Source of the DNA: Aliiglaciecola sp. M165
GTDB taxonomy: Bacteria; Pseudomonadota; Gammaproteobacteria; Enterobacterales; Alteromonadaceae
Direction of reading: 5' to 3'
Length of the DNA stretch: 64,000 bases
Assembly: GCF_007197995.1 (NCBI RefSeq)
Contig: NZ_VKKH01000006.1
Coordinates: forward strand, 372,001 to 436,000
The notes beneath the pieces were generated by a model. It saw only the letters and a program-made list of their open reading frames with translations. It was not told where the DNA came from and did no database searches. Of this stretch, positions 1-64,000 are shown piece after piece. Each line of letters begins with the position of its first letter. Positions within the stretch are counted from its first letter, which is position 1. Position numbers and translations under genes: made by a program.

Positions 1-550
<550 letters not shown>

Positions 551-716
551 AGTTTCTCCTTAATGTGGAAGATTGCTCCTCATATTTATTTGCAAACATT
601 GCTTTTTAGTAGACAGGTGGATGTCGCAAAAAGTTTCATTTACTGTCACTAACCAAATAGTGACAAGGTTTTGTGTAGGATTTATGACAGTAATAAAGTT
701 TTTTGCAAGGGGGCGA
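551..716. other. mltF / small-gene intergenic region with inverted repeat
   Basis: This 166-base stretch separates the end of mltF from the start of the small basic gene; both lie on the minus strand. It contains a perfect 8-bp inverted repeat, TGTCACTA at 644-651 and TAGTGACA at 658-665, with a 6-base spacer. No U-rich tract follows on either strand, so it resembles an operator or RNA hairpin more than an intrinsic terminator. No convincing coding sequence was seen. Confidence 0.35.
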
Positions 717-2114
717 TCAGTCAGCTACGGTTTGTGCGGCGTCTTCTGCTTCGTCGAGAGTGTCGGCATCCTGCCCGTCTAACCACACGAGTGTATCATA
801 GTATCTACGAATATTGTCAACATAGGTGACTGCTTCATCGCCTCTGGCGTAGCCATATCGTGTGGTTTTGTAGTACTTTTTCTGGCGTAATTGCGGTAAG
901 CGTTGTTTAACGTCTATCCACATATCAGGGTTTCCGCCTTGTTTTTCTGTCAGTACTCTTGCATCTTCCAGGTGACCCAACCCAATGTTATAGGCCGCTA
1001 AAGCGAACCATATTCTATCTGGTTCTTGGATACGAGCGGGGATACGTTTTACTAACTTTTCAAAGTACTGAGAACCGCCTCGGATGCTTTGTTCTGGATC
1101 TAGCCTGGATTTCACGCCCATTTCTTTTGCTGTTGCCAGGGTCAGCATCATCATTCCTCTTACCCCAGTGGGAGATTTAGCTTTTGGATCCCAATGGCTC
1201 TCTTGATAACTCATCGCAGCGAGCAATCGCCAATCAATATCTTCAGCGTACTGTTCAAACCAAGGCCTGTACTCGTCAAGTTTAGTGCGTGCAGACCGAA
1301 TGAATTCTCGGGTGTCGACATAATTAAATTGCCTTACGTGGCCAAAATACTTGTCTTCTAATGCGGCTAATCGTCCATCTTTTTGAATTAGACCGAAATA
1401 TTCGATAAGTGCAGCAAGCAACGAGTCATCTTGAGTTTGGTCAAGTGCCCAGGCTACCCCTTGCTCCGCATTAATGGTAAAGCCTATGCTTAAATCTGGA
1501 TGCCTTCGGCGCAATAACGCAAGTATATTTGAGTCGACAATGGTGTAAGCAAGTTCGTCATTTAACACCATTTCCATAAGTTCTTCGGCGTCTTTTTCGT
1601 CGGTTTCCTGCCATTCCAGGTGTTGGTGAAACTCTTTAAAGTTACGCAAGGTTTCAGCATGACTGCTTCCGGCAATGACCATCATTTTTTCGGTCAAATC
1701 GACCGCGCTTCTTGGCCGAACATTGCCCTGTTTAAATACAATTTTTTGACTCACGCTTTGGTAGGCAGGTCCAAATCTAAACTTGGACTCCCGTTCTTGC
1801 GTCACGCTAATCCCTGCAGCGATGAGATCAAGGTGGTGGCTGCTTAATTGCGGAAAGAGTTCATTTAACGTGTAATATGGAAATATTTCTAGGCGCACGC
1901 CGAGATAGTCTGCAAAGCCTTCTGCCAATTCATATTCAAAGCCCTCAGGACCAGTAGCGCCGTGATAGTATGTCGTCAGCCCATAGTTAGTGCCAACCTT
2001 GAGTACACCATTATCAAGGATCCTTTCTAGAGTACTGCTATGTTTGGGCTGTTCGCATGCGCTAATTAAACACAGTGCGATGACCAGTATGAATGTGCCG
2101 AGAATTCTTTTCAC
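717..2114 (-). CDS. mltF: Membrane-bound lytic murein transglycosylase F
   Basis: MltF cleaves the MurNAc-GlcNAc bond of peptidoglycan, leaving 1,6-anhydro ends; it is anchored at the inner face of the outer membrane. The 465-residue protein starts with a lipoprotein signal and lipobox LISAC (Cys20). A solute-binding-protein type 3 domain (about 30-265) and an SLT domain (about 285-435) follow. The catalytic Glu is Glu305 in SYQESHWDP, followed by the family motif GVRGMMMLT. The C-terminal acidic tail is not conserved in the family. The gene is divergent from purL, the usual arrangement in gammaproteobacteria. Length and domain order match E. coli MltF. Confidence 0.95.
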   Translation of the reverse strand: MKRILGTFILVIALCLISACEQPKHSSTLERILDNGVLKVGTNYGLTTYYHGATGPEGFEYELAEGFADYLGVRLEIFPYYTLNELFPQLSSHHLDLIAAGISVTQERESKFRFGPAYQSVSQKIVFKQGNVRPRSAVDLTEKMMVIAGSSHAETLRNFKEFHQHLEWQETDEKDAEELMEMVLNDELAYTIVDSNILALLRRRHPDLSIGFTINAEQGVAWALDQTQDDSLLAALIEYFGLIQKDGRLAALEDKYFGHVRQFNYVDTREFIRSARTKLDEYRPWFEQYAEDIDWRLLAAMSYQESHWDPKAKSPTGVRGMMMLTLATAKEMGVKSRLDPEQSIRGGSQYFEKLVKRIPARIQEPDRIWFALAAYNIGLGHLEDARVLTEKQGGNPDMWIDVKQRLPQLRQKKYYKTTRYGYARGDEAVTYVDNIRRYYDTLVWLDGQDADTLDEAEDAAQTVAD

Positions 2115-2342
2115 ATGTTACCTTTGCGTTACTGCTGAGTAGGGCGCTTCGACCGTTACTGCATCGTGCTTGTCAAGGCTATTCACCTAACACTCGCAGC
2201 GGGTCATGCAGGTTTGGTGAGTCTATAACAAAAAACCATGCAAAAAAGCTAGCCGCACTCTTATTGTGAACAAAATATTAGCGTTCATCTAGGAGAAAAA
2301 TTCATTTGTGCAATAAAAGTTGGAAATCAGTTCGAATGACGC

Positions 2343-2371
2343 TTATCAACAGCTTGATTTTACTCTATAAT
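2343..2371 (+). promoter_or_regulatory. Predicted sigma-70 promoter of purL
   Basis: TTATCA (2343-2348) and a perfect TATAAT (2366-2371) are separated by 17 bases, 80 bases before the chosen purL start. This is the best promoter match in the 336-base mltF/purL divergent spacer (2115-2450). I saw no clear PurR-type operator there and no other gene. Confidence 0.55.
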
Positions 2372-2450
2372 TCGCGCCTCAAAATCTTATTGAAACCGTG
2401 AGCTTTTGCAGCCTTATTTGTTAAGCTCCAGTAACCTTGGTGATAGCCTT

Positions 2451-5400
2451 ATGCTAGTCCTTCGCGGTGCACCTGCGCTCTCTGATTTTCGTATCGAAAA
2501 GTTACTTCAACGCTTTGCAGCACAACAATTACCCGTTTCAGATGTTTACGCTGAGTTTATGCACTTCAGCAACCTGTCAGAATCCCTCGATTCTGAGCAA
2601 GAAGCGGTTTTGGCCCAACTATTAACCTATGGTCCAGATATTACGCCCCATGAGCCAAAAGGGGAATTAATGCTGGTGGTTCCGCGTCCTGGAACGATTT
2701 CGCCATGGTCGTCTAAAGCAACAGACATTGCACACAATTGTGGTTTAACCAAAATTAAACGCATCGAAAGGGGCTGTGCATACTACCTGACGTTATCGCA
2801 ACCGCTTGATGAACAGCAACGCCTTGAGGTGCTGCAAGTTATTCATGACCGAATGACTGAAGCTGTACTGACCGAAATTCAACAAGCACAAATGTTGTTT
2901 GTGGAAGAACAACCCAAAGCATTCAACAGCGTTGATGTGTTGCAAGGCGGAAAAGAGGCTTTGGCTGAGGCGAATGTTTCCATGGGACTGGCTTTGGCGG
3001 ACGATGAGATTGATTACCTGGTAGAAAATTTTGTGCGTTTGGGCCGAAATCCTAACGACATAGAACTTTACATGTTTGCTCAGGCTAATTCAGAGCATTG
3101 TCGGCATAAAATTTTTAATGCTGATTGGACTATCGATGGTATTGAACAGCCCAAGTCGCTGTTCAAAATGATCAAAAACACCTTCGAACATAATCCTGAC
3201 AACGTACACTCTGCTTACAAAGACAACGCAGCAGTTATGGAAGGCTGGAAAGCGGGGCGTTTTTTCCCAAATCCAGAGTCGCTAGAATACCATTATCACC
3301 ATGAGAATATTGATATTCTTATGAAAGTCGAGACCCATAATCACCCAACAGCGATATCACCTTTTGCAGGCGCTGCAACCGGATCCGGTGGAGAAATCCG
3401 CGACGAAGGGGCGACCGGCAGAGGCTCCAAACCCAAAGCAGGGTTGGTTGGATTCAGTGTTTCAAATTTGAATATTCCCGGTTTCAAACAACCTTGGGAA
3501 AGCGAATATGGTAAACCTGGGCGAATTGTCAGTGCGCTAGAGATAATGCAACAAGGTCCACTGGGCGGCGCCGCATTTAATAATGAATTTGGTCGCCCTA
3601 ATATTTTGGGTTATTTCCGAACTTATGAACAACAGGTAAACAGTTTCAACGGTCTGGAGGTGCGTGGTTATCACAAGCCAATCATGCTGGCTGGTGGATT
3701 GGGCAATATCCGCGCATCTCACACCCAAAAAGGTGAAATTACCGTGGGTGCAAAGTTGATCGCATTGGGCGGACCTGCCATGAACATCGGCTTGGGCGGC
3801 GGTGCTGCCTCGTCAATGACATCAGGCCAATCCAGTGAAGATTTAGATTTCGCTTCTGTTCAACGTGACAACCCAGAAATGGAAAGACGATGTCAGGAAG
3901 TCATTGACCGCTGCTGGCAATTGGGTGATGACAACCCTATACAGTTTATCCATGACGTAGGGGCGGGTGGGCTGTCCAACGCATTTCCTGAACTTGTCAA
4001 TGACGGCGGTCGTGGAGGAAACTTTGAACTTCGCAATGTGCCCAATGACGAACCAGGAATGGCTCCCCATGAAATTTGGTGTAACGAGTCGCAAGAAAGA
4101 TATGTACTGTCTGTCGCGCCAGAGAAACTGCCAATTTTTGAAGCAATCTGCTTGCGCGAGCGCGCGCCTTTTGCTGTTGTGGGTGAGGCAACTGAAGCAC
4201 CTCATCTAACGCTTAACGATAAGCACTTTGACAACAAGCCTATCGATTTACCGCTCGATGTTTTGTTAGGTAAGCCGCCAAAAATGCATAGAGATGTGAC
4301 ATCGACCTGTGCAAAAGGGGATGATTTTGAACCCCAAGCTATCGATATTAATGAAGCTGGCCTGCGACTATTGCGATTGCCTGCGGTGGCTGAAAAAACC
4401 TTTTTGATCACCATTGGTGATCGCACAGTGACAGGTTTAGTGACCCGTGATCAAATGGTTGGTCCTTGGCAGGTACCTGTTGCAGACGTAGCGGTTACGG
4501 CAGCATCATTTGATAGTTATCAAGGTGAAGCCATGTCGATAGGTGAACGTACTCCCATCGCGCTCCTAAACCATGGTGCGTCAGCCAGGATGGCGGTTGG
4601 CGAGGCAATCACTAATATTGCTGCTGCAGACATAGGTGATATGAATCGTATTAAATTGTCCGCCAACTGGATGGCTGCTGCTGGGCATCCAGGCGAAGAC
4701 GCAGGTTTGTATGAAGCGGTTAAGGCTGTTGGTGAAGAATTGTGCCCAGAAATGGGGCTCACGATCCCGGTTGGGAAAGACTCAATGTCAATGAAAACAC
4801 GCTGGCAAGAGGGTGTTCTAGACAAATCGGTAACCGCGCCTTTGTCTTTGGTGATCAGCGCTTTTGGTGCCGTGCGAGACGTTCGCAATACAGTAACGCC
4901 GCAGCTGCGAACTGATAAAGGCGAATCTGTTTTGTTGTGTATAGACCTCGGCGCAGGTAAAAATCGCATGGGTGCATCATGTTTAGCACAGGTCTACGGT
5001 GCACTAGGAAACAAAGCACCCGATGTTGATTCGGCTAAACAATTGAGCAACTTCTTTTACGCCATACAAGCACTTGTTAATAACAAGCAATTGCTGGCCT
5101 ATCACGATCGCTCCGATGGTGGGCTCTTTACCACAATAGTGGAAATGGCCTTTGCCGGTAATACTGGGGTCGATATATGTTTAGACGTGTTACAAGGCGA
5201 TAGTCAGTCAATATTGTTTAACGAAGAATTGGGTGCCGTAATACAGGTTAAAGAAGCAGATTTAAATGATGTGATGTCTGTATTAGCAGAGTATGAGTTA
5301 GCAGATTTAACCTCCACGATAGGCACCTTAAATAGTCGAGATCACATAGTTATTACCCATGCAGGCAATACAATCATTGATCAGCCACGTGGCACTTATC

Positions 5401-6344
5401 GCATGACCTGGGCGGAAACGACCGACCAAATGCAACGATTACGAGACAACCCTGATTGTGTTGAGCAGGAATGGCAAATTAAGTCTGATGACAAAGATCC
5501 TGGTCTGCACAGTCAACTTTCTTATGACATCAACCAAGATGTTGCTGCACCTTATATTGCCAAAGGTATTAAGCCCAAAGTTGCCATATTACGAGAGCAA
5601 GGGGTTAACTCACAGTCAGAAATGGCTGCTGCGTTTGATCGTGCAGGTTTTAACGCTATCGATGTGCACATGAGTGATGTACTGGGTAAGAAAGTGGATT
5701 TTGACCAATTTGCTGGATTGGTTGCTTGTGGTGGCTTCTCTTACGGAGACGTTTTGGGGGCCGGAGAGGGCTGGGCGAAATCCATTTTGTTCAACGAATT
5801 TGCCAAAGAGCAATTTGAAACCTTTTTCCACCGCAATGATACGTTCAGTTTAGGCGTGTGTAATGGTTGTCAGATGATGTCTAATTTGAAGTCACTGATC
5901 CCTGGCGCGCAACATTGGCCGCATTTTGTTACAAACCGATCTGAGCGTTTTGAGGCAAGGGTAGCCATGTTGGAGGTTCAGCAAAGCGAATCCATATTCT
6001 TCAAAGGCATGCAAGGATCCAGAATGCCCATCGCGGTATCCCATGGTGAAGGGCGCGCAGAATTTAAACATACTGGCCAGCTTCGCCAGGTACAAAACAA
6101 TGGCAGTATTGCGTTAAAATATGTTGATAACTACGGCCAGGTAACAGAACAATACCCAGCTAATCCAAATGGTTCGCCAGACGGAATAAGTGGGCTGACA
6201 TCTACTGACGGCAGAGCAACCATTATGATGCCTCATCCTGAAAGGGTTTTCAGAGCTGTCTGTAATTCGTGGCAGGCAGATGAATGGCAAGAAGACGGTC
6301 CCTGGATGCGTATGTTCAGAAACGCACGGGTGTTTGTCGGTTAA
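2451..6344 (+). CDS. purL: Phosphoribosylformylglycinamidine synthase (FGAM synthetase)
   Basis: PurL performs the fourth step of de novo purine synthesis, converting FGAR, ATP and glutamine to FGAM in the cytoplasm. This is the large single-chain gammaproteobacterial type. The ATG at 2451 gives 1297 residues starting [11 protein letters not shown], aligning with the E. coli start; a TTG at 2406 would add 15 non-conserved residues, so I reject it. Visible signatures include the [20 protein letters not shown] linker motif, duplicated AIRS-type halves ([15 protein letters not shown] and [17 protein letters not shown]), and a C-terminal class I glutaminase with nucleophile Cys1137 (GVCNGCQMM) and catalytic PHPERVF. 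No frameshift or missing motif was seen. A terminator follows at 6456. Confidence 0.97.
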
Positions 6345-6455
6345 ATTAACGCGAAGTGAAATATTTATATGGGGCGCAAGGTCTGTGTAGTTGTGTGAGT
6401 TATTAATCCCTTGATGACTCAAGTGGTTTCCTTCGAGCAAGAAGCTCATTTTTTT

Positions 6456-6481
6456 AGCGCCCAACTCCGGGCGCTTTTTTT
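6456..6481 (+). terminator. Intrinsic terminator of purL
   Basis: AGCGCCC (6456-6462) pairs with GGGCGCT (6469-6475) around a 6-base loop, followed by a run of seven T from 6475. It lies 110 bases downstream of the purL stop. Confidence 0.85.
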
Positions 6482-6563
6482 ACCTCTTTCATGAATTTTC
6501 TCCCAGATCGCTGTTAATTTTACCGATCGCTAATTAGATCGTTGATTTAATTGAAAAAAGTGC

Positions 6564-6592
6564 TTGTCAATTAAAAATTACAGGATTACACT
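6564..6592 (+). promoter_or_regulatory. Predicted sigma-70 promoter of the small secreted peptide gene
   Basis: TTGTCA (6564-6569) and TACACT (6587-6592) with a 17-base spacer, just downstream of the purL terminator. A transcript from here would have a leader of about 110 bases before the ATG at 6711. The rest of the purL/peptide gap (6345-6710) holds only the purL terminator. Confidence 0.55.
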
Positions 6593-6710
6593 ATTTTTCG
6601 ACTAAAAACATTTAGCACTTTGCTGCACCCCAATGTTAGCAATAGCTGAATGGAAAATTTGTCAGATTTTTAAGACTCAAAAAATACATAATAATAAAAA
6701 GAGAAAAATC

Positions 6711-6845
6711 ATGAATCGTTCTTCAAAAGGTTTTGGATTGGCAGGCGTGCTAGCCACGGTGTTATTTTTAGTGGTCACTGCGGTAATGAGTTCTTCTGCC
6801 AATGCAGTACAATCTGAAATTCAAACTCAACACAATCAAAAATAG
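6711..6845 (+). CDS. Small exported peptide, unknown function (44 aa)
   Basis: A 44-residue product starting MNRSSKGFGLAGV. It has a basic N-terminus, a hydrophobic core of about 17 residues (LAGVLATVLFLVVTAVM) and a plausible signal peptidase site after SSANA, leaving a mature tail of about 12 polar residues. ATG is preceded by AAGAGAAAAATC, a moderate ribosome binding site. An upstream in-frame ATG at 6633 would add 26 residues rich in Lys and Ile with no signal character, so I reject it. The gene is flanked by its own promoter and lies tail-to-tail with smrA. It could be an exported peptide, a membrane-anchored small protein, or the remains of a longer gene; I recognise no family. Confidence 0.55.
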   Translation: MNRSSKGFGLAGVLATVLFLVVTAVMSSSANAVQSEIQTQHNQK

Positions 6846-6899
6846 CTCACTCAGTTAAGTTAATTCGCTATGGGTTGTTTCCTGTGCAGGTGACATTGC

Positions 6900-7484
6900 C
6901 TAACGTCTTCTATGCAGCTCTTTATTGGCTAGACGCTGTTCATCACTTTTTTTAATTAACACGTACGTTGCCCCCGCACCACCATGTTGACGCTGTGCAC
7001 TGTGAAAGGCCAATACTTGTGGCATTTGTTTTAACCACTTGTTTACGTAACTTTTCATAAAAGCAGGGAAAGGTTGGCTGTTTAACCCTAATCCATGTTG
7101 AACAAGAATAACCCGCAAGCCCTTTTGATTAGCCTCTAATATTGTTTCAAACATCGCTTGTTTTGCCGCTTCAAATTTTATTTTTTGCAACACCAAACGT
7201 TTGTCGATTTTATATTTACCCAACCTGAGGTTTTTAAACACACCTTCTTGTACTCCGTCTTTTTTGTACTCGAGTATGTCATGGGGGGCCACTGGCTCTG
7301 CGTATTCCGCGCTAAGATAGTTTTGACCAAATAGGGATTGTTTTTCTAAAGCTTCTCGTTTGAGCTTTTGTGCAAGCGTGTGTTGTGGTTTTTGGGCAGC
7401 AACGGTATCTGCTTTGGGTAACGGCTTCACATCAGCCATCGCCTCCAAGAATGACATGCCGGTTTCTAATGTCTCATCATTCAT
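6900..7484 (-). CDS. smrA: Smr-domain protein, SmrA type
   Basis: A 194-residue protein with the C-terminal Smr (MutS2-related) domain. Smr domains are nucleic-acid nicking or cleaving modules, and stand-alone SmrA proteins are widespread in gammaproteobacteria. Residues 1-60 are a polar extension beginning DETLETGMSFLEAM. The block GVFKNLRLGKYKIDKRLVL then leads into the Smr core, which contains the QHGLGL loop (the family HGxG motif) and ends in HGGAGATYVLIKK. The classical LDLH motif reads LVLQ here; E. coli SmrA also departs from LDLH, so this looks like a subtype trait rather than decay. A GAGGAGC ribosome binding site precedes the ATG. It is divergent from the aminopeptidase gene. Confidence 0.85.
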   Translation of the reverse strand: MNDETLETGMSFLEAMADVKPLPKADTVAAQKPQHTLAQKLKREALEKQSLFGQNYLSAEYAEPVAPHDILEYKKDGVQEGVFKNLRLGKYKIDKRLVLQKIKFEAAKQAMFETILEANQKGLRVILVQHGLGLNSQPFPAFMKSYVNKWLKQMPQVLAFHSAQRQHGGAGATYVLIKKSDEQRLANKELHRRR

Positions 7485-7629
7485 TTGTTGCTCCTCGAGG
7501 TGTTAGTGTCGATTAGTTTACTATGTGTTGACTCACTTCCTCAATTATCACTATCCAATCCTTGGGTTGTAATTGGTTTTTATGTCACAATCGCGTAAAT
7601 AAATATAAGAAGGTTCACTAAGGAATTTC

Positions 7630-9522
7630 ATGAAGTTTATCTCCAGTATTGCGGCGCTATGTTTATTAGGGTTGAGCGGTTGTTCGCAGTTCGAAGAAAC
7701 AAGTCAGCCTGAAAAAGCAGTAGAGCAACCATCTCTCGCTAATGATGTGATTGAAGTAGGAAAAGATTATCATTCTTTTGCTAACCCTGCTGAAGTCTTG
7801 GTGCAACATATTAGCTTGGATTTGACGGCTGATTTTTCGTTAAAACAGTTAATTGGTGTTGCCAAATTAACGATTACCAGAGTCGATGAAACGGCGACGA
7901 CCTTAGTGCTTGATACACGCGGACTGGTGATAGAGAAAGTGCTGGCTAATGGACAAGAGTTGGGGTTTGAACTTGCGGAACCTGATGCGGAGCTTGGTGC
8001 TGCATTATCAATTACACTGCCAAGCGACGGCAATATTATTGATGTTCATTATCGTACTTCAGAAGATGCTTCAGGTGTACAATGGCTTACCCCTGCGCAA
8101 ACTGCCGGCAAAAAGCATCCGTTTTTGTTTACTCAAGCTCAAGCGGTCCACGCAAGAAGTTTTATTCCTCTGCAAGACTCTCCTCAAGTGAGAGTGACCT
8201 ATGATGCCGTTATTCGTACACCAGAAGATTTATTGGCTGTGATGAGTGCGGCAAATGATCCGGATACAGAACGTGATGGCGTTTATGAGTTTACGATGCC
8301 GCAATCTGTACCTTCCTATTTGATTGCTTTGGCTATTGGCGATTTACAATTTAAAGCGATGGGGCAAAGAACAGGGGTCTACGCAGAACCTGCATTACTT
8401 GAATCTGCTGCTGCGGAATTCAGTGATACCGAAAGTATGCTTGAAGTAACAGAAAAGACCTATGGCCCGTATAGCTGGGACCGCTATGATTTACTTATTC
8501 TTCCGCCTTCGTTCCCCTTTGGTGGGATGGAAAACCCTCGTTTATCCTTTATCACACCTACAGTCATCGCTGGAGATAAAAGTTTAGTTGCGCTGATTGC
8601 TCACGAATTAGCGCATAGTTGGTCAGGAAATACTGTGACCAACGCAACATGGCGAGATTTGTGGTTGAATGAAGGGTTCACAACCTATCTAACTTACCGG
8701 ATCATGGAAATGATCTTTGGTACCGACCGTTACAAGATGGAAGCCGTGTTAGGCTACCAAGATTTGCAGGCTGACATCGCGTCTTTACCTGCAAACGATC
8801 AGATCCTCGCTATAGATTTACGTGGTCGTAATCCTGATGATGTGTTCTCTAATATTCCGTATGAAAAAGGTGCTTTGTTCTTAAGAGAACTGGAGCAAAA
8901 AGTCGGCCGAGAAAACTTTGATAAGTTTTTACTGGATTATTTTGACGAGTTTGCGTTTAAGAGTATTACCACTGATGAATTCATTGCCTATCTTGAAACA
9001 ACGTTACTAAAAGACTACGCAGGTGCTCTTGATAAAAGCCGTATTGAACAATGGATTTTTGCACCGGGTATCCCTGAGGGGGCACCTGTTCCTGAATCTG
9101 ATGCGTTTAGTTCCGTGGACAATTTCAGAACACAATGGTTGGAAGCGACTATCACCGCTAATGAAATTGACACTGAACAATGGACAGTGCACCAGTGGTT
9201 GTACTTCTTAAACAACATGCCGGAAACATTATCTGAAGCGCAAATGGTAGAACTAGACAGCGCATTTGGCCTAACGCAAAGCAAGAACAATGAGATTGCG
9301 CATAGCTGGTTAATGATGGCGGTTAAAAACCAATATCAGCCTGCTTACGAACGTTTATTCGATTACTTAACTTCAATTGGTCGAAACAAATTGGTTAGGC
9401 CTCTGTACAGAGAATTATCAAAAACGCCAGATGGGAAAGCCTTTGCCAAGCGTGCTTTTGAGCAGGCGAAGCCGGGTTATCACCCACTCACTGTTAAAGC
9501 TAACCAAGGTTATGTGGAATAG
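7630..9522 (+). CDS. M1 family zinc aminopeptidase, lipoprotein
   Basis: A 630-residue zinc metallopeptidase of the leukotriene A4 hydrolase/aminopeptidase group of family M1; it removes N-terminal residues from peptides. It carries a lipoprotein signal with lipobox LSGC (Cys18), so it should be anchored in the cell envelope. The N-terminal beta domain ends with the exopeptidase motif FGGMEN. The zinc site is HELAH (His325, Glu326, His329) with the third ligand Glu348 in WLNEGF. The C-terminal third matches the helical leukotriene A4 hydrolase domain. AAGGAA before the ATG supports the start, and a strong terminator follows. Whether it has epoxide hydrolase activity cannot be told from the sequence. 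Confidence 0.93.
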   Translation: MKFISSIAALCLLGLSGCSQFEETSQPEKAVEQPSLANDVIEVGKDYHSFANPAEVLVQHISLDLTADFSLKQLIGVAKLTITRVDETATTLVLDTRGLVIEKVLANGQELGFELAEPDAELGAALSITLPSDGNIIDVHYRTSEDASGVQWLTPAQTAGKKHPFLFTQAQAVHARSFIPLQDSPQVRVTYDAVIRTPEDLLAVMSAANDPDTERDGVYEFTMPQSVPSYLIALAIGDLQFKAMGQRTGVYAEPALLESAAAEFSDTESMLEVTEKTYGPYSWDRYDLLILPPSFPFGGMENPRLSFITPTVIAGDKSLVALIAHELAHSWSGNTVTNATWRDLWLNEGFTTYLTYRIMEMIFGTDRYKMEAVLGYQDLQADIASLPANDQILAIDLRGRNPDDVFSNIPYEKGALFLRELEQKVGRENFDKFLLDYFDEFAFKSITTDEFIAYLETTLLKDYAGALDKSRIEQWIFAPGIPEGAPVPESDAFSSVDNFRTQWLEATITANEIDTEQWTVHQWLYFLNNMPETLSEAQMVELDSAFGLTQSKNNEIAHSWLMMAVKNQYQPAYERLFDYLTSIGRNKLVRPLYRELSKTPDGKAFAKRAFEQAKPGYHPLTVKANQGYVE

Positions 9523-9543
9523 CATAATCATTAAAAGTAAAGG

Positions 9544-9571
9544 AAACGGGATTAATCATCCCGTTTTTTTT
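9544..9571 (+). terminator. Intrinsic terminator after the M1 aminopeptidase gene
   Basis: AAACGGGAT (9544-9552) pairs with ATCCCGTTT (9558-9566) around a 5-base loop, followed by an 8-base T run. The stop codon of the convergent ppk2 gene lies inside the stem-loop. Confidence 0.9.
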
Positions 9572-10532
9572 GGTTTGGATGCAATGACTTCCCTAAAATA
9601 TGACTGTCGGTGCTGATAACAGTAGAGGCCTGGCCTACGATCAACGGATCGGCCCCCCTCACTAAATGAGTATTTTTATTATCGTAAGGTAAAGTGTATA
9701 GAAAGTGGCGCATGCAATTCAATCGCGCACGTTTTTTATCATCTGATTTGACAACATACCAAGGCGCGTCTGCTGTATCGGTATAAAAAAACATCGCTTC
9801 TTTGGCTTCAGTGTATTCATCCCATTTTTCGATCGCTAATTTGTCAATCGGGCTGAGTTTCCATTGCTTCAATGGATCAGTTTCACGTTTTTTAAAGCGT
9901 AAATGTTGTTCTTCTGAGGTGACAGAAAACCAGTATTTGAATAGGCGAATCCCACTTCTAACCAACATACGTTCCAGGTCAGGCGTTTGTCGCATAAACT
10001 CCAGATACTCATTGGGTTCACAAAAATCCATGACCCTTTCAACGCCCGCTCGGTTGTACCAGGAGCGGTCAAACAACACGATCTCGCCGTTGGTCGGTAA
10101 ATGTTTAATATATCGTTGAAAATACCATTGCCCACGTTCACTATCTGAGGGTTTTTCTAACGCTACAACTCTTGCTCCACGAGGATTCATATGTTCCATG
10201 AATCGTTTTATCGTGCCACCTTTCCCCGCTGCATCGCGACCTTCAAACAAGATAACCACTTTTTGCCCAGTATCTTTCACCCATTTTTGGACTTTTAACA
10301 GCTCTACCTGCAATTCTTTTTTGCGCTGCTCGTATACAGACTTAGAAATCTTTGATTTGTAGGGATATTCACCAGAGCGAAATGAACGCGCGATAAACTC
10401 GGGATCATGACGATGTTCGGCCAATTCATGCAGGGTTTCACCACGACTGTGTTCTTGTTCCAACGGAACAACAGAGTCACTATTTTTAATGGCTTTGACA
10501 TTGTCAGTACTGGTATTTTCCGGAGTTTGCAT
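9552..10532 (-). CDS. ppk2: Polyphosphate kinase 2, class I
   Basis: A 326-residue PPK2 family enzyme that transfers phosphate between polyphosphate and nucleoside diphosphates, mainly forming NTP from NDP in single-domain class I members. Walker A is GRDAAGKGG (98-106) and the Walker B/lid region is FDRSWYNRAGVE (from 154), with the usual ERMLVRSGIRLFKYWFSVT core. The first 50 residues are a polar, non-conserved extension. The gene is convergent with the aminopeptidase gene; no ppk1 or ppx lies nearby. Function as NTP regeneration or polyphosphate handling is inferred from the family. Confidence 0.92.
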   Translation of the reverse strand: MQTPENTSTDNVKAIKNSDSVVPLEQEHSRGETLHELAEHRHDPEFIARSFRSGEYPYKSKISKSVYEQRKKELQVELLKVQKWVKDTGQKVVILFEGRDAAGKGGTIKRFMEHMNPRGARVVALEKPSDSERGQWYFQRYIKHLPTNGEIVLFDRSWYNRAGVERVMDFCEPNEYLEFMRQTPDLERMLVRSGIRLFKYWFSVTSEEQHLRFKKRETDPLKQWKLSPIDKLAIEKWDEYTEAKEAMFFYTDTADAPWYVVKSDDKKRARLNCMRHFLYTLPYDNKNTHLVRGADPLIVGQASTVISTDSHILGKSLHPNQKKRDD

Positions 10533-10771
10533 CGCATCTTCTCGTGTTTGGGGGACTAGATTACAGTCTAGACGGGATAACTAACGGCTGCATTGCCGAT
10601 TAGACTTTGATTGATTTAGATCAGCAAAAAATTGACGATATGACCTAAGAACTTTTAGGCCAGTAAAAGTGAAACAGAATTCTGAGCTTAAAACATCGGT
10701 AAAGCCTAGTTCTTATCTTGGGTTAGGGGCTAAAGACATTAAATTGTTGTTGCTCAAATTATAAAAGAAGT

Positions 10772-10799
10772 TTGCAACCCCCTTGAAGCTGTCTACTAT
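10772..10799 (+). promoter_or_regulatory. Possible sigma-70 promoter of the antiporter gene
   Basis: TTGCAA (10772-10777), a 16-base spacer and TACTAT (10794-10799), 60 bases upstream of the chosen TTG start. It is the only plausible promoter in the 326-base spacer 10533-10858, which otherwise shows no coding or structured element. Confidence 0.4.
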
Positions 10800-10858
10800 C
10801 TAGGTCACAGTATCGCTTTATCGCATTGCTTTTGAGATCACGTTTACAAGGAGTCCAT

Positions 10859-12670
10859 TTGATTGATATCACAGCTATACTCGTCTTAGTTGGTATCCTA
10901 TCCATTGCATGTCAGTATCTGGCATACAAAATTAAACTTCCTGCCATATTACCGCTATTAATTGTGGGTATAGTTGCCGGTCCTGTAACGGGGGTAATTG
11001 ACGCCGATGCATTGTTTGGAGATTTGCTATTCCCTGTGGTCTCGCTTTCGGTGGCGATAATACTGTTTGAAGGTGCGTTGACGTTGCGCTTCGATGATCT
11101 ACGTGGTCATGGTTCAATGGTTCGAAACCTCTGCACGGTAGGTACCTTGGTAACCTGGATGGTCGCTGCACTGGCCGCTAAATATGCGTTAGGTATTCCC
11201 TGGGAACTGGCGTTCTTATTTGGTGCTATCGTGACCGTAACCGGACCTACTGTCATTGTTCCTATGTTAAGAACTGTCAGACCCAGTTCAAAAATCGCCA
11301 ATATTTTAAGGTGGGAAGGGATCGTGATTGACCCCATTGGGGCTCTGTTAGCGGTACTGGTTTTCGAATATATCATTTCGACAAAAGATGCCATAAGCCA
11401 AACGATGTTTGCTTTTGGTTTGACCGTTACCGTTGGTTTGGGGATCGGTGCGATCATGGGGTATTTACTCGGTCTGATGCTCAGAAATAATTGGTTGCCT
11501 CATTACTTGCGTAACACCGCGGTGTTGACATTGATGCTTGGTGCATTTGCAGTCTCGAATATGATCGCCCACGAATCTGGCCTGTTGACGGTTACCATTA
11601 TGGGAATATGGCTGGCGAATATGAAAAATGTCGAAGTCGACGATATTCTGGAATTTAAAGAAACGCTCAGCGTATTACTGATTTCTGGTTTGTTTATCTT
11701 GTTGGCTTCACGAATTGAACTTGCCTCCATTATGAACGTTGGTTTGGGCGCGATCGTCGTTTTATTAGCCATCATGTTTGTTGCTCGGCCCCTGTCGGTA
11801 TTATTCTCCTCGTTTAAAACCGGGTTAAATATTAAAGAAATGGCGCTATTGAGTTGGATCGCGCCAAGAGGCATTGTTGCCGCTGCGGTTTCTGCTTTAT
11901 TCTCTTTAAAGCTTGAGACCTTAGGATATCCTCAAATCGAGCTCCTCGTGCCACTGGTATTTCTAGTCATCATTTCTACCGTTGTTTTACAAAGCCTTAC
12001 ATCTGTCCCTGTCGCCAAATTGTTGGGGCAAAGAGCCGCGGTTCCAAATGGTTATTTGATTTTTGGTGGTAGTCCATTTTGTCGGATGTTTGCCAAAGAA
12101 TTACAGGAGCACAATATTGAGGTGTGTATGGCAGATACCAACTGGGATTCAATAAGTGCTGCAAGAATGGAAAATATTCCGACTTATTTTGGCAACCCAA
12201 TGTCTGAGCACGCTGCTCGAACGCTCGATTTCTCGTTGATTGGTAATGTGCTTGTCATGTCACCTTATCGTCAACTCAATCCGATGGTGACGTTTCATTT
12301 CGAAGATGAATTAGGTAAAGGGACTGTATTGGCATTGACAAACAATGAACAGCAACAGCGTCCTAGCCACCAAGTTTCTGAATCCTATGCTAAGACGCTT
12401 AACCTTTTTGGTGACAACATAACCTATGGAAAGCTTGCCAGTTGGGTGGCCAAAGGTGCAACCATTAAAACCACACGGTTGTCAGACAGCTTCACGATTG
12501 AGGACTACAATCAAAAGTATGATGACAAATTGCTGAAACTTTGTGCTTTTGATACCAACAATAAAATATACATGTTTACCTCCAACACAAAGATAGAGCC
12601 TAAGGCAGATTGGAAAATAGTCAGTCTAATTCTTGCCGAAGCGTGGCCAAATATTGAGCGACGAAAATAA
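10859..12670 (+). CDS. CPA1-type Na+(K+)/H+ antiporter with C-terminal regulatory domain
   Basis: A 603-residue inner-membrane cation:proton antiporter. Residues 1 to about 390 form about twelve hydrophobic segments with family motifs: a GxxxGP turn in the second helix, the charged RWEGIVIDPIGALLAVL helix with the transport Asp, and WIAPRGIVAAAVSALFS. The remaining 200 residues are cytoplasmic; they start with a Rossmann-like YLIFGGSPFCRMFAKEL, recalling TrkA-N nucleotide-binding domains, though the glycine pattern is incomplete. I chose TTG at 10859 because AAGGAG (10848-10853) is well spaced from it; the TTG at 10826 lacks such a site. Whether Na+ or K+ is exchanged is not visible. Confidence 0.88.
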   Translation: MIDITAILVLVGILSIACQYLAYKIKLPAILPLLIVGIVAGPVTGVIDADALFGDLLFPVVSLSVAIILFEGALTLRFDDLRGHGSMVRNLCTVGTLVTWMVAALAAKYALGIPWELAFLFGAIVTVTGPTVIVPMLRTVRPSSKIANILRWEGIVIDPIGALLAVLVFEYIISTKDAISQTMFAFGLTVTVGLGIGAIMGYLLGLMLRNNWLPHYLRNTAVLTLMLGAFAVSNMIAHESGLLTVTIMGIWLANMKNVEVDDILEFKETLSVLLISGLFILLASRIELASIMNVGLGAIVVLLAIMFVARPLSVLFSSFKTGLNIKEMALLSWIAPRGIVAAAVSALFSLKLETLGYPQIELLVPLVFLVIISTVVLQSLTSVPVAKLLGQRAAVPNGYLIFGGSPFCRMFAKELQEHNIEVCMADTNWDSISAARMENIPTYFGNPMSEHAARTLDFSLIGNVLVMSPYRQLNPMVTFHFEDELGKGTVLALTNNEQQQRPSHQVSESYAKTLNLFGDNITYGKLASWVAKGATIKTTRLSDSFTIEDYNQKYDDKLLKLCAFDTNNKIYMFTSNTKIEPKADWKIVSLILAEAWPNIERRK

Positions 12671-12677
12671 GGTAAAG

Positions 12678-12754
12678 TGGCGTCCCTGAGATGATTCGAA
12701 CATCCGACCTAGCGCTTAGGAGGCGCTTGCTCTATCCAGCTGAGCTACAGGGAC
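12678..12754 (-). tRNA. tRNA-Arg (anticodon CCT)
   Basis: The reverse strand folds as a cloverleaf. The acceptor stem is GTCCCTG/CAGGGAC, the D-arm GCTC...GAGC, the anticodon stem AGCGC/GCGCT with loop CTCCTAA (anticodon CCT at 12718-12720), and the T-arm carries TTCGAAT. The discriminator is G and CCA is encoded (12678-12680). It reads AGG codons. It lies between the antiporter and flgT; no integrase gene or repeated 3' end suggests use as an attachment site. Confidence 0.95.
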
Positions 12755-12832
12755 AGCGTATTTATGAAATTATTTCTATTGGAAATTAACTAACAAAACG
12801 ATTATGACGTAGGCAATTCAACATTAAAACCT

Positions 12833-14011
12833 CTATTGTCGCGAAACAAAATCGTTTGCTTGAATATTCGCCAAAAGGCTGCCATCTGTCGAGACGGCAA
12901 GTGCCGAGTTTGGATGAAGTTCTCTGACGGTGACGGTCATGGGGTGTAGGTTAAATCTTGAATGAATTTGACCTCTGGTGTCATGAACTTGTTGAACTTG
13001 GAAAAGTGTCAACTGATCACCGATCTGCATACCGTGGTTTTGTCCAATATTAAGCAAGATTTGCTCATTTCTAACTTGCAGTATGCGGCCATAGGCGGGA
13101 GAGCAGGCAAGCGCTTCATCAATATTTTGTGCGGCGTCATGCAATACGTTTTGCACTTCAAACCCATAAGTACTTTCCCAAAACGCGTTACTGTTGGGGT
13201 CCAATTGTTGGTACAAATCAAATTGCCAGGGTGCTGTGACTTGATAGTGCTTTTGCCAGATTTGTGTACCTGTAAAACCGTCATAGAGTGAAACGTGATA
13301 GCCAAATGCTCTGCTAGGCGTGCTGTCTTTCCATGGCTGCCACTTGGATACCTGCGGTTGCGAAATACTGAGGTCATTGATGTTTGCTAAAACAACATAT
13401 TGAGCACCGGAAATCTTTGCAAGTTCAACAGCTTGATTGGACACTGGTTGCAGTGAATCAAAAACATAGCGAGGCTCCACTTTATCGATATTGCTATGTT
13501 GAGAATAGGTTTCGAAACTTTTCATAAGTTTTAGCGGTATAACAGCACCTAAGTCAAACAAACCGCCCGTTGTCGCCTGCATTCGATTCATCAAAGGTTG
13601 CCAGGCAGTGACGATAGATTTGTGATAATCAGACGCCTTGCAAGTGCGTTGTTGTGAAAATATATCGGCTCGAATCGACACGCTTATTATCCCATCGGCG
13701 TGTACTTCATCAATCAATTCAATACTGTTGACTTCCCCTGAAGCCCTAATTTCAAGATCATCATTTCGTAAAACACCATTTGCCATTTTTTGCACACTCT
13801 TAACCGATGCACCGGCAAACAACAATGCTTGTCTAATTGCCTCTTGGGTAGCAATTTGCCGGGCATGCTCAATATTGCCATCTCTGATTGCCGCTTGGCC
13901 TGACGATTCGAACCAAGCTGCCGACACATGACCAGCACGCAAAAAAAGCGTTATTAACACTAATATCAAGCCGCGATGCCCGTATGGAAATAGGTTGTTT
14001 TTCATATGCAT
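12833..14011 (-). CDS. flgT: Flagellar assembly protein FlgT (H-ring)
   Basis: FlgT is a periplasmic protein forming part of the H-ring around the basal body of polar sheathed or sodium-type flagella, first described in Vibrio. The 392-residue product has a signal peptide (hydrophobic stretch GLILVLITLFL, likely cleavage after VSA, leaving AWFESSGQA). The N-terminal domain has the typical GNIEHARQIATQEAIRQALLFAG block and the C-terminal domain the GRILQVRNEQILLNIGQNHGMQIGDQL block. Two Met codons (14011 and 14005) could serve as start. It is divergent from flgP. Confidence 0.85.
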   Translation of the reverse strand: MHMKNNLFPYGHRGLILVLITLFLRAGHVSAAWFESSGQAAIRDGNIEHARQIATQEAIRQALLFAGASVKSVQKMANGVLRNDDLEIRASGEVNSIELIDEVHADGIISVSIRADIFSQQRTCKASDYHKSIVTAWQPLMNRMQATTGGLFDLGAVIPLKLMKSFETYSQHSNIDKVEPRYVFDSLQPVSNQAVELAKISGAQYVVLANINDLSISQPQVSKWQPWKDSTPSRAFGYHVSLYDGFTGTQIWQKHYQVTAPWQFDLYQQLDPNSNAFWESTYGFEVQNVLHDAAQNIDEALACSPAYGRILQVRNEQILLNIGQNHGMQIGDQLTLFQVQQVHDTRGQIHSRFNLHPMTVTVRELHPNSALAVSTDGSLLANIQANDFVSRQ

Positions 14012-14390
14012 AAGGTGATTTCTTCCCGCATTTTACTCTCGTCAGGTCTAAATTCTCCTGTCAATTCACTCAACAACTGGCCTACAGCATAGCGTTGAAA
14101 CCTTGACAGCAATATTACTAATGGTATCGCAATGCATCATTCGTACCGACACTATTCAGTGTCTTTTAAATAACGCAGGGAAGGTGACAAGTAGTCAAAT
14201 AAAGAAAAGGTGTTTCACGGCTAACCTAGCCTCTGGTAGGCATAATTTGGACATTCTACTTAGGTTCTGTCGTAGTAACTCTTAAAGCGGGAACAAATTT
14301 TGCAGATAGATTGTAGACAATTTGCTAATAGTTGGCAGATAGCTCACTTAACCAAGCGAATGACTTGTTCAATTACAATAGAGAAGGCCA
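14012..14390. other. flgT/flgP divergent intergenic region
   Basis: This 379-base region separates the divergent flgT and flgP genes. It contains the sigma-28-like promoter described separately. I see no coding sequence that could be flgO, the gene that often accompanies flgP and flgT in Vibrio, and no other structured element. Confidence 0.5.
14283..14309 (+). promoter_or_regulatory. Sigma-28 (FliA)-type promoter of flgP
   Basis: TAAAGCGG (14283-14290), exactly 11 bases, then GCAGATAG (14302-14309), against the consensus TAAAGTTT-N11-GCCGATAA. The predicted start lies about 75 bases upstream of the flgP ATG. Confidence 0.55.
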
Positions 14391-14855
14391 ATGAAAAAGT
14401 TCAATACCCTATTTATCATCTTGCTTATGTCGATGTTGAGTGGTTGTCAGAGCCTTGTCGACAAACAAGTAGAGTGGGAGACCATCGAACCTGAGACTTA
14501 TCCAGTTATTCGGTCTATTGGTTATGCGCCAATCGACGCTCAACAGGGAGCAAATCGATCAAGTAAAATGTTAATGGCGATAAAAGCTTCGAAATTGGAC
14601 GCTTATCGTGAACTGACTGAGCAAGTCTATGGCCAAAAAATTGACGGTGAGCAATCTCTGGCTAATCTCGTGTTGCGGGATGACCAACTTGAAGCAACGG
14701 TGCAAGGAGTGATTAGAGGCGCAAAAGTGATTAAATCTTATCCAGTTGGTGAGGATTCCTATGCGACGGAATTGGAGCTGGATTTTGCCCTCGTTCACGA
14801 TATCTATTTAAGTACGGCAAAACCTAAGAAAGTGAAAAAAGTAAGATATTACTAA
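14391..14855 (+). CDS. flgP: Flagellar outer-membrane lipoprotein FlgP (LPP20 family)
   Basis: A 154-residue lipoprotein with lipobox LSGC (Cys19) after a clear signal sequence. The body matches LPP20/FlgP proteins: SIGYAPIDAQQG, then KMLMAIKASKLDAYRELTEQVYG and VQGVIRGAKVIKSYPVG. In Vibrio and Campylobacter, FlgP is needed for motility and forms or supports an outer-membrane disk at the basal body. The end KPKKVKKVRYY is very basic. The ribosome binding site GAGAAGG precedes the ATG. It is transcribed away from flgT and toward the convergent flgN. Confidence 0.85.
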   Translation: MKKFNTLFIILLMSMLSGCQSLVDKQVEWETIEPETYPVIRSIGYAPIDAQQGANRSSKMLMAIKASKLDAYRELTEQVYGQKIDGEQSLANLVLRDDQLEATVQGVIRGAKVIKSYPVGEDSYATELELDFALVHDIYLSTAKPKKVKKVRYY

Positions 14856-14965
14856 ACAGGATTGACGCAATATCAGCTGCCTAATTTAAGATAGGAACTT
14901 TGAACCTGCTTTTTTAACACCTAACCAAATATATTCGCTATCTTAATCAGTGCAGGGATTGTTGT

Positions 14966-15391
14966 TTATGCACTAATCCCTTTGCCAGCGGTTCCCCCTT
15001 TCGGTTTGCCACTTTTGTCGTAAGTCATGGTTTCCTTAGCACGAGATTCGAGAAGTAATGAACGTAAGTGCTCTAGTCTGAGTTGACCCTGCTCAACGGC
15101 TTTTTGGTTGATTTCTGTTCTGAATTTACACTGTGCAAGGGAATGGTTAATCTGCTCGAATAACCCAGCGACATCATCATTGCTCATTGGGTCGTTTTGC
15201 CTCTCAAAAGTAGTTTTGAGAGTCTGGTCCGTGACGCTAATTTTGTCTAACAAATCAGTCTTGTCCTGCAATACTCTTGTTAAAGCTTCTGCATCTCTAG
15301 TACTGATTAAGTGGAGTTCCGACTCCAGCATTCCAGCTAAGGAGTCGAGTTGTTCTTTCTGCGTTTCGAGGAGAGAAATTAAGTCATTCAT
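14966..15391 (-). CDS. flgN: Flagellar export chaperone FlgN
   Basis: FlgN keeps hook-associated proteins FlgK and FlgL soluble and delivers them to the export gate. The 141-residue protein is mostly helical, with heptad-like LLETQKEQLDSLAGMLESELHLI at the N-terminus, and ends in a Gly/Lys-rich tail. It has no Cys-rich or catalytic motif. It sits directly downstream of flgM (54-base gap), the standard flgA-flgM-flgN order, which is what makes the identification firm in this divergent family. Confidence 0.85.
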   Translation of the reverse strand: MNDLISLLETQKEQLDSLAGMLESELHLISTRDAEALTRVLQDKTDLLDKISVTDQTLKTTFERQNDPMSNDDVAGLFEQINHSLAQCKFRTEINQKAVEQGQLRLEHLRSLLLESRAKETMTYDKSGKPKGGTAGKGISA

Positions 15392-15445
15392 TTAGCTTTG
15401 CTTTTGTTATTTGAAGCCAAATGTCATAGGTGCAAAGGTATGTGA

Positions 15446-15781
15446 CTAACTTTTGATACCAAATATTTGTGCTTCGAGTTTGCTAATCTTTTGTGCTAAC
15501 ACTTCAGGGTTAACACGATACTCACCATTCTGTATGGCTTTTTTGAGTTTGTCGACTTTTTCCTGGTTCACAGGAGCGTCATTTGATTTCTTTTGAACCT
15601 GGCTTAACTGCTGCGCAGACTGAGTTAAAGAAACAGAATCCTGACGTGGCGCTGTCGTGGCTGCTTGCGCTTGACTGCTCGCAGACTGCGCATTATTTTG
15701 GTTTTGGGCTTGTTGTTGATTAAGCCTCTGATTATCTACTGGCGGCTTTTGATTGCCGTTATTTATGTTGTTAATTGCCAT
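15446..15781 (-). CDS. flgM: Anti-sigma-28 factor FlgM
   Basis: FlgM binds and inhibits sigma-28 until it is exported through the completed hook-basal body. The 111-residue protein has a long disordered Gln/Asn-rich N-terminus, consistent with an exported unfolded protein. The sigma-binding C-terminal half includes RQDSVSLTQSAQQL and KVDKLKKAIQNGEYRVNPEVLAQKI, both typical of the family. A near-consensus sigma-28 promoter lies directly upstream, giving the expected autoregulatory loop. Confidence 0.92.
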   Translation of the reverse strand: MAINNINNGNQKPPVDNQRLNQQQAQNQNNAQSASSQAQAATTAPRQDSVSLTQSAQQLSQVQKKSNDAPVNQEKVDKLKKAIQNGEYRVNPEVLAQKISKLEAQIFGIKS

Positions 15782-15815
15782 AATGACCTCGAATACCTAA
15801 TTTTCCTCACCTAAC

Positions 15816-15842
15816 TTATCGGCAGCGCAACCAGCATCTTTA
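15816..15842 (-). promoter_or_regulatory. Sigma-28 (FliA)-type promoter of flgM
   Basis: On the minus strand TAAAGATG (15842-15835), 11 bases, then a perfect GCCGATAA (15823-15816). The spacing is exactly consensus and the element ends 34 bases before the flgM ATG. Confidence 0.85.
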
Positions 15843-15914
15843 GTATAAATTTATAAAAATTACGATTTTTTCTACGAATAATATCGACGTATTTAATATG
15901 TTACGCTAAATAAT

Positions 15915-16646
15915 CTAAATCTGCACCTTTACTTGACGTGTATCAACCACTTGCGCATGCACAAGCTTCTTCGATTTACTGTTTTTAACGGCTATTGTAT
16001 CGCCTAAATTTCCGTCTTGTTGAGCTATGCCTGATGTTCTTATGTTCACCCCACCGGCGTCGGCCGTTATGGCTATGTTGTCCCCTTTGCAAACAAAACA
16101 CAGTTGCCCTGGAACGATTGGCGAGCCTGGGCGGCTGCGTTTTTTCATTCTGGCACCGACAATAGTATCAATGTTTGAATAAGTGCTGGTACGGATTAAA
16201 TTCTTATCCATCATGACAATTTTGACATTTTGTTCATTTAGCACCGTACCAGGACCGACAGCACGGGTGAGGACGACAACGGGCTGCACTCGAGAAGCTT
16301 TGACCATCAAGTACAGATACCAGTTGTTATCTGGGCAACTAGCGCGAACAGTGATGTTACTTTGTTTAAGCGCTTCTTGACTGGCAGAAATGATAAATGG
16401 ACTGGCACAATTGGGTACCTGAATACGGTCGTCCAATGGCGTAGCCTTAACCGTTAGTTGGTTGCCCAGCGTAATATCTCCATCGCTTAATTGTTGAAAT
16501 ACATACTCTTCAACTGCTGAAGTAAGTGACTGATGAGCTAAATTTTTTTCCTCGGATGCCGTTACATTCAGTGAAAGAAACAATGAACAGAATGCCGTTG
16601 CAATGGATAATCTTCTAATAGTTAACTCAATTGTTAATTTTTTCAT
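15915..16646 (-). CDS. flgA: Flagella basal-body P-ring formation chaperone FlgA
   Basis: FlgA is a periplasmic chaperone for assembly of the P-ring protein FlgI. The 243-residue product has a signal peptide (hydrophobic LSIATAFCSLFLSLNVTA). The C-terminal SAF domain contains VVVLTRAVGPGTVLNEQNVKIVMMD and the end motif GVNIRTSGIAQQDGNLGDTIAVKN, both conserved in FlgA. It is upstream of flgM, divergent from cheV. Confidence 0.92.
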   Translation of the reverse strand: MKKLTIELTIRRLSIATAFCSLFLSLNVTASEEKNLAHQSLTSAVEEYVFQQLSDGDITLGNQLTVKATPLDDRIQVPNCASPFIISASQEALKQSNITVRASCPDNNWYLYLMVKASRVQPVVVLTRAVGPGTVLNEQNVKIVMMDKNLIRTSTYSNIDTIVGARMKKRSRPGSPIVPGQLCFVCKGDNIAITADAGGVNIRTSGIAQQDGNLGDTIAVKNSKSKKLVHAQVVDTRQVKVQI

Positions 16647-16734
16647 GTTCAGTTGCCGCCATTTTGTCTATGCTTAGAAATTGAAAGTAATCACATGGAT
16701 ATGCGTCAATATTCAGTCGCCATCTTAGGAATGT

Positions 16735-16748
16735 TGCACAATCGTGCA
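16735..16748. promoter_or_regulatory. Small palindrome between flgA and cheV
   Basis: TGCAC, 4 bases, GTGCA form a perfect palindromic site in the 171-base flgA/cheV divergent spacer. It could be an operator, but one short palindrome is weak evidence. I found no sigma-54 or sigma-28 match for either gene here. Confidence 0.25.
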
Positions 16749-16817
16749 CAATTTCTGCTCTGATGAGGGCTGTAACGCAATATTTGTGCCTGTTTTAAAT
16801 ATTTATTGGGGTGGTCT

Positions 16818-17744
16818 ATGTCAGGAATTCTTGACTCAGTTAATCAACGAACACAGCTCGTTGGGCAAAATCGACTTGAACTGCTTTTGTTTAAGCTCAA
16901 TGGACGTCAGCGTTTCGGGATCAACGTGTTTAAAGTCCGCGAGGTACTTCAATGCCCGCCCTTAACATCTATTCCAAAGCAAAACCACTTAGTTAGAGGG
17001 GTTGCACATATTCGCGGGCAAACCATTTCAGTTATCGATCTGAGCATGGCCACTGGTGGAAGAAAAATTGAAAACGTAAGTGATGCATTCATTATTATTG
17101 CGGAATACAACCGCTCTGTTCAGGGCTTTTTAGTGGGTTCAGTTGAACGCATTATCAATACTAACTGGGACGCAATAATGCCCCCGCCGCAAGGAACGGG
17201 CAAAGCAAGTTACCTGACAGCGGTAACAGAGGTAGAAAACGAGTTAATCGAAATCCTTGATGTAGAAAAAATCCTAAACGAAATTTCTCCGCTGAATACC
17301 ACAGTGAGTGAAGACCTAGCTGCAGATTTGGATATGTCCGAGGATGCGCAGCATGACAAGATTATCTTCATTGCGGATGATTCATCAGTTGCTAGAAACC
17401 AAGTCAAGAAGGCCCTTACCGCGCTTGGATTGAAAATTGAGGCGGCCAAGAATGGTCTTGAGGCACTCAACCGATTGAAAGAGATCGCTGCTGAGACTGG
17501 TGATGTCACGGATAAAGTTGGAGTAATTGTATCTGATATTGAAATGCCAGAAATGGACGGATATACCTTAACCGCCGAGATTAAAAACACCCCCGAATTA
17601 CAGAACTTGAAAGTTGTATTGCATACTTCCTTGAGTGGCGTTTTCAATCAGGCAATGGTGAAGAAAGTCGGTGCAGACGATTTTATTGCTAAATTTCATC
17701 CTGATGAATTGGCGACTGCCGTACAGAAATGGTTTGATAAATAA
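16818..17744 (+). CDS. cheV: Chemotaxis coupling protein CheV
   Basis: CheV couples chemoreceptors to CheA and carries a phospho-accepting receiver domain used in adaptation. The 308-residue protein has a CheW-like domain (about 15-155) and a response-regulator receiver (about 180-308) with acidic pocket ADD (186-188) and phosphoacceptor Asp240 in VSDIEMPEMDG. ATG at 16818 follows a GGGGTGG ribosome binding site and gives MSGILDSVNQRTQ, the usual CheV start; TTG at 16806 is less likely. It is followed 20 bases later by cheR, the usual arrangement upstream of flgB. Confidence 0.95.
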   Translation: MSGILDSVNQRTQLVGQNRLELLLFKLNGRQRFGINVFKVREVLQCPPLTSIPKQNHLVRGVAHIRGQTISVIDLSMATGGRKIENVSDAFIIIAEYNRSVQGFLVGSVERIINTNWDAIMPPPQGTGKASYLTAVTEVENELIEILDVEKILNEISPLNTTVSEDLAADLDMSEDAQHDKIIFIADDSSVARNQVKKALTALGLKIEAAKNGLEALNRLKEIAAETGDVTDKVGVIVSDIEMPEMDGYTLTAEIKNTPELQNLKVVLHTSLSGVFNQAMVKKVGADDFIAKFHPDELATAVQKWFDK

Positions 17745-17764
17745 ATCTGGGGCGGAAGGATAGC

Positions 17765-18601
17765 TTGAATAAGGATGAGTTGACCCATCACGAGTTTTCT
17801 CAGTTTGCGCAATTTCTAGAGCGCCAATGTGGTATTTTGCTTAGCCAGAATAAAAGTTATCTGGTGAAAAGTCGATTAATGCCATTGGTCCGCGAAGGAA
17901 ATTTTGGCACACTCTCCGAACTAATAAAAAGCACCATTTCAAATGGGCAGGCCAGGCTCAGAGATCGTGTTGTGGACGCGATGACCACCAATGAAACTCT
18001 GTGGTTCAGAGACAAATACCCTTTCGATATTCTCTCCAATACCTTGTTTGAGCGCTATGCGAAGAGTCGAAAAAGAGTGAGAATTTGGAGTGCTGCTTGT
18101 TCTTCAGGTCAAGAACCTTATTCCATTGCAATGTTGGTTCAGGAATACAAGCAGCGCAATCCAGGGGCCTTTCCCGCAGGTGTTGAGATTGTCGCAACGG
18201 ATATTTCTACTGACATGTTGGCTCGGGCTCAAAAAGCTTGTTATGACCCACTGTCCATTGGCCGAGGTTTATCTGAAGAGCGCAAACAACGTTTTTTTAA
18301 AGTTGCAGCTGACAAGCACATGGAGCTTGTCCCAAATGTTGCAAAAATGGTGACATTCAAACTCATTAATTTACTCGACAGCTACACCGCATTAGGTCAG
18401 TTTGATATTGTATTTTGCCGAAACGTATTGATTTACTTCTCGCCAAAAAACAAGGCAAAAATCCTGCAACAAATTGCCGCCTGCCTGCAAAAAGAGGGGA
18501 TTTTGTTTTTGGGTGCTTCCGAATCTATTGCCGATCTGAGCAAATCTTTCACCCTGGTACGTAACAATCCCGGATTGTATTACCAAAAAAACACCAGTTA
18601 A
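17765..18601 (+). CDS. cheR: Chemotaxis protein-glutamate methyltransferase CheR
   Basis: CheR transfers methyl groups from S-adenosylmethionine to glutamates of chemoreceptors. The 278-residue protein has the N-terminal helical CheR domain (about 8-60) and the SAM-binding domain with IWSAACSSGQEPYSIAM and FDIVFCRNVLIYF. The start is TTG at 17765, with GGAAGGA at good spacing upstream. The C-terminal pentapeptide-receptor tether found in some CheRs cannot be judged. It lies between cheV and the flgB operon. Confidence 0.94.
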   Translation: MNKDELTHHEFSQFAQFLERQCGILLSQNKSYLVKSRLMPLVREGNFGTLSELIKSTISNGQARLRDRVVDAMTTNETLWFRDKYPFDILSNTLFERYAKSRKRVRIWSAACSSGQEPYSIAMLVQEYKQRNPGAFPAGVEIVATDISTDMLARAQKACYDPLSIGRGLSEERKQRFFKVAADKHMELVPNVAKMVTFKLINLLDSYTALGQFDIVFCRNVLIYFSPKNKAKILQQIAACLQKEGILFLGASESIADLSKSFTLVRNNPGLYYQKNTS

Positions 18602-18653
18602 TCCGCGGCCTTAAGCCTACATTCAAACACAATCAAGTCACTTTCTAATTTTT

Positions 18654-18669
18654 TGGCATATAGCTTGCT
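18654..18669 (+). promoter_or_regulatory. Sigma-54 promoter of the flgB operon
   Basis: TGGCAT, 5 bases, TTGCT matches the -24/-12 consensus TGGCAC-N5-TTGCA with exact spacing, 48 bases before the flgB ATG. This places flgBCDE under RpoN and a flagellar enhancer-binding regulator of the FlrC type. Confidence 0.85.
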
Positions 18670-18716
18670 AATTTTCCGATAGTGTTCGATAACGATTTTT
18701 TGGAAACAGGCAAAAG

Positions 18717-19124
18717 ATGGCAATCAGCTTAGACAAATTAGTAGGGTTACATCATCGTGCGGTTCAAGTAAGAACCAACGCGATGGAGGTGATCGCTGGC
18801 AACTTGGCCAATGCGAACACACCCGGCTATAAGGCTAAGGGATTAGATTTTCAAAAAGCCATGCAATCTGCGCAACAAGACCGTCAGCAGCATATGACGC
18901 GCACCCATGAAAAACACTTTGAAGGGCGCATGCAATCCCAAGCAAATCTGGAATACAGAATTCCGCAGCAGCCTGATACAGGTGACGGTAACACAGTTGA
19001 AGTTCAAGCCGAACGTAACGCTTTTCTCGACAACGGTATGCGTTATCAAGCGAGTTTGCAGTTTCTAAACGGTAAAATTAAAGGTATGAAAAAAGCACTA
19101 GGTCCTGGAGGTCAAGGCGGATGA
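18717..19124 (+). CDS. flgB: Flagellar basal-body rod protein FlgB
   Basis: Proximal rod subunit exported by the flagellar type III system. The 135-residue protein has the rod-family N-terminal motif EVIAGNLANANTPGYKAKGLDF and the C-terminal region that packs with it (MRYQASLQFLNGKIKGMKKAL). Length is normal. It is the first gene after the sigma-54 promoter and overlaps flgC by 4 bases. Confidence 0.95.
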   Translation: MAISLDKLVGLHHRAVQVRTNAMEVIAGNLANANTPGYKAKGLDFQKAMQSAQQDRQQHMTRTHEKHFEGRMQSQANLEYRIPQQPDTGDGNTVEVQAERNAFLDNGMRYQASLQFLNGKIKGMKKALGPGGQGG

Positions 19125-19543
19125 GTTTATTTAGAGTCATGGATATTGCGAGCACTGGTATGGGCGCTCAGAGCGTTCGTCTGAATACTACGGCAAGTAA
19201 CATAGCTAATGCTAACAGTGTCAGCAGCAGCTATGACGCCACCTACAAAGCAAGACATCCAGTATTTGCTGCCGAATTACAAAAAGCGACTGAAAAATAC
19301 TCTGAAGGGTCAGGCGTACAGGTTTTAGGCATTGTAGAGAGCCAAAAACCACTACAAGTGGAGTATAGCCCGGGTCACCCAATGGCCGACGAGAATGGTT
19401 ACATTTATAAGCCCAACGTCAATGTCATTGAAGAGATGGCAGACATGATGTCTGCGTCCAAAGCGTATGAAACAAACGTACAACTTGCTGACACAACAAA
19501 ACGGATATTCCGTCGTGTTCTGCAGCTAGGCCAAGGCCAATAA
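19121..19543 (+). CDS. flgC: Flagellar basal-body rod protein FlgC
   Basis: Proximal rod subunit. The 140 residues begin MSLFRVMDIASTGMGAQSVRL, with the motif TTASNIANANS and the C-terminal VIEEMADMMSASKAYETNVQ that defines FlgC. Translation is probably coupled to flgB through the ATGA overlap. Confidence 0.95.
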   Translation: MSLFRVMDIASTGMGAQSVRLNTTASNIANANSVSSSYDATYKARHPVFAAELQKATEKYSEGSGVQVLGIVESQKPLQVEYSPGHPMADENGYIYKPNVNVIEEMADMMSASKAYETNVQLADTTKRIFRRVLQLGQGQ

Positions 19544-19569
19544 GTCTAGAATTCATTGAGGATAACAGC

Positions 19570-20256
19570 GTGGAACTAACAAAAAACACCGGTTTAGATC
19601 CTAATTTATATTTACAACCTGAAGGCAAGCCTATTGATGATGGTAGTAACCAGCGCCTAACTCAGGAAGATTTCTTTGCCCTGTTAACAGAGCAGTTAGC
19701 CAATCAGGATCCGACTAAGCCGGTGGATAATGATCAGATGGTATCGCAAATGACAAGCTTTAGCATTTCAGAAGGCATAGATGAACTCAATGTTCAGTTT
19801 GAAGGGTTCGCTTCGTCAATGACCTCCAATCAAGCCCTTCAAGCATCGAGTCTGATTGGACAAGATGTGCTGCTTCCAGGAAATGTGGGATACCTAAGCG
19901 GCGCCGAACAGAACGTTTCAGGTGTCGTGATAACCGACAAGTCTACACAAGATCTGCAAATTACCATTGAAAGTGAGATTGGTGAAATTTTGAGAACCTT
20001 TGATGTAGGCACACAGCCTGCCGGTAATATTGAGTTTAATTGGGATGGTAAAGATGCCAACGGCAATCCGTTGCCTCCCGGCAATTACATAATCAAAGCG
20101 CAGGGCAGTCAATTTGGCGAGTCAACAACCTTACCCACAGCGGTTAATCGCCATGTGGATAGTGTGAGCCTTGCAGGCAATAACCAAGGTGTCATTTTAA
20201 ATTTGGATGGCGAAACCAGTGTCAATTTGAGTGAAGTCATTCAAATCGGGGGCTAA
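19570..20256 (+). CDS. flgD: Hook capping/assembly scaffold protein FlgD
   Basis: FlgD caps the growing hook and directs FlgE polymerisation. The 228-residue protein has the N-terminal export and assembly segment LTQEDFFALLTEQLANQDPTKPVDN with the QMVSQMTSFSISEGIDELN signature, followed by tudor-like and FlgD Ig-like domains (WDGKDANGNPLPPGNYIIKA). GTG start at 19570 behind GAGGATAA. It lies between flgC and flgE as usual. Confidence 0.94.
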   Translation: MELTKNTGLDPNLYLQPEGKPIDDGSNQRLTQEDFFALLTEQLANQDPTKPVDNDQMVSQMTSFSISEGIDELNVQFEGFASSMTSNQALQASSLIGQDVLLPGNVGYLSGAEQNVSGVVITDKSTQDLQITIESEIGEILRTFDVGTQPAGNIEFNWDGKDANGNPLPPGNYIIKAQGSQFGESTTLPTAVNRHVDSVSLAGNNQGVILNLDGETSVNLSEVIQIGG

Positions 20257-20297
20257 TGCCAACATGTTAGTCCGATTAGTTTAGGAGAGAATAAGCA

Positions 20298-21686
20298 ATG
20301 TCTTTTAATATAGCATTAAGTGGTGTTTCCGCCGCACAAAGAGACTTAGATGTCACCGCAAACAATATTGCCAACGTGAACACTGTTGGTTTTAAAGAGT
20401 CCCGTGCCGAGTTTGGCGACGTTTATGCCGCATCCTTGCTTTCTGGTGGACGAACCAAAGTCGGTGATGGTGTGTTGACCCAAGAGGTCGCTCAGCAGTT
20501 TTCTCAAGGTAGCCTACAATTTACCAATACGGCATTGGATTTGGCCATTACCGGTAATGGTTTTTTTGCCACTACGCCAGAAATTACCTCACGTGATTTT
20601 TCCTTTACTCGCGCAGGTCAATTCAAGCTAGACCAAGACAACTTTGTGGTCAATTCAAACGGCGACAACTTAATGGGGTTCCCTGTTAATTCAGATGGTA
20701 CATCCGCTTCTGTCGCACTCAGTACGACTGTGCCTGTGCGTATACCTGATTCGTCGGGTTCTCCGCAGCCTACATCTGAAGTGTCGCCTCGATTTAACCT
20801 ACCAGCAGGCGATGATGCGGTAGATGTAGATTTATTCGATCCAAATGACCCACTTACTTATAACGCAGCAACTTCTATCACTGTATACGATTCGTTAGGT
20901 GATAGTCATGTCATGACCTATTACTTTATGAAAGACGCGGATCCTGCTGTCACTAACGAATGGGTGGTTGTAACCTATATTGACGATACGCCTATTGATA
21001 CGGCTGGTGATACAGCAAACGTGGCCGGAGCTGATCCAGATAACATCGCCGGTGCAACATCATTGGGTGCCGACGCAGTATCAGGATTTAGAATGCAATT
21101 TAGCAGTGGTGGAGATTTTATTGGTATTGAAAATGGCGATGGTACCGCCGTCGCTACGGGCGATATCTCCACCGTTGAATTGGGTAATCCACCGCTTACC
21201 AACGGCTCGGATGCAACGCAAACTATTACCACCAATTTTGCCCTAGATGGAACTAACGCTACGCCAGATGAGCCTACACAGTTTGCCTCAGCATTTGAAG
21301 TCACCTCGCTAGAGCAAGACGGTTTGCCAGTAGGGCGATTAACCGGCATCGATATTGGCCCTGATGGATTGGTTCGAGCAACCTTTTCAAATGGTACGTC
21401 TGAACCTGTTGTTCGTGTTGCGCTAGTGCGTTTTTCCAATGAGCAAGGGTTGACCCAGCAAAGTAATACCCAATGGCAGGAAAGTATTCTGTCAGGTGAA
21501 GCCTTAGCGGGTGAAGCGACAACGGGGACTTTCGGTGATATCAACTCCTCAGCCCTGGAGCAAGCCAATGTTAACTTGACCACAGAGCTGATTGATTTGA
21601 TCATTGCTCAGCGAAACTTCCAAGCGAATTCTCGAGCGTTGGAAGTCAACAACCAGTTGAACCAGACAATACTGAACATCCGATAA
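20298..21686 (+). CDS. flgE: Flagellar hook protein FlgE
   Basis: Hook subunit, 462 residues. The N-terminal ALSGVSAAQRDLDVTANNIANVNTVGF motif, the hook-core GNGFFATTPE, and the C-terminal LEQANVNLTTELIDLIIAQRNFQANSRALEV are all present. The central variable domain is Asp/Thr-rich. The GGAGAGAATAAGC ribosome binding site supports the start. A terminator follows 26 bases after the stop, separating flgE from flgF. Confidence 0.95.
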   Translation: MSFNIALSGVSAAQRDLDVTANNIANVNTVGFKESRAEFGDVYAASLLSGGRTKVGDGVLTQEVAQQFSQGSLQFTNTALDLAITGNGFFATTPEITSRDFSFTRAGQFKLDQDNFVVNSNGDNLMGFPVNSDGTSASVALSTTVPVRIPDSSGSPQPTSEVSPRFNLPAGDDAVDVDLFDPNDPLTYNAATSITVYDSLGDSHVMTYYFMKDADPAVTNEWVVVTYIDDTPIDTAGDTANVAGADPDNIAGATSLGADAVSGFRMQFSSGGDFIGIENGDGTAVATGDISTVELGNPPLTNGSDATQTITTNFALDGTNATPDEPTQFASAFEVTSLEQDGLPVGRLTGIDIGPDGLVRATFSNGTSEPVVRVALVRFSNEQGLTQQSNTQWQESILSGEALAGEATTGTFGDINSSALEQANVNLTTELIDLIIAQRNFQANSRALEVNNQLNQTILNIR

Positions 21687-21711
21687 TCGCTAAAGTATAA
21701 AACGATGATAA

Positions 21712-21733
21712 AGGCCGCTATTGCGGTCTTTTT
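21712..21733 (+). terminator. Intrinsic terminator between flgE and flgF
   Basis: AGGCCGC (21712-21718) pairs with GCGGTCT (21723-21729; one G-T pair) around a TATT loop, followed by T residues to 21733. It ends the flgBCDE transcript. Confidence 0.75.
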
Positions 21734-21804
21734 AATGCCATGTCTAAGCCATACCTCATATCAAAATTATCCTCACCTAAAAATCCACACAATTAGGCAG
21801 TTTC

Positions 21805-21820
21805 TGGCACCTTTATTGCA
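21805..21820 (+). promoter_or_regulatory. Sigma-54 promoter of the flgFGHIJ(KL) operon
   Basis: TGGCAC, 5 bases, TTGCA is a perfect match to the RpoN consensus with perfect spacing, 39 bases before the flgF ATG. Confidence 0.9.
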
Positions 21821-21858
21821 AAGATTTAAGCATGAATCATCAACGTCAATAAGATGTC

Positions 21859-22602
21859 ATGGACAAGCTACTTTATATTGCGGCAAGCGGTGCTAAACAA
21901 GATCTATTAGGGACTGCAGTTCGCGCGAATAATTTGGCCAATGCGCAAACCACTGGCTTTAAAGCTATGCTGGAAAATGCTCGTGCCATGCCGGCATATG
22001 GTGAGGGTACGCCTTCACGGGTATTTTCAATGACAGAGTCGCCTTCAAATAACTATGAAGGCGGAGCCATGATCCAAACTAATCGTGAATTAGATGTTGC
22101 TATTCAAGGTGACGGTTGGTTCAGTGTTTTAGACTCACAAGGTAACGAGGCCTATACCCGTGCCGGTAGCTTGCAAATGGGCGCCGATGGCAGTCTGGAA
22201 GATGCGCACGGTAATACTGTGGTAGGTGATGTCGGTGCTATTTTTCTACCTATACCGCTATCAAACATCAATATTGCCAATGATGGCACTATCTCAGTTC
22301 GTCCCCAGGGCGCGCCAGAAACCGTTTTAGAAGAAGTTGGGCGGCTAAAGTTTGTCAATCCTAATGTTCGCAACATGGAACGCGGAGAGGATGGCTTATT
22401 TCGTCTTAAAGATGGTCAGCAAGCTGATGAAGACATCAATGTCCGGGTACGTACCGGTATGTTAGAAGGCAGCAACGTCAATGCGATTGAAGAAATGGTC
22501 AACATGATCAGCCTACAACGGCACTACGAGATGCAAGTCAAATTGATGAAAAAAGCCGACACCATGGACATGCGCGGCAACATGTTACTCAGAATTATTT
22601 AA
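21859..22602 (+). CDS. flgF: Flagellar basal-body rod protein FlgF
   Basis: Rod subunit of 247 residues starting MDKLLYIAASGAKQDLLG, with RANNLANAQTTGFKAML and the C-terminal GSNVNAIEEMVNMISLQRHYEMQVKLMKKAD. It is the first gene behind the perfect sigma-54 site, so flgF onwards can be made independently of flgBCDE. FlgG follows 33 bases later. Confidence 0.94.
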   Translation: MDKLLYIAASGAKQDLLGTAVRANNLANAQTTGFKAMLENARAMPAYGEGTPSRVFSMTESPSNNYEGGAMIQTNRELDVAIQGDGWFSVLDSQGNEAYTRAGSLQMGADGSLEDAHGNTVVGDVGAIFLPIPLSNINIANDGTISVRPQGAPETVLEEVGRLKFVNPNVRNMERGEDGLFRLKDGQQADEDINVRVRTGMLEGSNVNAIEEMVNMISLQRHYEMQVKLMKKADTMDMRGNMLLRII

Positions 22603-22635
22603 GTTATTTTCAGAATTAATTAGCGGAGGTGAACA

Positions 22636-23424
22636 ATGCACCCAGCATTATGGATTAGCAAAACCGGACTCGATGCGGCACAAACTGATGTTGCCGTGAT
22701 ATCGAACAACCTGGCGAATGCCAGCACGGTTGGTTTTAAAAAAGATCGAGCCGTTTTTGAAGACTTGTTATATCAAAACATCAATCAGCCCGGTGGTCGC
22801 TCGTCAGCGGATACTGAATTACCTTCAGGCTTGATGCTAGGCGCAGGGAGTAAGGTTGTTGCTACACAGAAATCCCATACGCAAGGCAATATGCTCACAA
22901 CCGAAAACTCTCTGGATATGTCAATTCAAGGCCGCGGATTTTTTGAGATTTTACAACCAGATGGCACCTTAGCCTATACCCGAAATGGGCAGTTCACCTT
23001 AGATGATCAGGGGCAAATTGTCACACCCGGTGCGGGCTTTTTGTTACAGCCAAATATCACTGTTCCTGAAGATGCTCAACAGATCACTATTTCTCAAGAT
23101 GGCGAAGTCTCAGCTACATTGCGTGGTCAGGCCGACCCGGCAGTTTTGGGCCAAATTAGCTTATCAGATTTTATCAACCCAACTGGCTTGCAGCCAATCG
23201 GTCAAAATCTATATGTTGAAACCGCTGTGAGTGGTGCGCCATTACAAGGTGTACCGGGATTAGAAGGTTTGGGGTCTATTGTGCAAGGCGCTCTGGAAAC
23301 ATCCAATGTTAATGTGACCGAGGAACTGGTTAACTTAATCGAGAGCCAGCGTTTATATGAAATGAATTCAAAGGTTATTTCGTCAGTGGATCAAATGTTG
23401 GGTCAGGTTATTCAGCAACTTTAA
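22636..23424 (+). CDS. flgG: Flagellar distal rod protein FlgG
   Basis: Distal rod subunit of 262 residues. Motifs: WISKTGLDAAQTDVAVISNNLANASTVGFKK at the N-terminus, GRGFFEILQPDG in the core, and ETSNVNVTEELVNLIESQRLYEMNSKV at the C-terminus. The GCGGAGGTGAACA ribosome binding site is strong. FlgH follows 11 bases later. Confidence 0.95.
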   Translation: MHPALWISKTGLDAAQTDVAVISNNLANASTVGFKKDRAVFEDLLYQNINQPGGRSSADTELPSGLMLGAGSKVVATQKSHTQGNMLTTENSLDMSIQGRGFFEILQPDGTLAYTRNGQFTLDDQGQIVTPGAGFLLQPNITVPEDAQQITISQDGEVSATLRGQADPAVLGQISLSDFINPTGLQPIGQNLYVETAVSGAPLQGVPGLEGLGSIVQGALETSNVNVTEELVNLIESQRLYEMNSKVISSVDQMLGQVIQQL

Positions 23425-23435
23425 CGAGGTTTGTC

Positions 23436-24125
23436 ATGAGCAAACAGCTTTTTCTATTCGTTGTTATCGCGCTATGTGGACTTTCTGGGTGCGCGTCAAA
23501 TCAGCATGTTGGGCCTTTGCCCAATGATCCGTTTTATGCTCCGGTAATACCGGACATGCCACGGCAAAATCTTGCCGAAGATGGATCGATTTTTCAGGCT
23601 GATATGGCAAATAGCATCTATTCAGATGTAAAAGCCAGACGAGTAGGGGACATCATTACTGTTAATTTGAGGGAAAACACCAGCGCGACAAAATCCGCAG
23701 GCACGACAACTTCACGTGAAACTGAAGTTAGCGTTGATCCTTTATTGGGACTTGGCGGCAATGTAGTAAATATTGGTGGCAGAGGTATTCAATTTGATTT
23801 GGAATCTGAAAGCGATTTTGCTGGTGACGCTCAAGCCAATCAAAGTAACAATTTGAGTGGCAATATCTCTGTAACTGTGATCCAAGTATTGTCCAATCAA
23901 AACCTGCTGGTACGCGGTGAAAAGTGGATTACTTTAAACAATGGTGACGAATACATCCGCTTAACAGGTATTGTACGCCCGGCAGACATCAGCCCAACCA
24001 ACGAAATTGTCTCAACAAAAATAGCCAATGCACGGATTCAATATAGCGGAACAGGAACCTTCGCCAGCGCACAACAACAAGGCTGGTTAACAAAATTTTT
24101 CTCTTCTGAATGGTGGCCATTTTAA
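23436..24125 (+). CDS. flgH: Flagellar L-ring protein FlgH
   Basis: Outer-membrane lipoprotein forming the L-ring bushing. The 229-residue protein has lipobox LSGC (Cys19) and family motifs [29 protein letters not shown] and [27 protein letters not shown]. The stop overlaps the flgI start by one base (TAATG), so translation is coupled. Confidence 0.95.
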
Positions 24126-25249
24126 TGCAATTATTTAAGCGCCAAACTGTTTTGGTTTACACATTAATCTTGATATTGTGCAGCCCGTTTAGTCAAGCTC
24201 AGCGCATAAAAGACCTGGTCTCAATTCAAGGTGTTCGAAGCAACCAGTTAGTCGGTTATGGCTTGGTCGTCGGTCTACCAGGTACGGGCGAACAAAGCCC
24301 TTTCACAGAGCAAAGTTTTCGGACTATGTTGTCAAATTTTGGTATTAGTTTAGCTTCTAACATTAAACCCAAGATTAAAAATGTCGCAGCCGTAGCCGTG
24401 CATGCAGAGCTTCCTGCTTTTATCAAACCTGGGCAAAAAATTGATGTAACGGTTTCTTCTGTAGGAGAAGCTGCCAGCTTGCAAGGTGGAACGCTTTTGC
24501 AAACATTTTTGAAAGGATTAGACGGCAATGTTTATGCTATTGCCCAAGGAAGTTTGGTAGTCAGTGGTTTTGGTGTTGAAGGGGCTGATGGCTCACGGAT
24601 CGTATCCAATACCCCTACCGTAGGCCGAATTGCCAATGGTGCGTTAGTCGAGCGTGCTGTACCTAGTGGTTTAATGCAAAACGACTTTTTGACACTGAAC
24701 CTGGACTCTCCAGATTTTTCCACGGCAAAAGCACTCGCCGACACCATTAACATGCGTTTGGGTGCAGAGCCAAGCAATGGTTTTGCGATTGCAACGCCCA
24801 TAGACGCTGCCTCTGTTCGGGTGACAGCCCCACGAGACGTGGGACAAAGAGTAGGATTTGTTGCCACCCTAGAGAATTTTGAATTCACCCCAGCCGATGC
24901 GCCGGCAAGAGTGATCATAAACAGTCGAACGGGAACCATCGTCATCGGTAAAGATGTAAGGCTATTACCTGCCGCGATCACCCATGGCGGTCTGACAGTA
25001 ACAATATCTGAATACCAAACCGTTTCTCAGCCCAATGCGTTGGCAGAAGGGGAAACCGTGGTCACTAACCAGTCTATCGTTGACGTTAATTTGGATGACA
25101 GCCGGATGTTTAAATTCGATCCGGGAGTCACCCTTGATCAACTCGTAAGAGCGGTGAATGAAGTGGGCGCTGCACCGGGTGATTTAATGGCAATCTTAGA
25201 GGCGCTGCGCGAAGCGGGAGCACTTCAGGGCGAGCTTGTGGTCATTTAG
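24125..25249 (+). CDS. flgI: Flagellar P-ring protein FlgI
   Basis: Periplasmic P-ring subunit. Starting at ATG 24125 (overlapping the flgH stop) gives 374 residues with a signal peptide [20 protein letters not shown] and a mature start near [20 protein letters not shown], the family hallmark. The C-terminal motif [42 protein letters not shown] is intact. An in-frame ATG at 24110 would only add MVAIL and lies inside flgH, so I did not use it. Confidence 0.94.
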
Positions 25250-25269
25250 GCCCAGGATATTTCATTACC

Positions 25270-26241
25270 ATGGATATGAAAAATCACATCAATAGCCAAA
25301 TGGAAATGTCACGAAATGTGCATGACATGCAAGGCATTGATAAATTGCGTCAGGCGGCTCAAAGCGGTGACAAAGACGCCTTGCAAGAGGCTGCCAAGCA
25401 ATTTGAAGCGATATTTGTACAAATGATGCTCAAGTCTATGCGTAAAGCGCAAGACGCACTCGCTGATGAAAATAGTCCGTTTAATTCTCAACAAGTTAAA
25501 TTTTATCGAGACATGCACGATCAGCAGCTCGCGGTAGATTTATCCACTCGCGGCAATATGGGCATTGCCGAACTGATTGTTCAACAGCTCAGCCCTGGCA
25601 AAGATGGTTTTATGCCCGCCAGTGCACTGCGTGAAAACGCCAACCTGGCCGGTTTAAGCCGTCAGGAAAGTATGCAATATCAAACGCCTACTACCGCCGA
25701 AGGAGCAGAGAAGCAGGTTAATCAAAACGCCAGCAAACAGGCTGCTTTTTCGTCACCTTCTGAATTTATTGCCACGTTATTGCCGCATGCACAAAACTTC
25801 GCCAAACAAATTGGTATAGACGCCAAAGCTCTGTTGGCGCAGGCAGCGGTGGAAACTGGCTGGGGGCGTTACATGATCCATGATGCCAAAGGCGAAAATT
25901 CTCACAATCTCTTTGGTATCAAAGCAGATAGTCGTTGGGATGGCGAAAAAACTTCAATCAATACTATTGAGTTTGAACAAGGTGTAGCAAAGCAGCAAAA
26001 AGCCAGCTTTAGAAGTTACGACTCTTTTACTGACGCATTAAAAGACTATGTGTCATTTGTCACAGAAAACCCGCGTTACAAAGAGGCCTTGCAAAACACA
26101 ACCGACCCTAAAAGCTACTTTGAGCATTTACAGGGCGCTGGATACGCTACGGATCCAAATTATGCTGAAAAAATTATGTCTGTGTTGAACAGTGACACCT
26201 TCAAATCAGCACTTTCGTTTGGCAGCGGCGGAGGCGAATAA
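25270..26241 (+). CDS. flgJ: Rod-binding protein / peptidoglycan hydrolase FlgJ
   Basis: The bifunctional gammaproteobacterial FlgJ caps the rod and opens peptidoglycan for it. The 323-residue protein has the N-terminal rod-binding domain (about 25-110; AAKQFEAIFVQMMLKSMRKA) and a C-terminal GH73 glucosaminidase domain (about 160-320), with the catalytic Glu195 in LAQAAVETGWGRYMI. A Gln/Ala-rich linker joins them. It sits at its usual place after flgI. Confidence 0.94.
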   Translation: MDMKNHINSQMEMSRNVHDMQGIDKLRQAAQSGDKDALQEAAKQFEAIFVQMMLKSMRKAQDALADENSPFNSQQVKFYRDMHDQQLAVDLSTRGNMGIAELIVQQLSPGKDGFMPASALRENANLAGLSRQESMQYQTPTTAEGAEKQVNQNASKQAAFSSPSEFIATLLPHAQNFAKQIGIDAKALLAQAAVETGWGRYMIHDAKGENSHNLFGIKADSRWDGEKTSINTIEFEQGVAKQQKASFRSYDSFTDALKDYVSFVTENPRYKEALQNTTDPKSYFEHLQGAGYATDPNYAEKIMSVLNSDTFKSALSFGSGGGE

Positions 26242-26265
26242 TATGTCTGATTGGAAGTTTTTGTC

Positions 26266-28359
26266 ATGATCCGTGCAGCAGATTTATTCACCATTGCAAC
26301 AAGTGGCGTTAGAGCTAGTAACCAACTTTTGTCGACAACCAGTAATAATATTGCCAACGTGAATACCGAAGGCTATGTGCGCGAGCGAACTACCTTCGAG
26401 AGCCAACTTGTGGGCGGTGTCGGTCGCGGTATGACGGAGCGGGTCATCAATACCTTTGCACAAAATCAATTGCGTCGGGACACCACCCAAGTCGGAGAGT
26501 TTGAAACCTACTTTCAGCGGGCGTCAGTGCTTGACAACATCTTTGCCAGCGAAGCAAATAGTTTTTCCAGCAGCATGAGCCGCTTTTTTAGCTCGCTTCA
26601 GACCGCAACAGACGAGCCGACTAATATGGCCGCCAGACAATTGGTGTTAGGTGAAGCCAACGCTCTTATTGGCCAGGTAAGCACACTCTCACGGTTTATG
26701 GACGACAAAGAAAGAGAACTCAATCTTGAAATGGATGCGATGACTGATCGTGCCAATAACCTTATTCAAACGATCGCTGATTTGAACAAAAACATCGTTG
26801 TTGCAGAAGGGAATAATTTATTTGATGAACCCGGCGTTTTAAAAAACGAGCGTGATCAGGCGATTTTGGAACTCTCCAAAATGATGTCGATTGAGACAAG
26901 AGACAATGGACGTGAAGACGGTTCGGTAATGGTGAATTTGTCATCCGGTGAATCATTGGTGTTAGAGGATGGTTCGTTTAACTTATTTCAACTCAGTGGC
27001 GATCCCGATCCGGCTTATCGCAATCTTTATCTCGCTAGCACTGGTAAACCGACTACCTTGCGTTTGCCGGAAATGAATCTGGGCGGTGAGATCGGCGGGT
27101 TATTTCGTTATAGGGACGAGATCCTGGCTGAAGGACAAAGAGAACTAGGGCAAATTGCTTTGGCTCTAACTTCTGCCGTTAACGAACAAAATCGATTGGG
27201 CATGGACTTCGATCTACAACTTGGCGGCAATGTATTCTCCAATCCAGAGTTTCAGGGCCTCAATTATGCCGCAAACTCAAACTTGGCGCTTACCATTAAT
27301 GGGCGTATGACTGAATCCGCAGCATCACAAATCACAAGTGCTGATTACCTTGTCGAGATCACGGGTACAACCGCCGGTGCGCCCGATACGGTTGATTTTA
27401 CCGTAACCTTAGTTAACCCTGATGGTACTGAAGTGACGGACACCAGTGGGAATGTCATCACCCAGACTTACACTGGAGTCGAAGCAGCAAGCGGCACGTT
27501 CACCGAAGTTATTGGTGGATTGGAATTGGATTTTCCCGATGGCGCAACCTACGCAGCGGGAGACCGGTTTGTTATACAGCCAACAAAATCGGGTGCTCAG
27601 CGGATTGATGTGATCATGACAAGGCCCGAAGATATTGCGCTGGCATCACCATTTCGCGTGGACAGTGAACTCGCCAACCTCGGTGATGCGGTGCTTACTG
27701 CATCTTCTGTCACTAACACCTTTGTTGATACGACGTTGACAGATCCAGATGCTTCTGCCTTTGACGGGGCGGGAGGCTTTGTTGCTGGCAGCCCAGCAAG
27801 AATAGAGTTTAATAGTGAAACGGAGTTTGCGTTATATGATGAAGCAAATAACTTGCTTGTTACCGTGTCTGGGGTGACAAATTACACCGATTTAATGAAC
27901 CAAGCCGCCAACGCAGCAGGTTGGCCTTTTGGTGCACAAACGGACTTCCCCGGATTTGACTTCAGTCTTCAAGGAACGCCGGTCGCTGGAGACGCTTTTA
28001 CCATCGGTTACAATACCAATGGTGTTGATGACAACCGCAATGGATTGGAACTGGCAGCATTGCAAAATGAAGATTCGATGTTGCAGAATAATAATGGTAC
28101 TACGCTCATTTCGTTCCAAGAATCTTACGCTAATATCGTTAGCGACATCGGTGCAAAAACTGCTTCGGCTGATATTTCGTTAACTGCCGCAGAAGCCATG
28201 CAATCTCAATCTGAAAATTGGTTCCAATCGGTGTCCGGAGTGAACTTGGATGAGGAAGCGGCCAATCTGGTTAGGTATCAACAAACATACTCTGCTGCGG
28301 CTAGAATTTTGACAACTGCCCAATCATTGTTTGACACTATCTTCAGTGCAACAAGGTAA
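26266..28359 (+). CDS. flgK: Flagellar hook-associated protein 1, FlgK
   Basis: First hook-filament junction protein. ATG at 26266 gives 697 residues starting MIRAADLFTIATSGVRASNQ; a TTG at 26251 would add five unlikely residues. N-terminal TTSNNIANVNTEGYVRERT and C-terminal SGVNLDEEAANLVRYQQTYSAAARILTTAQSLFDTI are family signatures. The central region (about 340-600) is long and rich in Asp, Thr and Ala, larger than in E. coli FlgK (547 aa) but common in marine relatives. FlgL follows 9 bases later. Confidence 0.94.
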   Translation: MIRAADLFTIATSGVRASNQLLSTTSNNIANVNTEGYVRERTTFESQLVGGVGRGMTERVINTFAQNQLRRDTTQVGEFETYFQRASVLDNIFASEANSFSSSMSRFFSSLQTATDEPTNMAARQLVLGEANALIGQVSTLSRFMDDKERELNLEMDAMTDRANNLIQTIADLNKNIVVAEGNNLFDEPGVLKNERDQAILELSKMMSIETRDNGREDGSVMVNLSSGESLVLEDGSFNLFQLSGDPDPAYRNLYLASTGKPTTLRLPEMNLGGEIGGLFRYRDEILAEGQRELGQIALALTSAVNEQNRLGMDFDLQLGGNVFSNPEFQGLNYAANSNLALTINGRMTESAASQITSADYLVEITGTTAGAPDTVDFTVTLVNPDGTEVTDTSGNVITQTYTGVEAASGTFTEVIGGLELDFPDGATYAAGDRFVIQPTKSGAQRIDVIMTRPEDIALASPFRVDSELANLGDAVLTASSVTNTFVDTTLTDPDASAFDGAGGFVAGSPARIEFNSETEFALYDEANNLLVTVSGVTNYTDLMNQAANAAGWPFGAQTDFPGFDFSLQGTPVAGDAFTIGYNTNGVDDNRNGLELAALQNEDSMLQNNNGTTLISFQESYANIVSDIGAKTASADISLTAAEAMQSQSENWFQSVSGVNLDEEAANLVRYQQTYSAAARILTTAQSLFDTIFSATR

Positions 28360-28368
28360 TTATTCATC

Positions 28369-29598
28369 ATGACTCGAATATCCACCAATCAGATTTTTGA
28401 TCGAAGTATTGACGCAATCACCCGTAATCAGGGCGACCTTTCAGATATCCAGCAGCAGTTATCGTCGGGTAAAAAGTTGCTTCGGCCTTCTGATGATCCT
28501 GTTGGTGCGGCGCAAGTGGTTCGTCTAACAGAAGAATTAGACAAAATTACTCAATATCAACGCAACAATGATTTGCTGCAAAATTCGTTGGAGCAAGAAG
28601 AAGTGGTATTGCAAAATATCAATAACGCGTTAGATCGCGCTCGGGTGTTGATGATCCAATCGGGGAATGGTGTTTATGACAAAACGGACTTGCAGGCCAT
28701 AGGTATAGAGATTGGTTCGATTCGAGACGAAGTCTTTGGATTGATGAACACGCAAAACTCCAATGGCGAATATATATTTGCGGGCTACCAATCTCAAACC
28801 CAAGCTTTCAGTTTTGATCCATCTTCGACAGGGAAGAAATACACATTTTCTGGCGATGATGGGGTAAAACGCATTCAAGTATCCGATGCTGTTTCTATCC
28901 AGAGCAATAGTTCAGGAAAAAGCGTTTTTGAAGATGTGCTGGCTCGGTTCAATGTTTCGATTACTGCTCAAGCCGGGACCACCTCTGTTGATTCGCGGAT
29001 ATCCGAGCAAGCAGCGTTTGACCGGTTTTTTACACAAAATTATGATGCTGTGACCCCAGCAAACAACGATTATCGGGCGACCATACTAGCCGGCAATCAA
29101 ATCCAAATTGATAATATTGGACTGGGTACGACTGTCGATACACTGAGCTTTGAATCCGGACAACCCTTCGTGTTTGAGGGGATCGAATTTACCGTCTCTG
29201 GTGGAGTCGGAGATTCCTTTGATTTTGAGTTAAACGAACCTGAAAAAAATAATGTCGCCGAAACACTAAACCAATTCTTTGAAGCATTAAACGATGAAAG
29301 TTTGTCTGATGCGGATTTTCAAGAATCCATTGCTGACGCACTGGTCGCTTTGGACAATGGTTCAAAATCCCTAGCCAATGCAACGTCTTCGTTAGGGGGA
29401 AGAATTAACGTCGCCCAATCGGTTTTGGAGTCCAATTTAGATCTGGAAATTGCTCATAAGTCTGCGCGTTCGGTTATCGAAGACGTTGACTATGCCGAAG
29501 CGGTGTCGGAATTGAGTAAACAGGAAACAGCATTACAGGCAGCACAGGCAACCTTTTCACGAGTCACGGGATTAACCCTGTTCGACTTTATTCGTTAG
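28369..29598 (+). CDS. flgL: Flagellar hook-associated protein 3, FlgL
   Basis: Second hook-filament junction protein, flagellin-like. The 409 residues start MTRISTNQIFDRSIDAI, with QQLSSGKKLLRPSDDPVGAAQVVRL at the N-terminus and DYAEAVSELSKQETALQAAQATFSRVTGLTLFDFI at the C-terminus. Its stop overlaps by 4 bases the stop of the convergent sialidase-like gene, and no terminator is visible between them. Confidence 0.94.
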   Translation: MTRISTNQIFDRSIDAITRNQGDLSDIQQQLSSGKKLLRPSDDPVGAAQVVRLTEELDKITQYQRNNDLLQNSLEQEEVVLQNINNALDRARVLMIQSGNGVYDKTDLQAIGIEIGSIRDEVFGLMNTQNSNGEYIFAGYQSQTQAFSFDPSSTGKKYTFSGDDGVKRIQVSDAVSIQSNSSGKSVFEDVLARFNVSITAQAGTTSVDSRISEQAAFDRFFTQNYDAVTPANNDYRATILAGNQIQIDNIGLGTTVDTLSFESGQPFVFEGIEFTVSGGVGDSFDFELNEPEKNNVAETLNQFFEALNDESLSDADFQESIADALVALDNGSKSLANATSSLGGRINVAQSVLESNLDLEIAHKSARSVIEDVDYAEAVSELSKQETALQAAQATFSRVTGLTLFDFIR

Positions 29599-30530
29599 GT
29601 TGGCAATAAAACTTTGCTCAAATAGATGGCGCTAGTATTGTCTATGTGACTTGAATAGTAGCTTATCCAAAGATGTTCAGCTTCCTTCACCATACCCGGA
29701 TAACTGGTATCTCCTCCAGATGGCAACATCGATAACAGTTTGAGCCTTTTTGTAGCGAGATCAAATTCCATTAACGCAGTTTTAAAACGTTTTTTTGTCC
29801 AAATTCGACCGCAGATTAAATATTTGGAATCATCTAATGCGATCATCGCGGGCCCGCCAATATAGCAACCCAAATCATGCCATTGCCATTTTTTATAAGG
29901 CGGCGACGAGGTGCCGAACTGAGCCGTAAAACTATCTGCATCCCGACGAGCAATCGCATAAATTGTCCCATTATCATCTGTACAAATATCCGTTTCATTG
30001 GGATAGCCTAAATCATGAGAGGCTAACCCCAATATTGAACGGTCAGTACAATGGAAACTCCGTAGTGGATTACCTTGGTATAGGTTAAGCGCTTGTTGAT
30101 GACGATTATATGCAATGCCCAAAGCATTGCTGTTTTGCCAGGTCAATCGCCAAATCCACCAATTATGTTCACCGAACCAATGGGGACTTGACCAACTTTT
30201 TCCATTGTCGGAAAACCAGCACAAACTGCGACTATGTGTCCACTTGCCCGATTTGTCATAACACCTGGCATAAGCATTCATCAATAATTTTCCGTCTGGC
30301 ATGATACTGAGTTTTGGATCTCTTAGGTCGTAGTGACGCATAGCAAGCTGTGTAGAGAAAAGCACATTTGATGCTCGATCTAAACAGCAAACTCGAATCT
30401 GACCATCTTGACTCATGTGATCATAGGCAACACGAAACGAGCAAAAAAGTTTGTCGTCAAAACTGATCAAGTCAGTAAATGCCGCATGTTTATGGCTTTT
30501 ATAAAGCGTTTTTGTCCACAAAAGTGTCAT
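29595..30530 (-). CDS. Sialidase-fold (BNR/Asp-box) protein, possible glycosidase
   Basis: A 311-residue protein predicted to form a six-bladed beta-propeller of the sialidase superfamily. An Asp box is visible (SDNGKSW, 107-113). SFRVAYDH (31-38) sits where these proteins carry the FRxP-type arginine, DLRDPKL follows (68-74), and the late SGGDTSYPGMV block contains a Tyr in the position family members use as a candidate nucleophile. There is no signal peptide, so it should be cytoplasmic unless secreted by another route. It is inserted between flgL and flagellin 1, on the opposite strand, in a locus that makes sialic-acid-like sugars. A nonulosonate-trimming role is inference; it may instead be a non-catalytic propeller. 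Confidence 0.6.
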   Translation of the reverse strand: MTLLWTKTLYKSHKHAAFTDLISFDDKLFCSFRVAYDHMSQDGQIRVCCLDRASNVLFSTQLAMRHYDLRDPKLSIMPDGKLLMNAYARCYDKSGKWTHSRSLCWFSDNGKSWSSPHWFGEHNWWIWRLTWQNSNALGIAYNRHQQALNLYQGNPLRSFHCTDRSILGLASHDLGYPNETDICTDDNGTIYAIARRDADSFTAQFGTSSPPYKKWQWHDLGCYIGGPAMIALDDSKYLICGRIWTKKRFKTALMEFDLATKRLKLLSMLPSGGDTSYPGMVKEAEHLWISYYSSHIDNTSAIYLSKVLLPT

Positions 30531-30636
30531 TTTTTATAAAAAATCCTATCGCTAAAAAACCATTGAATCTCAAATGATTACAGAATGCAAAGCGGCAATC
30601 ATTTGCCTCTTTATGATTTTTTTCGTGATTTTTTGT

Positions 30637-30663
30637 TAAAGGGTTTTTTGAAATCGTCGATAC
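30637..30663 (+). promoter_or_regulatory. Sigma-28-type promoter of flagellin 1
   Basis: TAAAGGGT (30637-30644), 11 bases, GTCGATAC (30656-30663). It leaves a leader of about 120 bases containing hairpins, among them CCAGCG/CGCTGG at 30753-30767, before the ribosome binding site TAGGAG. Confidence 0.7.
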
Positions 30664-30790
30664 CCTAATTCGAGAGAGCCAGTAACACCAACTTATGCAT
30701 TTTTAAGTTGATGTTCTTGAATGTGTTTTTTAACCGCCGAGTTTTTCGGTTGCCAGCGAAACGCTGGACAGAGAGTGTAGGAGAGGTCCC

Positions 30791-31615
30791 ATGGGATTAT
30801 TCGTAAATACCAACGTTTCGTCTTTAAATGCGCAACGTCAACTTTTTGATTCATCTAACCGATTAGGCACGTCGTTCGAGCGTTTGTCTTCCGGTTTTCG
30901 TATAAACCGTGCTGCAGATGATGCGGCTGGTCTTCAAATTACTGACCGTTTAACCACTCAGGTTCAAGGTCTTAACCAAGCTGTTCGTAACGCTAACGAT
31001 GCGATTTCACTTGCGCAAACCGCGGAAGGCGCGTTATCAGAAGTGACTAATTCGCTACAGCGTATTCGTACCTTAGCCGTTCAATCACAAAACGGTATCA
31101 ATACATCTGCCGACCGCACAGCCTTGCAAGCAGAAGTCTCTGCACTTAAATCTGAAATCTCGCGTATCGCCACAGATTCTCAGTTTGGTGGTGTAGATAT
31201 TCTTACCGGAACTTTCTCTGCAGCTTTCCTTGTTGGTGCTAACGGTGGTCAGACTATCTCTGTCAACCTATCTCGTAGCGGCGGCTTTGGAGCTTCGGGT
31301 TTGAGTATCGGTTCGCTTAGTGTAGAGAACATTGCCGATGCTTCAGCTGCTTTGACATCTATCACAGCTGCGATTTCAACTATTGGTGCGCAGCGTGCTG
31401 ATTTAGGTGCATTGCAGAATCGTTTCCAATCCACTATCAGAAACCTAAGTAATATTTCTGAAAATGTTGCAGGTGCGCGTTCACGTATCAAAGATACTGA
31501 CTTTGCAACTGAAACTGCTGAGTTAACACGTAATCAGATCATCCAACAGGCAAGCTTAACCGTATTGTCTCAGGCTAATCAGCGTCCTCAGTCAGCGCTG
31601 CAGCTATTAGGATAA
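30791..31615 (+). CDS. fliC: Flagellin 1 (subtype A)
   Basis: Filament subunit of 274 residues, with conserved D0/D1 ends ([36 protein letters not shown]) and C-terminal RDTDF-type [20 protein letters not shown] ending SALQLLG. The central domain is short and Ser/Thr/Gly-rich ([22 protein letters not shown]); this is where nonulosonate O-glycans would be attached. It resembles flagellin 4 more than 2 or 3 ([20 protein letters not shown]). A sigma-28-type promoter and a terminator bracket the gene. The gene symbol is generic. Confidence 0.95.
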
Positions 31616-31637
31616 TTCAGATACGCATGGGAAATTA

Positions 31638-31653
31638 AAGCCAGGAGGTAGTG
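31638..31653 (+). repeat. 16-base direct repeat, copy 1 (flagellin 1 3' region)
   Basis: AAGCCAGGAGGTAGTG occurs here, 23 bases after the flagellin 1 stop, and again exactly at 33068-33083 in the flagellin 2 3' region. The following 30 bases of the two copies also resemble each other (GGCC-CAATTCG versus GGCCATCAATTCCG). This points to duplication of gene plus 3' flank. Confidence 0.7.
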
Positions 31654-31688
31654 TTTCTGAAATTAATGGCCCAATTCGTAGGGAGTCC

Positions 31689-31715
31689 CGCTCACTCTCT
31701 CCTAACGTAAGAGCG
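31689..31715 (+). ncRNA. Stem-loop with anti-Shine-Dalgarno loop, flagellin 1 3' UTR
   Basis: CGCTC (31689-31693) pairs with GAGCG (31711-31715). The loop contains CTCCTAACG (31699-31707), the exact reverse complement of the flagellin 2 ribosome binding site region CGTTAGGAG (31968-31976). A similar stem-loop with different stem pairs lies at 34345-34369. It sits just before the flagellin 1 terminator. Structure and pairing are read from sequence; any function is inference. Confidence 0.4.
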
Positions 31716-31719
31716 CTTC

Positions 31720-31745
31720 GGCCGACAATTTTTGTCGGCCTTTTT
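31720..31745 (+). terminator. Intrinsic terminator of flagellin 1
   Basis: GGCCGACA (31720-31727) pairs with TGTCGGCC (31733-31740) around a 5-base loop, followed by five T. Confidence 0.9.
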
Positions 31746-31798
31746 ATTTTTTAACTATATGAAAAATATAAGAATAAATAATTAAAGTGAAAATTCTT

Positions 31799-31826
31799 TA
31801 AAGAAAAAATTGATCCTGAACGATAC
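31799..31826 (+). promoter_or_regulatory. Weak sigma-28-like site upstream of flagellin 2
   Basis: TAAAGAAA (31799-31806), 12 bases instead of 11, AACGATAC (31819-31826). The -10 core CGATA is kept but the spacing is one base long. The rest of the 367-base gap 31616-31982 holds the flagellin 1 3' UTR elements and an AT-rich leader. Confidence 0.35.
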
Positions 31827-31982
31827 AGGTTGCAAGAGCGATGTATAACTTCAAATAAAAATAAGTACACGACTCAAAAGTGACGCAATAAATAACAAAA
31901 ATAAGCGCACTGAAGTAAACCCGCGAAGACCACTAATAACAATAATAGGTCGGCGGCTTGCATAAATCGTTAGGAGAAAAAA

Positions 31983-32825
31983 ATGTCTTTATTCGTCAAC
32001 ACGAATGTGTCGTCGTTGAATGCAACTCGTCAGCTATTCACGTCGAACAATAATCTCAGTACGGCCTTTGAAAGGTTGTCTTCCGGCTTTCGTATCAACA
32101 ATGCAAAAGATGATGCGGCAGGTTTACAAATATCCAATCGTTTAACCACGCAAATTCTCGGTTTGAACATGGCTGTGAGAAATGCCAACGACGGAATTTC
32201 TTTAGCGCAAACCGCAGAAGGGGCCTTGGCTGAAACAACTTCTGCATTGCAGCGTATCCGTGTATTAGCGGTGCAATCACAAAATGGTATCAATGGGTCT
32301 GCTGACCGTTTGGCCCTGCAACAGGAAGTTTCAGCACTAAAACTCGAAATCAGTCGGATCGCGGCCACTTCTCAATTTGGTGGTGTAAACATATTGGGTG
32401 GATCTTTCTCGTCTGCATTTTTAGTTGGTGCTAACCCTGGACAAACTATCAGTGTAAATATTTCTCGCGCTGGTGGTTATGGAACGTCCGGTTTGTTTGG
32501 TGCGCAAAATATTGCGGCGAATAATATCTCTGTAGCTACTGAAGCAGATGCGTCCAGAGCAATGGGCGCTATTCTTGGGGCCATATCAATAATCGACGCC
32601 AAGCGCGCTGAATTGGGTGCGGTGCAAAACCGTTTTCAGTCTACGATCCGAAATTTAAGTAACATTTCTGAAAATGTTTCCGCAGCACGCTCACGTATTC
32701 GTGACACGGACTTTGCGGTCGAAACAGCAGAGCTGACTAGGTGGCAGATTATTCAACAGGCCAGTATTACGGTACTTGGACAAGCGAATCAGCGACCTCA
32801 GGCAGCGTTGCAGCTACTTCAATAA
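31983..32825 (+). CDS. Flagellin 2 (subtype B)
   Basis: Filament subunit of 280 residues with the normal D0/D1 core ([26 protein letters not shown]-type [19 protein letters not shown]). It groups with flagellin 3 ([20 protein letters not shown]). The central domain has five extra residues ([19 protein letters not shown]). The C-terminus departs from the others: LTRWQIIQQ instead of LTRNQIIQQ or LTRSQIIQQ, and the final residue is Gln (QLLQ) instead of Gly. These sites lie in the terminal D0 helix. The ribosome binding site TTAGGAG is complementary to stem-loops in the 3' regions of flagellins 1 and 3. Confidence 0.94.
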
Positions 32826-32910
32826 GTGGAGTTTAACTCATGAAAAATGATGCTGAGCAAGCAAAGGGGCAGGCTGCAACATTGAAGAGTGATTAACAAA
32901 GAAAAGAAAA

Positions 32911-32951
32911 CGGTCGGTATGCAAAATGTGGGGGCAGGCTGCAACCGACCG
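32911..32951 (+). repeat. 8-bp inverted repeat with 25-base loop
   Basis: CGGTCGGT (32911-32918) and ACCGACCG (32944-32951) are perfect reverse complements. The loop carries the second copy of the 15-base GGGGCAGGCTGCAAC repeat. There is no immediate T run, so it is not a typical terminator; it may be a structured 3' UTR or small RNA segment. Confidence 0.45.
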
Positions 32952-33067
32952 AAGAACGACAGTTTTACTATAAGAACTAGCAAAACATTGCTATACATCA
33001 GCGGTGCGAACTCTCGGCTCAGAAAAAAGCCTAGGCTTTTTTAATGGGCAGTCGACTGGCAGAAAAG

Positions 33068-33083
33068 AAGCCAGGAGGTAGTG
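33068..33083 (+). repeat. 16-base direct repeat, copy 2 (flagellin 2 3' region)
   Basis: Exact second copy of AAGCCAGGAGGTAGTG from 31638-31653. It contains an AGGAGG ribosome-binding-like core, but the reading frame after GTG closes after six codons here, so it does not start a conserved peptide. Confidence 0.7.
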
Positions 33084-33316
33084 AGAGGTATTGAGGTTTA
33101 GGCCATCAATTCCGCCCGTCGACCTGAGCTTTCGCTCTTGCTTATTGTATAGCATTTGCCCGCAAAAAGCGTGGCAAACATGCCAGTCAGATAAATGACT
33201 GACACAACAAGTAATGCATCTTGTGTGCCAGTTTGAATATTGACCATGTGAATATCTAGTTCCTATATTAAATATAATTAAATCAATTAGTTATTTTAAT
33301 TGTAGGAGTGTGAGTC

Positions 33317-34144
33317 ATGACGTTATTTGTCAATACAAATACGTCGGCAATAAATGCCCAGCGGCAATTATTTACCGTCAACAACGATCTAAGTACCGCG
33401 TTTGAGCGACTTTCATCAGGTTTTAGAATAAACAGTGCCAAAGATGACGCAGCAGGATTGCAAATATCCAACCGTATGACGTCACAAATCTTAGGGCTTA
33501 ACATGGCGGTTAGAAACGCTAATGATGGTATTTCCTTAGCGCAAACCGCGGAAGGTGCTTTAGCAGAAACTACGGCATCACTGCAACGGATACGTGTTTT
33601 AGCCATTCAATCACAAAACGGAATCAATACCTCTGCTGATCGAGTAGCGCTGCAAAAAGAAGTGTCCGCACTAAAGATAGAAATCAGTCGGATTGCTGCA
33701 ACGTCTCAATTCGGTGGCGTGAATATCCTTGATGGTATCTATTCTTCCAAATTCCTTGTGGGCGCCAATGCTGGCCAGACCATAAGTGTGAACATTTCGC
33801 GTGTTGGTGGGTTTGGTGCATCAGGACTGTTTAACGGCGCAGAAATTTCGGTAGAAACAGAAAGTCAGGCTTCTGCCGTCATGACACGAGTTTCAAACGC
33901 GATTTCTATTATCGACGCTAAACGCGCTGAGTTGGGTGCGGTGCAAAATCGCTTTCAATCAACCATTCGTAATCTCGGCAACATTTCAGAAAATGTGTCA
34001 GCGGCAAGATCGCGTATACGAGATACGGATTTTGCCGTCGAAACGGCAAGTTTAACCCGTAGCCAAATTATTCAACAAGCAACCATAACGGTTTTAAGTC
34101 AGGCAAATCAACGGCCACAATCTGCGTTGCAATTGCTTGGGTAA
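33317..34144 (+). CDS. Flagellin 3 (subtype B)
   Basis: Filament subunit of 275 residues, close to flagellin 2 in the N-terminal half ([33 protein letters not shown]). Core motifs are intact and the C-terminus is the normal SALQLLG. The central segment [23 protein letters not shown] differs from flagellin 2, so surface and glycosylation sites will differ. The start at ATG 33317 follows GTAGGAGTG. No convincing sigma-28 or sigma-54 site was found upstream. Confidence 0.94.
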
Positions 34145-34194
34145 TAATGAAACCCATTCGATAGAGGGTAGGAACTGAGAGGCCAACCCCAGCG

Positions 34195-34212
34195 CTGCAA
34201 ATGGCTTTGCAG
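34195..34212 (+). repeat. 7-bp hairpin downstream of flagellin 3
   Basis: CTGCAAA (34195-34201) and TTTGCAG (34206-34212) close a 4-base loop, 51 bases after the flagellin 3 stop. There is no T run after it. It is part of a structured 3' region that continues with TGGCG-GAAA-CGCCA at 34236-34249. Confidence 0.5.
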
Positions 34213-34233
34213 ACGGCTTACCAAGGAAGGACT

Positions 34234-34287
34234 TGTGGCGGAAACGCCAGAAGAAAAAGCCGACTAACAGGACGGAGAGTGTAGAAG
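34234..34287 (+). other. Relic resembling the flagellin 1 leader
   Basis: A GAAA-containing hairpin (34236-34249) is followed by GGACGGAGAGTGTAGAAG (34270-34287). Flagellin 1's leader has the same arrangement: a CCAGCG-AAA-CGCTGG hairpin, then GGACAGAGAGTGTAGGAG (30766-30783; 16 of 18 bases identical). Here no flagellin gene follows, and a flagellin-type 3' stem-loop and terminator come next. This looks like the remains of a deleted flagellin copy. Confidence 0.4.
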
Positions 34288-34344
34288 TTTGGTTGAGAGG
34301 CCAGTATTCATTCTCTAACCCTGCCAGCCGGACAGAAACAGTAT

Positions 34345-34369
34345 TTGCTCGTACTCCTAACGTGAGCAA
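34345..34369 (+). ncRNA. Stem-loop with anti-Shine-Dalgarno loop, flagellin 3 3' region
   Basis: TTGCTC (34345-34350) pairs with GAGCAA (34364-34369) around a 13-base loop containing CTCCTAACG (34354-34362). The loop core CTCCTAACGT is shared with the stem-loop at 31689-31715, while the outer stem pairs differ in a compensated way (T-A here, C-G there). It is followed at once by the terminator. Confidence 0.4.
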
Positions 34370-34372
34370 GTT

Positions 34373-34400
34373 GGCCAGGTCATTTGATCTGGCCTTTTTT
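34373..34400 (+). terminator. Intrinsic terminator downstream of flagellin 3
   Basis: GGCCAG (34373-34378) pairs with CTGGCC (34389-34394), with additional TCA/TGA pairing inside, followed by six T. Confidence 0.8.
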
Positions 34401-34641
34401 ATTCTTATGCCAGAAAGTTGACGAATGCAACTGCTTTCACGTTGTGTCGAAATAAAAGCAATAGCTGTGCCAAAAACGAATTTATTATTCAATCCAAACC
34501 CATACATTTCTTTCTATCGGCAAGCTGTAAATCTTAAAAAATTCAAAAATCCAAAATTAATTTTTCCTAAAATTTTCTTAATTTGTTAAATGTTAATATA
34601 TTTCAATGGGTTAGGTTAAAATAAAAAAGTGCAAAAAAAAC

Positions 34642-34668
34642 TAAAGAATCTCAAGAGTGTGTCGATAA
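34642..34668 (+). promoter_or_regulatory. Sigma-28-type promoter of flagellin 4
   Basis: TAAAGAAT (34642-34649), exactly 11 bases, GTCGATAA (34661-34668): one mismatch from the -10 consensus. The leader is about 160 bases. The stretch 34401-34640 before it is AT-rich spacer without a gene. Confidence 0.8.
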
Positions 34669-34787
34669 CCTTAGTTGAGGGGAATTCTATCTAAAGAATT
34701 TTGATTTTGACGAAGAGTAGAGGTGCTCTTCTTCAAAAAAAGTGAGGCGACTTTGCGGATGACAGTCCTAGAAGTCGAAATTGAGGC

Positions 34788-34824
34788 GAATCAATCAGCA
34801 AAAATAACCATTTGCGGTTGATTC
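34788..34824 (+). promoter_or_regulatory. Hairpin directly before the flagellin 4 ribosome binding site
   Basis: GAATCAA (34788-34794) pairs with TTGATTC (34818-34824), and inside it GCAAA (34798-34802) pairs with TTTGC (34811-34815). The Shine-Dalgarno CAGGAGGT starts at 34826, one base after the hairpin. This position suits translational control or leader stabilisation of a highly expressed mRNA. Confidence 0.5.
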
Positions 34825-34837
34825 TCAGGAGGTAAAT

Positions 34838-35662
34838 ATGGGTTTATTTGTAAACACCAATGTGTCTTCACTGAATGCTCAACGTCAGTTGGCAAATTCA
34901 GGAACTGCACTTAGTACGTCATTTGAAAGACTGTCGTCTGGTTTTCGTATCAATCGTGCTGCGGATGATGCTGCCGGTCTTCAGATTTCTGACCGTTTAA
35001 CCACTCAGGTTCAAGGTTTGAATCAAGCAGTGCGTAACGCGAATGACGCAATTTCACTTGCACAAACCGCTGAAGGTGCATTGAGTGAGGTTACTAACTC
35101 ACTTCAACGTATTCGTACATTGGCTGTGCAATCACAAAACGGTATCAATACGTCAGCTGACAGAACGGCACTTCAAGCAGAAGTTTCTGCATTGAAAACC
35201 GAGATTTCTCGAATCTCAACCGATTCTCAGTTTGGTGGTGTAGATATATTGACTGGATCGTTCTCGGCTGCATTCCTTGTGGGTGCAAACGGTGGTCAAA
35301 CAATCTCTGTTAATTTGTCTCGTTCAGGCGGTTTCGGAGCTTCTGGACTTAGCATTGGAAGTTTGACTGTTGCAACGGTTGATGGTGCTTCTGCAGCATT
35401 AACAGCGATCACCGCTGCAATCTCTACGATAGGTTCAACAAGAGCCGATTTGGGTGCATTGCAAAACCGTTTCCAATCTACCATTCGTAACTTGAGCAAT
35501 ATTTCAGAAAACATCGCAGGTGCACGTTCACGTATTCGTGATACTGACTTTGCTTCTGAAACAGCTGAATTGACGCGTAACCAGATTGTTCAACAGGCAT
35601 CATTGTCTGTGTTGAGTCAGGCTAACCAGCGTCCTCAAACGGCACTATCTCTACTTGGATAA
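34838..35662 (+). CDS. Flagellin 4 (subtype A)
   Basis: Filament subunit of 274 residues, nearly identical in D0/D1 to flagellin 1 ([48 protein letters not shown]). It differs mainly in the central and outer parts ([16 protein letters not shown]) and ends TALSLLG. It has the best promoter and ribosome binding site of the four genes (CAGGAGGT), suggesting that it is the major filament subunit. A weak stem-loop follows, then flaG. Confidence 0.95.
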
Positions 35663-35710
35663 TTTCCGCAGTAGATAAATAGGCCCATATGGTTAGTGTA
35701 AGAATGATAA

Positions 35711-35752
35711 AGCCACTATACTTTTAGTTAGTGGCTATTCCTTTTTAAGTGG
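35711..35752 (+). terminator. Possible weak terminator/attenuator after flagellin 4
   Basis: AGCCACTA (35711-35718) pairs with TAGTGGCT (35729-35736) around a 10-base loop, followed by ATTCCTTTTT. The interrupted T run suggests partial termination, which would let a fraction of transcripts continue into flaG-fliD-fliS. Confidence 0.5.
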
Positions 35753-35761
35753 AGGTGAAAG

Positions 35762-36202
35762 ATGGACGTTAATTTTTCACAAATTGGCCAGAATTTTGCT
35801 CAGCAAGATAATGCCAGTGCAAACGCTGCAAATCTTGAGCAACAGCGGCAACAAGTTGCCATTGCGCCAGCCGAAGAGGCAACTCGGCAAAGTGGTCAAG
35901 AAAACCTAAATGATGCCGATAACAGAGAATCAAGAGGACAGGATTCATTAAACAATGAATCGATAGAAATTGAGAGTGCTGTTAACGAAATCAGTGAATT
36001 TCTACAAGCAACCAACCGTCAATTGGCTTTTTCTGTTGATGAGAAAAGTGAACGGTCGGTGGTAAAAGTCACAGATTCAGTTTCAGGTGAAGTGATTAGA
36101 CAAATCCCATCTGAAGAGGTTTTGGCACTGTCGGAAAGAATAAAAGAGCTCCAAGCTGACGTAGGTAGTGCAGTAGGGGTACTGTTCAACAAACAGGTTT
36201 GA
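35762..36202 (+). CDS. flaG: Flagellar protein FlaG
   Basis: A 146-residue FlaG family protein, typical between flagellin genes and fliD in polar flagellates; it affects filament length. The first 75 residues are Gln/Asn/Glu-rich and poorly conserved. The C-terminal domain is clear: VNEISEFLQATNRQLAFSVDEKSERSVVKVTDSVSGEVIRQIPSEEVLALSERIKEL. A GGAGGTGAAAG ribosome binding site precedes the ATG. Confidence 0.92.
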   Translation: MDVNFSQIGQNFAQQDNASANAANLEQQRQQVAIAPAEEATRQSGQENLNDADNRESRGQDSLNNESIEIESAVNEISEFLQATNRQLAFSVDEKSERSVVKVTDSVSGEVIRQIPSEEVLALSERIKELQADVGSAVGVLFNKQV

Positions 36203-36221
36203 TAGTAACAAGAGGTTCGTC

Positions 36222-37685
36222 ATGACAATCCAGTCGTTAGGTGTTGGGTCAGGGTTGGCGCTAGACGATCTAGTCACGCAGCTTATTGCTGCTGAACGTG
36301 CGCCTAAACAAGACCGTTTAGATAAAAAAGAGGAATCGTTAGACTCTCAGATTTCTGGCATTGGCCAGTTGAAATCGAAGATGAGCGATTTTCTTGATTC
36401 AGTAGATGAGTTGCGCAGCGACTTCAATTTGCAAGGTCGCGAGCCGACCATCACTAATCCTGACGAAAATAACGAACCTTTTACAGCAGAAGCCGCAAAC
36501 AGTGCGGTAAAGGCTGAATACCAAATAGGCATTGAGCGGTTAGCAAGTGGCAGCCGCATCGAAACAGCCGACGCGGTCTCTGGTGGTTTCTCAGATAGCA
36601 CGGATTCAGTGCTCTCTGCAGGTAGTGGAAGTCTGACATTCAAAATTGACAGTACAGGTGACAGTTTTAGTATCAATGTCACTGCAGGGCAAACACTCCA
36701 AGAACTAGCTACTGCCATTAACAGCGATGATAATAATTTTGGTGTCAACGCCAGTATTATCGATACGGGTACAACGGATGGCGGAGCTAAACTTGTTTTT
36801 ACCTCCACCACCACTGGTGACGGTAATGACCTTGTTATAGTCAACGACGACAACTTAGCGGACTTAGATCGCGTTTCCACTACCGACTCAACTGAAACAA
36901 GCACCTTCTTATCCCCTGTCATCAGCGCGCAAAATGCGCAAGCTACGATAGATGGTATTGCGGTAGAATCCAGTACAAACGAATTTGAGAACACTATTTC
37001 AAGTGTTTCGTTTGAGGCCACCGCGACCTCTTCAAAAGCATCTGATGGTGTCACAACATTAACTTCAACATTACAGATTGGGTTTGACACAGAAGGGCTA
37101 GATAAAAAAATTCGTGATTTCGTGGATAATTTTAATAACTTGGCCCGGGAAATAGATACTCTAACGAGTTACGGTACTTCCGAATTAGAAGAAGATGGCG
37201 CGCTTGCCGGTGATTTTATGGCGCGGAGCATTACTCAGGGCTTAGCAAGTATCATCGGCTCTAACGTGAGTTCTTCTGCTCTTGGTGGGCTGTTTGCCAT
37301 AGGTGTTGAGCTCAATCAGGACGGTGAGCTTGAAATCAGTTCCAGCGATGAATTTGGCATTGGCAGCGGAGAAGATCGGTTAAAAGACGCATTGGAAAAT
37401 AACTTCGATGATATTGCCGCATTATTTACCGATTCTGAAGAAGGCATTGCAGCAAGGCTTTATGAGTATACCAAGGAATATACAACATTCAGTGGATTGC
37501 TGACGACTCGTGAACGGTCGTTAAATGACGAAAAAGATCAACTTGCTACAGAAAGAGAACAGTTTGAATTGCGTATGCTTAGTTTTGAGCAAATCTTACG
37601 AGATAAATATTTGAATCTGGATCAGACAGTCGCTCGGTTGAATCAAACGGGTAATGCATTGTTAGCGTCCCTTGGACAAGCATAG
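36222..37685 (+). CDS. fliD: Flagellar filament cap protein FliD
   Basis: FliD (HAP2) caps the filament and folds incoming flagellin. The 487-residue protein has the N-terminal SLGVGSGLALDDLVTQLIAAERAP motif, a flagellin-hook IN motif region in the middle, and a coiled-coil C-terminus (RLYEYTKEYTTFSGLLTTRERSLNDEKDQLATEREQFE) ending LNQTGNALLASLGQA. It lies 12 bases before fliS and downstream of flaG, in the standard order. Confidence 0.94.
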   Translation: MTIQSLGVGSGLALDDLVTQLIAAERAPKQDRLDKKEESLDSQISGIGQLKSKMSDFLDSVDELRSDFNLQGREPTITNPDENNEPFTAEAANSAVKAEYQIGIERLASGSRIETADAVSGGFSDSTDSVLSAGSGSLTFKIDSTGDSFSINVTAGQTLQELATAINSDDNNFGVNASIIDTGTTDGGAKLVFTSTTTGDGNDLVIVNDDNLADLDRVSTTDSTETSTFLSPVISAQNAQATIDGIAVESSTNEFENTISSVSFEATATSSKASDGVTTLTSTLQIGFDTEGLDKKIRDFVDNFNNLAREIDTLTSYGTSELEEDGALAGDFMARSITQGLASIIGSNVSSSALGGLFAIGVELNQDGELEISSSDEFGIGSGEDRLKDALENNFDDIAALFTDSEEGIAARLYEYTKEYTTFSGLLTTRERSLNDEKDQLATEREQFELRMLSFEQILRDKYLNLDQTVARLNQTGNALLASLGQA

Positions 37686-37697
37686 GAGTAGTTAGGA

Positions 37698-38129
37698 ATG
37701 GCACTTAAAGGTATTAACGCTTATAAAAAAGGCAATCTAAAACAAGATATATCAAATGCCGACCCCCATAAGATTACACTGATGCTAATGCAAGGTGCAC
37801 TTGACCGCATGGCATACGGTAAGGGCTGTATTGAGAGGAAAGATTTTGAAGGGAAAGCCGAGCATTTATCCAAGGTGAGTGCAATTCTCATCAACTTACG
37901 GGATACACTTGATATGGATGTTGAAGGTGAAGTGAGCAACAATTTATTTGCTCTTTATGATTATATGATTCAACGTATTACAGATGCCAACATTCAGAAT
38001 GACTTGAACATCATGGATGAAGTGATTAACCTGCTACTACCTATTAAAAACGCGTGGGCAAGTATTCCTGAAAATGCTAAACAGGAAGCATACGAAGCTC
38101 AGCGTCAAAAACGTCAAGCGGTAGTGTGA
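37698..38129 (+). CDS. fliS: Flagellin export chaperone FliS
   Basis: FliS binds the flagellin C-terminus and prevents cytoplasmic polymerisation. The 143 residues include DPHKITLMLMQGALDRMAYGKGCIERKDF and LRDTLDMDVEGEVSNNLFALYDYMIQRI, both family hallmarks. The stop overlaps the next gene's GTG start by 4 bases. Confidence 0.93.
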   Translation: MALKGINAYKKGNLKQDISNADPHKITLMLMQGALDRMAYGKGCIERKDFEGKAEHLSKVSAILINLRDTLDMDVEGEVSNNLFALYDYMIQRITDANIQNDLNIMDEVINLLLPIKNAWASIPENAKQEAYEAQRQKRQAVV

Positions 38130-38434
38130 AAAAACTTAGTCTCAATCATGAATTTACGCCACCACCTTTAGCAGATATTAATCTTCAAATTCAAACGACT
38201 TTAGAGGCAGAAGAACTCGATGACTCGCTGTTAAAAACACTAATAGAAGAGCGTGATTCAATCATTACAAAACATCTTGAAGATTTAAAAGACGGTGATG
38301 TTAAATCTTTCGCCAAAACAGAGTTAGTTATCAATCAGAAATTATCTGAACATATCAACAAGCAACTTAAAGCATCATTAAAACAACTTAGCGGCTTGCT
38401 TCGAGGTCGCAAGGCAGTTAACAAGTACAAGTAA
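38126..38434 (+). CDS. FliT-like flagellar protein
   Basis: A small helical 102-residue protein (LLKTLIEERDSIITKHLEDLKDG, KQLKASLKQLSGLLRGRKAV) starting at a GTG that overlaps the fliS stop. Position after fliS and composition fit FliT-type chaperones, which bind FliD. These proteins are divergent, and I base the call on context more than on sequence. Confidence 0.6.
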   Translation: MKKLSLNHEFTPPPLADINLQIQTTLEAEELDDSLLKTLIEERDSIITKHLEDLKDGDVKSFAKTELVINQKLSEHINKQLKASLKQLSGLLRGRKAVNKYK

Positions 38435-38573
38435 CGGGGTGTCTTTATTTAGCCGCTCTGATCTATTCTTGATGTTATTTTCTTTGTAGCTAAACAACTA
38501 CTGAATAGTCCGGTCTAACTTGCCGAGTTCTAACATGAAATGCTAATGTAACAAGGAACTCGTTTTTCGTCAT

Positions 38574-38606
38574 TGGCGCAATTTATGCTTTACTTTCAAA
38601 TATAAT
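38574..38606 (+). promoter_or_regulatory. Possible sigma-54 promoter of the pse operon
   Basis: TGGCGC, 5 bases, ATGCT (38574-38589) keeps the essential GG/GC pair with exact RpoN spacing. A TATAAT follows at 38601-38606 but lacks a well-placed -35 box. The element lies in the 264-base gap 38435-38698 between the fliT-like gene and pseB, in which I see no terminator or gene. Confidence 0.45.
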
Positions 38607-38698
38607 TAAACGATTTCATTAAAAGTAAAATTGCTGGCGGCCTGCCGGTTTTGTACGTCAAAGAATATAATTAACTAGAATAAGGCGTTAAAATTCAA

Positions 38699-39697
38699 AT
38701 GTTTAAAGACAAAACCGTATTGATTACTGGTGGGACAGGTTCTTTTGGTAAGCGATTTGTTTCTCATTTGTTACAAAATGACACCCCTAGACGCATTATT
38801 ATTTACTCTAGAGATGAGCTAAAACAATTCGAGATGCAGCAAACCTACGATGCGCCGTGTATGAGATACTTTATCGGCGATGTGCGTGACAAACACAGGC
38901 TCAAATCAGCCATGAAAGATGTTGATTTTGTGGTTCATGCAGCCGCTCTAAAACAAGTACCTGCCGCAGAATATAACCCTAACGAGTGTATAAAAACCAA
39001 TATTAATGGTGCGCAAAACGTCATCGATGCAGCTATTGAAACAGATGTTAGACGCGTTATTGCGCTTTCCACTGATAAAGCTGCTAACCCTGTCAATTTA
39101 TACGGTGCAACCAAACTAGCCTCAGACAAATTATTTGTTGCAGCGAATAATATATCTGGAGCTACAGGTCCAAGATTTGCTGTCGTTCGTTACGGCAACG
39201 TAGTCGGCTCTAGGGGTTCCGTTGTGCCTTTTTATCGCAACCTATTAAATGAAGGTAAAGATATTCTGCCAGTCACTCATGCAGAAATGACGCGATTTTG
39301 GATAACGTTAGATGAGGGTGTACAGTTTGTAATCACCAATTTTCAACGTATGCAAGGTGGTGAGATCTTTGTGCCTAAAATTCCATCAATTCGAATTCTT
39401 GATTTGGTTGAATCCATGAGTGGCAAGAAAGACCACGAAATTATTGGGATCCGTCCGGGTGAAAAATTGCATGAAGTTATGGTACCTGAAGAGATGGCTC
39501 ATCATTCTTTAGAGTTTGATGACCACTATGTCATTACACCTGCGATAAAGTTTTTTGACAAAACGGTGGATTACAAAATCAATAAACTTGGTGAACGTGG
39601 TGTGCAAGTTGCTGATAAATTTGAATATCATTCGGGCACTAATCCTCACTTTTTGACAGTAGAAGAGTTGGTCAAACTGGACAAAGAAACGCTATAG
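38699..39697 (+). CDS. pseB: UDP-GlcNAc 4,6-dehydratase (inverting), PseB
   Basis: First step of CMP-pseudaminic acid synthesis: UDP-GlcNAc is dehydrated and C5-inverted to the 4-keto-L-arabino sugar. The 332-residue extended SDR has the NAD motif TGGTGSFG, GDVRDKHRL, and the PseB-specific active-site block STDKAANPVNLYGATK (Asp, Lys and Tyr-xxx-Lys). The C-terminal EFRYRDGFLT-like end is KFEYHSGTNPHFLTVEEL, as in the family. It heads a tightly packed operon with pseC. Confidence 0.95.
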   Translation: MFKDKTVLITGGTGSFGKRFVSHLLQNDTPRRIIIYSRDELKQFEMQQTYDAPCMRYFIGDVRDKHRLKSAMKDVDFVVHAAALKQVPAAEYNPNECIKTNINGAQNVIDAAIETDVRRVIALSTDKAANPVNLYGATKLASDKLFVAANNISGATGPRFAVVRYGNVVGSRGSVVPFYRNLLNEGKDILPVTHAEMTRFWITLDEGVQFVITNFQRMQGGEIFVPKIPSIRILDLVESMSGKKDHEIIGIRPGEKLHEVMVPEEMAHHSLEFDDHYVITPAIKFFDKTVDYKINKLGERGVQVADKFEYHSGTNPHFLTVEELVKLDKETL

Positions 39698-39706
39698 GTT
39701 TTTAAA

Positions 39707-40870
39707 ATGCCGAGCAAATTAGATCCAATTCCCTACGGAAAACACCATATAGATCAAGATGATATCGATTCAGTTGTTGATGTTCTGTTGAATCGATTTT
39801 TGACTCAAGGTGACCGTGTCCCTGCATTTGAAAACGCGTTGTGTGAATATACAAAAGCCAAGTTTTCAACGGCTGTTAACAGCGCGACCTCAGGTTTACA
39901 TGTTGCTTGTCTTGCACTGGGAGTCGGCCCTGGAGATATTGTTTGGACAGTTCCGAATTCATTTGTCGCTAGCGCAAACTGTGCGCTTTATTGTGGGGCT
40001 TCAGTTGACTTTGTTGATATTGACCCCGTAACTCGGAACATGAGTGTCGATTTGCTAGCAGAAAAGCTGACAAATGCTGCTCAAAAAGGGGTGTTACCTA
40101 AAGCTATTATTCCCGTTCATTTTTCTGGTTTAAGTTGTCAAATGGATCAGATATCTGCCCTTGCAAAACAGTATGAAGTCAAAATCATCGAAGATGCAGC
40201 ACATGGATTGGGGGGAAGATTCAAAGACACCAAAATTGGTAGTTGTGAGTATTGCGATATCGCGGTGCTGAGTTTTCATCCTGTGAAGTCAATGACAACC
40301 GCCGAAGGTGGCGCGGTGATGACCAATAGCCCGAAGTTAGATGCGAAAATCAAATTGTTCGCTAAACACGGCATAACCAAAGATCCGGCGCAGATGAAGT
40401 CTGAAGTGCATGGGCCCTGGTATTATCAGCAGATAGAGTTGGGTTACAACTACCGGTTAAGTGATTTGCAAGCCGCACTTGGTTTATCTCAGCTAAATAA
40501 ATTAGATGAATTTATTGCCAAGCGAAGGAATTTAGCAGCGCGATACCAACAATTTTTGTCTGATTTACCGTTAACATTGCCCACTATAGACGCGAATTGC
40601 AAAAGTGCTTGGCATTTATACATGCTTGAATTACAAGGGCATGATCGAAAAGAAATTTACGATGCAATGGTTATGCGTGGTATCGGCGTCAATGTTCACT
40701 ATATCCCGATACACCTGCAACCCTACTTTCAAAATCTTGGTTTTTCGACCGGAGATTTTCCAAATTCAGAGAAATTTTATAAAAATGCGTTAACCATCCC
40801 TTTATTTCCAAGCATGACGGCCGATGACCAAGACAGAGTTATACAAGCATTAAATGAGGTACTCGCTTGA
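39707..40870 (+). CDS. pseC: UDP-4-amino-4,6-dideoxy-N-acetyl-beta-L-altrosamine transaminase, PseC
   Basis: PLP-dependent DegT/DnrJ/EryC1-family aminotransferase performing the second step of pseudaminic acid synthesis. The 387-residue protein has the early GKHHIDQDDIDSV motif, the PLP phosphate and Asp region (IIEDAAHGLGG), and the Schiff-base lysine Lys194 in FHPVKSMTTAEGG. GYNYRLSDLQAALGLSQL is typical. The stop overlaps the pseF start by 4 bases. Confidence 0.95.
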   Translation: MPSKLDPIPYGKHHIDQDDIDSVVDVLLNRFLTQGDRVPAFENALCEYTKAKFSTAVNSATSGLHVACLALGVGPGDIVWTVPNSFVASANCALYCGASVDFVDIDPVTRNMSVDLLAEKLTNAAQKGVLPKAIIPVHFSGLSCQMDQISALAKQYEVKIIEDAAHGLGGRFKDTKIGSCEYCDIAVLSFHPVKSMTTAEGGAVMTNSPKLDAKIKLFAKHGITKDPAQMKSEVHGPWYYQQIELGYNYRLSDLQAALGLSQLNKLDEFIAKRRNLAARYQQFLSDLPLTLPTIDANCKSAWHLYMLELQGHDRKEIYDAMVMRGIGVNVHYIPIHLQPYFQNLGFSTGDFPNSEKFYKNALTIPLFPSMTADDQDRVIQALNEVLA

Positions 40871-41568
40871 ATCTGGCCATTATTCCTGCTCGCGGAGGAA
40901 GTAAACGCATACCAGCAAAAAACATTAAAGAATTTGCCGGTAAACCTCTCATCGCCTATTCGATCCAGGCAGCACAAAAGTCGGGACTATTTGAAGAAAT
41001 TTGGGTTTCTACAGATTCTGAACAGGTCGCTGAAATTGCAAAGCAATTTGGGGCCAAAGTGCCTTACATCCGACCTGCTGAATTATCTAACGACTTAATT
41101 GGAACACGACCCGTTACCAGTCATGCCATTAAACATTGCATAGATAATTTAGGGAAACCTGAGTTTTGTTGTTGTATTTATGCCACAGCCCCTTTTTTGC
41201 AGGCAGAATACTTAAAAAAAGGGCTGGAAGTACTCAAGCATGATGCAGAAAAGTCTTTCTCTTTTGCTGTGACGAGTTATGCGTTTCCGATCCAGCGGTC
41301 TATTAGTATTCAGGCTGGAAGAGTCACCCCCATGTTTCCAGAAAATATTTTTAAGCGTTCGCAGGATCTGGAAGAAGCCTATCATGACGCAGGGCAGTTT
41401 TATTGGGGAAAAACCGATGACTACTTGTCCAATAAAGGCATTTTTTCCCAACACAGTGTCCCTGTTGTGTTGCCTAGACATCTGGTGCAGGATATCGACA
41501 CGCCTGAGGATTGGCATCGTGCAGAATTGATGTATCAAGCGTACGTTAGAGGAATGCAAAGTGAATAA
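40867..41568 (+). CDS. pseF: Pseudaminic acid cytidylyltransferase PseF
   Basis: Activates pseudaminic acid with CTP to CMP-Pse, the last step of the pathway. The 233-residue protein has the nucleotide-binding signature IPARGGSKRIPAKNIKEF, with STDSEQVAEIA and DIDTPEDW near the end. TTG start within the pseC stop (TTGA), indicating translational coupling. It is distinct from the second CMP-sugar synthetase at 61543, which has the GLPRKN variant typical of LegF/NeuA. Confidence 0.93.
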   Translation: MNLAIIPARGGSKRIPAKNIKEFAGKPLIAYSIQAAQKSGLFEEIWVSTDSEQVAEIAKQFGAKVPYIRPAELSNDLIGTRPVTSHAIKHCIDNLGKPEFCCCIYATAPFLQAEYLKKGLEVLKHDAEKSFSFAVTSYAFPIQRSISIQAGRVTPMFPENIFKRSQDLEEAYHDAGQFYWGKTDDYLSNKGIFSQHSVPVVLPRHLVQDIDTPEDWHRAELMYQAYVRGMQSE

Positions 41569-42505
41569 CATTCTCATCATTCGTATGCTCGAATTGGGGG
41601 ACATAGCTAGCATAGCAATTCCTGCAATACGACATGTCAGAAAAACCAACCCCAACGCTAACATTACATGTTTAACTCATGGGCAAGGGGGGGAAATACT
41701 TCGCATTGTTGAGCCCGACGTATCCGTTTTGACACTGGAAGATGGTGTTTGGCCAGAAAACATTCTGCAAGCATTAGAAGCCTTTATTGGTGTGGCGGAG
41801 AGGGTCATTGGAACGAAATATGACAGCATAATCAATCTTGATACCGGCTTTATGCCTTGCGTTTTAGCCCGTTTTCTCAAGGATGCAGGGGAACCTGTGG
41901 TGGGCAATTACCTTAGTGTTTCATTGCAAGATTTGTTAACACAAATTCAGAATCAAACACTGCAAGCCGAATATGTGAACCAGTCTCAGCAATACATGCA
42001 AAGCACTTTTAACAATATGTTTAAATGGCATTCTCGATGGTGGGAAAGCGAAAGTCTGTTTGATTATGGCTATCCTGAATACTACTTAAAGAAATGCTGT
42101 GGATGGGGGGATATGGACTACGACCCACACCTACTCAAATCCGAAACAATAGGAGGCGTTAACGATAAGCGCGTGTATCTAGCGATACACGAACATCAGC
42201 ACCCTTATGCACAGATATCAAAATTAACAGAACTATTACGAGAAAACGGGCTTACTGTTGAAATTGATGACGAAAATTCACCCATCGAAACTCGGCTTCA
42301 CCGGATTGCAAATAGCAAATTGGTTGTATGTTTAGCGAATGCTGTTTATGCGTTTGCCGCAGGGGTAGGGGCAAGCACGTTGTTAATTCCGTTGCTAATG
42401 GACCCGCGGATCCTGATGCCAGAATATGCCGCGGATCAAGCGATGGATATTCCCAATGCTGAATCATTAAGTGAAAGCATTTTGTCAGTTTTTGAGAGCG
42501 AATGA
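41561..42505 (+). CDS. GT9-like (heptosyltransferase-fold) glycosyltransferase
   Basis: A 314-residue protein beginning NILIIRMLELGDIASIAIPAIRHVRKTNPNANITCLTHG, the start pattern of ADP-heptose:LPS heptosyltransferases (GT9), with a second Rossmann-like half (RVYLAIHEHQHPYAQISKLTELLRENG, then NSKLVVCLANAVYAFAAGVG). The middle (FKWHSRWWESESLFDYGYPEYYLKKCCGWG) is unusual, with a Cys-Cys pair. It overlaps pseF by 8 bases and precedes pseI, so it belongs to the pse operon. It might transfer a sugar in the flagellin glycan or LPS; the substrate is unknown. Confidence 0.65.
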   Translation: MNNILIIRMLELGDIASIAIPAIRHVRKTNPNANITCLTHGQGGEILRIVEPDVSVLTLEDGVWPENILQALEAFIGVAERVIGTKYDSIINLDTGFMPCVLARFLKDAGEPVVGNYLSVSLQDLLTQIQNQTLQAEYVNQSQQYMQSTFNNMFKWHSRWWESESLFDYGYPEYYLKKCCGWGDMDYDPHLLKSETIGGVNDKRVYLAIHEHQHPYAQISKLTELLRENGLTVEIDDENSPIETRLHRIANSKLVVCLANAVYAFAAGVGASTLLIPLLMDPRILMPEYAADQAMDIPNAESLSESILSVFESE

Positions 42506-42506
42506 C

Positions 42507-43568
42507 ATGAAAGAAATATCCATTGGGAAACGTCTTATAGGTCCAAATCAGCCGCCGTTCATAATTGCTGAACTCAGTGGCAACCATAGCCAAAATTACG
42601 AATTAGCCCTTTCAATGGTCGACGCAGCGGCAAAAGCCGGGGCGCACGCGATAAAACTGCAAACTTACACTGCAGATAGTATGACGCTGGACGTTGATAG
42701 CCCCGATTTTGTTATCCAGGAAAAGGACAGTTTATGGCATGGCGAGTCATTGCATGCGCTTTATGCCAAAGCATCAACACCCTATGAGTGGCATAAACCT
42801 TTATTTGATCATGCCCAGTCTTTAGGCATGCTTGCTTTTAGCAGTCCGTTTGATGAAGACGCAGTGGATTTTTTAGATGAGCTAAATGTCCCTTGCTATA
42901 AAATTGCGTCTTTTGAACTCACTGACATTCCGCTTATTCGCAAAGCTGCCAGCAAAGGCAAACCGTTAATCATGTCAACGGGAATGGCGAGCTTAAGTGA
43001 AATTGAGCTTGCCGTGGCAACAGCAAGATCAGCGGGCTGTGATGATATCATTTTATTGAAGTGCACCAGTACTTACCCAGCCAGTCCTGAAAATACAAAT
43101 CTGTTAACCATTCCTCATTTGCGTGACGCTTTTGGGACCCAAGTAGGACTTTCTGACCATACCAAGGGCATTGGCGTATCGGTTGCATCTGTTACTCTTG
43201 GCGCGACAGTGATTGAAAAGCACTTCGTGCTGGACAGAAATGCCGGAGGTGTGGATGCTGCGTTTTCGCTTGAGCCAAACGAACTTTCAGCGTTAGTCGA
43301 AGAAAGCCGACGGGCGCACCAAGCCTTGGGTGAGGTTTGCTATGGAGGTATGGAGGCGGAACAAAAATCCAAACATTATCGTCGTAGTATTTTTGTAAGC
43401 AAATCCGTTAAAAAAGGAGAGGTTTTAACTGCACAGAACCTCAAAATTGTCCGTCCTGCGAGCGGGTTGCAACCAAAACATTGGGATGATGTCATCGGTC
43501 AGGTCGCCACTCAGGATTTGGTGGCTGGTACACCAATGAATTGGCATCTTTGTGCCCCAGCGACCTAG
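42507..43568 (+). CDS. pseI: Pseudaminic acid synthase PseI
   Basis: Condenses 2,4-diacetamido-2,4,6-trideoxy-L-altrose with phosphoenolpyruvate to pseudaminic acid. ATG at 42507 gives 353 residues. The TIM-barrel NeuB domain carries IIAELSGNHSQNYELAL, KLQTYTADSMTLD, LLKCTSTYPA and VGLSDHTKGIGV. The C-terminal SAF antifreeze-like domain includes RSIFVSKSVKKGEVLTAQNLKIVRP. The GNHSQ and KLQTYTADSMT variants mark the PseI branch rather than NeuB/LegI. Confidence 0.95.
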   Translation: MKEISIGKRLIGPNQPPFIIAELSGNHSQNYELALSMVDAAAKAGAHAIKLQTYTADSMTLDVDSPDFVIQEKDSLWHGESLHALYAKASTPYEWHKPLFDHAQSLGMLAFSSPFDEDAVDFLDELNVPCYKIASFELTDIPLIRKAASKGKPLIMSTGMASLSEIELAVATARSAGCDDIILLKCTSTYPASPENTNLLTIPHLRDAFGTQVGLSDHTKGIGVSVASVTLGATVIEKHFVLDRNAGGVDAAFSLEPNELSALVEESRRAHQALGEVCYGGMEAEQKSKHYRRSIFVSKSVKKGEVLTAQNLKIVRPASGLQPKHWDDVIGQVATQDLVAGTPMNWHLCAPAT

Positions 43569-43578
43569 GGCAAATACC

Positions 43579-44649
43579 TTGAACATTCTTTTTCGAGTCG
43601 ATGCGGGTGAAACCGTTGGTATGGGGCATATTATGCGTTGCCTCGCACTGGCGCAAAGTCTTGAATCTTCCAATGTTCGTACGCATTTTGTGGTCAATTC
43701 CGAAACATTAGCGTTATGCGAACATCGCCAGGACTGGGTCGGGAAATTGTATGCTCTGCCGCTTTTCGATCATATAAACGGCGAGCTGAACTGGCTAAAG
43801 TCGTTTTGTGCCAATCATCCAATAGATGGATTGGTTATTGATGGATACACATTTTCCGAACACTATCGTGAGAATTTTCAAACGTTGAATTTACCCGTCA
43901 TTTGCTTTGATGACATGAACAACTCAGGAAAGTTATTCGCAGACTTGGTCATAAATGGTGCCGAAGAAGCTCATAAACTTAACTACAATGAGACTGCACC
44001 TGAAGCAATATTATGTATAGGGGAGCGATATCGTGTGTTACGCAAAGAGTTTTCAACTTCCCAAAGTAAACCGTTCACAGAACGCACTGAATTAATGGTT
44101 ACCATGGGCGGCAGCGATCCGGCAATGCTCACGTTACCTGTGCTAAAAGCGCTAGAAAAACAAGATTTCACTGGCTCAGTAAACTTGGTAACAGGCGCTG
44201 CAAATAGCGAAGTCGACTCCATTGTAGAATATGTCAAATCTAGCAGACTTAACATAACGCATCACCATGATTGTCAGTCAATGGCTGCATTAATGAAGCA
44301 AAGTCGCCTGGCAATCTCCGCCGCAGGAGGAAGTCAATTTGAACTATTAGCCTGTTCTTGCCCAAGTGTGCTAGTGGTTGTGGCTGACAATCAGCTGAGC
44401 GCAACCCGCACAGCAGAACAACAAGGGTGGTGTAAAACGATTGATATGCGATCTTTTAATCAGGGTTCAGCAGAAGAAAGAACTGAGCGTTTACATGCAA
44501 TACAAAACCTTGTCCAATTGGCAGTTGGTTTGTGGGACCAACATGATAAATTAGTGAAAATGCATCAACACGCATGCGCTTATGCAAACACCCATGGTGC
44601 TGAGCGGGTAGTAGAAAATATTCAGGAGTTACTTTCACGTGGAAACTAG
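43579..44649 (+). CDS. pseG: UDP-sugar hydrolase PseG
   Basis: Removes UDP from UDP-2,4-diacetamido-2,4,6-trideoxy-beta-L-altropyranose, giving the free sugar for PseI. The GT-B fold protein (356 residues from TTG 43579) begins NILFRVDAGETVGMGHIMRCLALAQ, with the conserved GxGHxxR loop and catalytic His, and has LMVTMGGSDPAMLTLPVLKAL and RLAISAAGGSQFELLACSCPS. A GTG at 43552 would add nine residues inside pseI and lacks a ribosome binding site. It overlaps pseH by 11 bases. Confidence 0.92.
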   Translation: MNILFRVDAGETVGMGHIMRCLALAQSLESSNVRTHFVVNSETLALCEHRQDWVGKLYALPLFDHINGELNWLKSFCANHPIDGLVIDGYTFSEHYRENFQTLNLPVICFDDMNNSGKLFADLVINGAEEAHKLNYNETAPEAILCIGERYRVLRKEFSTSQSKPFTERTELMVTMGGSDPAMLTLPVLKALEKQDFTGSVNLVTGAANSEVDSIVEYVKSSRLNITHHHDCQSMAALMKQSRLAISAAGGSQFELLACSCPSVLVVVADNQLSATRTAEQQGWCKTIDMRSFNQGSAEERTERLHAIQNLVQLAVGLWDQHDKLVKMHQHACAYANTHGAERVVENIQELLSRGN

Positions 44650-45208
44650 CCTATCTCAGCGCACTTTGAATGGCTATCAAGTGACTTTAAGGCCCGTGTT
44701 ACACTCTGATCTTGAAACCCTGCGAGCCTGGCGGAATAGCCCAGAAGTCAGCGAGCATATGCTCTCACAATCTACCATTAATCAAGAACAGCAACTTGCA
44801 TGGTTTAAAAAAGTCCAGAGAGATCCGTCTCAAGCTCACTTCATTATCTCGTATCGGGGTGAGGACATTGGCTCATCGAATATTAAATCTCGATTGGCTG
44901 GAGAGACATTGGAACAGGCGCGGGTTATCGAGCCGGGTTTATACATTGCAGATCCACGTTACCGAGGCAATATCCTGGCATTTTCTCCTACATTGCTCAT
45001 CAATGATTTTTGTTTTGAAACCCTTGGCTGTAAAAAGTTGGTCGCTGTAGTGAAATCCACCAATCAAGCTGCGCTTAAGTACAACCAAAAGTTGGGCTAC
45101 AAAGTGGTTAAACAAGGCGAATTGATTGAAATTGAATTGAATTTCGAGGACTATCAACAACATAGTAAAGTTTTGAAACGTTTGCTGTCACGGGAGCGAA
45201 CACGCTAA
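44639..45208 (+). CDS. pseH: UDP-4-amino-sugar N-acetyltransferase PseH
   Basis: GNAT-family enzyme that acetylates the 4-amino group formed by PseC. The 189-residue protein has VTLRPVLHSDLETLRAWRNSPEV, the standard sugar-GNAT start, and the acetyl-CoA region DPRYRGNILAFSPTLLINDFCFETLGCKKLVAVV. GTG start at 44639 with AGGAG upstream. It completes the pseBCFIGH set, so all six enzymes for CMP-pseudaminic acid are present. Confidence 0.88.
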   Translation: METSLSQRTLNGYQVTLRPVLHSDLETLRAWRNSPEVSEHMLSQSTINQEQQLAWFKKVQRDPSQAHFIISYRGEDIGSSNIKSRLAGETLEQARVIEPGLYIADPRYRGNILAFSPTLLINDFCFETLGCKKLVAVVKSTNQAALKYNQKLGYKVVKQGELIEIELNFEDYQQHSKVLKRLLSRERTR

Positions 45209-45228
45209 ATTTTGACCAGGACAATAAA

Positions 45229-45474
45229 ATGACTAATTTAGAAAAGCTCGTCGATGCATTTTCAACAGGACTTGCGATAGGTCCAGAAAAAGTCGTCGAT
45301 GAATTAGAATACAATACAATCCCAGAATGGGATTCCACTGCTCACATGATCCTAATAGCTGAGTTAGAGGATCAATTTAAAGTCATGTTGGATACTGACG
45401 ATATTATTGATATGAGTTCAGTCGCGAAAGCTAAATCCATTTTAGCGAAATACGATGTCGATTTTAATGCTTGA
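45229..45474 (+). CDS. Acyl carrier protein
   Basis: An 81-residue carrier protein. The phosphopantetheine site is Ser36 in PEWDSTAHM, a dedicated-ACP variant of the DSL motif. The protein is acidic and helical (DQFKVMLDTDDIIDMSSVAKAKSILAKY). It is not the housekeeping AcpP; it starts a five-gene set with a reductase, an AMP-ligase and LuxE/LuxC-like proteins. The next gene starts inside its end. Carrying a short or medium acyl group destined for the flagellin sugar is inference. Confidence 0.9.
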   Translation: MTNLEKLVDAFSTGLAIGPEKVVDELEYNTIPEWDSTAHMILIAELEDQFKVMLDTDDIIDMSSVAKAKSILAKYDVDFNA

Positions 45475-46192
45475 AGATAAACATATATTGATTACGGGTG
45501 CCTCCAGTGGAATTGGTCGTGCAACCGCTATTGAATGCGCCAACCAAGGCGCATTTGTGTATTTAGCGGGGCGCGATAAATCGGCATTGACCGCTACGAA
45601 GCAAATGATTCCGAATAGTTCAATACTTGAATATGATGTGACAGTGGAATCTGAGGTCAAAGCTGCTTTTGCCTGCATCGCCAAATCAGATCATACACTA
45701 GATGGAGTAGTTAATTGTGCTGGGCAAATGCTTGATGCAGGAATTGCCATGACCCGTGTTGAGGATTTTAATCAACAATTGCAAATCAACACTGTATCGA
45801 CGTTTTTACATTGCCAGCTCGCTGCAAGAATGATGACCAGGCAACGCCAAGGTAGCATTGTCAATTTGTGTTCTGCGGTTGGTGAACAAGGCAGTGCCGG
45901 TCAAAGCGCATATGCTGCAAGCAAAGCAGCTGTCTCAGGGCTAACCCTGTCTTTATCAAAGGAGCTTGGAAATTTAGGTATTCGCGTCAATGCAGTGTCA
46001 CCCGGCTTTATCGATACGCCTATGACGGCTGAATATCGAGGCGAGAAAAAACAAAATGTTTTGCAGCATTCTGCTTTGAAAAGGGCAGGAAGCGCCGAAG
46101 AAGTGGCTTCAGTCATCACATTCCTGCTGTCATCTAAAGCAAGTTACATCACCGGACAAATCATCGGTGTAGACGGTGGGTTGAGGGTATAA
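45467..46192 (+). CDS. SDR family oxidoreductase (FabG-like)
   Basis: A classical short-chain dehydrogenase of 241 residues from ATG 45467 (ATG 45455 is also possible). Cofactor motif TGASSGIG and the following LAGRD suggest NADP(H). NCAG, the catalytic Ser region (VNLCSAVGEQGSAG) and YAASK are intact, and it ends with GQIIGVDGGLRV. It overlaps the ACP gene by 8 or 20 bases, so the two are probably co-translated. The pairing suggests a 3-ketoacyl-ACP reductase; a sugar substrate cannot be excluded. Confidence 0.88.
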   Translation: MLEDKHILITGASSGIGRATAIECANQGAFVYLAGRDKSALTATKQMIPNSSILEYDVTVESEVKAAFACIAKSDHTLDGVVNCAGQMLDAGIAMTRVEDFNQQLQINTVSTFLHCQLAARMMTRQRQGSIVNLCSAVGEQGSAGQSAYAASKAAVSGLTLSLSKELGNLGIRVNAVSPGFIDTPMTAEYRGEKKQNVLQHSALKRAGSAEEVASVITFLLSSKASYITGQIIGVDGGLRV

Positions 46193-46195
46193 CCC

Positions 46196-47644
46196 ATGTT
46201 TTTTGAACATCTATCGCGTTTTGGCGAACAAATTGCCGCAATCGAAGGTGGCAACAGTATTAGCTACATTCAATTAGCGGAACGCGTAAATAGTCTCGCA
46301 GATCAAATAATTTCTGAAATAGGGAATACAACCACTGTAATATTACTCAAGGCGAATAATAGTATTTGTACATTGATCGCCTATCTCGCTGTGCTAAAAA
46401 CCAAACATTGTTTAATGTTAGTTTCTCCTCAAATTGCTGAAGAAGAATTAGCATTGATGTGTGAAAAGTTTTCGCCCAGTCTATTAATAGGGGAAGGTTC
46501 CCAACACGCTGCCAACATTGAAAATTTGAGTAAAAAGGGAAAAACGTTAAAAATTGTTCAAGATAGCGACGTAGCAATTTTACTTTCTACCTCAGGTTCT
46601 TCAGGAAACGCTAAATATGTAGCACTAAGCAGAGTAAACGTGCAGGCAAATACTGAATCCATTTGCAGTTATTTACCGATTTTATCCACTGACCGCACGC
46701 TTTGTGCGTTGCCTTTGCATTATTCGTATGGACTATCGGTAGTTAACACCCATATTCAAAAGGGGGCATGTTGCGTATTTACTCAAAGCACGCCAATATC
46801 GAAAGACTATTGGCAAGCACTAGAACAGGGTCATATCAATAGTTTCGCTGGTGTACCCTTTACTTACGAATTAATGCATTCTTTGCGCTTCACTAAAAAA
46901 ATCTTGCCAAACTTACGATATTTTACCCAAGCAGGTGGAAAGCTGAATTCAGAGCTAGTTGAAAGCTACGCAAATTATGCTCATGACAATGACATCGCAT
47001 TTTACGTCATGTATGGTCAAACGGAAGCAACCGCGAGAATGGCTTATCTCGAACCGCAAAAATTGACATTGAAACCTAATGCAATTGGTCAGCCTATACC
47101 AGGCGGAGAATTTAGACTTATTGATGACACCGGTAGGGAAGTGACGGGAACTAATACGCAAGGCGAGTTGACATATAAGGGACAAAACGTGATGTTAGGT
47201 TATGCTTCTAAATTTAAAGACCTACATGGATTATCCCACAATAGCAGCTGGGCAGAACGGTGGCTGGCGACAGGGGATTTAGGTTATGTTGATGAGGAGG
47301 GTGATTATTTCATTACGGGACGGAAATCTCGCTTTATTAAACTTGCTGGCAAACGCATAGATTTGGATGAATGTGAATCCTCCTTAAAAGCACAAGGCGT
47401 TAAATGTTTTTGCACGGGAGACGACAGTCAAATGGTGATCGGGGTCCTGACTGCAGAAGATAAACATGCCGTAAGTTTTGATGGCGATTACGAAAGCAAT
47501 ACTGAAATCACCAAACAGCATTTACACCATAAATATGGCATCCACCCAAGCAAACAAATCATTGTAGAATTGGCAGAACCTCCAATTAATGCAAACGGTA
47601 AAACAGATTATCCAATGCTAAAATCGCTGGCAAAGGCACACTGA
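46196..47644 (+). CDS. AMP-dependent acyl ligase (ANL superfamily)
   Basis: A 482-residue adenylating enzyme that should activate a carboxylic acid with ATP and load it on a thiol, here probably the neighbouring ACP. Motifs: P-loop-like LLSTSGSSGNAK, MYGQTEATARM (A5), TGDLGYVDEEGDYFITGRKSRFIKLAGKRIDLDE (A7-A8), and the catalytic lysine in NANGKTDY near the end (A10). The adenylation pocket residues do not let me name the acid. It starts three bases after the SDR stop and precedes the LuxE-like gene by one base. Confidence 0.88.
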   Translation: MFFEHLSRFGEQIAAIEGGNSISYIQLAERVNSLADQIISEIGNTTTVILLKANNSICTLIAYLAVLKTKHCLMLVSPQIAEEELALMCEKFSPSLLIGEGSQHAANIENLSKKGKTLKIVQDSDVAILLSTSGSSGNAKYVALSRVNVQANTESICSYLPILSTDRTLCALPLHYSYGLSVVNTHIQKGACCVFTQSTPISKDYWQALEQGHINSFAGVPFTYELMHSLRFTKKILPNLRYFTQAGGKLNSELVESYANYAHDNDIAFYVMYGQTEATARMAYLEPQKLTLKPNAIGQPIPGGEFRLIDDTGREVTGTNTQGELTYKGQNVMLGYASKFKDLHGLSHNSSWAERWLATGDLGYVDEEGDYFITGRKSRFIKLAGKRIDLDECESSLKAQGVKCFCTGDDSQMVIGVLTAEDKHAVSFDGDYESNTEITKQHLHHKYGIHPSKQIIVELAEPPINANGKTDYPMLKSLAKAH

Positions 47645-47645
47645 A

Positions 47646-48749
47646 ATGGGTGATATCACACCAACATTGCAGCAGTATCTCAATTTGTTTGAAGAATTAT
47701 TGCAAGCGCCTGTCTACGCCTTGCCGCAAATAGATAAAGAAGCGCAATTAAAACCGATCATTGAGTTATTGCATAACCATCATCAGTTTCATTGCCAAGA
47801 ATACAACAACATTACTCATCAATTTGATGGGCCTGCAAAGGCTCTCGATGACCTGCCATTTCTAGCTGTTCGCTTGTTTAAGCAATTAAAACTTTCAAGT
47901 ATCGCCTCGCATGAAGTATTTAAAGTACTTCAATCCTCTGGCACCACCTCGCAAACGCCGGCGACACTATTTTTAGACCGTGCAACAAGTGCAAGGCAAA
48001 GCAAAGTGTTGGTGAAAATTATGCAGCAAAGCATTGGCAAACAGCGATTGCCGATGTTGATAATAGACAGCCCTGCTGTGTTGGACAAAAAGAATCAATA
48101 CAGTGCTAGAGGGGCAGGTATTCAGGGATTGGCATTTTTTGGGCGAGATTTAACTTACGCACTAGATGAAAATATGCAGCCTAATTGGCCGGTAATTGAA
48201 GCCTTTGTGGAGCGTTATGGAAAGCAGCCTGTATTGATTTTCGGTTTTACCTTCATGGTGTGGTGCTACTTTCTTCAAGGGCTAGTGGAAAGAGGCAAAG
48301 CCTTAAGTTTACCGCAGGGAATATTGTTGCATTCTGGGGGCTGGAAAAAACTCGAAGATCAGAAAGTTGATAATGAGCAATTTAAAAAAACACTCGATAA
48401 TCTGTGTGGTATCTCACAGTGTTACAACTTTTATGGCATGGCAGAGCAGGTGGGTTCAGTATTTGTTGAATGCGAAGACGGCCATTTACATTGCCCTGTT
48501 TTTGCCGACGTGATTACCCGTGATCCCTATTCTTTGAAGATTTGTGGCATTGGTCAGCAGGGCCTTGTTCAATCGATTTCGGCATTACCCACAAGTTACC
48601 CGGGTCATAGTATTTTAACTGAAGACTTAGGCACTATTTTGGGCATTGATGATTGTACTTGTGGCCGCAAAGGCAAATATTTTTCGATACAGGGGCGCTT
48701 ACCTAAGACTGAGATAAGGGGCTGTAGTGATACTCACAATGCAAGTTAA
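47646..48749 (+). CDS. LuxE-type acyl-protein synthetase
   Basis: A 367-residue LuxE/acyl-protein synthetase family protein. In bioluminescent bacteria LuxE activates a fatty acid with ATP and passes it to the reductase LuxC. Visible motifs: KVLQSSGTTSQTPATLFLDR (ATP loop), YNFYGMAEQVGSVFVEC, ILTEDLG, and the C-terminal GRKGKYFSIQGRLPKTEIRGCSDT. It follows the AMP-ligase with no gap and precedes the LuxC-like gene. No luxA, luxB or luxD lies here. Confidence 0.85.
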   Translation: MGDITPTLQQYLNLFEELLQAPVYALPQIDKEAQLKPIIELLHNHHQFHCQEYNNITHQFDGPAKALDDLPFLAVRLFKQLKLSSIASHEVFKVLQSSGTTSQTPATLFLDRATSARQSKVLVKIMQQSIGKQRLPMLIIDSPAVLDKKNQYSARGAGIQGLAFFGRDLTYALDENMQPNWPVIEAFVERYGKQPVLIFGFTFMVWCYFLQGLVERGKALSLPQGILLHSGGWKKLEDQKVDNEQFKKTLDNLCGISQCYNFYGMAEQVGSVFVECEDGHLHCPVFADVITRDPYSLKICGIGQQGLVQSISALPTSYPGHSILTEDLGTILGIDDCTCGRKGKYFSIQGRLPKTEIRGCSDTHNAS

Positions 48750-48788
48750 TCTATTAACTCATCTGAGCAGCTCTGGAGAGTTTCAAAG

Positions 48789-49982
48789 GTGATCAGCTTA
48801 GCTCCCAGAATAACAGGACAAGGCCTGTCTATTGAAAGTTGGTTTACTCGTGGCGTTGAGCCTTTGTCTCCAATGAATGATGATAATCTAGCGTTCCTAG
48901 AGGCTTTATCAAACGATTTAATGAAGAGCCCAAGCGCCAAAATACATCCAGAGTTAGTGGCATTAGGATTTTGGTTGCGTAAACGAAATATTCAAAATAT
49001 GTTTGAATCTACGTTGCGCCAAACTTCCAAAGTGATGCATAAACCTCTAGGCACAGTCGTGCATTTTACGCCTGCAAACGTGGACACCATGTTTGTTTAT
49101 AGTTGGGTATGTTCATTGCTGTGCGGAAATAACAATATTGTGCGTGTTGCAACGGCACAAAGTGACATCAAAGATGTGTTGTTAAATACCCTTGATCGTC
49201 TGTTTCAAATCCCACAATTCTCAGTGGTGGCGAAGCGAAATTGGTTTATAAGTTACGATAAATCATCAGGTCTCAGCGGGCAATTGTCGTCATTTGCCGA
49301 TGCTCGGGTGATTTGGGGAGGGGATGAAAGTGTAAATAGTATTCGGGCGCTCCCTTGTAAACCTAGGTGCAGAGATATAAGTTTCGCTGATCGTTTTTCA
49401 GCAACAATTTTGGATTTGCGTCAAGTTGACGAAAGCCAGAGTTTAGAAGACTTAGCACAGCGGTTGTGGCGCGATACTGTCCCCTATGAGCAACAAGCTT
49501 GCAGTTCACCTCGTTTAGTTTATTTTCTTGGTGATACACCTGTTTTGCTTAGCGTATTGGCACGTCTAAACGAACTTGCATCTCAGACAGAAATATCCAT
49601 TACCCAGAAAAATAATCAATTGGTTACTATGCAACTGGCACAAAGCACAGATGCGGACTGTGAGATCCTAATGCAAGATCGTGTTTGTGCGATTAGTGTA
49701 TCAGGCATAACTGAAACTATGCTTGGATGGCATAACGGAGAAAAGGTTTTTTATGTGCGCCATTTGGACGAACCCGAAGCAATGTTCACCGACTCTTTAG
49801 ACAAGTTACAGACCTTGAGCTACTTGGGGCTTAGTGAACACGACAAGTTAAAGGTTTTAAGTCATCCGTCGATATCAGGAATAGATAGAATTGTGCCTGT
49901 TGGTCAGGCATTGGACTTTACACCGGTTTGGGATGGTTTTGATTTGGTAGGACAGTTATGCAGAAAAGTATCAATATTCTAG
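48789..49982 (+). CDS. LuxC-type acyl reductase
   Basis: A 397-residue LuxC family acyl-CoA/acyl-protein reductase, which reduces activated acyl groups to aldehydes with NADPH. LGTVVHFTPANVDTMFVYSW is the typical nucleotide-binding start. The likely acyl-accepting Cys238 sits in YEQQACSSPRLVYF, as in LuxC. The GTG start at 48789 has a poor ribosome binding site, and no better in-frame start is visible. With the adjacent LuxE-like gene it would form an acid-to-aldehyde pair, here set between pseudaminic acid genes and a TagD/LicD module. Confidence 0.85.
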   Translation: MISLAPRITGQGLSIESWFTRGVEPLSPMNDDNLAFLEALSNDLMKSPSAKIHPELVALGFWLRKRNIQNMFESTLRQTSKVMHKPLGTVVHFTPANVDTMFVYSWVCSLLCGNNNIVRVATAQSDIKDVLLNTLDRLFQIPQFSVVAKRNWFISYDKSSGLSGQLSSFADARVIWGGDESVNSIRALPCKPRCRDISFADRFSATILDLRQVDESQSLEDLAQRLWRDTVPYEQQACSSPRLVYFLGDTPVLLSVLARLNELASQTEISITQKNNQLVTMQLAQSTDADCEILMQDRVCAISVSGITETMLGWHNGEKVFYVRHLDEPEAMFTDSLDKLQTLSYLGLSEHDKLKVLSHPSISGIDRIVPVGQALDFTPVWDGFDLVGQLCRKVSIF

Positions 49983-50017
49983 GCTATCCAATCCAATGCC
50001 TGTGGGTGAGTTTCTAA

Positions 50018-50935
50018 ATGGCGGTGGAAAATTCATTCGAGTCAACCAAAGCAATCATATTTGGTTGCGGAGAAGCTGGGTTGGCAGCAAAGCGTAACCT
50101 GGAGGAATCCTATGAATTTGTTGCGTTTTGCGACAACAGCGACGCTAAAATTGGCAGAACGATTGAAGGATTAAAAGTACTGTCAGCGGACCAATTGATC
50201 GACACTGACAACAAAATAGTTATTCTTATCGCCAGCGAATACTCTGAACAAATTTACAACCAACTTACGACACAGTTGAAGCTGGATGCAAAAAGAGTTC
50301 GTTATCTTAGTGCCAAAGATATTAAACATTTTTCAATTGGTCATAGCTCAGCTTCTCGACTAGCTTCAAACGAGGTGCTTTTATTGGTCAGTGAAAGTTT
50401 GCTAACAGCTCGCATAACGCATTATGTTGACGCTGGAACATTGCTTGGAATTATCCGGGACAATGCACTAATCCCTTGGGATGACGATTTAGATTTAGCC
50501 GTATCCCATCATGACGTAAAAGCATTACAGGAATTGTTTCCCTTTATTTGTAAAAAGCTTGAAGCGTCAACAAACACCGCGTGGTGCGTCGACACGCAGC
50601 TTAGTGAAAGAGAATTTTACAATGTCCCTGCTGGCGCTATTCGAGCCTTTAAATTACGAACAGCACAACCATCATTGACGCTTCCTATGGTTGATTTTTT
50701 TGTTAAATATGTGGGTGACGATTGGATGGACTACACACTATCCTCGAGAGGATTTAGGATGCCAAGTAAACATATCCAAGAAACTCAGGTTACCCAATAT
50801 ATGGGAGGAACAATCCAAATTCCTGGACACGTAGAGTCTTATTTAGATAGGCATTATGGTGATTGGCGTACGCCGGATCCTACATGGAATTTGAGCCAGC
50901 TTAAAAACGCTGCTGTGTTCGAAGGAAACTCATAA
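50018..50935 (+). CDS. PglD-like Rossmann domain fused to LicD-type phosphotransferase
   Basis: A 305-residue two-domain protein. Residues 10-100 resemble the nucleotide/sugar-binding N-domain of PglD-type proteins ([36 protein letters not shown]). Residues about 130-295 are a LicD-type nucleotidyltransferase-fold domain with [23 protein letters not shown], whose Asp residues bind metal. LicD proteins transfer phosphocholine or similar phospho-groups from CDP-activated donors to glycans. The next gene is a CDP-alditol synthetase, which points to phosphoglycerol-like transfer. The start codon follows a GTTTCTAA context without a strong ribosome binding site. Confidence 0.8.
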
Positions 50936-51399
50936 TGAAAACAGTTTTAACCTACGGCACCTTTGATTTACTTCATCTTGGTCATATAAAGATGCTCAAT
51001 AGATTAAGTGATTTGGGTGACCGCCTGATTGTTGGCGTATCAACAGATGAGTTTAACAATACTAAAGGTAAAAAAAGTCTTTACAGTTTTGAAGAGCGGG
51101 CACAAATTGTAGAAGCGATCAAAGGCGTTCACAAAGTCATACCCGAAAATAGCTGGGATCAAAAGCTTGATGATATCAAAAAATTTAATGTGGATATTTT
51201 TGGAATTGGAGATGATTGGAGAGGGAAGTTTGATTTTTTGGAAACGCAGTGTGAAGTAGTGTATTTGGAGCGAACCCCCGATATTTCGACGACCAAGTTA
51301 AAAAAATCTTTGTCGAGTATTAATTCAGAACATATTCAAAAATTGAAGACAGGGCTTGATAGCGTTTTGGATGTAGTGAGAGCTATAGAACAGAATTAA
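50935..51399 (+). CDS. TagD-like cytidylyltransferase
   Basis: A 154-residue nucleotidyltransferase of the glycerol-3-phosphate cytidylyltransferase family, forming CDP-glycerol or a related CDP-alditol. It has the HxGH site (HLGH, 14-17) in [11 protein letters not shown], and the C-terminal [14 protein letters not shown] matches the RTxxISTT motif of TagD. A C-terminal extension of about 30 helical residues follows. It overlaps its neighbours by one base on each side (TAATG junctions), tying it to the two LicD-type genes. The acceptor alditol phosphate is inferred. Confidence 0.88.
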
Positions 51400-52469
51400 T
51401 GGAATACAAACTAAACAAAATTTACTCCGACTACGCAAATGTGCATGAAGTGTGTCGAGAAGTATTGGATATCGCTGATGCCAAAAATATAGAATCAGTG
51501 CTCATAGGTGGCTCATTGCTTGGAATAGTCCGGGATGGGGATTTTTTACCTTGGGATAAAGATCTTGATTTCGCAGTATTTGAGGCGGATATCGAAAAAA
51601 CGCTGGGCTTAGAAAACGAGTATCGGTCAAAAGGATATGAGTGTCGAGTTCATCATTTGGGCGTTCGAGATAAAAATGATCTCAAATCTGGTGAACAATT
51701 AATCGCTGATCTAACGCAAACAATGATAGATATTAATCTAGAACACTGTTTAATCGGTGGCGCACTGTTAAATCTCTACAGAGACAAATGCTTGTTGCCA
51801 GAAATCGATACGATTGGCTGGGTAATAGACCCCAAAAAGCAGTTAACACTTGATAACTTTATTCGAGCATTAAGCGCAATTGGCGAAGTTCATATCAATT
51901 GCCCAGCTTCAGATATTAAAAGTATCACGCTCATTAGCGATTCTTGGCGGAGCAACTTTTTTATTTATGTCACTGAGGGTGTGCAGTCAGGGTGGCGAGA
52001 TCTCAATTGTGAATACTGGTTTGATAATAGCCTATTCCCAGCTCAAAAAGTGATTCATAACGGTAAAGGTTATTTTGCACCTGCCAATACTGAAAAGTTT
52101 TTAGAATCAAGATTTGGCGATAATTGGAACATCAAACCTGCGCCAAAATTTAAAACAGGGCGTGTTGTCGGGTCAATGCAATTGTATAAAAACGGCGTGA
52201 TGTTTGATTTTATTATGCATTACGTGAGAGGTGAAAAAACCTATTGGTTTGAGCCAGCAGCAAATGTGATCAGTACTTTAGGATTTACTCCTTATTCAAT
52301 GAAAGATACCACAGCAGGGATAATGCGAATCCCCGACCATCCTGAAGTATTCTTAGAAGAGCACTATCCTAATTGGCGAGTTCCCGTTAAAGAATGGAAT
52401 GGAGCTGTGGATAATCCGACTATTATCGATTCAAACTATGCGATGAGCTGCATTCTAAACAAAATTTAA
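51399..52469 (+). CDS. Double LicD/fukutin-type phosphotransferase
   Basis: A 356-residue protein with two LicD-like half sites. The first, SVLIGGSLLGIVRDGDFLPWDKDLDF (34-58), keeps the metal-binding Asp pair. The second, CLIGGALLNLYRDKCLLPEIDTIG (117-140), has lost it. Two C-terminal LicD-type ends are also visible (EKFLESRFGDNW near 233 and PEVFLEEHYPNW near 320), so one module appears nested within the other. It probably transfers a phospho-alditol from the product of the preceding TagD-like enzyme to a glycan. Confidence 0.75.
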   Translation: MEYKLNKIYSDYANVHEVCREVLDIADAKNIESVLIGGSLLGIVRDGDFLPWDKDLDFAVFEADIEKTLGLENEYRSKGYECRVHHLGVRDKNDLKSGEQLIADLTQTMIDINLEHCLIGGALLNLYRDKCLLPEIDTIGWVIDPKKQLTLDNFIRALSAIGEVHINCPASDIKSITLISDSWRSNFFIYVTEGVQSGWRDLNCEYWFDNSLFPAQKVIHNGKGYFAPANTEKFLESRFGDNWNIKPAPKFKTGRVVGSMQLYKNGVMFDFIMHYVRGEKTYWFEPAANVISTLGFTPYSMKDTTAGIMRIPDHPEVFLEEHYPNWRVPVKEWNGAVDNPTIIDSNYAMSCILNKI

Positions 52470-52501
52470 GACGTCGTAATACGTTTTTACACGGCATCAG
52501 A

Positions 52502-53515
52502 ATGATTATGAAAAAGTTAAAATTTAAACGTTGGCCATATCGTTTATATGCGCCTTGGTATTATAAATTGAAGAAGCTGAAGGCAAGCATCGATCTGAAA
52601 AAATGGGGTTTCGACAGTGCGTTAGCCGATGCGCTAGCTCAAGTATATTGGAATCGTTACCTCTCAAAAAAATATATTAAGGAAATGCGCCTTGAAGGTG
52701 AGCGGGTTTTTGATGGTCAACCAGTGACTCGAAATTCTGACGAGGCTTTTATACTGGCGTGCGGCAACAGCATTAATCACATTGCAAAATCTGAATGGGA
52801 TTTTATTTCGAAACATTATTCAGTTGGAGTAAATGCGTTCTTTGTGCATAATTTCACTGCCACCGAATATTTTACCGAATTTAACGATAACGAGATTTTT
52901 ATCGAACTCGCCTATCAACAATTGCTTAATAATGAAGATCGCAAGCATGTTAATGTGTTTGTTTCAGCATATTTTGTTGTTGTAGAAAGCCTCAAATATG
53001 TTGCGCCAAAGGTTATCAAACCAATTTTTTATGCTGCAGACAGGGTTAGATTAGATAATGTCGAGCTACTGATGAACGTTGTAAAAGACTATTATCGGCA
53101 AGATAAACCAATAAAACTGAGTCATCAGATTTCCAATTTAGATGTTGTTATTAACTATTGTGTTGGCAACGGATATAAAAATATCTATCTTGTTGGGGTG
53201 GATCTGAATGAACATACCTATTTTTGGGAAGATCAGGATAACCCTGTTTATAAACGTGCAACAGAGTATACGGAAACTATTCGTAGAAAATACAAATTAT
53301 CGAAAGAAAAAGGGTCTTTGCACTCGACAGCATCTGATGCTCAGGGAAAACAACTTGGTCGATTAAACATAGCTGACTATTTGTTTCATTTGCAAAACAA
53401 CATTTTAAACGAATTGGGTGTACAACTTTACGTCACAAACCCAGAATCATTATTAGCGAGTAAATTGCCTGTTGAGACACTGTCGTCCATGGTTAGTGCA
53501 AACACAGAAGCGTAA
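52502..53515 (+). CDS. GT42/DUF115-like glycosyltransferase, candidate nonulosonyltransferase
   Basis: A 337-residue protein with features of Campylobacter Cst-type sialyltransferases (GT42) and of the related DUF115 core of Maf flagellin glycosyltransferases. AFILACGNSINHIAKSEW (82-99) corresponds to the CMP-binding start, YKNIYLVGVDLN (225-236) to the second conserved strand, and GVQLYVTNPESLLASKLPVETL to the C-terminal CLCPNSLLA-type motif. A His in LHS (274) may be the catalytic base. It is much shorter than classical Maf proteins (over 600 residues). ATG 52502 or 52508 could be the start. It lies between the LicD set and legB. Confidence 0.6.
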   Translation: MIMKKLKFKRWPYRLYAPWYYKLKKLKASIDLKKWGFDSALADALAQVYWNRYLSKKYIKEMRLEGERVFDGQPVTRNSDEAFILACGNSINHIAKSEWDFISKHYSVGVNAFFVHNFTATEYFTEFNDNEIFIELAYQQLLNNEDRKHVNVFVSAYFVVVESLKYVAPKVIKPIFYAADRVRLDNVELLMNVVKDYYRQDKPIKLSHQISNLDVVINYCVGNGYKNIYLVGVDLNEHTYFWEDQDNPVYKRATEYTETIRRKYKLSKEKGSLHSTASDAQGKQLGRLNIADYLFHLQNNILNELGVQLYVTNPESLLASKLPVETLSSMVSANTEA

Positions 53516-53558
53516 GTCTAGGGAGTTGAGTAGTGCAAGCTTACAGGAGGTCCAAAAT

Positions 53559-54542
53559 ATGAAAAATAAGGTTTTAGTTACAGGGGCTGACGGTTTTATA
53601 GGCTCGCACCTCGTCGAGTCCCTGACGGAACAAGGTTATCAAGTGAAAGCGCTAGCTCAATACAATTCTCTCAATCATTGGGGATGGTTGGAAGATGTAT
53701 CGTGCATTGAAAGTGTCGAAGTCATTTGCGGAGATGTACGTGATCCGTATTTTTGTAATCAGTTGGCCAAGGATTGCGGCACGATCTTTCATTTGGCGGC
53801 CTTGATCGCAATACCATACTCTTACATTGCGCCAGATAGCTACATTGATACCAATGTGAAGGGCACGCTTAATATATGCCAAGCTGCCTTGGAAAATGGT
53901 GTCGATAGACTTATTCAAACCTCCACAAGTGAAGTGTATGGAACTGCTAAATATGTGCCTATTGATGAAAAACACCCCTTACAAGCGCAATCACCTTATA
54001 GTGCTTCAAAAATTGCTGCTGATGCAGTAGCAATGAGTTACTTTAATGCTTTTGAACTTCCTGTGACCATTGCTCGCCCGTTCAATACCTATGGTCCCCG
54101 GCAATCGGCAAGGGCCGTAATTCCTTCCATAATAAGCCAGATTGCTAGTGGTATGCAGCAAATCAAACTCGGAGACACAACGCCGACAAGAGACTTCAAT
54201 TACGTGACTGACACCTGCCAGGGTTTCATTGAGCTATATAAATCTTCTTGTACAAAAGGCGAAACTGTTAATATCGGCTCAAATTCTGAGATATCAATTG
54301 GGGATACGTTGAATCTAATTAAGTGTCTTATGGAAAGTGACGTGGAATTTGTTTGCGATGAATCAAGATATCGCCCTGAAGGGTCTGAAGTTTTCAGGCT
54401 GTGGGCCGATAACGGTAAAATGCAAAAGTTAACAGGATTTAAACCTCGAACAAGTATAAATGCGGGTTTATCAAAGACTATTGAGTGGTTTTCCAGAGAA
54501 GAAAACCTTGCGAAATATAAACCTCAAATATACAACACATAA
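53559..54542 (+). CDS. legB: NAD-dependent 4,6-dehydratase, LegB type
   Basis: Extended SDR of 327 residues starting MKNKVLVTGADGFIGSHLVESL; AGGAGG just upstream fixes the ATG at 53559, and the open frame further upstream overlaps the previous gene. It has NIGSNSEISIGD and the catalytic triad in STSEVYG and YSASK. LegB makes a 4-keto-6-deoxy-GlcNAc nucleotide, the first committed step toward legionaminic acid. The length, HWGWLED block and RDFNYVTDT match LegB/PtmB-pathway dehydratases rather than PseB. The partner aminotransferase LegC is not in the window. Confidence 0.85.
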   Translation: MKNKVLVTGADGFIGSHLVESLTEQGYQVKALAQYNSLNHWGWLEDVSCIESVEVICGDVRDPYFCNQLAKDCGTIFHLAALIAIPYSYIAPDSYIDTNVKGTLNICQAALENGVDRLIQTSTSEVYGTAKYVPIDEKHPLQAQSPYSASKIAADAVAMSYFNAFELPVTIARPFNTYGPRQSARAVIPSIISQIASGMQQIKLGDTTPTRDFNYVTDTCQGFIELYKSSCTKGETVNIGSNSEISIGDTLNLIKCLMESDVEFVCDESRYRPEGSEVFRLWADNGKMQKLTGFKPRTSINAGLSKTIEWFSREENLAKYKPQIYNT

Positions 54543-54615
54543 TAAGGCACTTAGTGGCAAAGCATTACTATTTTGAATCTTGGACTAACACATTTTAAAT
54601 TGGAAAGGTATCAAT

Positions 54616-55323
54616 ATGAGCCGAGCGTTTGAAGCGTCACCGCTTCCAACTGAACAAAAGCTTAATGGATTTGAGAAATACGTAAGACGTCAGCAGCTAA
54701 GCAGATTTATTGCTAGGTATGAGATGTTTAAGCTCAACTTGGAAGTCAAAGGTAGTGTAGTAGAGTGTGGGGTATTTGAGGGGGCTGGCGTAATGGCTTG
54801 GGCGAAATTGAGCGCTATGTTGGAGCCCTATGCATTGGATAGGCATATTATCGGATTTGATTCTTTTAATGGTTTCCCCAGTATTGACGAAAAGGATACT
54901 GAGCAGGCGCGAAACAATCCTGAACTTAAAACTTCGGGGTTACCCACCGGAGAAGGCGTTTATAAAGATGTTTTGAATTGTATAGATGAATTCAATGAAA
55001 ACCGCTTCTTGAACCATTTGGAAAAAGTAAAACTCGTTAAAGGTGATGCGATTCAGACAATTCCTGAGTTTATTGTTACCAATCCGCATTTAATCGTGAG
55101 TTTGTTGTTCTTGGACTTTGATCTTTACGAACCTACTAAAGTTGCATTGAGTCACTTTTTACCAAGAATGCCCAAAGGTGCTATTTTGGCCTTCGACGAG
55201 ATAAATAATCCTTGGTGGCCAGGAGAGACTCGCGCGTTGCTTGAAGCAATGGGGCATTCTTTAAACGAAATTGAAATTAAACGTTTTTCGTTTGACCCCA
55301 ATATCGCCTACGTTCAATTGTGA
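54616..55323 (+). CDS. TylF/MycF-type methyltransferase
   Basis: A 235-residue metal-dependent SAM methyltransferase of the TylF (macrocin O-methyltransferase) family, which methylates sugar hydroxyls. SAM-binding VVECGVFEGAGVMAWAKL and GFDSFNGFP are followed by the metal-site LLFLDFDLYEPTKVAL and ILAFDEINNPWWPGETRALLE, all family hallmarks. It likely O-methylates a nonulosonate or another glycan sugar. The next gene is a second methyltransferase, 7 bases downstream. Confidence 0.85.
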   Translation: MSRAFEASPLPTEQKLNGFEKYVRRQQLSRFIARYEMFKLNLEVKGSVVECGVFEGAGVMAWAKLSAMLEPYALDRHIIGFDSFNGFPSIDEKDTEQARNNPELKTSGLPTGEGVYKDVLNCIDEFNENRFLNHLEKVKLVKGDAIQTIPEFIVTNPHLIVSLLFLDFDLYEPTKVALSHFLPRMPKGAILAFDEINNPWWPGETRALLEAMGHSLNEIEIKRFSFDPNIAYVQL

Positions 55324-55330
55324 GTTAGAA

Positions 55331-56017
55331 ATGCTTGAGAAACGGAAAAAATTCTGGGAAGAGAGTTACTCCAGAAATGAAAATGCAATAGTGTTTCCTA
55401 AAGAAGAAGTCGTAAAATTTATATCTCGTTTTGTGCGTGCAAAGCAACCCGACGGCAGTTTCATTGATAAAATTGATTTAAGCCCAAATATGACGGCATT
55501 GGACTTTGGATGTGGAATGGGTACGCAAACAATGCTTCTGACTAAATTTGGACTAAACGCAACAGGTGTTGATTTATCTGAAACGGCTATAAATAAGGCG
55601 AGGCAACTGTATCCTGAACTTAAAAATGCATTTTTAACACTTAACGAAAGCGAAATACTCCCTTTCGTCAATGGATATTTTGATATTGCCATCGCCGAAT
55701 CAGTTCTCGATAGTATGTCATTTGAACTTGCTAAAATAAATTTGAAAGAGATTGCACGTGTTACAACAGGGCCTATTTTTGTCAGCTTGATTTCATCTAA
55801 GTGCAATCATCGAGGTGCTTATTTAGCGAAAGACGAGACAGTTTTATCTCAACATGAGCAAGGAACAATTCAAAGTTACTACGATATGTATAAAATAGAG
55901 AGCTTGTTGACACACTGTCAACTTAAAATTCAATGGTACTCGTTAAATCAAGAGTTTTTCAACAATGAAAACGATATTGAAAATGCACGCTACTATTTAG
56001 TACTTAACAAACGTTAG
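55331..56017 (+). CDS. Class I SAM-dependent methyltransferase
   Basis: A 228-residue protein from ATG 55331, starting MLEKRKKFWEESYSRNENAIVFP. SAM-binding motif I is ALDFGCGMGTQTMLLTKFG, and motifs II-III follow (GYFDIAIAESVLDSM). The WEESYSRNE start resembles small-molecule or sugar N/O-methyltransferases in glycan clusters. Substrate unknown. An in-frame ATG at 55271 inside the previous gene is not supported by a ribosome binding site. Confidence 0.8.
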   Translation: MLEKRKKFWEESYSRNENAIVFPKEEVVKFISRFVRAKQPDGSFIDKIDLSPNMTALDFGCGMGTQTMLLTKFGLNATGVDLSETAINKARQLYPELKNAFLTLNESEILPFVNGYFDIAIAESVLDSMSFELAKINLKEIARVTTGPIFVSLISSKCNHRGAYLAKDETVLSQHEQGTIQSYYDMYKIESLLTHCQLKIQWYSLNQEFFNNENDIENARYYLVLNKR

Positions 56018-56029
56018 CGTGTTTGCATT

Positions 56030-56941
56030 TTGAAGATTCTCATAGAGGCAGTCGGCAGTTATACAAGTGGCTATTTAATCGAAGCCATCCAATCATCGGG
56101 TCACCATTGCGTAGCATCTGATATTAGTCATCGTTCCGCGGGGGCTGTTTTAGCCGACACCTTTGTAGAGTTTCCCACTGTTGACGATGCGAACTTGTGG
56201 GACAAGGTAGAGCAAATTCTACTAGCAACCAAAGTTGATGTCGTTATTCCCACTTTTGATGAAATGTTATTGGGGTGGGCGACGCGCAAAGAGTACTACG
56301 CTAGCTTGGGAGTAATTGTAGTTGTTTCAGAGCCTGATGTAGTAAAAACATTTAATGATAAATGGCTTACGTATCAGGCGTTTATAGAAAATGGTATACC
56401 CGCGCCAATAGCATCGCTCGATTCTGACTATTCCGTCTTCAAACCGAGGATAGGACGAGGTGGTGAAGGTGTGGTATTTGTTGACCCCCAAAATATTGAA
56501 AAACATTACTTTCCCGAGGGATTTATGAGTCAAAAGTGCGCTCACGGGGATGAATATACTGTCGATTGTTTGTTTGATTCGCGAGGAGCTTTGGTTTATT
56601 GCGTACCTAGAAAAAGGTTAATGATAAAAGAAGGCAAATCAACGTCAGGTGTGGTGGTCGACGAGCCATTAGTTTTCGAATTCATTAAAAAATTGGCGTC
56701 TTCATACCAGTTTTTGGGGCCCGTAAATTTTCAGTGCTTTGTTGAGCACGATTCGATAGAGTTCATAGAGGTTAACGTTCGTTTTGGAGGCGGATCAAGT
56801 TTAGGGATGGCTGCAACTGAAAATTGGATTCCATTACTGGTTGATAATTTCTTTTTCAACCGCTCAATAAATCCAAACGTCAAAATTAACTTTGGTATGA
56901 AAATGTATCGCCAGTATAAGGACGTATTTAGTGTCGATTGA
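56030..56941 (+). CDS. ATP-grasp family ligase
   Basis: A 303-residue ATP-grasp protein of the carbamoyl-phosphate-synthase-like group. Preatp-grasp region ILIEAVGSYTSGYLIEAIQ and VIPTFDEMLLGWA; ATP-binding KPRIGRGGEGV; Mg-binding IEFIEVNVRFGGGSSLGMA near the end. Such enzymes couple ATP hydrolysis to amide or ester bond formation, and homologues occur in nonulosonate and capsule clusters. A role in adding an amino acid or acyl group to the sugar is inference. TTG start at 56030. It overlaps the HAD gene by 11 bases. Confidence 0.8.
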   Translation: MKILIEAVGSYTSGYLIEAIQSSGHHCVASDISHRSAGAVLADTFVEFPTVDDANLWDKVEQILLATKVDVVIPTFDEMLLGWATRKEYYASLGVIVVVSEPDVVKTFNDKWLTYQAFIENGIPAPIASLDSDYSVFKPRIGRGGEGVVFVDPQNIEKHYFPEGFMSQKCAHGDEYTVDCLFDSRGALVYCVPRKRLMIKEGKSTSGVVVDEPLVFEFIKKLASSYQFLGPVNFQCFVEHDSIEFIEVNVRFGGGSSLGMAATENWIPLLVDNFFFNRSINPNVKINFGMKMYRQYKDVFSVD

Positions 56942-57563
56942 GGCAATCATTTTTGATTTGGATGACACGCTGTATGATGAAACACTTTATCTTAAAAGTG
57001 TTTTACGCGTTTTTGCCAGCATGCAAGGTCTTGAGTTAAAAGAATTTCCTGATTTCTCTGCTGCGCAATTAAGACGGGGGAAGGGTGATATACTCTTAAC
57101 ACTTTTAGATATTTTGGGGTTGCATGACAAAGCAAGCCACGACGTACTTTTTGAGATTTATCAATCCGCTACTGTTTCTATTTCAGTTCGACAAGGGGTA
57201 GAAACACTGTTGACTGATTTGAAATCAAAAGGCAAGAAAGTCGGTATTCTAACTAATGGAGTCACTTCAGTTCAAAAGAATAAGGTCGCATGCTTAAATC
57301 TCGCGACCAGAGTTGACAGTATCCAATATGCTCGAAGTTGCGGTATTGAGTTCGAAAAGCCTCACCCTAGAGCATTTCTCCGAATATGTGAAGATTTAGA
57401 AGTGAACCCCGAAAACGCTGTAATGGTGGGTGACAATTGGGAGAACGATATTCTTGGGGCTCTCTCGGTTAATATGCAAACTTATTACGTCGGATGTTCG
57501 AACATAAACAAAACAAAAGATCTTCTCAATTTACCAGAGTGGTTAGCCACGAATGAAAGCTAA
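56931..57563 (+). CDS. HAD family phosphatase
   Basis: A 210-residue haloacid-dehalogenase superfamily hydrolase. Motif I is IIFDLDDTLYDE (nucleophile Asp), motif II ILTNG, motif III a Lys region (FEKPHPRAF), and motif IV VMVGDNWENDILGA. It resembles subclass I phosphatases acting on sugar phosphates. GTG start overlaps the ATP-grasp gene and the end overlaps legG by 11 bases, so it belongs to this operon. The substrate is unknown; a nonulosonate 9-phosphate or an aminosugar phosphate is possible. Confidence 0.85.
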   Translation: MSIEAIIFDLDDTLYDETLYLKSVLRVFASMQGLELKEFPDFSAAQLRRGKGDILLTLLDILGLHDKASHDVLFEIYQSATVSISVRQGVETLLTDLKSKGKKVGILTNGVTSVQKNKVACLNLATRVDSIQYARSCGIEFEKPHPRAFLRICEDLEVNPENAVMVGDNWENDILGALSVNMQTYYVGCSNINKTKDLLNLPEWLATNES

Positions 57564-58728
57564 TAAAAAAGTTATAGCCGTGACGGGTATCAGATCCGAA
57601 TACGATATTCTGTATCCTGTTTTAAAACAATTAAACAGAGATGAAAAATTCGACCTAAGAATAGTGGCTTCGGGAGCTCATCTAAGTCTAGAGCATGGAA
57701 ATACGGTAGATAAAATTATCGAGGACGGTTTTGAGATTGTCGAACGGATAGATACATTGTTTTCTACTAGCAGGCTGACACAAAGACCGAAAGCGGTTGC
57801 TGCACTTGTGATGGGGTTGAGTCAAACTGTTGAACGCGTTAAACCTGACATGCTCCTTGTGGTAGGTGATCGCGAGGAAAGTATCGCCACTGCGATTGTT
57901 GGCAATTATATGGGCGTGCTTGTAGTACATATTGGGGGGGGCGATCCTGTATTCGGTAATGCTGATGATCCTATTCGCATGGCCGTTAGTAAGCTTGCTC
58001 ATGTTCACTTCACAACAACAGATTTGTATGCGCAAAATCTTATAAAATTGGGTGAAGAAAAGTGGCGTATTGAATTTAGTGGAACTCCAGGACTAGATAA
58101 CATTGTTAATGAAGCCGAATTATCTTTGGAGGATGTGAGTGAACACCTTGGTTTTTATTTGAAGGATTTTATCGTGCTAATAAAACATCCACTTTCTAGT
58201 GAAATTGGAGAGGCTTTTTCTCAAATGAAAATTGCGCTAGAAGCCACGGAGAAATTTTGTCAACAAAATGGTTTCAAATGCGTGGTTATTCAACCGAATT
58301 CAGACCCTGGCAGTTGCCAAGTACAGAAAGCTATTCAAGCACACCAAAACGATAACTTTTTTTATACAAAAACATTGCCACGAAATATCTTCGTAAACAT
58401 GCTTCGGCATGCTAAAGCCCTTGTAGGGAATTCCAGTATGGGCTTACTTGAAGCACCTATGTACAAATTGCCTGTTGTCAATGTAGGTCATCGTCAACAA
58501 GGACGTTTGAATGCAGGAAATGTTGAATTTGTTGAGCATGATGTCGATAAAATAGTATGCGCCATCGAAAAAGCGTCTTTAGATAAAGTGTACAGGCAAA
58601 ATGTGGCGGAATTAGTAAACCCCTACGGAGATGGTCTTGCGGCAAAACGTGTTGTGTCGTTTTTAGCATCTATAGAGCCCGCAGACTATAAAAAGTGGCA
58701 CTTTAAAAAACAGTTGATTGGTAAATGA
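57553..58728 (+). CDS. legG: UDP-sugar 2-epimerase (hydrolysing), LegG/NeuC type
   Basis: A 391-residue GT-B-fold enzyme that releases the nucleotide and epimerises C2, producing the manno-configured precursor for LegI. Start KKVIAVTGIRSEYDILYPVLKQL is the classical TGxRSxY motif. VVGDREESIATAIVGNYMGVLVVHIGGGD and GNSSMGLLEAPMYKLPVVNVGHRQQGR complete the signature. Presence of LegB rather than simple GlcNAc metabolism suggests LegG over NeuC. It overlaps the PIG-L gene by 4 bases. Confidence 0.88.
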   Translation: MKANKKVIAVTGIRSEYDILYPVLKQLNRDEKFDLRIVASGAHLSLEHGNTVDKIIEDGFEIVERIDTLFSTSRLTQRPKAVAALVMGLSQTVERVKPDMLLVVGDREESIATAIVGNYMGVLVVHIGGGDPVFGNADDPIRMAVSKLAHVHFTTTDLYAQNLIKLGEEKWRIEFSGTPGLDNIVNEAELSLEDVSEHLGFYLKDFIVLIKHPLSSEIGEAFSQMKIALEATEKFCQQNGFKCVVIQPNSDPGSCQVQKAIQAHQNDNFFYTKTLPRNIFVNMLRHAKALVGNSSMGLLEAPMYKLPVVNVGHRQQGRLNAGNVEFVEHDVDKIVCAIEKASLDKVYRQNVAELVNPYGDGLAAKRVVSFLASIEPADYKKWHFKKQLIGK

Positions 58729-59393
58729 GTAAAGTACTGGTTATTGCGCCGCATCCGGATGATGAAACACTTGGGTGCGGTGGAACACTGCTTAAACACA
58801 GGGCAAACGAAGACGAGTTGCATTGGCTTATTGTGACCGATATGAGTGCCTCATCAGATTATTCGCAATATGATAAGTTGAAAAGACAAGAAGTGATTGA
58901 AAACGTCACTCATGAGTACAATTTTTTGTCTCGCATGCAGCTTTCATATTCACCGGCAAGTCTTGATGAAATCCCCAAAAGAGAATTAGTTGGGAAGATT
59001 AGTGAAGCCATCCAACGAGTTTGCCCTGAAATACTCTATATACCATACAGGAATGACGTTCACAGTGATCACGAAGTTGTTTTCGACGCTAGTGTAGCGG
59101 CTACAAAACAGTTCAGAATGCCTTCAATACAAGAAATCCTTGCATATGAGACGTTGTCGGAAACTGATTTTTGTCTTAAACCCGGCAACGTGTTTAGTCC
59201 AAACTACTATGTCAATATCGACGGTTTTCTCGAGAAGAAAAAAACAATTCTTTCTCTATACCAAAGTGAGCTAGGTGAATTCCCATTCCCGAGGAGTTTG
59301 GAAGCGGTCGACGCTCTAGCAAAAGTCCGAGGTGTGCAAGCTAACGTTATTGCAAGTGAAGCGTTTATGCTGCTAAAAAAGGTTTGGTCATAA
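58725..59393 (+). CDS. PIG-L/LmbE family N-deacetylase
   Basis: A 222-residue zinc-dependent deacetylase. The zinc motif APHPDDETLGCGG (His10, Asp13) and the second ligand motif HSDH are intact. PIG-L enzymes remove acetyl groups from GlcNAc-type amines. In this cluster it may free an amine that is then re-acylated or methylated, giving variant N-substituents. It sits between legG and legI and overlaps each by 4 and 1 bases. Confidence 0.85.
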   Translation: MSKVLVIAPHPDDETLGCGGTLLKHRANEDELHWLIVTDMSASSDYSQYDKLKRQEVIENVTHEYNFLSRMQLSYSPASLDEIPKRELVGKISEAIQRVCPEILYIPYRNDVHSDHEVVFDASVAATKQFRMPSIQEILAYETLSETDFCLKPGNVFSPNYYVNIDGFLEKKKTILSLYQSELGEFPFPRSLEAVDALAKVRGVQANVIASEAFMLLKKVWS

Positions 59394-60469
59394 TGCGTTG
59401 TCTTATTATCGCTGAGATTGGTGTCAATCATAACGGAAGCCTTGATATTGCTAAAAAATCGATAAAAGCTGCATTTGATGCAGGTGCGGACATCGTTAAA
59501 TTCCAGTCATTCAAAGCTGTCAATTTAGCGACCGAACAGGCCTCCAAAGCTGTTTATCAGATGGAAAATACGCTTGAAAGTGAAAGCCAACTGGCCATGC
59601 TGCGCGAGCTCGAACTGACTCAAGATGAACACCTTATACTTTCAAAGTACTGTGATGAATTGGGGATCGAATTTTTGTCTTCGGCGTTTGACTCAGAGAG
59701 TTTGGAATTCCTAATTAAAAAATTGGGCATTAAGAGGCTGAAAATCGCTTCAGGAGAGCTGACTAATTTACCTTTTATACTAGAGCACGCAAAATCCGGG
59801 CTAGATGTAATCGTATCAACGGGGATGGCAACAATTGCAGAGATAGAGCAAGCATTGGAGGTATTGGCATTTGGATATATATCGAGCGATGAAGTTTTAC
59901 CTTCACTTGACGCATTCGCAGCAGCCTACACTTGTTCTGCAGGTCAGAAGGCGCTGCGTGAAAAAGTCACTATCCTACACTGCACAACCGAGTACCCTGC
60001 TCCAATAGAGCATATTAATTTGAATGCCATGGATACTATTGCCCAGAGTTTTAAATTGTCCGTTGGATACTCTGACCATAGCTTAGGTACAACAATTCCT
60101 ATCGCTGCGGTTACTAAAGGCGCTCAAGTATTGGAAAAACACTTTACTTTAGATAAAACGATGGACGGTCCGGACCACAAAGCGTCTTTGGAGCCTAATG
60201 AATTTAAAGCAATGTCTAGGGCGATTCGCGACGTGGAATTAGCCATGGGAAATGGTATAAAGTGTCCACGATTCCCTGAAATAAAGAATAAACCTGTTGC
60301 TCGAAAAAGCTTGGTTGCGGCAACTGACATAGTAAAGGGGGGTATGTTCGATGGAAATAACATCGCTATTAAACGGCCTGGAACCGGGATTGAGCCGTCT
60401 AACTACTGGTCGTACATAGGGCAAAAGGCGAAGAAATCATATAAAGCTGGTGACTTGATTGACGAATAA
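59393..60469 (+). CDS. legI: N-acetylneuraminate/legionaminate synthase LegI
   Basis: A 358-residue NeuB-family synthase, condensing PEP with the 2,4-diacetamido hexose. Start MRCLIIAEIGVNHNGSLDIAKK, KFQSFKAVNLAT, LHCTTEYPAP, and SVGYSDHSLGTTIPIAAV are NeuB/LegI signatures; EKHFTLDKTMDGPDH contains catalytic residues. The C-terminal SAF domain (RKSLVAATDIVKGGMFDGNNIAIKRPG) is complete. ATG at 59393 overlaps the PIG-L stop; an upstream ATG adds three residues. It differs from PseI in the GVNHNG and KFQSF motifs. Confidence 0.92.
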   Translation: MRCLIIAEIGVNHNGSLDIAKKSIKAAFDAGADIVKFQSFKAVNLATEQASKAVYQMENTLESESQLAMLRELELTQDEHLILSKYCDELGIEFLSSAFDSESLEFLIKKLGIKRLKIASGELTNLPFILEHAKSGLDVIVSTGMATIAEIEQALEVLAFGYISSDEVLPSLDAFAAAYTCSAGQKALREKVTILHCTTEYPAPIEHINLNAMDTIAQSFKLSVGYSDHSLGTTIPIAAVTKGAQVLEKHFTLDKTMDGPDHKASLEPNEFKAMSRAIRDVELAMGNGIKCPRFPEIKNKPVARKSLVAATDIVKGGMFDGNNIAIKRPGTGIEPSNYWSYIGQKAKKSYKAGDLIDE

Positions 60470-60562
60470 GAGTCTGGTTTCGTTAAATTGATGTGTAGAT
60501 TTAAATAACAGAGCATCTTTTGTTTACAACGATTTTTTACTTCCAAGAGAGTATTCATAGAA

Positions 60563-61546
60563 ATGTTTAAAAAGTTGGCTGTGATAGGATTGGGAAATAT
60601 TAGTCACCGCCATCGGAAGAACTTACGTGCATTGTTTCCTAAGTCTTGTATTATCGTGATGCCCACTAGAGAACGCAATATAGAACCATCAGGAATTACA
60701 AATGCAGATAAAATAGCTTCAAACATAGAAGAGCTGATTTCAATGAGACCGGATGCGGCTATTGTAGCTTCTCCAGCAACGTTTCACATTGAGCACGCTC
60801 TAAAATTGGTAATGGCAAGAATTCCCATTTTGATAGAGAAACCTATTTCATCGAACCTCTCTAAAGCATCTAAATTTCTTGATGTTGTAAACCAGTCCGA
60901 AGTGACAGTAGCAGTTGGATACTGTCTACGCTATGCGCCCTCTATGCAATTTGTGAAAGCTTATATCGAACAGGATCGTTTAGGCACAATCTACAATGTT
61001 TCAGTAAATGTTGGCCAATTATTATCGGACTGGAGACCTATTGACTACCAAAACTCTGTATCCGCAAATGCATCATTGGGGGGAGGAGTGTTGCTTGAAC
61101 TCAGCCATGAGCTTGATTATTTACGTTGGTTATTTGGAGATTTCAATGTACTTTTTTCGCAACTAAGAAACACGCGAAAGTTTGATCTCAACGTTGAAGA
61201 GATAGCAGACATAGTTATGGTTAATTCGCAAGGCATAGTGTTCAACTTGCATATGGATTTTGTGCAGTGCAAAGCTCAAAGACATTGCAGCATTATCGGC
61301 GAAAAAGGGAGATTAGACTGGGATATAGCGCAAAACCACGTTGAGTTGCACGATTTCTGTTCTAGCGAAGTTATTTTTGAAGTACAAGATTGGCAAAGCA
61401 ACTCCATGTATCTGAAAATGCTAGTTGATTTTTTTGCCAAAGTGACGCAAAAAAAGAATGATTGTGTGGCTGTGGATGATGCATTCAGAACGGTAGAATT
61501 GATCGAACGAATCAAACATCTATCGACGTATGGAAAAAAGCTATGA
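60563..61546 (+). CDS. Gfo/Idh/MocA family oxidoreductase
   Basis: A 327-residue NAD(P)-dependent sugar oxidoreductase. The Rossmann start LAVIGLGNISHRHRKNL, VASPATFHIEHALKLV, LIEKPIS (catalytic Lys) and LLELSHELDYLRWLFGDF (His) mark the family. Members oxidise or reduce sugar hydroxyls, for example at C3 of nucleotide sugars. In this operon it could help make an altered precursor or aminosugar for the nonulosonate. A 93-base gap separates it from legI; it overlaps legF by 4 bases. Confidence 0.85.
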   Translation: MFKKLAVIGLGNISHRHRKNLRALFPKSCIIVMPTRERNIEPSGITNADKIASNIEELISMRPDAAIVASPATFHIEHALKLVMARIPILIEKPISSNLSKASKFLDVVNQSEVTVAVGYCLRYAPSMQFVKAYIEQDRLGTIYNVSVNVGQLLSDWRPIDYQNSVSANASLGGGVLLELSHELDYLRWLFGDFNVLFSQLRNTRKFDLNVEEIADIVMVNSQGIVFNLHMDFVQCKAQRHCSIIGEKGRLDWDIAQNHVELHDFCSSEVIFEVQDWQSNSMYLKMLVDFFAKVTQKKNDCVAVDDAFRTVELIERIKHLSTYGKKL

Positions 61547-62238
61547 CAACCTATGCATTTATATTTGCTAGAGGTGGGTCTAAAGGTCTGCCCAGAAAAA
61601 ATCTTAAATTACTTGAAGGCAAACCACTGATTCAATACTCCATTGAAACCGCTCAAAGAGTAAAGTCGATAGATCGAGTTTTTATTTCGACTGAAGATGG
61701 GGAAATAGCAACGCAAGCTATCAAGTGCGGTGCAGAAGTGATTCCTCGGCCGAAAGAACTCGCATCGGATTCAAGCAACGAATGGTTGTCTTGGCAGCAC
61801 GCTATTGAGTGGGTAAGACGCAATATCGGTGAGTTTGATTTTTTTGTAAGTCTTCCTGCAACGAGTCCGTTGCGTATTCCAAGTGATGTCGAAGCGAGCC
61901 TTGAAAAATTAAAAAACAGCGAAGCCGATGTATGTATTTCTGTCACAGAGGCATCTAGGAGCCCTTACTTTAATATGGTTGTGCGGGACCAAAGTGGTAG
62001 TGTTAAAATTGTTAACTCACTGTCTAATAGCCCTATTCGCAGGCAAGATACGCCAAAAGTTTTTGATATTACAACTGTCGTTTATACATCGTCACCATCA
62101 TATATTATGGCCCACAGTGCATTATTTGAAGGTGATGTAACATCAATAGTCGTACCTAAAGTGAGAGCGGTTGATATCGATGATATTTATGATTTCAAGC
62201 TTGCCGAAGCCATTTTGAAGGAAATGCAAAATGCTTAA
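61543..62238 (+). CDS. legF: CMP-legionaminate/CMP-sialate synthetase LegF (NeuA family)
   Basis: A 231-residue cytidylyltransferase that activates the nonulosonate from LegI with CTP. Nucleotide-binding FIFARGGSKGLPRKNLKLLEGKPLI is followed by ISTEDGEIA, LPATSPLR and DIDDIYDFKLAEAIL. The window therefore has two CMP-nonulosonate synthetases, this and pseF. It overlaps the following SDR gene by 8 bases. Confidence 0.92.
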   Translation: MTTYAFIFARGGSKGLPRKNLKLLEGKPLIQYSIETAQRVKSIDRVFISTEDGEIATQAIKCGAEVIPRPKELASDSSNEWLSWQHAIEWVRRNIGEFDFFVSLPATSPLRIPSDVEASLEKLKNSEADVCISVTEASRSPYFNMVVRDQSGSVKIVNSLSNSPIRRQDTPKVFDITTVVYTSSPSYIMAHSALFEGDVTSIVVPKVRAVDIDDIYDFKLAEAILKEMQNA

Positions 62239-62989
62239 AGGAAAAACCATTTTGGTGCTTGGGGCTGCCGGAAAAATCGGAAGTGAAGTAGTACGTGGAG
62301 CTTTGAAAGAGGGTGCTTCAGTGGTTGCTGCTGACGTTAATCAACTAAAAATGAAAAGTGATTTTGAACTTGAATTGATTGCATCGGGGGGAAAGTTGAC
62401 ATTAAAAACTATTGATGTTCTTTGTGAGAAATCTACTCATGCAATTTTTAACGGATCAATTCATTTTGATGGATTAGTGAATTGTACTTATCCACGAAAC
62501 GCAGCTTATGGGGCTTCGTTTTTAGACGTAAAGCTAAGCGACTTTAACCAAAATTTAAAAATGCACCTAGGGTCGGCTTTCCTTATAATGCAGCAAGCTG
62601 CAAGGTACTTTGAGTCAAGCAAAAAACCTATATCAATAATTAACTTCTCGTCAATCTATGGATTCATAGCTCCGCGATTCGAGCTTTATCGTGGAACTTC
62701 CATGACAATGCCAGTTGAGTATGCCGCGATTAAATCCGCCATTGTACATCTTACTAAATACGTATCATCCTATGTCAAACACAGTGATTTTAGGGTCAAC
62801 TGCGTCAGTCCTGGCGGAATAATTGAAGGTCAACCAGATTCATTTTTAGAAGCATATAAGAAGCAGGCTGCGAGTAAGGGAATGTTAGATAGAGAAGATG
62901 TAGTGGGAAGCGTGCTTTTTCTTTTGTCGGATCACTCCCGATACGTGCGTGGGCAAAACATAGTTGTTGATGATGGCTTCAGTTTATAA
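62231..62989 (+). CDS. SDR oxidoreductase, PtmA-like
   Basis: A 252-residue short-chain dehydrogenase. The cofactor motif LVLGAAGKIGSEV, NCTYPRN, catalytic Ser (INFSSIYG) and YAAIKSA are intact; the end RYVRGQNIVVDDGFSL is typical. The long insert before the Tyr (APRFELYRGTSMTMPVEYA) matches PtmA-type proteins of flagellin glycosylation loci, where the enzyme takes part in making the aminosugar precursor for legionaminic acid. The call rests on that motif and on the neighbouring legF and ptmE-like genes. Confidence 0.8.
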   Translation: MLKGKTILVLGAAGKIGSEVVRGALKEGASVVAADVNQLKMKSDFELELIASGGKLTLKTIDVLCEKSTHAIFNGSIHFDGLVNCTYPRNAAYGASFLDVKLSDFNQNLKMHLGSAFLIMQQAARYFESSKKPISIINFSSIYGFIAPRFELYRGTSMTMPVEYAAIKSAIVHLTKYVSSYVKHSDFRVNCVSPGGIIEGQPDSFLEAYKKQAASKGMLDREDVVGSVLFLLSDHSRYVRGQNIVVDDGFSL

Positions 62990-63178
62990 ATACGTTTATT
63001 TGAAGCGAAAATAATTGCATCAACAATAGAGAAATTGGGTTGAGCGAATGCTAAAAATTTTCTAGATCACACGCATGTAATATTGAATTTTTAGTAGATC
63101 ACTTCATTTTTAGAGTTTCTGTCCGATAAAGCGATATAGAACGAAACTATTATTTAAGGTCTGTTATCAGGTAAGGCT

Positions 63179-64000
63179 ATGAAAAACTGGTATGACACGT
63201 GCGTGAGTAAGACCGATACAATTCGGGATACACTCAATAGAATTAATCAATCGAGCTTAAAAATAGCGTTGGTGGTAACAGATAAAAACCAGCTTTTGGG
63301 AACTGTAACAGACGGTGATATAAGACGCGCAATGTTAAATAACGTCAGTATGGAAACACCAATAGCATCAATCATGAGTCGCCAACCCAAAGTTGCGAAG
63401 CGTTCGACAAGCAAACGTCAACTGATTGATTTGATGGAACGGTATATGCTCAACTCTGTCCCAATTGTTTCAGAAGATTACATTGTTGAAGATCTCGTAT
63501 CTTTCCATCATTTGGTAAAAAGGCCCACTCGTAAAAACGCTGTATTACTAATGGCTGGTGGATTTGGTACTCGTTTGAGTCCACTCACTAACAACTGTCC
63601 AAAGCCGCTGTTAAAAGTTGGAGAGAGTCCGTTGTTGGAAATAGCTGTTAAAAATTTTGCTGATGCCGGTTTTACTCAGTTTTATATATCTACACATTAC
63701 ATGCCTGAAAAAATACGGGACTACTTTGGTGATGGCAGAAAGTGGGGAGTCAACATTTCCTACGTACACGAAGAAGTTCCTTTAGGAACCGCTGGCGCAC
63801 TTGGTTTGTTACCTAAATCTTCGCTGGAAGATGATATAGTCATTATGAATGGGGATATACTAACAAATATTGATTTTGATAAATTGCTTGAATTTCATCA
63901 AGAAAACCAGGCTAAAGCGACCATGTGTGTGCGTGAATATCAGCAACAGATCCCTTATGGTGTAATAGAAACAGATGGATATAAAATTACTGGAATCAAA
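63179..64000 (+). CDS. CBS-domain sugar-phosphate nucleotidyltransferase, PtmE-like (3' partial)
   Basis: The frame is open from ATG 63179 (AAGG at good spacing) to the window edge, 274 codons. Residues 1-110 are a CBS pair (LLGTVTDGDIRRAML, then SIMSRQPKVAKR). After a short linker comes the nucleotidyltransferase domain with NAVLLMAGGFGTRLSPLTNNCPKPLL, EEVPLGTAGALGLL and IVIMNGDILTN. This architecture matches PtmE, the glucosamine-1-phosphate guanylyltransferase of the Campylobacter legionaminic acid route, which makes GDP-linked precursors. The preceding gap 62990-63178 (189 bases) contains no other gene. Confidence 0.85.
   Translation, partial: MKNWYDTCVSKTDTIRDTLNRINQSSLKIALVVTDKNQLLGTVTDGDIRRAMLNNVSMETPIASIMSRQPKVAKRSTSKRQLIDLMERYMLNSVPIVSEDYIVEDLVSFHHLVKRPTRKNAVLLMAGGFGTRLSPLTNNCPKPLLKVGESPLLEIAVKNFADAGFTQFYISTHYMPEKIRDYFGDGRKWGVNISYVHEEVPLGTAGALGLLPKSSLEDDIVIMNGDILTNIDFDKLLEFHQENQAKATMCVREYQQQIPYGVIETDGYKITGIK

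Follow-up and report, generated by a model that had tools for sequence, protein, structure and literature searches.

What do genes of the LuxE and LuxC families do inside a flagellin sugar locus? This question is raised by a stretch of 64,000 nucleotides from Aliiglaciecola sp. M165 (hereafter, the window). The answer that we consider somewhat probable is that a five-gene cassette, comprising an acyl carrier protein (ACP), an SDR reductase, an ANL ligase, LuxE and LuxC, builds a short hydroxyacyl group on its dedicated ACP, and that a module-specific PseH puts this group on an amino group of the pseudaminic acid (Pse) precursor.

Organization of the locus

The first-pass annotation had described the five genes as tightly packed directly after pseH, and we recovered all of them in that arrangement (Table 1). 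They are intact and operon-like: the ACP gene begins 20 bases after pseH, and the successive gaps from ACP through SDR, ANL and LuxE to LuxC are −20, 3, 1 and 39 bases. A LicD-family gene at 50018 and then other transferase and cytidylyltransferase genes lie downstream of the module. A PF01973 (Maf-type) protein is encoded about 4.5 kb past the end of the window.

Table 1. Flagellin, pse and module genes of the window.
Feature	Coordinates	Strand	Basis
Four flagellin genes (named from sequence), presumed sugar acceptors	30791..35662	+	
PseB	38699..39697	+	Polysacc_synt_2 340 bits (Pfam) and gene order
PseC	39707..40870	+	TIGR03588 536 bits, over NCBIfam cut-off
PseF	40867..41568	+	CTP_transf_3 108 bits (Pfam) and gene order
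PseI	42471..43568	+	TIGR03586 501 bits, over NCBIfam cut-off
PseG	43552..44649	+	TIGR03590 239 bits, over NCBIfam cut-off
PseH-type GNAT, LuxC/E-linked clade, proposed module acyltransferase	44639..45208	+	TIGR03585 73.7 bits, below cut-off; trees; structure model
ACP, dedicated, 81 aa, WDS motif	45229..45474	+	WDS motif; weak alignment with solved ACPs
SDR reductase, FabG-like	45455..46192	+	adh_short_C2 206 bits; motifs TGASSGIG, YxxxK
ANL (AMP-forming) ligase	46196..47644	+	AMP-binding 167 bits; motifs STSGSSG, NGK
LuxE-family acyl-protein synthetase, Cys360 conserved	47646..48749	+	PF04443 168 bits
LuxC-family acyl reductase, Cys238 conserved, GTG start	48789..49982	+	PF05893 98 bits

Family scores and acyl cysteines together place the LuxE and LuxC proteins in the PF04443 and PF05893 superfamilies. 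The Cys238 that had been noted in LuxC was confirmed: it lies within QQACSSP, aligns with LuxC of the lux operon structure 7xc6 and is invariant across the 18 sequences of the LuxC alignment. Likewise, Cys360 of LuxE lies within RGCSDT, aligns with LuxE of 7xc6 and is invariant across 18 aligned LuxE sequences. The window ACP matched no Pfam or NCBIfam model at E 0.001, and its best alignment to solved ACPs was weak (E 0.014); its Ser36 lies in the WDS motif, which was present in all 128 module ACPs checked (those under 110 aa). The SDR scored best against FabG models, yet below their cut-offs. The genome also holds a second, weak PF05893 match (26 bits).

The module is not a luminescence system

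A search of the whole genome for luciferase-family (PF00296) proteins gave no match, and the control matched in 10 of 14. Two matches to the LuxD family PF02273 occur in the genome (23.1 and 22.5 bits; cut-off 20.3); both are partial, covering about 70 of 294 positions, and lie outside the window. In 171 neighbourhoods, a LuxD query gave no hit at E under 0.1. The earlier statement that the locus holds neither luxAB nor luxD thus stands. Against the NCBIfam long-chain models, LuxC reached 36 bits (cut-off 750) and LuxE 56 bits (cut-off 550). Because PF00296 is absent from the genome and both proteins fall far below the long-chain cut-offs, we conclude that the module does not serve luminescence. 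The window pair is homologous to LuxC-LuxE of 7xc6 and shares both acyl cysteines, but the window set adds an ACP, an ANL ligase and an SDR, belongs to a separate clade and lies in a genome without luciferase.

The substrates of luminous LuxC and LuxE are long chains. This activity and the family names favor a long-chain fatty acyl or aldehyde modification, proposed in published descriptions as a "liposugar" (PMC4875605) or a "fatty aldehyde" (PMC7874193, in the part available); however, the low long-chain scores and the separate clades make this very improbable, and the flagellin literature examined gives no mass of long-chain size.

The five-gene set itself had been thought little described, a view that must be abandoned. 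The available part of PMC7874193 reports the same five families (orf1-3, luxE, luxC), in identical order directly after pseH, in the flagellin islands of Aeromonas group II (98 strains), and PMC4875605 reports similar sets (acp, fabG, caiC, luxE, luxC) in flagellin islands of Enterobacteriaceae (71–80 strains, depending on the gene). As far as these sources were available, both read the genes as fatty-acid genes; the available part of PMC7874193 has the module channelling fatty acids to aldehyde and describes no mutant in a module gene. The settings differ from ours: luxC is followed in Aeromonas group II by the GT2 gene fgi-1 (available part of PMC7874193) and in the window by LicD-family and cytidylyltransferase genes, while DegT-type aminotransferases are common in the enterobacterial islands and PseC occurs in only 2 strains (PMC4875605), whereas the window has PseC.

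Most complete modules travel with a sugar N-acyltransferase

A census of complete modules counted 135 distinct ones: PseI or a PseH-like GNAT lies nearby in 105, a PglD-like sugar acyltransferase in the absence of PseI and PseH in 14 more, and none of the three in 16; in 8 of these 16 the gene before the ACP was classified by Pfam, and 2 of the 8 were GNATs. Immediately 5′ of the ACP gene stands pseH in 85 modules and PglD in 6. The SDR is missing from 10 of the 135 loci. These counts bear out the suggested association with flagellar nonulosonate genes; neither they nor the lack of PF00296 proteins in this genome nor the neighbourhoods without a LuxD hit refute it.

The acyltransferase fold is thus swapped while the module is kept, which points to an N-acyl donor, and we consider an N-acyl role of the module likely. 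The first-pass annotation had proposed that the module modifies an amino group by acylation or by reductive alkylation; acylation agrees with these results, but alkylation by a free aldehyde does not, as the partners are an ACP and, mostly, a sugar N-acyltransferase. We give very little credence to such an alkylation, or to condensation of the LuxC aldehyde by a thiamine enzyme, even though transketolase-type or acetolactate-synthase-like genes adjoin the module in L038, L236, L042, L069 and L289, a Rhizobium plasmid, since these are few loci and the window is not among them.

A PseH clade linked to the module

The window PseH scored 73.7 bits against TIGR03585, under the cut-off of 93.1, which leaves it outside the PseH equivalog. 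In a quick tree, made like all our trees without bootstraps and with long-branch warnings, 77 LuxC/E-linked PseHs formed one side of a branch and 44 PseHs from LuxC-negative loci the other, so that linkage changed once on the tree (SH-aLRT 99). The 44 comprise 30 high scorers from the top of a score-ranked list and 14 from 20 further loci on it, of which five without PseI and one repeated row were dropped. L149, with a LuxC-like protein of 56 bits, no LuxE and an over-cut-off PseH, was left out by hand, and the PseHs of named genomes stand outside this tree. L276 and L280, which are LuxC-negative and have no pse genes, were omitted because they lack PseI; of the two PseH profiles, the one built on module PseHs is the nearer to their GNATs. 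An over-cut-off PseH was found in 42 family genomes, 37 of them LuxC-negative; in one of the remaining five (G908) this copy lies apart from the module. The module-linked PseHs of G900, G921 and G923 exceed the cut-off, at 93.5–98.7 bits.

The structure model of the window PseH (pLDDT 96) has HpPseH as its best match by E-value, whereas the highest query TM-score among the 50 matches listed, 0.79, belongs to FdhC (rank 17 by E), whose structure contains CoA together with a 3-hydroxybutanoylamino sugar. A GxG CoA loop occurs in 1 of the 77 LuxC/E-linked PseHs, compared with 30/30 high-scoring and 7/14 other LuxC-negative ones; because the 77 are one clade, this loss counts once. An ACP-like ORF also lies near PseH in 11 of 15 LuxC-negative pse loci. 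We considered loop loss as a switch from CoA to ACP as donor and dropped this idea, since loop-bearing LuxC-negative loci have ACP-like ORFs too. As such ORFs are frequent there and FdhC itself uses CoA, the divergence of PseH does not indicate ACP or CoA use. By eye, the module GNATs of Bacillota also lack the R/QxxGxG form.

A proposed kinship with the tetronate pathway of Vibrio cholerae

The tetronate set of V. cholerae (VC0248–VC0252, rfbK-O/wbe) presumably includes an ACP, and we take its iron alcohol dehydrogenase to be RfbM, its fused LuxE-LuxC protein RfbN and its hexapeptide acyltransferase RfbO. The locus L043, in which ACP, ANL, Fe-ADH and a LuxE-LuxC fusion lie inside a legionaminate locus, has what we assume to be the same layout. 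The window LuxE scored 199 bits to the L043 fusion and 51 bits to LuxE of 7xc6. LuxE and LuxC trees covered the window, 29 of 148 loci chosen by hand, two modules from plasmids and seven outsiders; in both, sugar-module and luminous proteins fall in separate clades. The L043 fusion branches next to 32 sugar-module LuxEs in the LuxE tree; in the LuxC tree, its RfbN-type LuxC half joins the luminous proteins and not the sugar clade, which counts against our reading. The Fe-ADH in the SDR slot of L043 suggests an aldehyde-to-alcohol step, and natural fusions of ANL with LuxE (L053) and of LuxE with LuxC (L137, judged by frame length) tie these steps together. A Lactiplantibacillus plasmid has the arrangement LuxE-LuxC-SDR.

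In V. cholerae O1, according to the available parts of PMC3441752, PMC4772473 and PMC6562859, the ANL-type WbeL and the LuxE-domain protein RfbN serve (S)-2,4-dihydroxybutyryl on a 4-amino sugar. We read the window module, by analogy, as a variant of this pathway. The ANL ligase and, presumably, the ACP are common to both; however, LuxE and LuxC are two unfused genes in the window, an SDR takes the place of the iron alcohol dehydrogenase, the GNAT PseH replaces the hexapeptide acyltransferase (PglD-like in some relatives), and the sugar is Pse rather than GDP-perosamine.

In the mechanism that we favor, LuxE would activate a small diacid at one of its carboxylates and hand the activated group through the C-terminal cysteine of LuxE to LuxC, which would reduce it to a semialdehyde. 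The SDR would then form the alcohol, the ANL ligase would load the remaining carboxylate onto the ACP, and PseH would transfer the hydroxyacyl group to the UDP-altrosamine precursor, at its 4-amino group. Flagellin would thereby carry N-hydroxyacyl Pse in place of the plain diacetyl form. The acyl group is most likely dihydroxybutyryl, probably (S)-2,4-dihydroxybutyryl from L-malate by analogy with O1 perosamine; malate as the substrate is a guess from chemistry.

The module may instead keep its donor role with a different acyl group (3-hydroxybutyryl, 4-hydroxybutyryl or another hydroxyacyl) and the SDR may act as a 3-ketoacyl-ACP reductase. This would fit the FabG-like scores of the SDR and the likeness to FdhC, which transfers 3-hydroxybutanoyl, as well as the F. 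psychrophilum wfp R-group genes, whose PglD homologue is predicted (PMC6519341, available part) to take 3,5-dihydroxyhexanoyl from an ACP onto a 4-amino sugar. The wfp genes use ketosynthases, however, and the available text of PMC6519341 contains neither "LuxE" nor "acyl-CoA reductase"; the window module has no ketosynthase, and the constant company of LuxE and LuxC would be left unexplained. We therefore regard a different acyl group as rather unlikely.

Masses of Aeromonas flagellin glycans

Aeromonas piscicola AH-3 has the module in its island, and the available part of its published description lists a Pse derivative of 376.14 Da along with an unexplained 102 Da moiety. Dihydroxybutyryl would account for both. 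Mono-acetyl Pse with C4H6O3 (dihydroxybutyryl, 102.03 Da) has a calculated mass of 376.148, although 23 CHNO formulas, many of them absurd, come within 0.06 Da of this mass difference, in one strain measured at low precision. The AH-3 heptasaccharide with C4H6O3 is calculated at 1491.49, against 1491.5 reported. In contrast, 3-hydroxybutyryl-Pse would have a mass of 360.15, a further point against that acyl group.

The 102 Da unit, which the available account places apart from Pse, also raises the idea that the acyl group sits on another flagellar glycan sugar, or acts as a cap. The LicD-family and other transferase genes after the window module and the modules without pse genes would suit this idea, but the AH-3 fgi-1 mutant, in that account, loses the 102 Da unit while Pse remains at 376, and the PseH clade tracks the module; we judge it improbable. 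Dihydroxybutyryl on Pse remains our preferred assignment.

More broadly, and tentatively, the module may be a pan-bacterial sugar-decoration cassette in which LuxE and LuxC act as a small-diacid reductase, converting malate to (S)-2,4-dihydroxybutyryl-ACP. PseHs of the dedicated clade would pass this group to Pse, and PglD-like enzymes would pass it to legionaminic acid or to sugars of the bacillosamine type. We find this possibility somewhat doubtful; if it is true, luminescence would be an offshoot of a pair of enzymes that bacteria use widely in making glycans. Our preferred reading, if correct, would itself give LuxC and LuxE a role in non-glowing bacteria and lend a chemical identity to a gene set labelled fatty-acid or luminescence in many genomes; the two unassigned Aeromonas masses would be explained, and the N-acyl group of Pse would become more predictable from genome sequence.

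The main texts of Geobacillus and Clostridium flagellin papers contain neither "LuxE" nor "LuxC". The S. oneidensis genes sfmABCDE were considered as the same module and rejected, being described in the available part of PMC3765264 as NeuB, a TPP enzyme, an SDR, a methyltransferase and an ATP-grasp protein; the mono-acetyl nonulosonate ion given there, 275.1238, is a useful reference.

Gene content of the module

The first-pass annotation had described five tightly packed genes, for an acyl carrier protein (ACP), an SDR reductase, an ANL ligase and members of the LuxE and LuxC families, directly after pseH, and the coordinates, gaps and Pfam scores bear this out. The module begins 20 bases past pseH, and its genes are spaced by -20, 3, 1 and 39 bases. 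The ACP shows weak kinship with solved ACPs. Cys238 of LuxC and Cys360 of LuxE each align with their counterpart in 7xc6, the solved LuxC-LuxE complex of the lux fatty-acid reductase, and both were invariant in alignments of 18 sequences each. The ANL motifs STSGSSG and NGK and the SDR motifs TGASSGIG and YxxxK are also kept and, judged from these sequences, the catalytic features of the module enzymes are intact.

Genes of the module and other features of the window
Feature	Position	Strand	Description
ACP	45229-45474	+	WDS motif, no family match
SDR	45455-46192	+	Pfam adh_short_C2, 206 bits
ANL	46196-47644	+	Pfam AMP-binding, 167 bits
LuxE	47646-48749	+	Pfam LuxE, 168 bits
LuxC	48789-49982	+	Pfam LuxC, 98 bits
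ORF ahead of flagellins	29595-30530	-	No Pfam match; SDNGKSW resembles sialidase Asp box (by eye)
ORF between pseF and pseI	41561-42505		No Pfam match
LicD, cytidylyltransferase, LicD	50018-52469		Immediately 3' of module
Second nonulosonate pathway, legionaminate type	57553-64000		NeuC-like, PIG-L deacetylase, NeuB-type synthase, Gfo-like, cytidylyltransferase, SDR, PtmE-like (names partly from sequence)

Upstream of the module lie pseB, C, F, I, G and H, as well as flagellin, fliD and fliS genes (names from sequence), and a PF01973 (Maf-type) protein is encoded about 4.5 kb past the window end. The AlphaFold model of the ORF between pseF and pseI (pLDDT 89.5) resembles GT9 heptosyltransferases such as WaaC, and this ORF recurs in pse loci of Alteromonadaceae. 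The LicD run, which recurs in relatives, suggests that an alcohol phosphate is added to the glycan.

Association with sugar N-acyltransferases

A LuxC relative was present in 39 of the 295 genomes sampled from the order, in 67 of 295 from the family and in 5 of 369 from the class, counts that include the window's own genome and genomes shared between samples. We compared 171 neighbourhoods: 91 representing all of these matches except six weak or fragment ones, and the 80 best among the 188 relatives confirmed in named genomes. Removal of 17 duplicates and of 6 neighbourhoods without a LuxC of 100 bits left 148 loci. ACP, ANL, LuxE and LuxC were all present in 135 of these, with the SDR in 125 and without it in 10; the other 13 were incomplete, some at contig ends. 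The linkage to pse genes noted in the first-pass annotation is strongly supported, as 105 of the 135 complete modules have PseI or a PseH-like GNAT. Fourteen more, with neither of these, have a PglD-like hexapeptide transferase, indicating that the usual partner is a sugar N-acyltransferase of either fold. The remaining 16 have none of the three; in 8 of them the gene before ACP was compared with Pfam and proved to be a GNAT in two cases and not in six.

The hosts include Alteromonas, Marinobacter, Bacillus, Lysinibacillus, Paenibacillus, Cupriavidus, Stenotrophomonas, Rheinheimera and Pseudovibrio, together with MAGs of several phyla. In Rheinheimera, PglD lies immediately 5' of ACP and a DegT aminotransferase is in the cluster. 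The set also occurs on Deinococcus and Rhizobium plasmids, near a gene annotated as an acetyl- or acyltransferase. Maf lies inside the module at L061, L143, L198, L199 and L202 (Pfam-confirmed in L061 and L143). Transketolase-type pairs or acetolactate-synthase-like enzymes adjoin the module at further loci (L038, L236, L289; L042, L069).

The gene set is already described. The association with Aeromonas flagellar islands mentioned in the first-pass annotation is correct, and it holds for the full set: in the group II islands of 98 strains, pseH is followed by genes for an ACP, a 3-oxoacyl-ACP reductase and an AMP synthetase and then by luxE and luxC, which have been interpreted together as a route from fatty acids to aldehyde (PMC7874193). 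Another study describes flagellin islands with acp, luxE, luxC, caiC and fabG in 71 to 80 strains, depending on the gene, and proposes a liposugar (PMC4875605). The earlier view of the set as little described was thus mistaken. A full-text literature search, mostly outside subscription papers and with sources partly accessible, returned neither a product for the set nor a tie to tetronate genes.

Luminescence and long-chain substrates

No PF00296 protein was found in the whole genome (a positive control matched in 10 of 14 genomes). PF02273 (LuxD) gave two partial matches, barely above the cut-off and both outside the window, and a LuxD query against the 171 neighbourhoods returned nothing at E < 0.1. 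Against the long-chain models, LuxE scored 56 (cut-off 550) and LuxC 36 (cut-off 750). Quick trees of 39 rows each included 32 hand-picked sugar-module sequences. The 32 LuxEs formed one clade (SH-aLRT 95), adjoined by the fusion protein of locus L043 (98), with a luminous LuxE outside; the 32 LuxCs likewise grouped together (100), separated from both the luminous and the RfbN-type LuxC. The lack of a PF00296 protein in the genome, the low model scores and the separate clades indicate that the module does not serve luminescence, and the scores and clades likewise make a long-chain acyl role unlikely.

The PseH lineage of the module

The window PseH scored 73.7 bits against the PseH model TIGR03585 (cut-off 93.1). 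A PseH above the cut-off occurs in 42 of 295 family genomes, 37 of them without LuxC. In the other five, the gene lies apart from the module (G908), is module-linked and barely above the cut-off (G900, G921, G923) or belongs to a genome with a variant locus, L149 (G695). In a PseH tree of 121 rows, 77 LuxC/E-linked sequences fell on one side of a branch (99) and 44 from LuxC-negative loci on the other. The best match by E-value to the window PseH model (pLDDT 96) was H. pylori PseH, and the highest query TM-score among the 50 rows listed (0.79, rank 17) was that of FdhC, whose solved structure contains CoA together with a 3-hydroxybutanoylamino sugar. The separate tree side and the likeness to FdhC suggest that the PseH of the module belongs to a lineage of its own, and that its fold is one for which transfer of C4 hydroxyacyls is known.

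By a loose ORF pattern, an ACP-like ORF lies by PseH in 11 of 15 LuxC-negative pse loci of the family (L266, L268-L271, L273-L275, L281, L282, L285), 8 of which also have ANL and SDR matches. Pse acyl diversity thus extends beyond this module, and how far a PseH has diverged is not enough to identify its donor. These LuxC-negative loci may hold another type of acyl module that works with PseH. The GNATs of L276 and L280, LuxC-negative loci without pse genes, are closer to the module-PseH profile and were left out of the tree.

Likeness to tetronate synthesis and proposed function

L043, a legionaminate locus, encodes an ACP, an ANL ligase, an iron alcohol dehydrogenase and an 825-aa LuxE-LuxC fusion, the combination that also makes up the tetronate genes of V. 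cholerae O1. The window LuxE is nearer to this RfbN-type fusion (199 bits) than to the LuxE of 7xc6 (51 bits), although the LuxC half of the RfbN-type protein falls outside the sugar-module group in the LuxC tree. Published work attributes VC0248-VC0252 to the synthesis of tetronate (PMC3441752) and reports that the tetronate protein RfbN contains a LuxE domain (PMC4772473) and that the tetronate group is (S)-2,4-dihydroxybutyryl carried by a 4-amino sugar (PMC6562859).

The alcohol dehydrogenase in the SDR slot of L043, together with a small plasmid of Lactiplantibacillus (L291) on which LuxE, LuxC and SDR genes follow one another, suggests conversion of an acid to an aldehyde and then to an alcohol. 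No sugar genes are annotated beside these three on the plasmid. Fusion of ANL and LuxE in one 877-aa ORF (Pfam) at L053, and LuxE and LuxC matches within one frame of 758 aa at L137, indicate that the steps are tied together; at L122, LuxE lies within a 935-aa ORF. The presence of a second acid activator beside LuxE is best explained by a dicarboxylic substrate. LuxE would take one carboxylate and ANL the other, and L-malate as substrate would give (S)-2,4-dihydroxybutyrate directly. It is likely in outline that the module provides a hydroxyacyl donor, probably dihydroxybutyryl, an assignment not found in the literature searched. Points that weigh against this reading are the 10 complete modules that have no SDR, the 16 that have no recognised transferase, the ACP-like ORFs and the L276 and L280 GNATs of LuxC-negative loci, and the position of the RfbN-type LuxC half.

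Flagellin glycan masses

In A. piscicola AH-3, whose island has the module, the polar flagellin carries a 376.14 Da Pse derivative and a 102 Da moiety, and in a deletion mutant of the GT2 gene fgi-1 the 376 Da unit stays but the chain beyond it is lost (PMC7874193). Mono-acetyl Pse (274.116) plus C4H6O3 (102.032) gives a calculated 376.148, a match from one strain at two decimals, with 23 CHNO formulas falling within 0.06 Da. An isobaric acyl or acyl pair, such as O-methylglyceryl or formyl plus C5H8O3, is possible instead of dihydroxybutyryl. The whole AH-3 glycan with C4H6O3 is calculated at 1491.49, vs the reported 1491.5. For AH-1, expected from the published island grouping to be without the module, the mass is 403 Da (PMC4691044).
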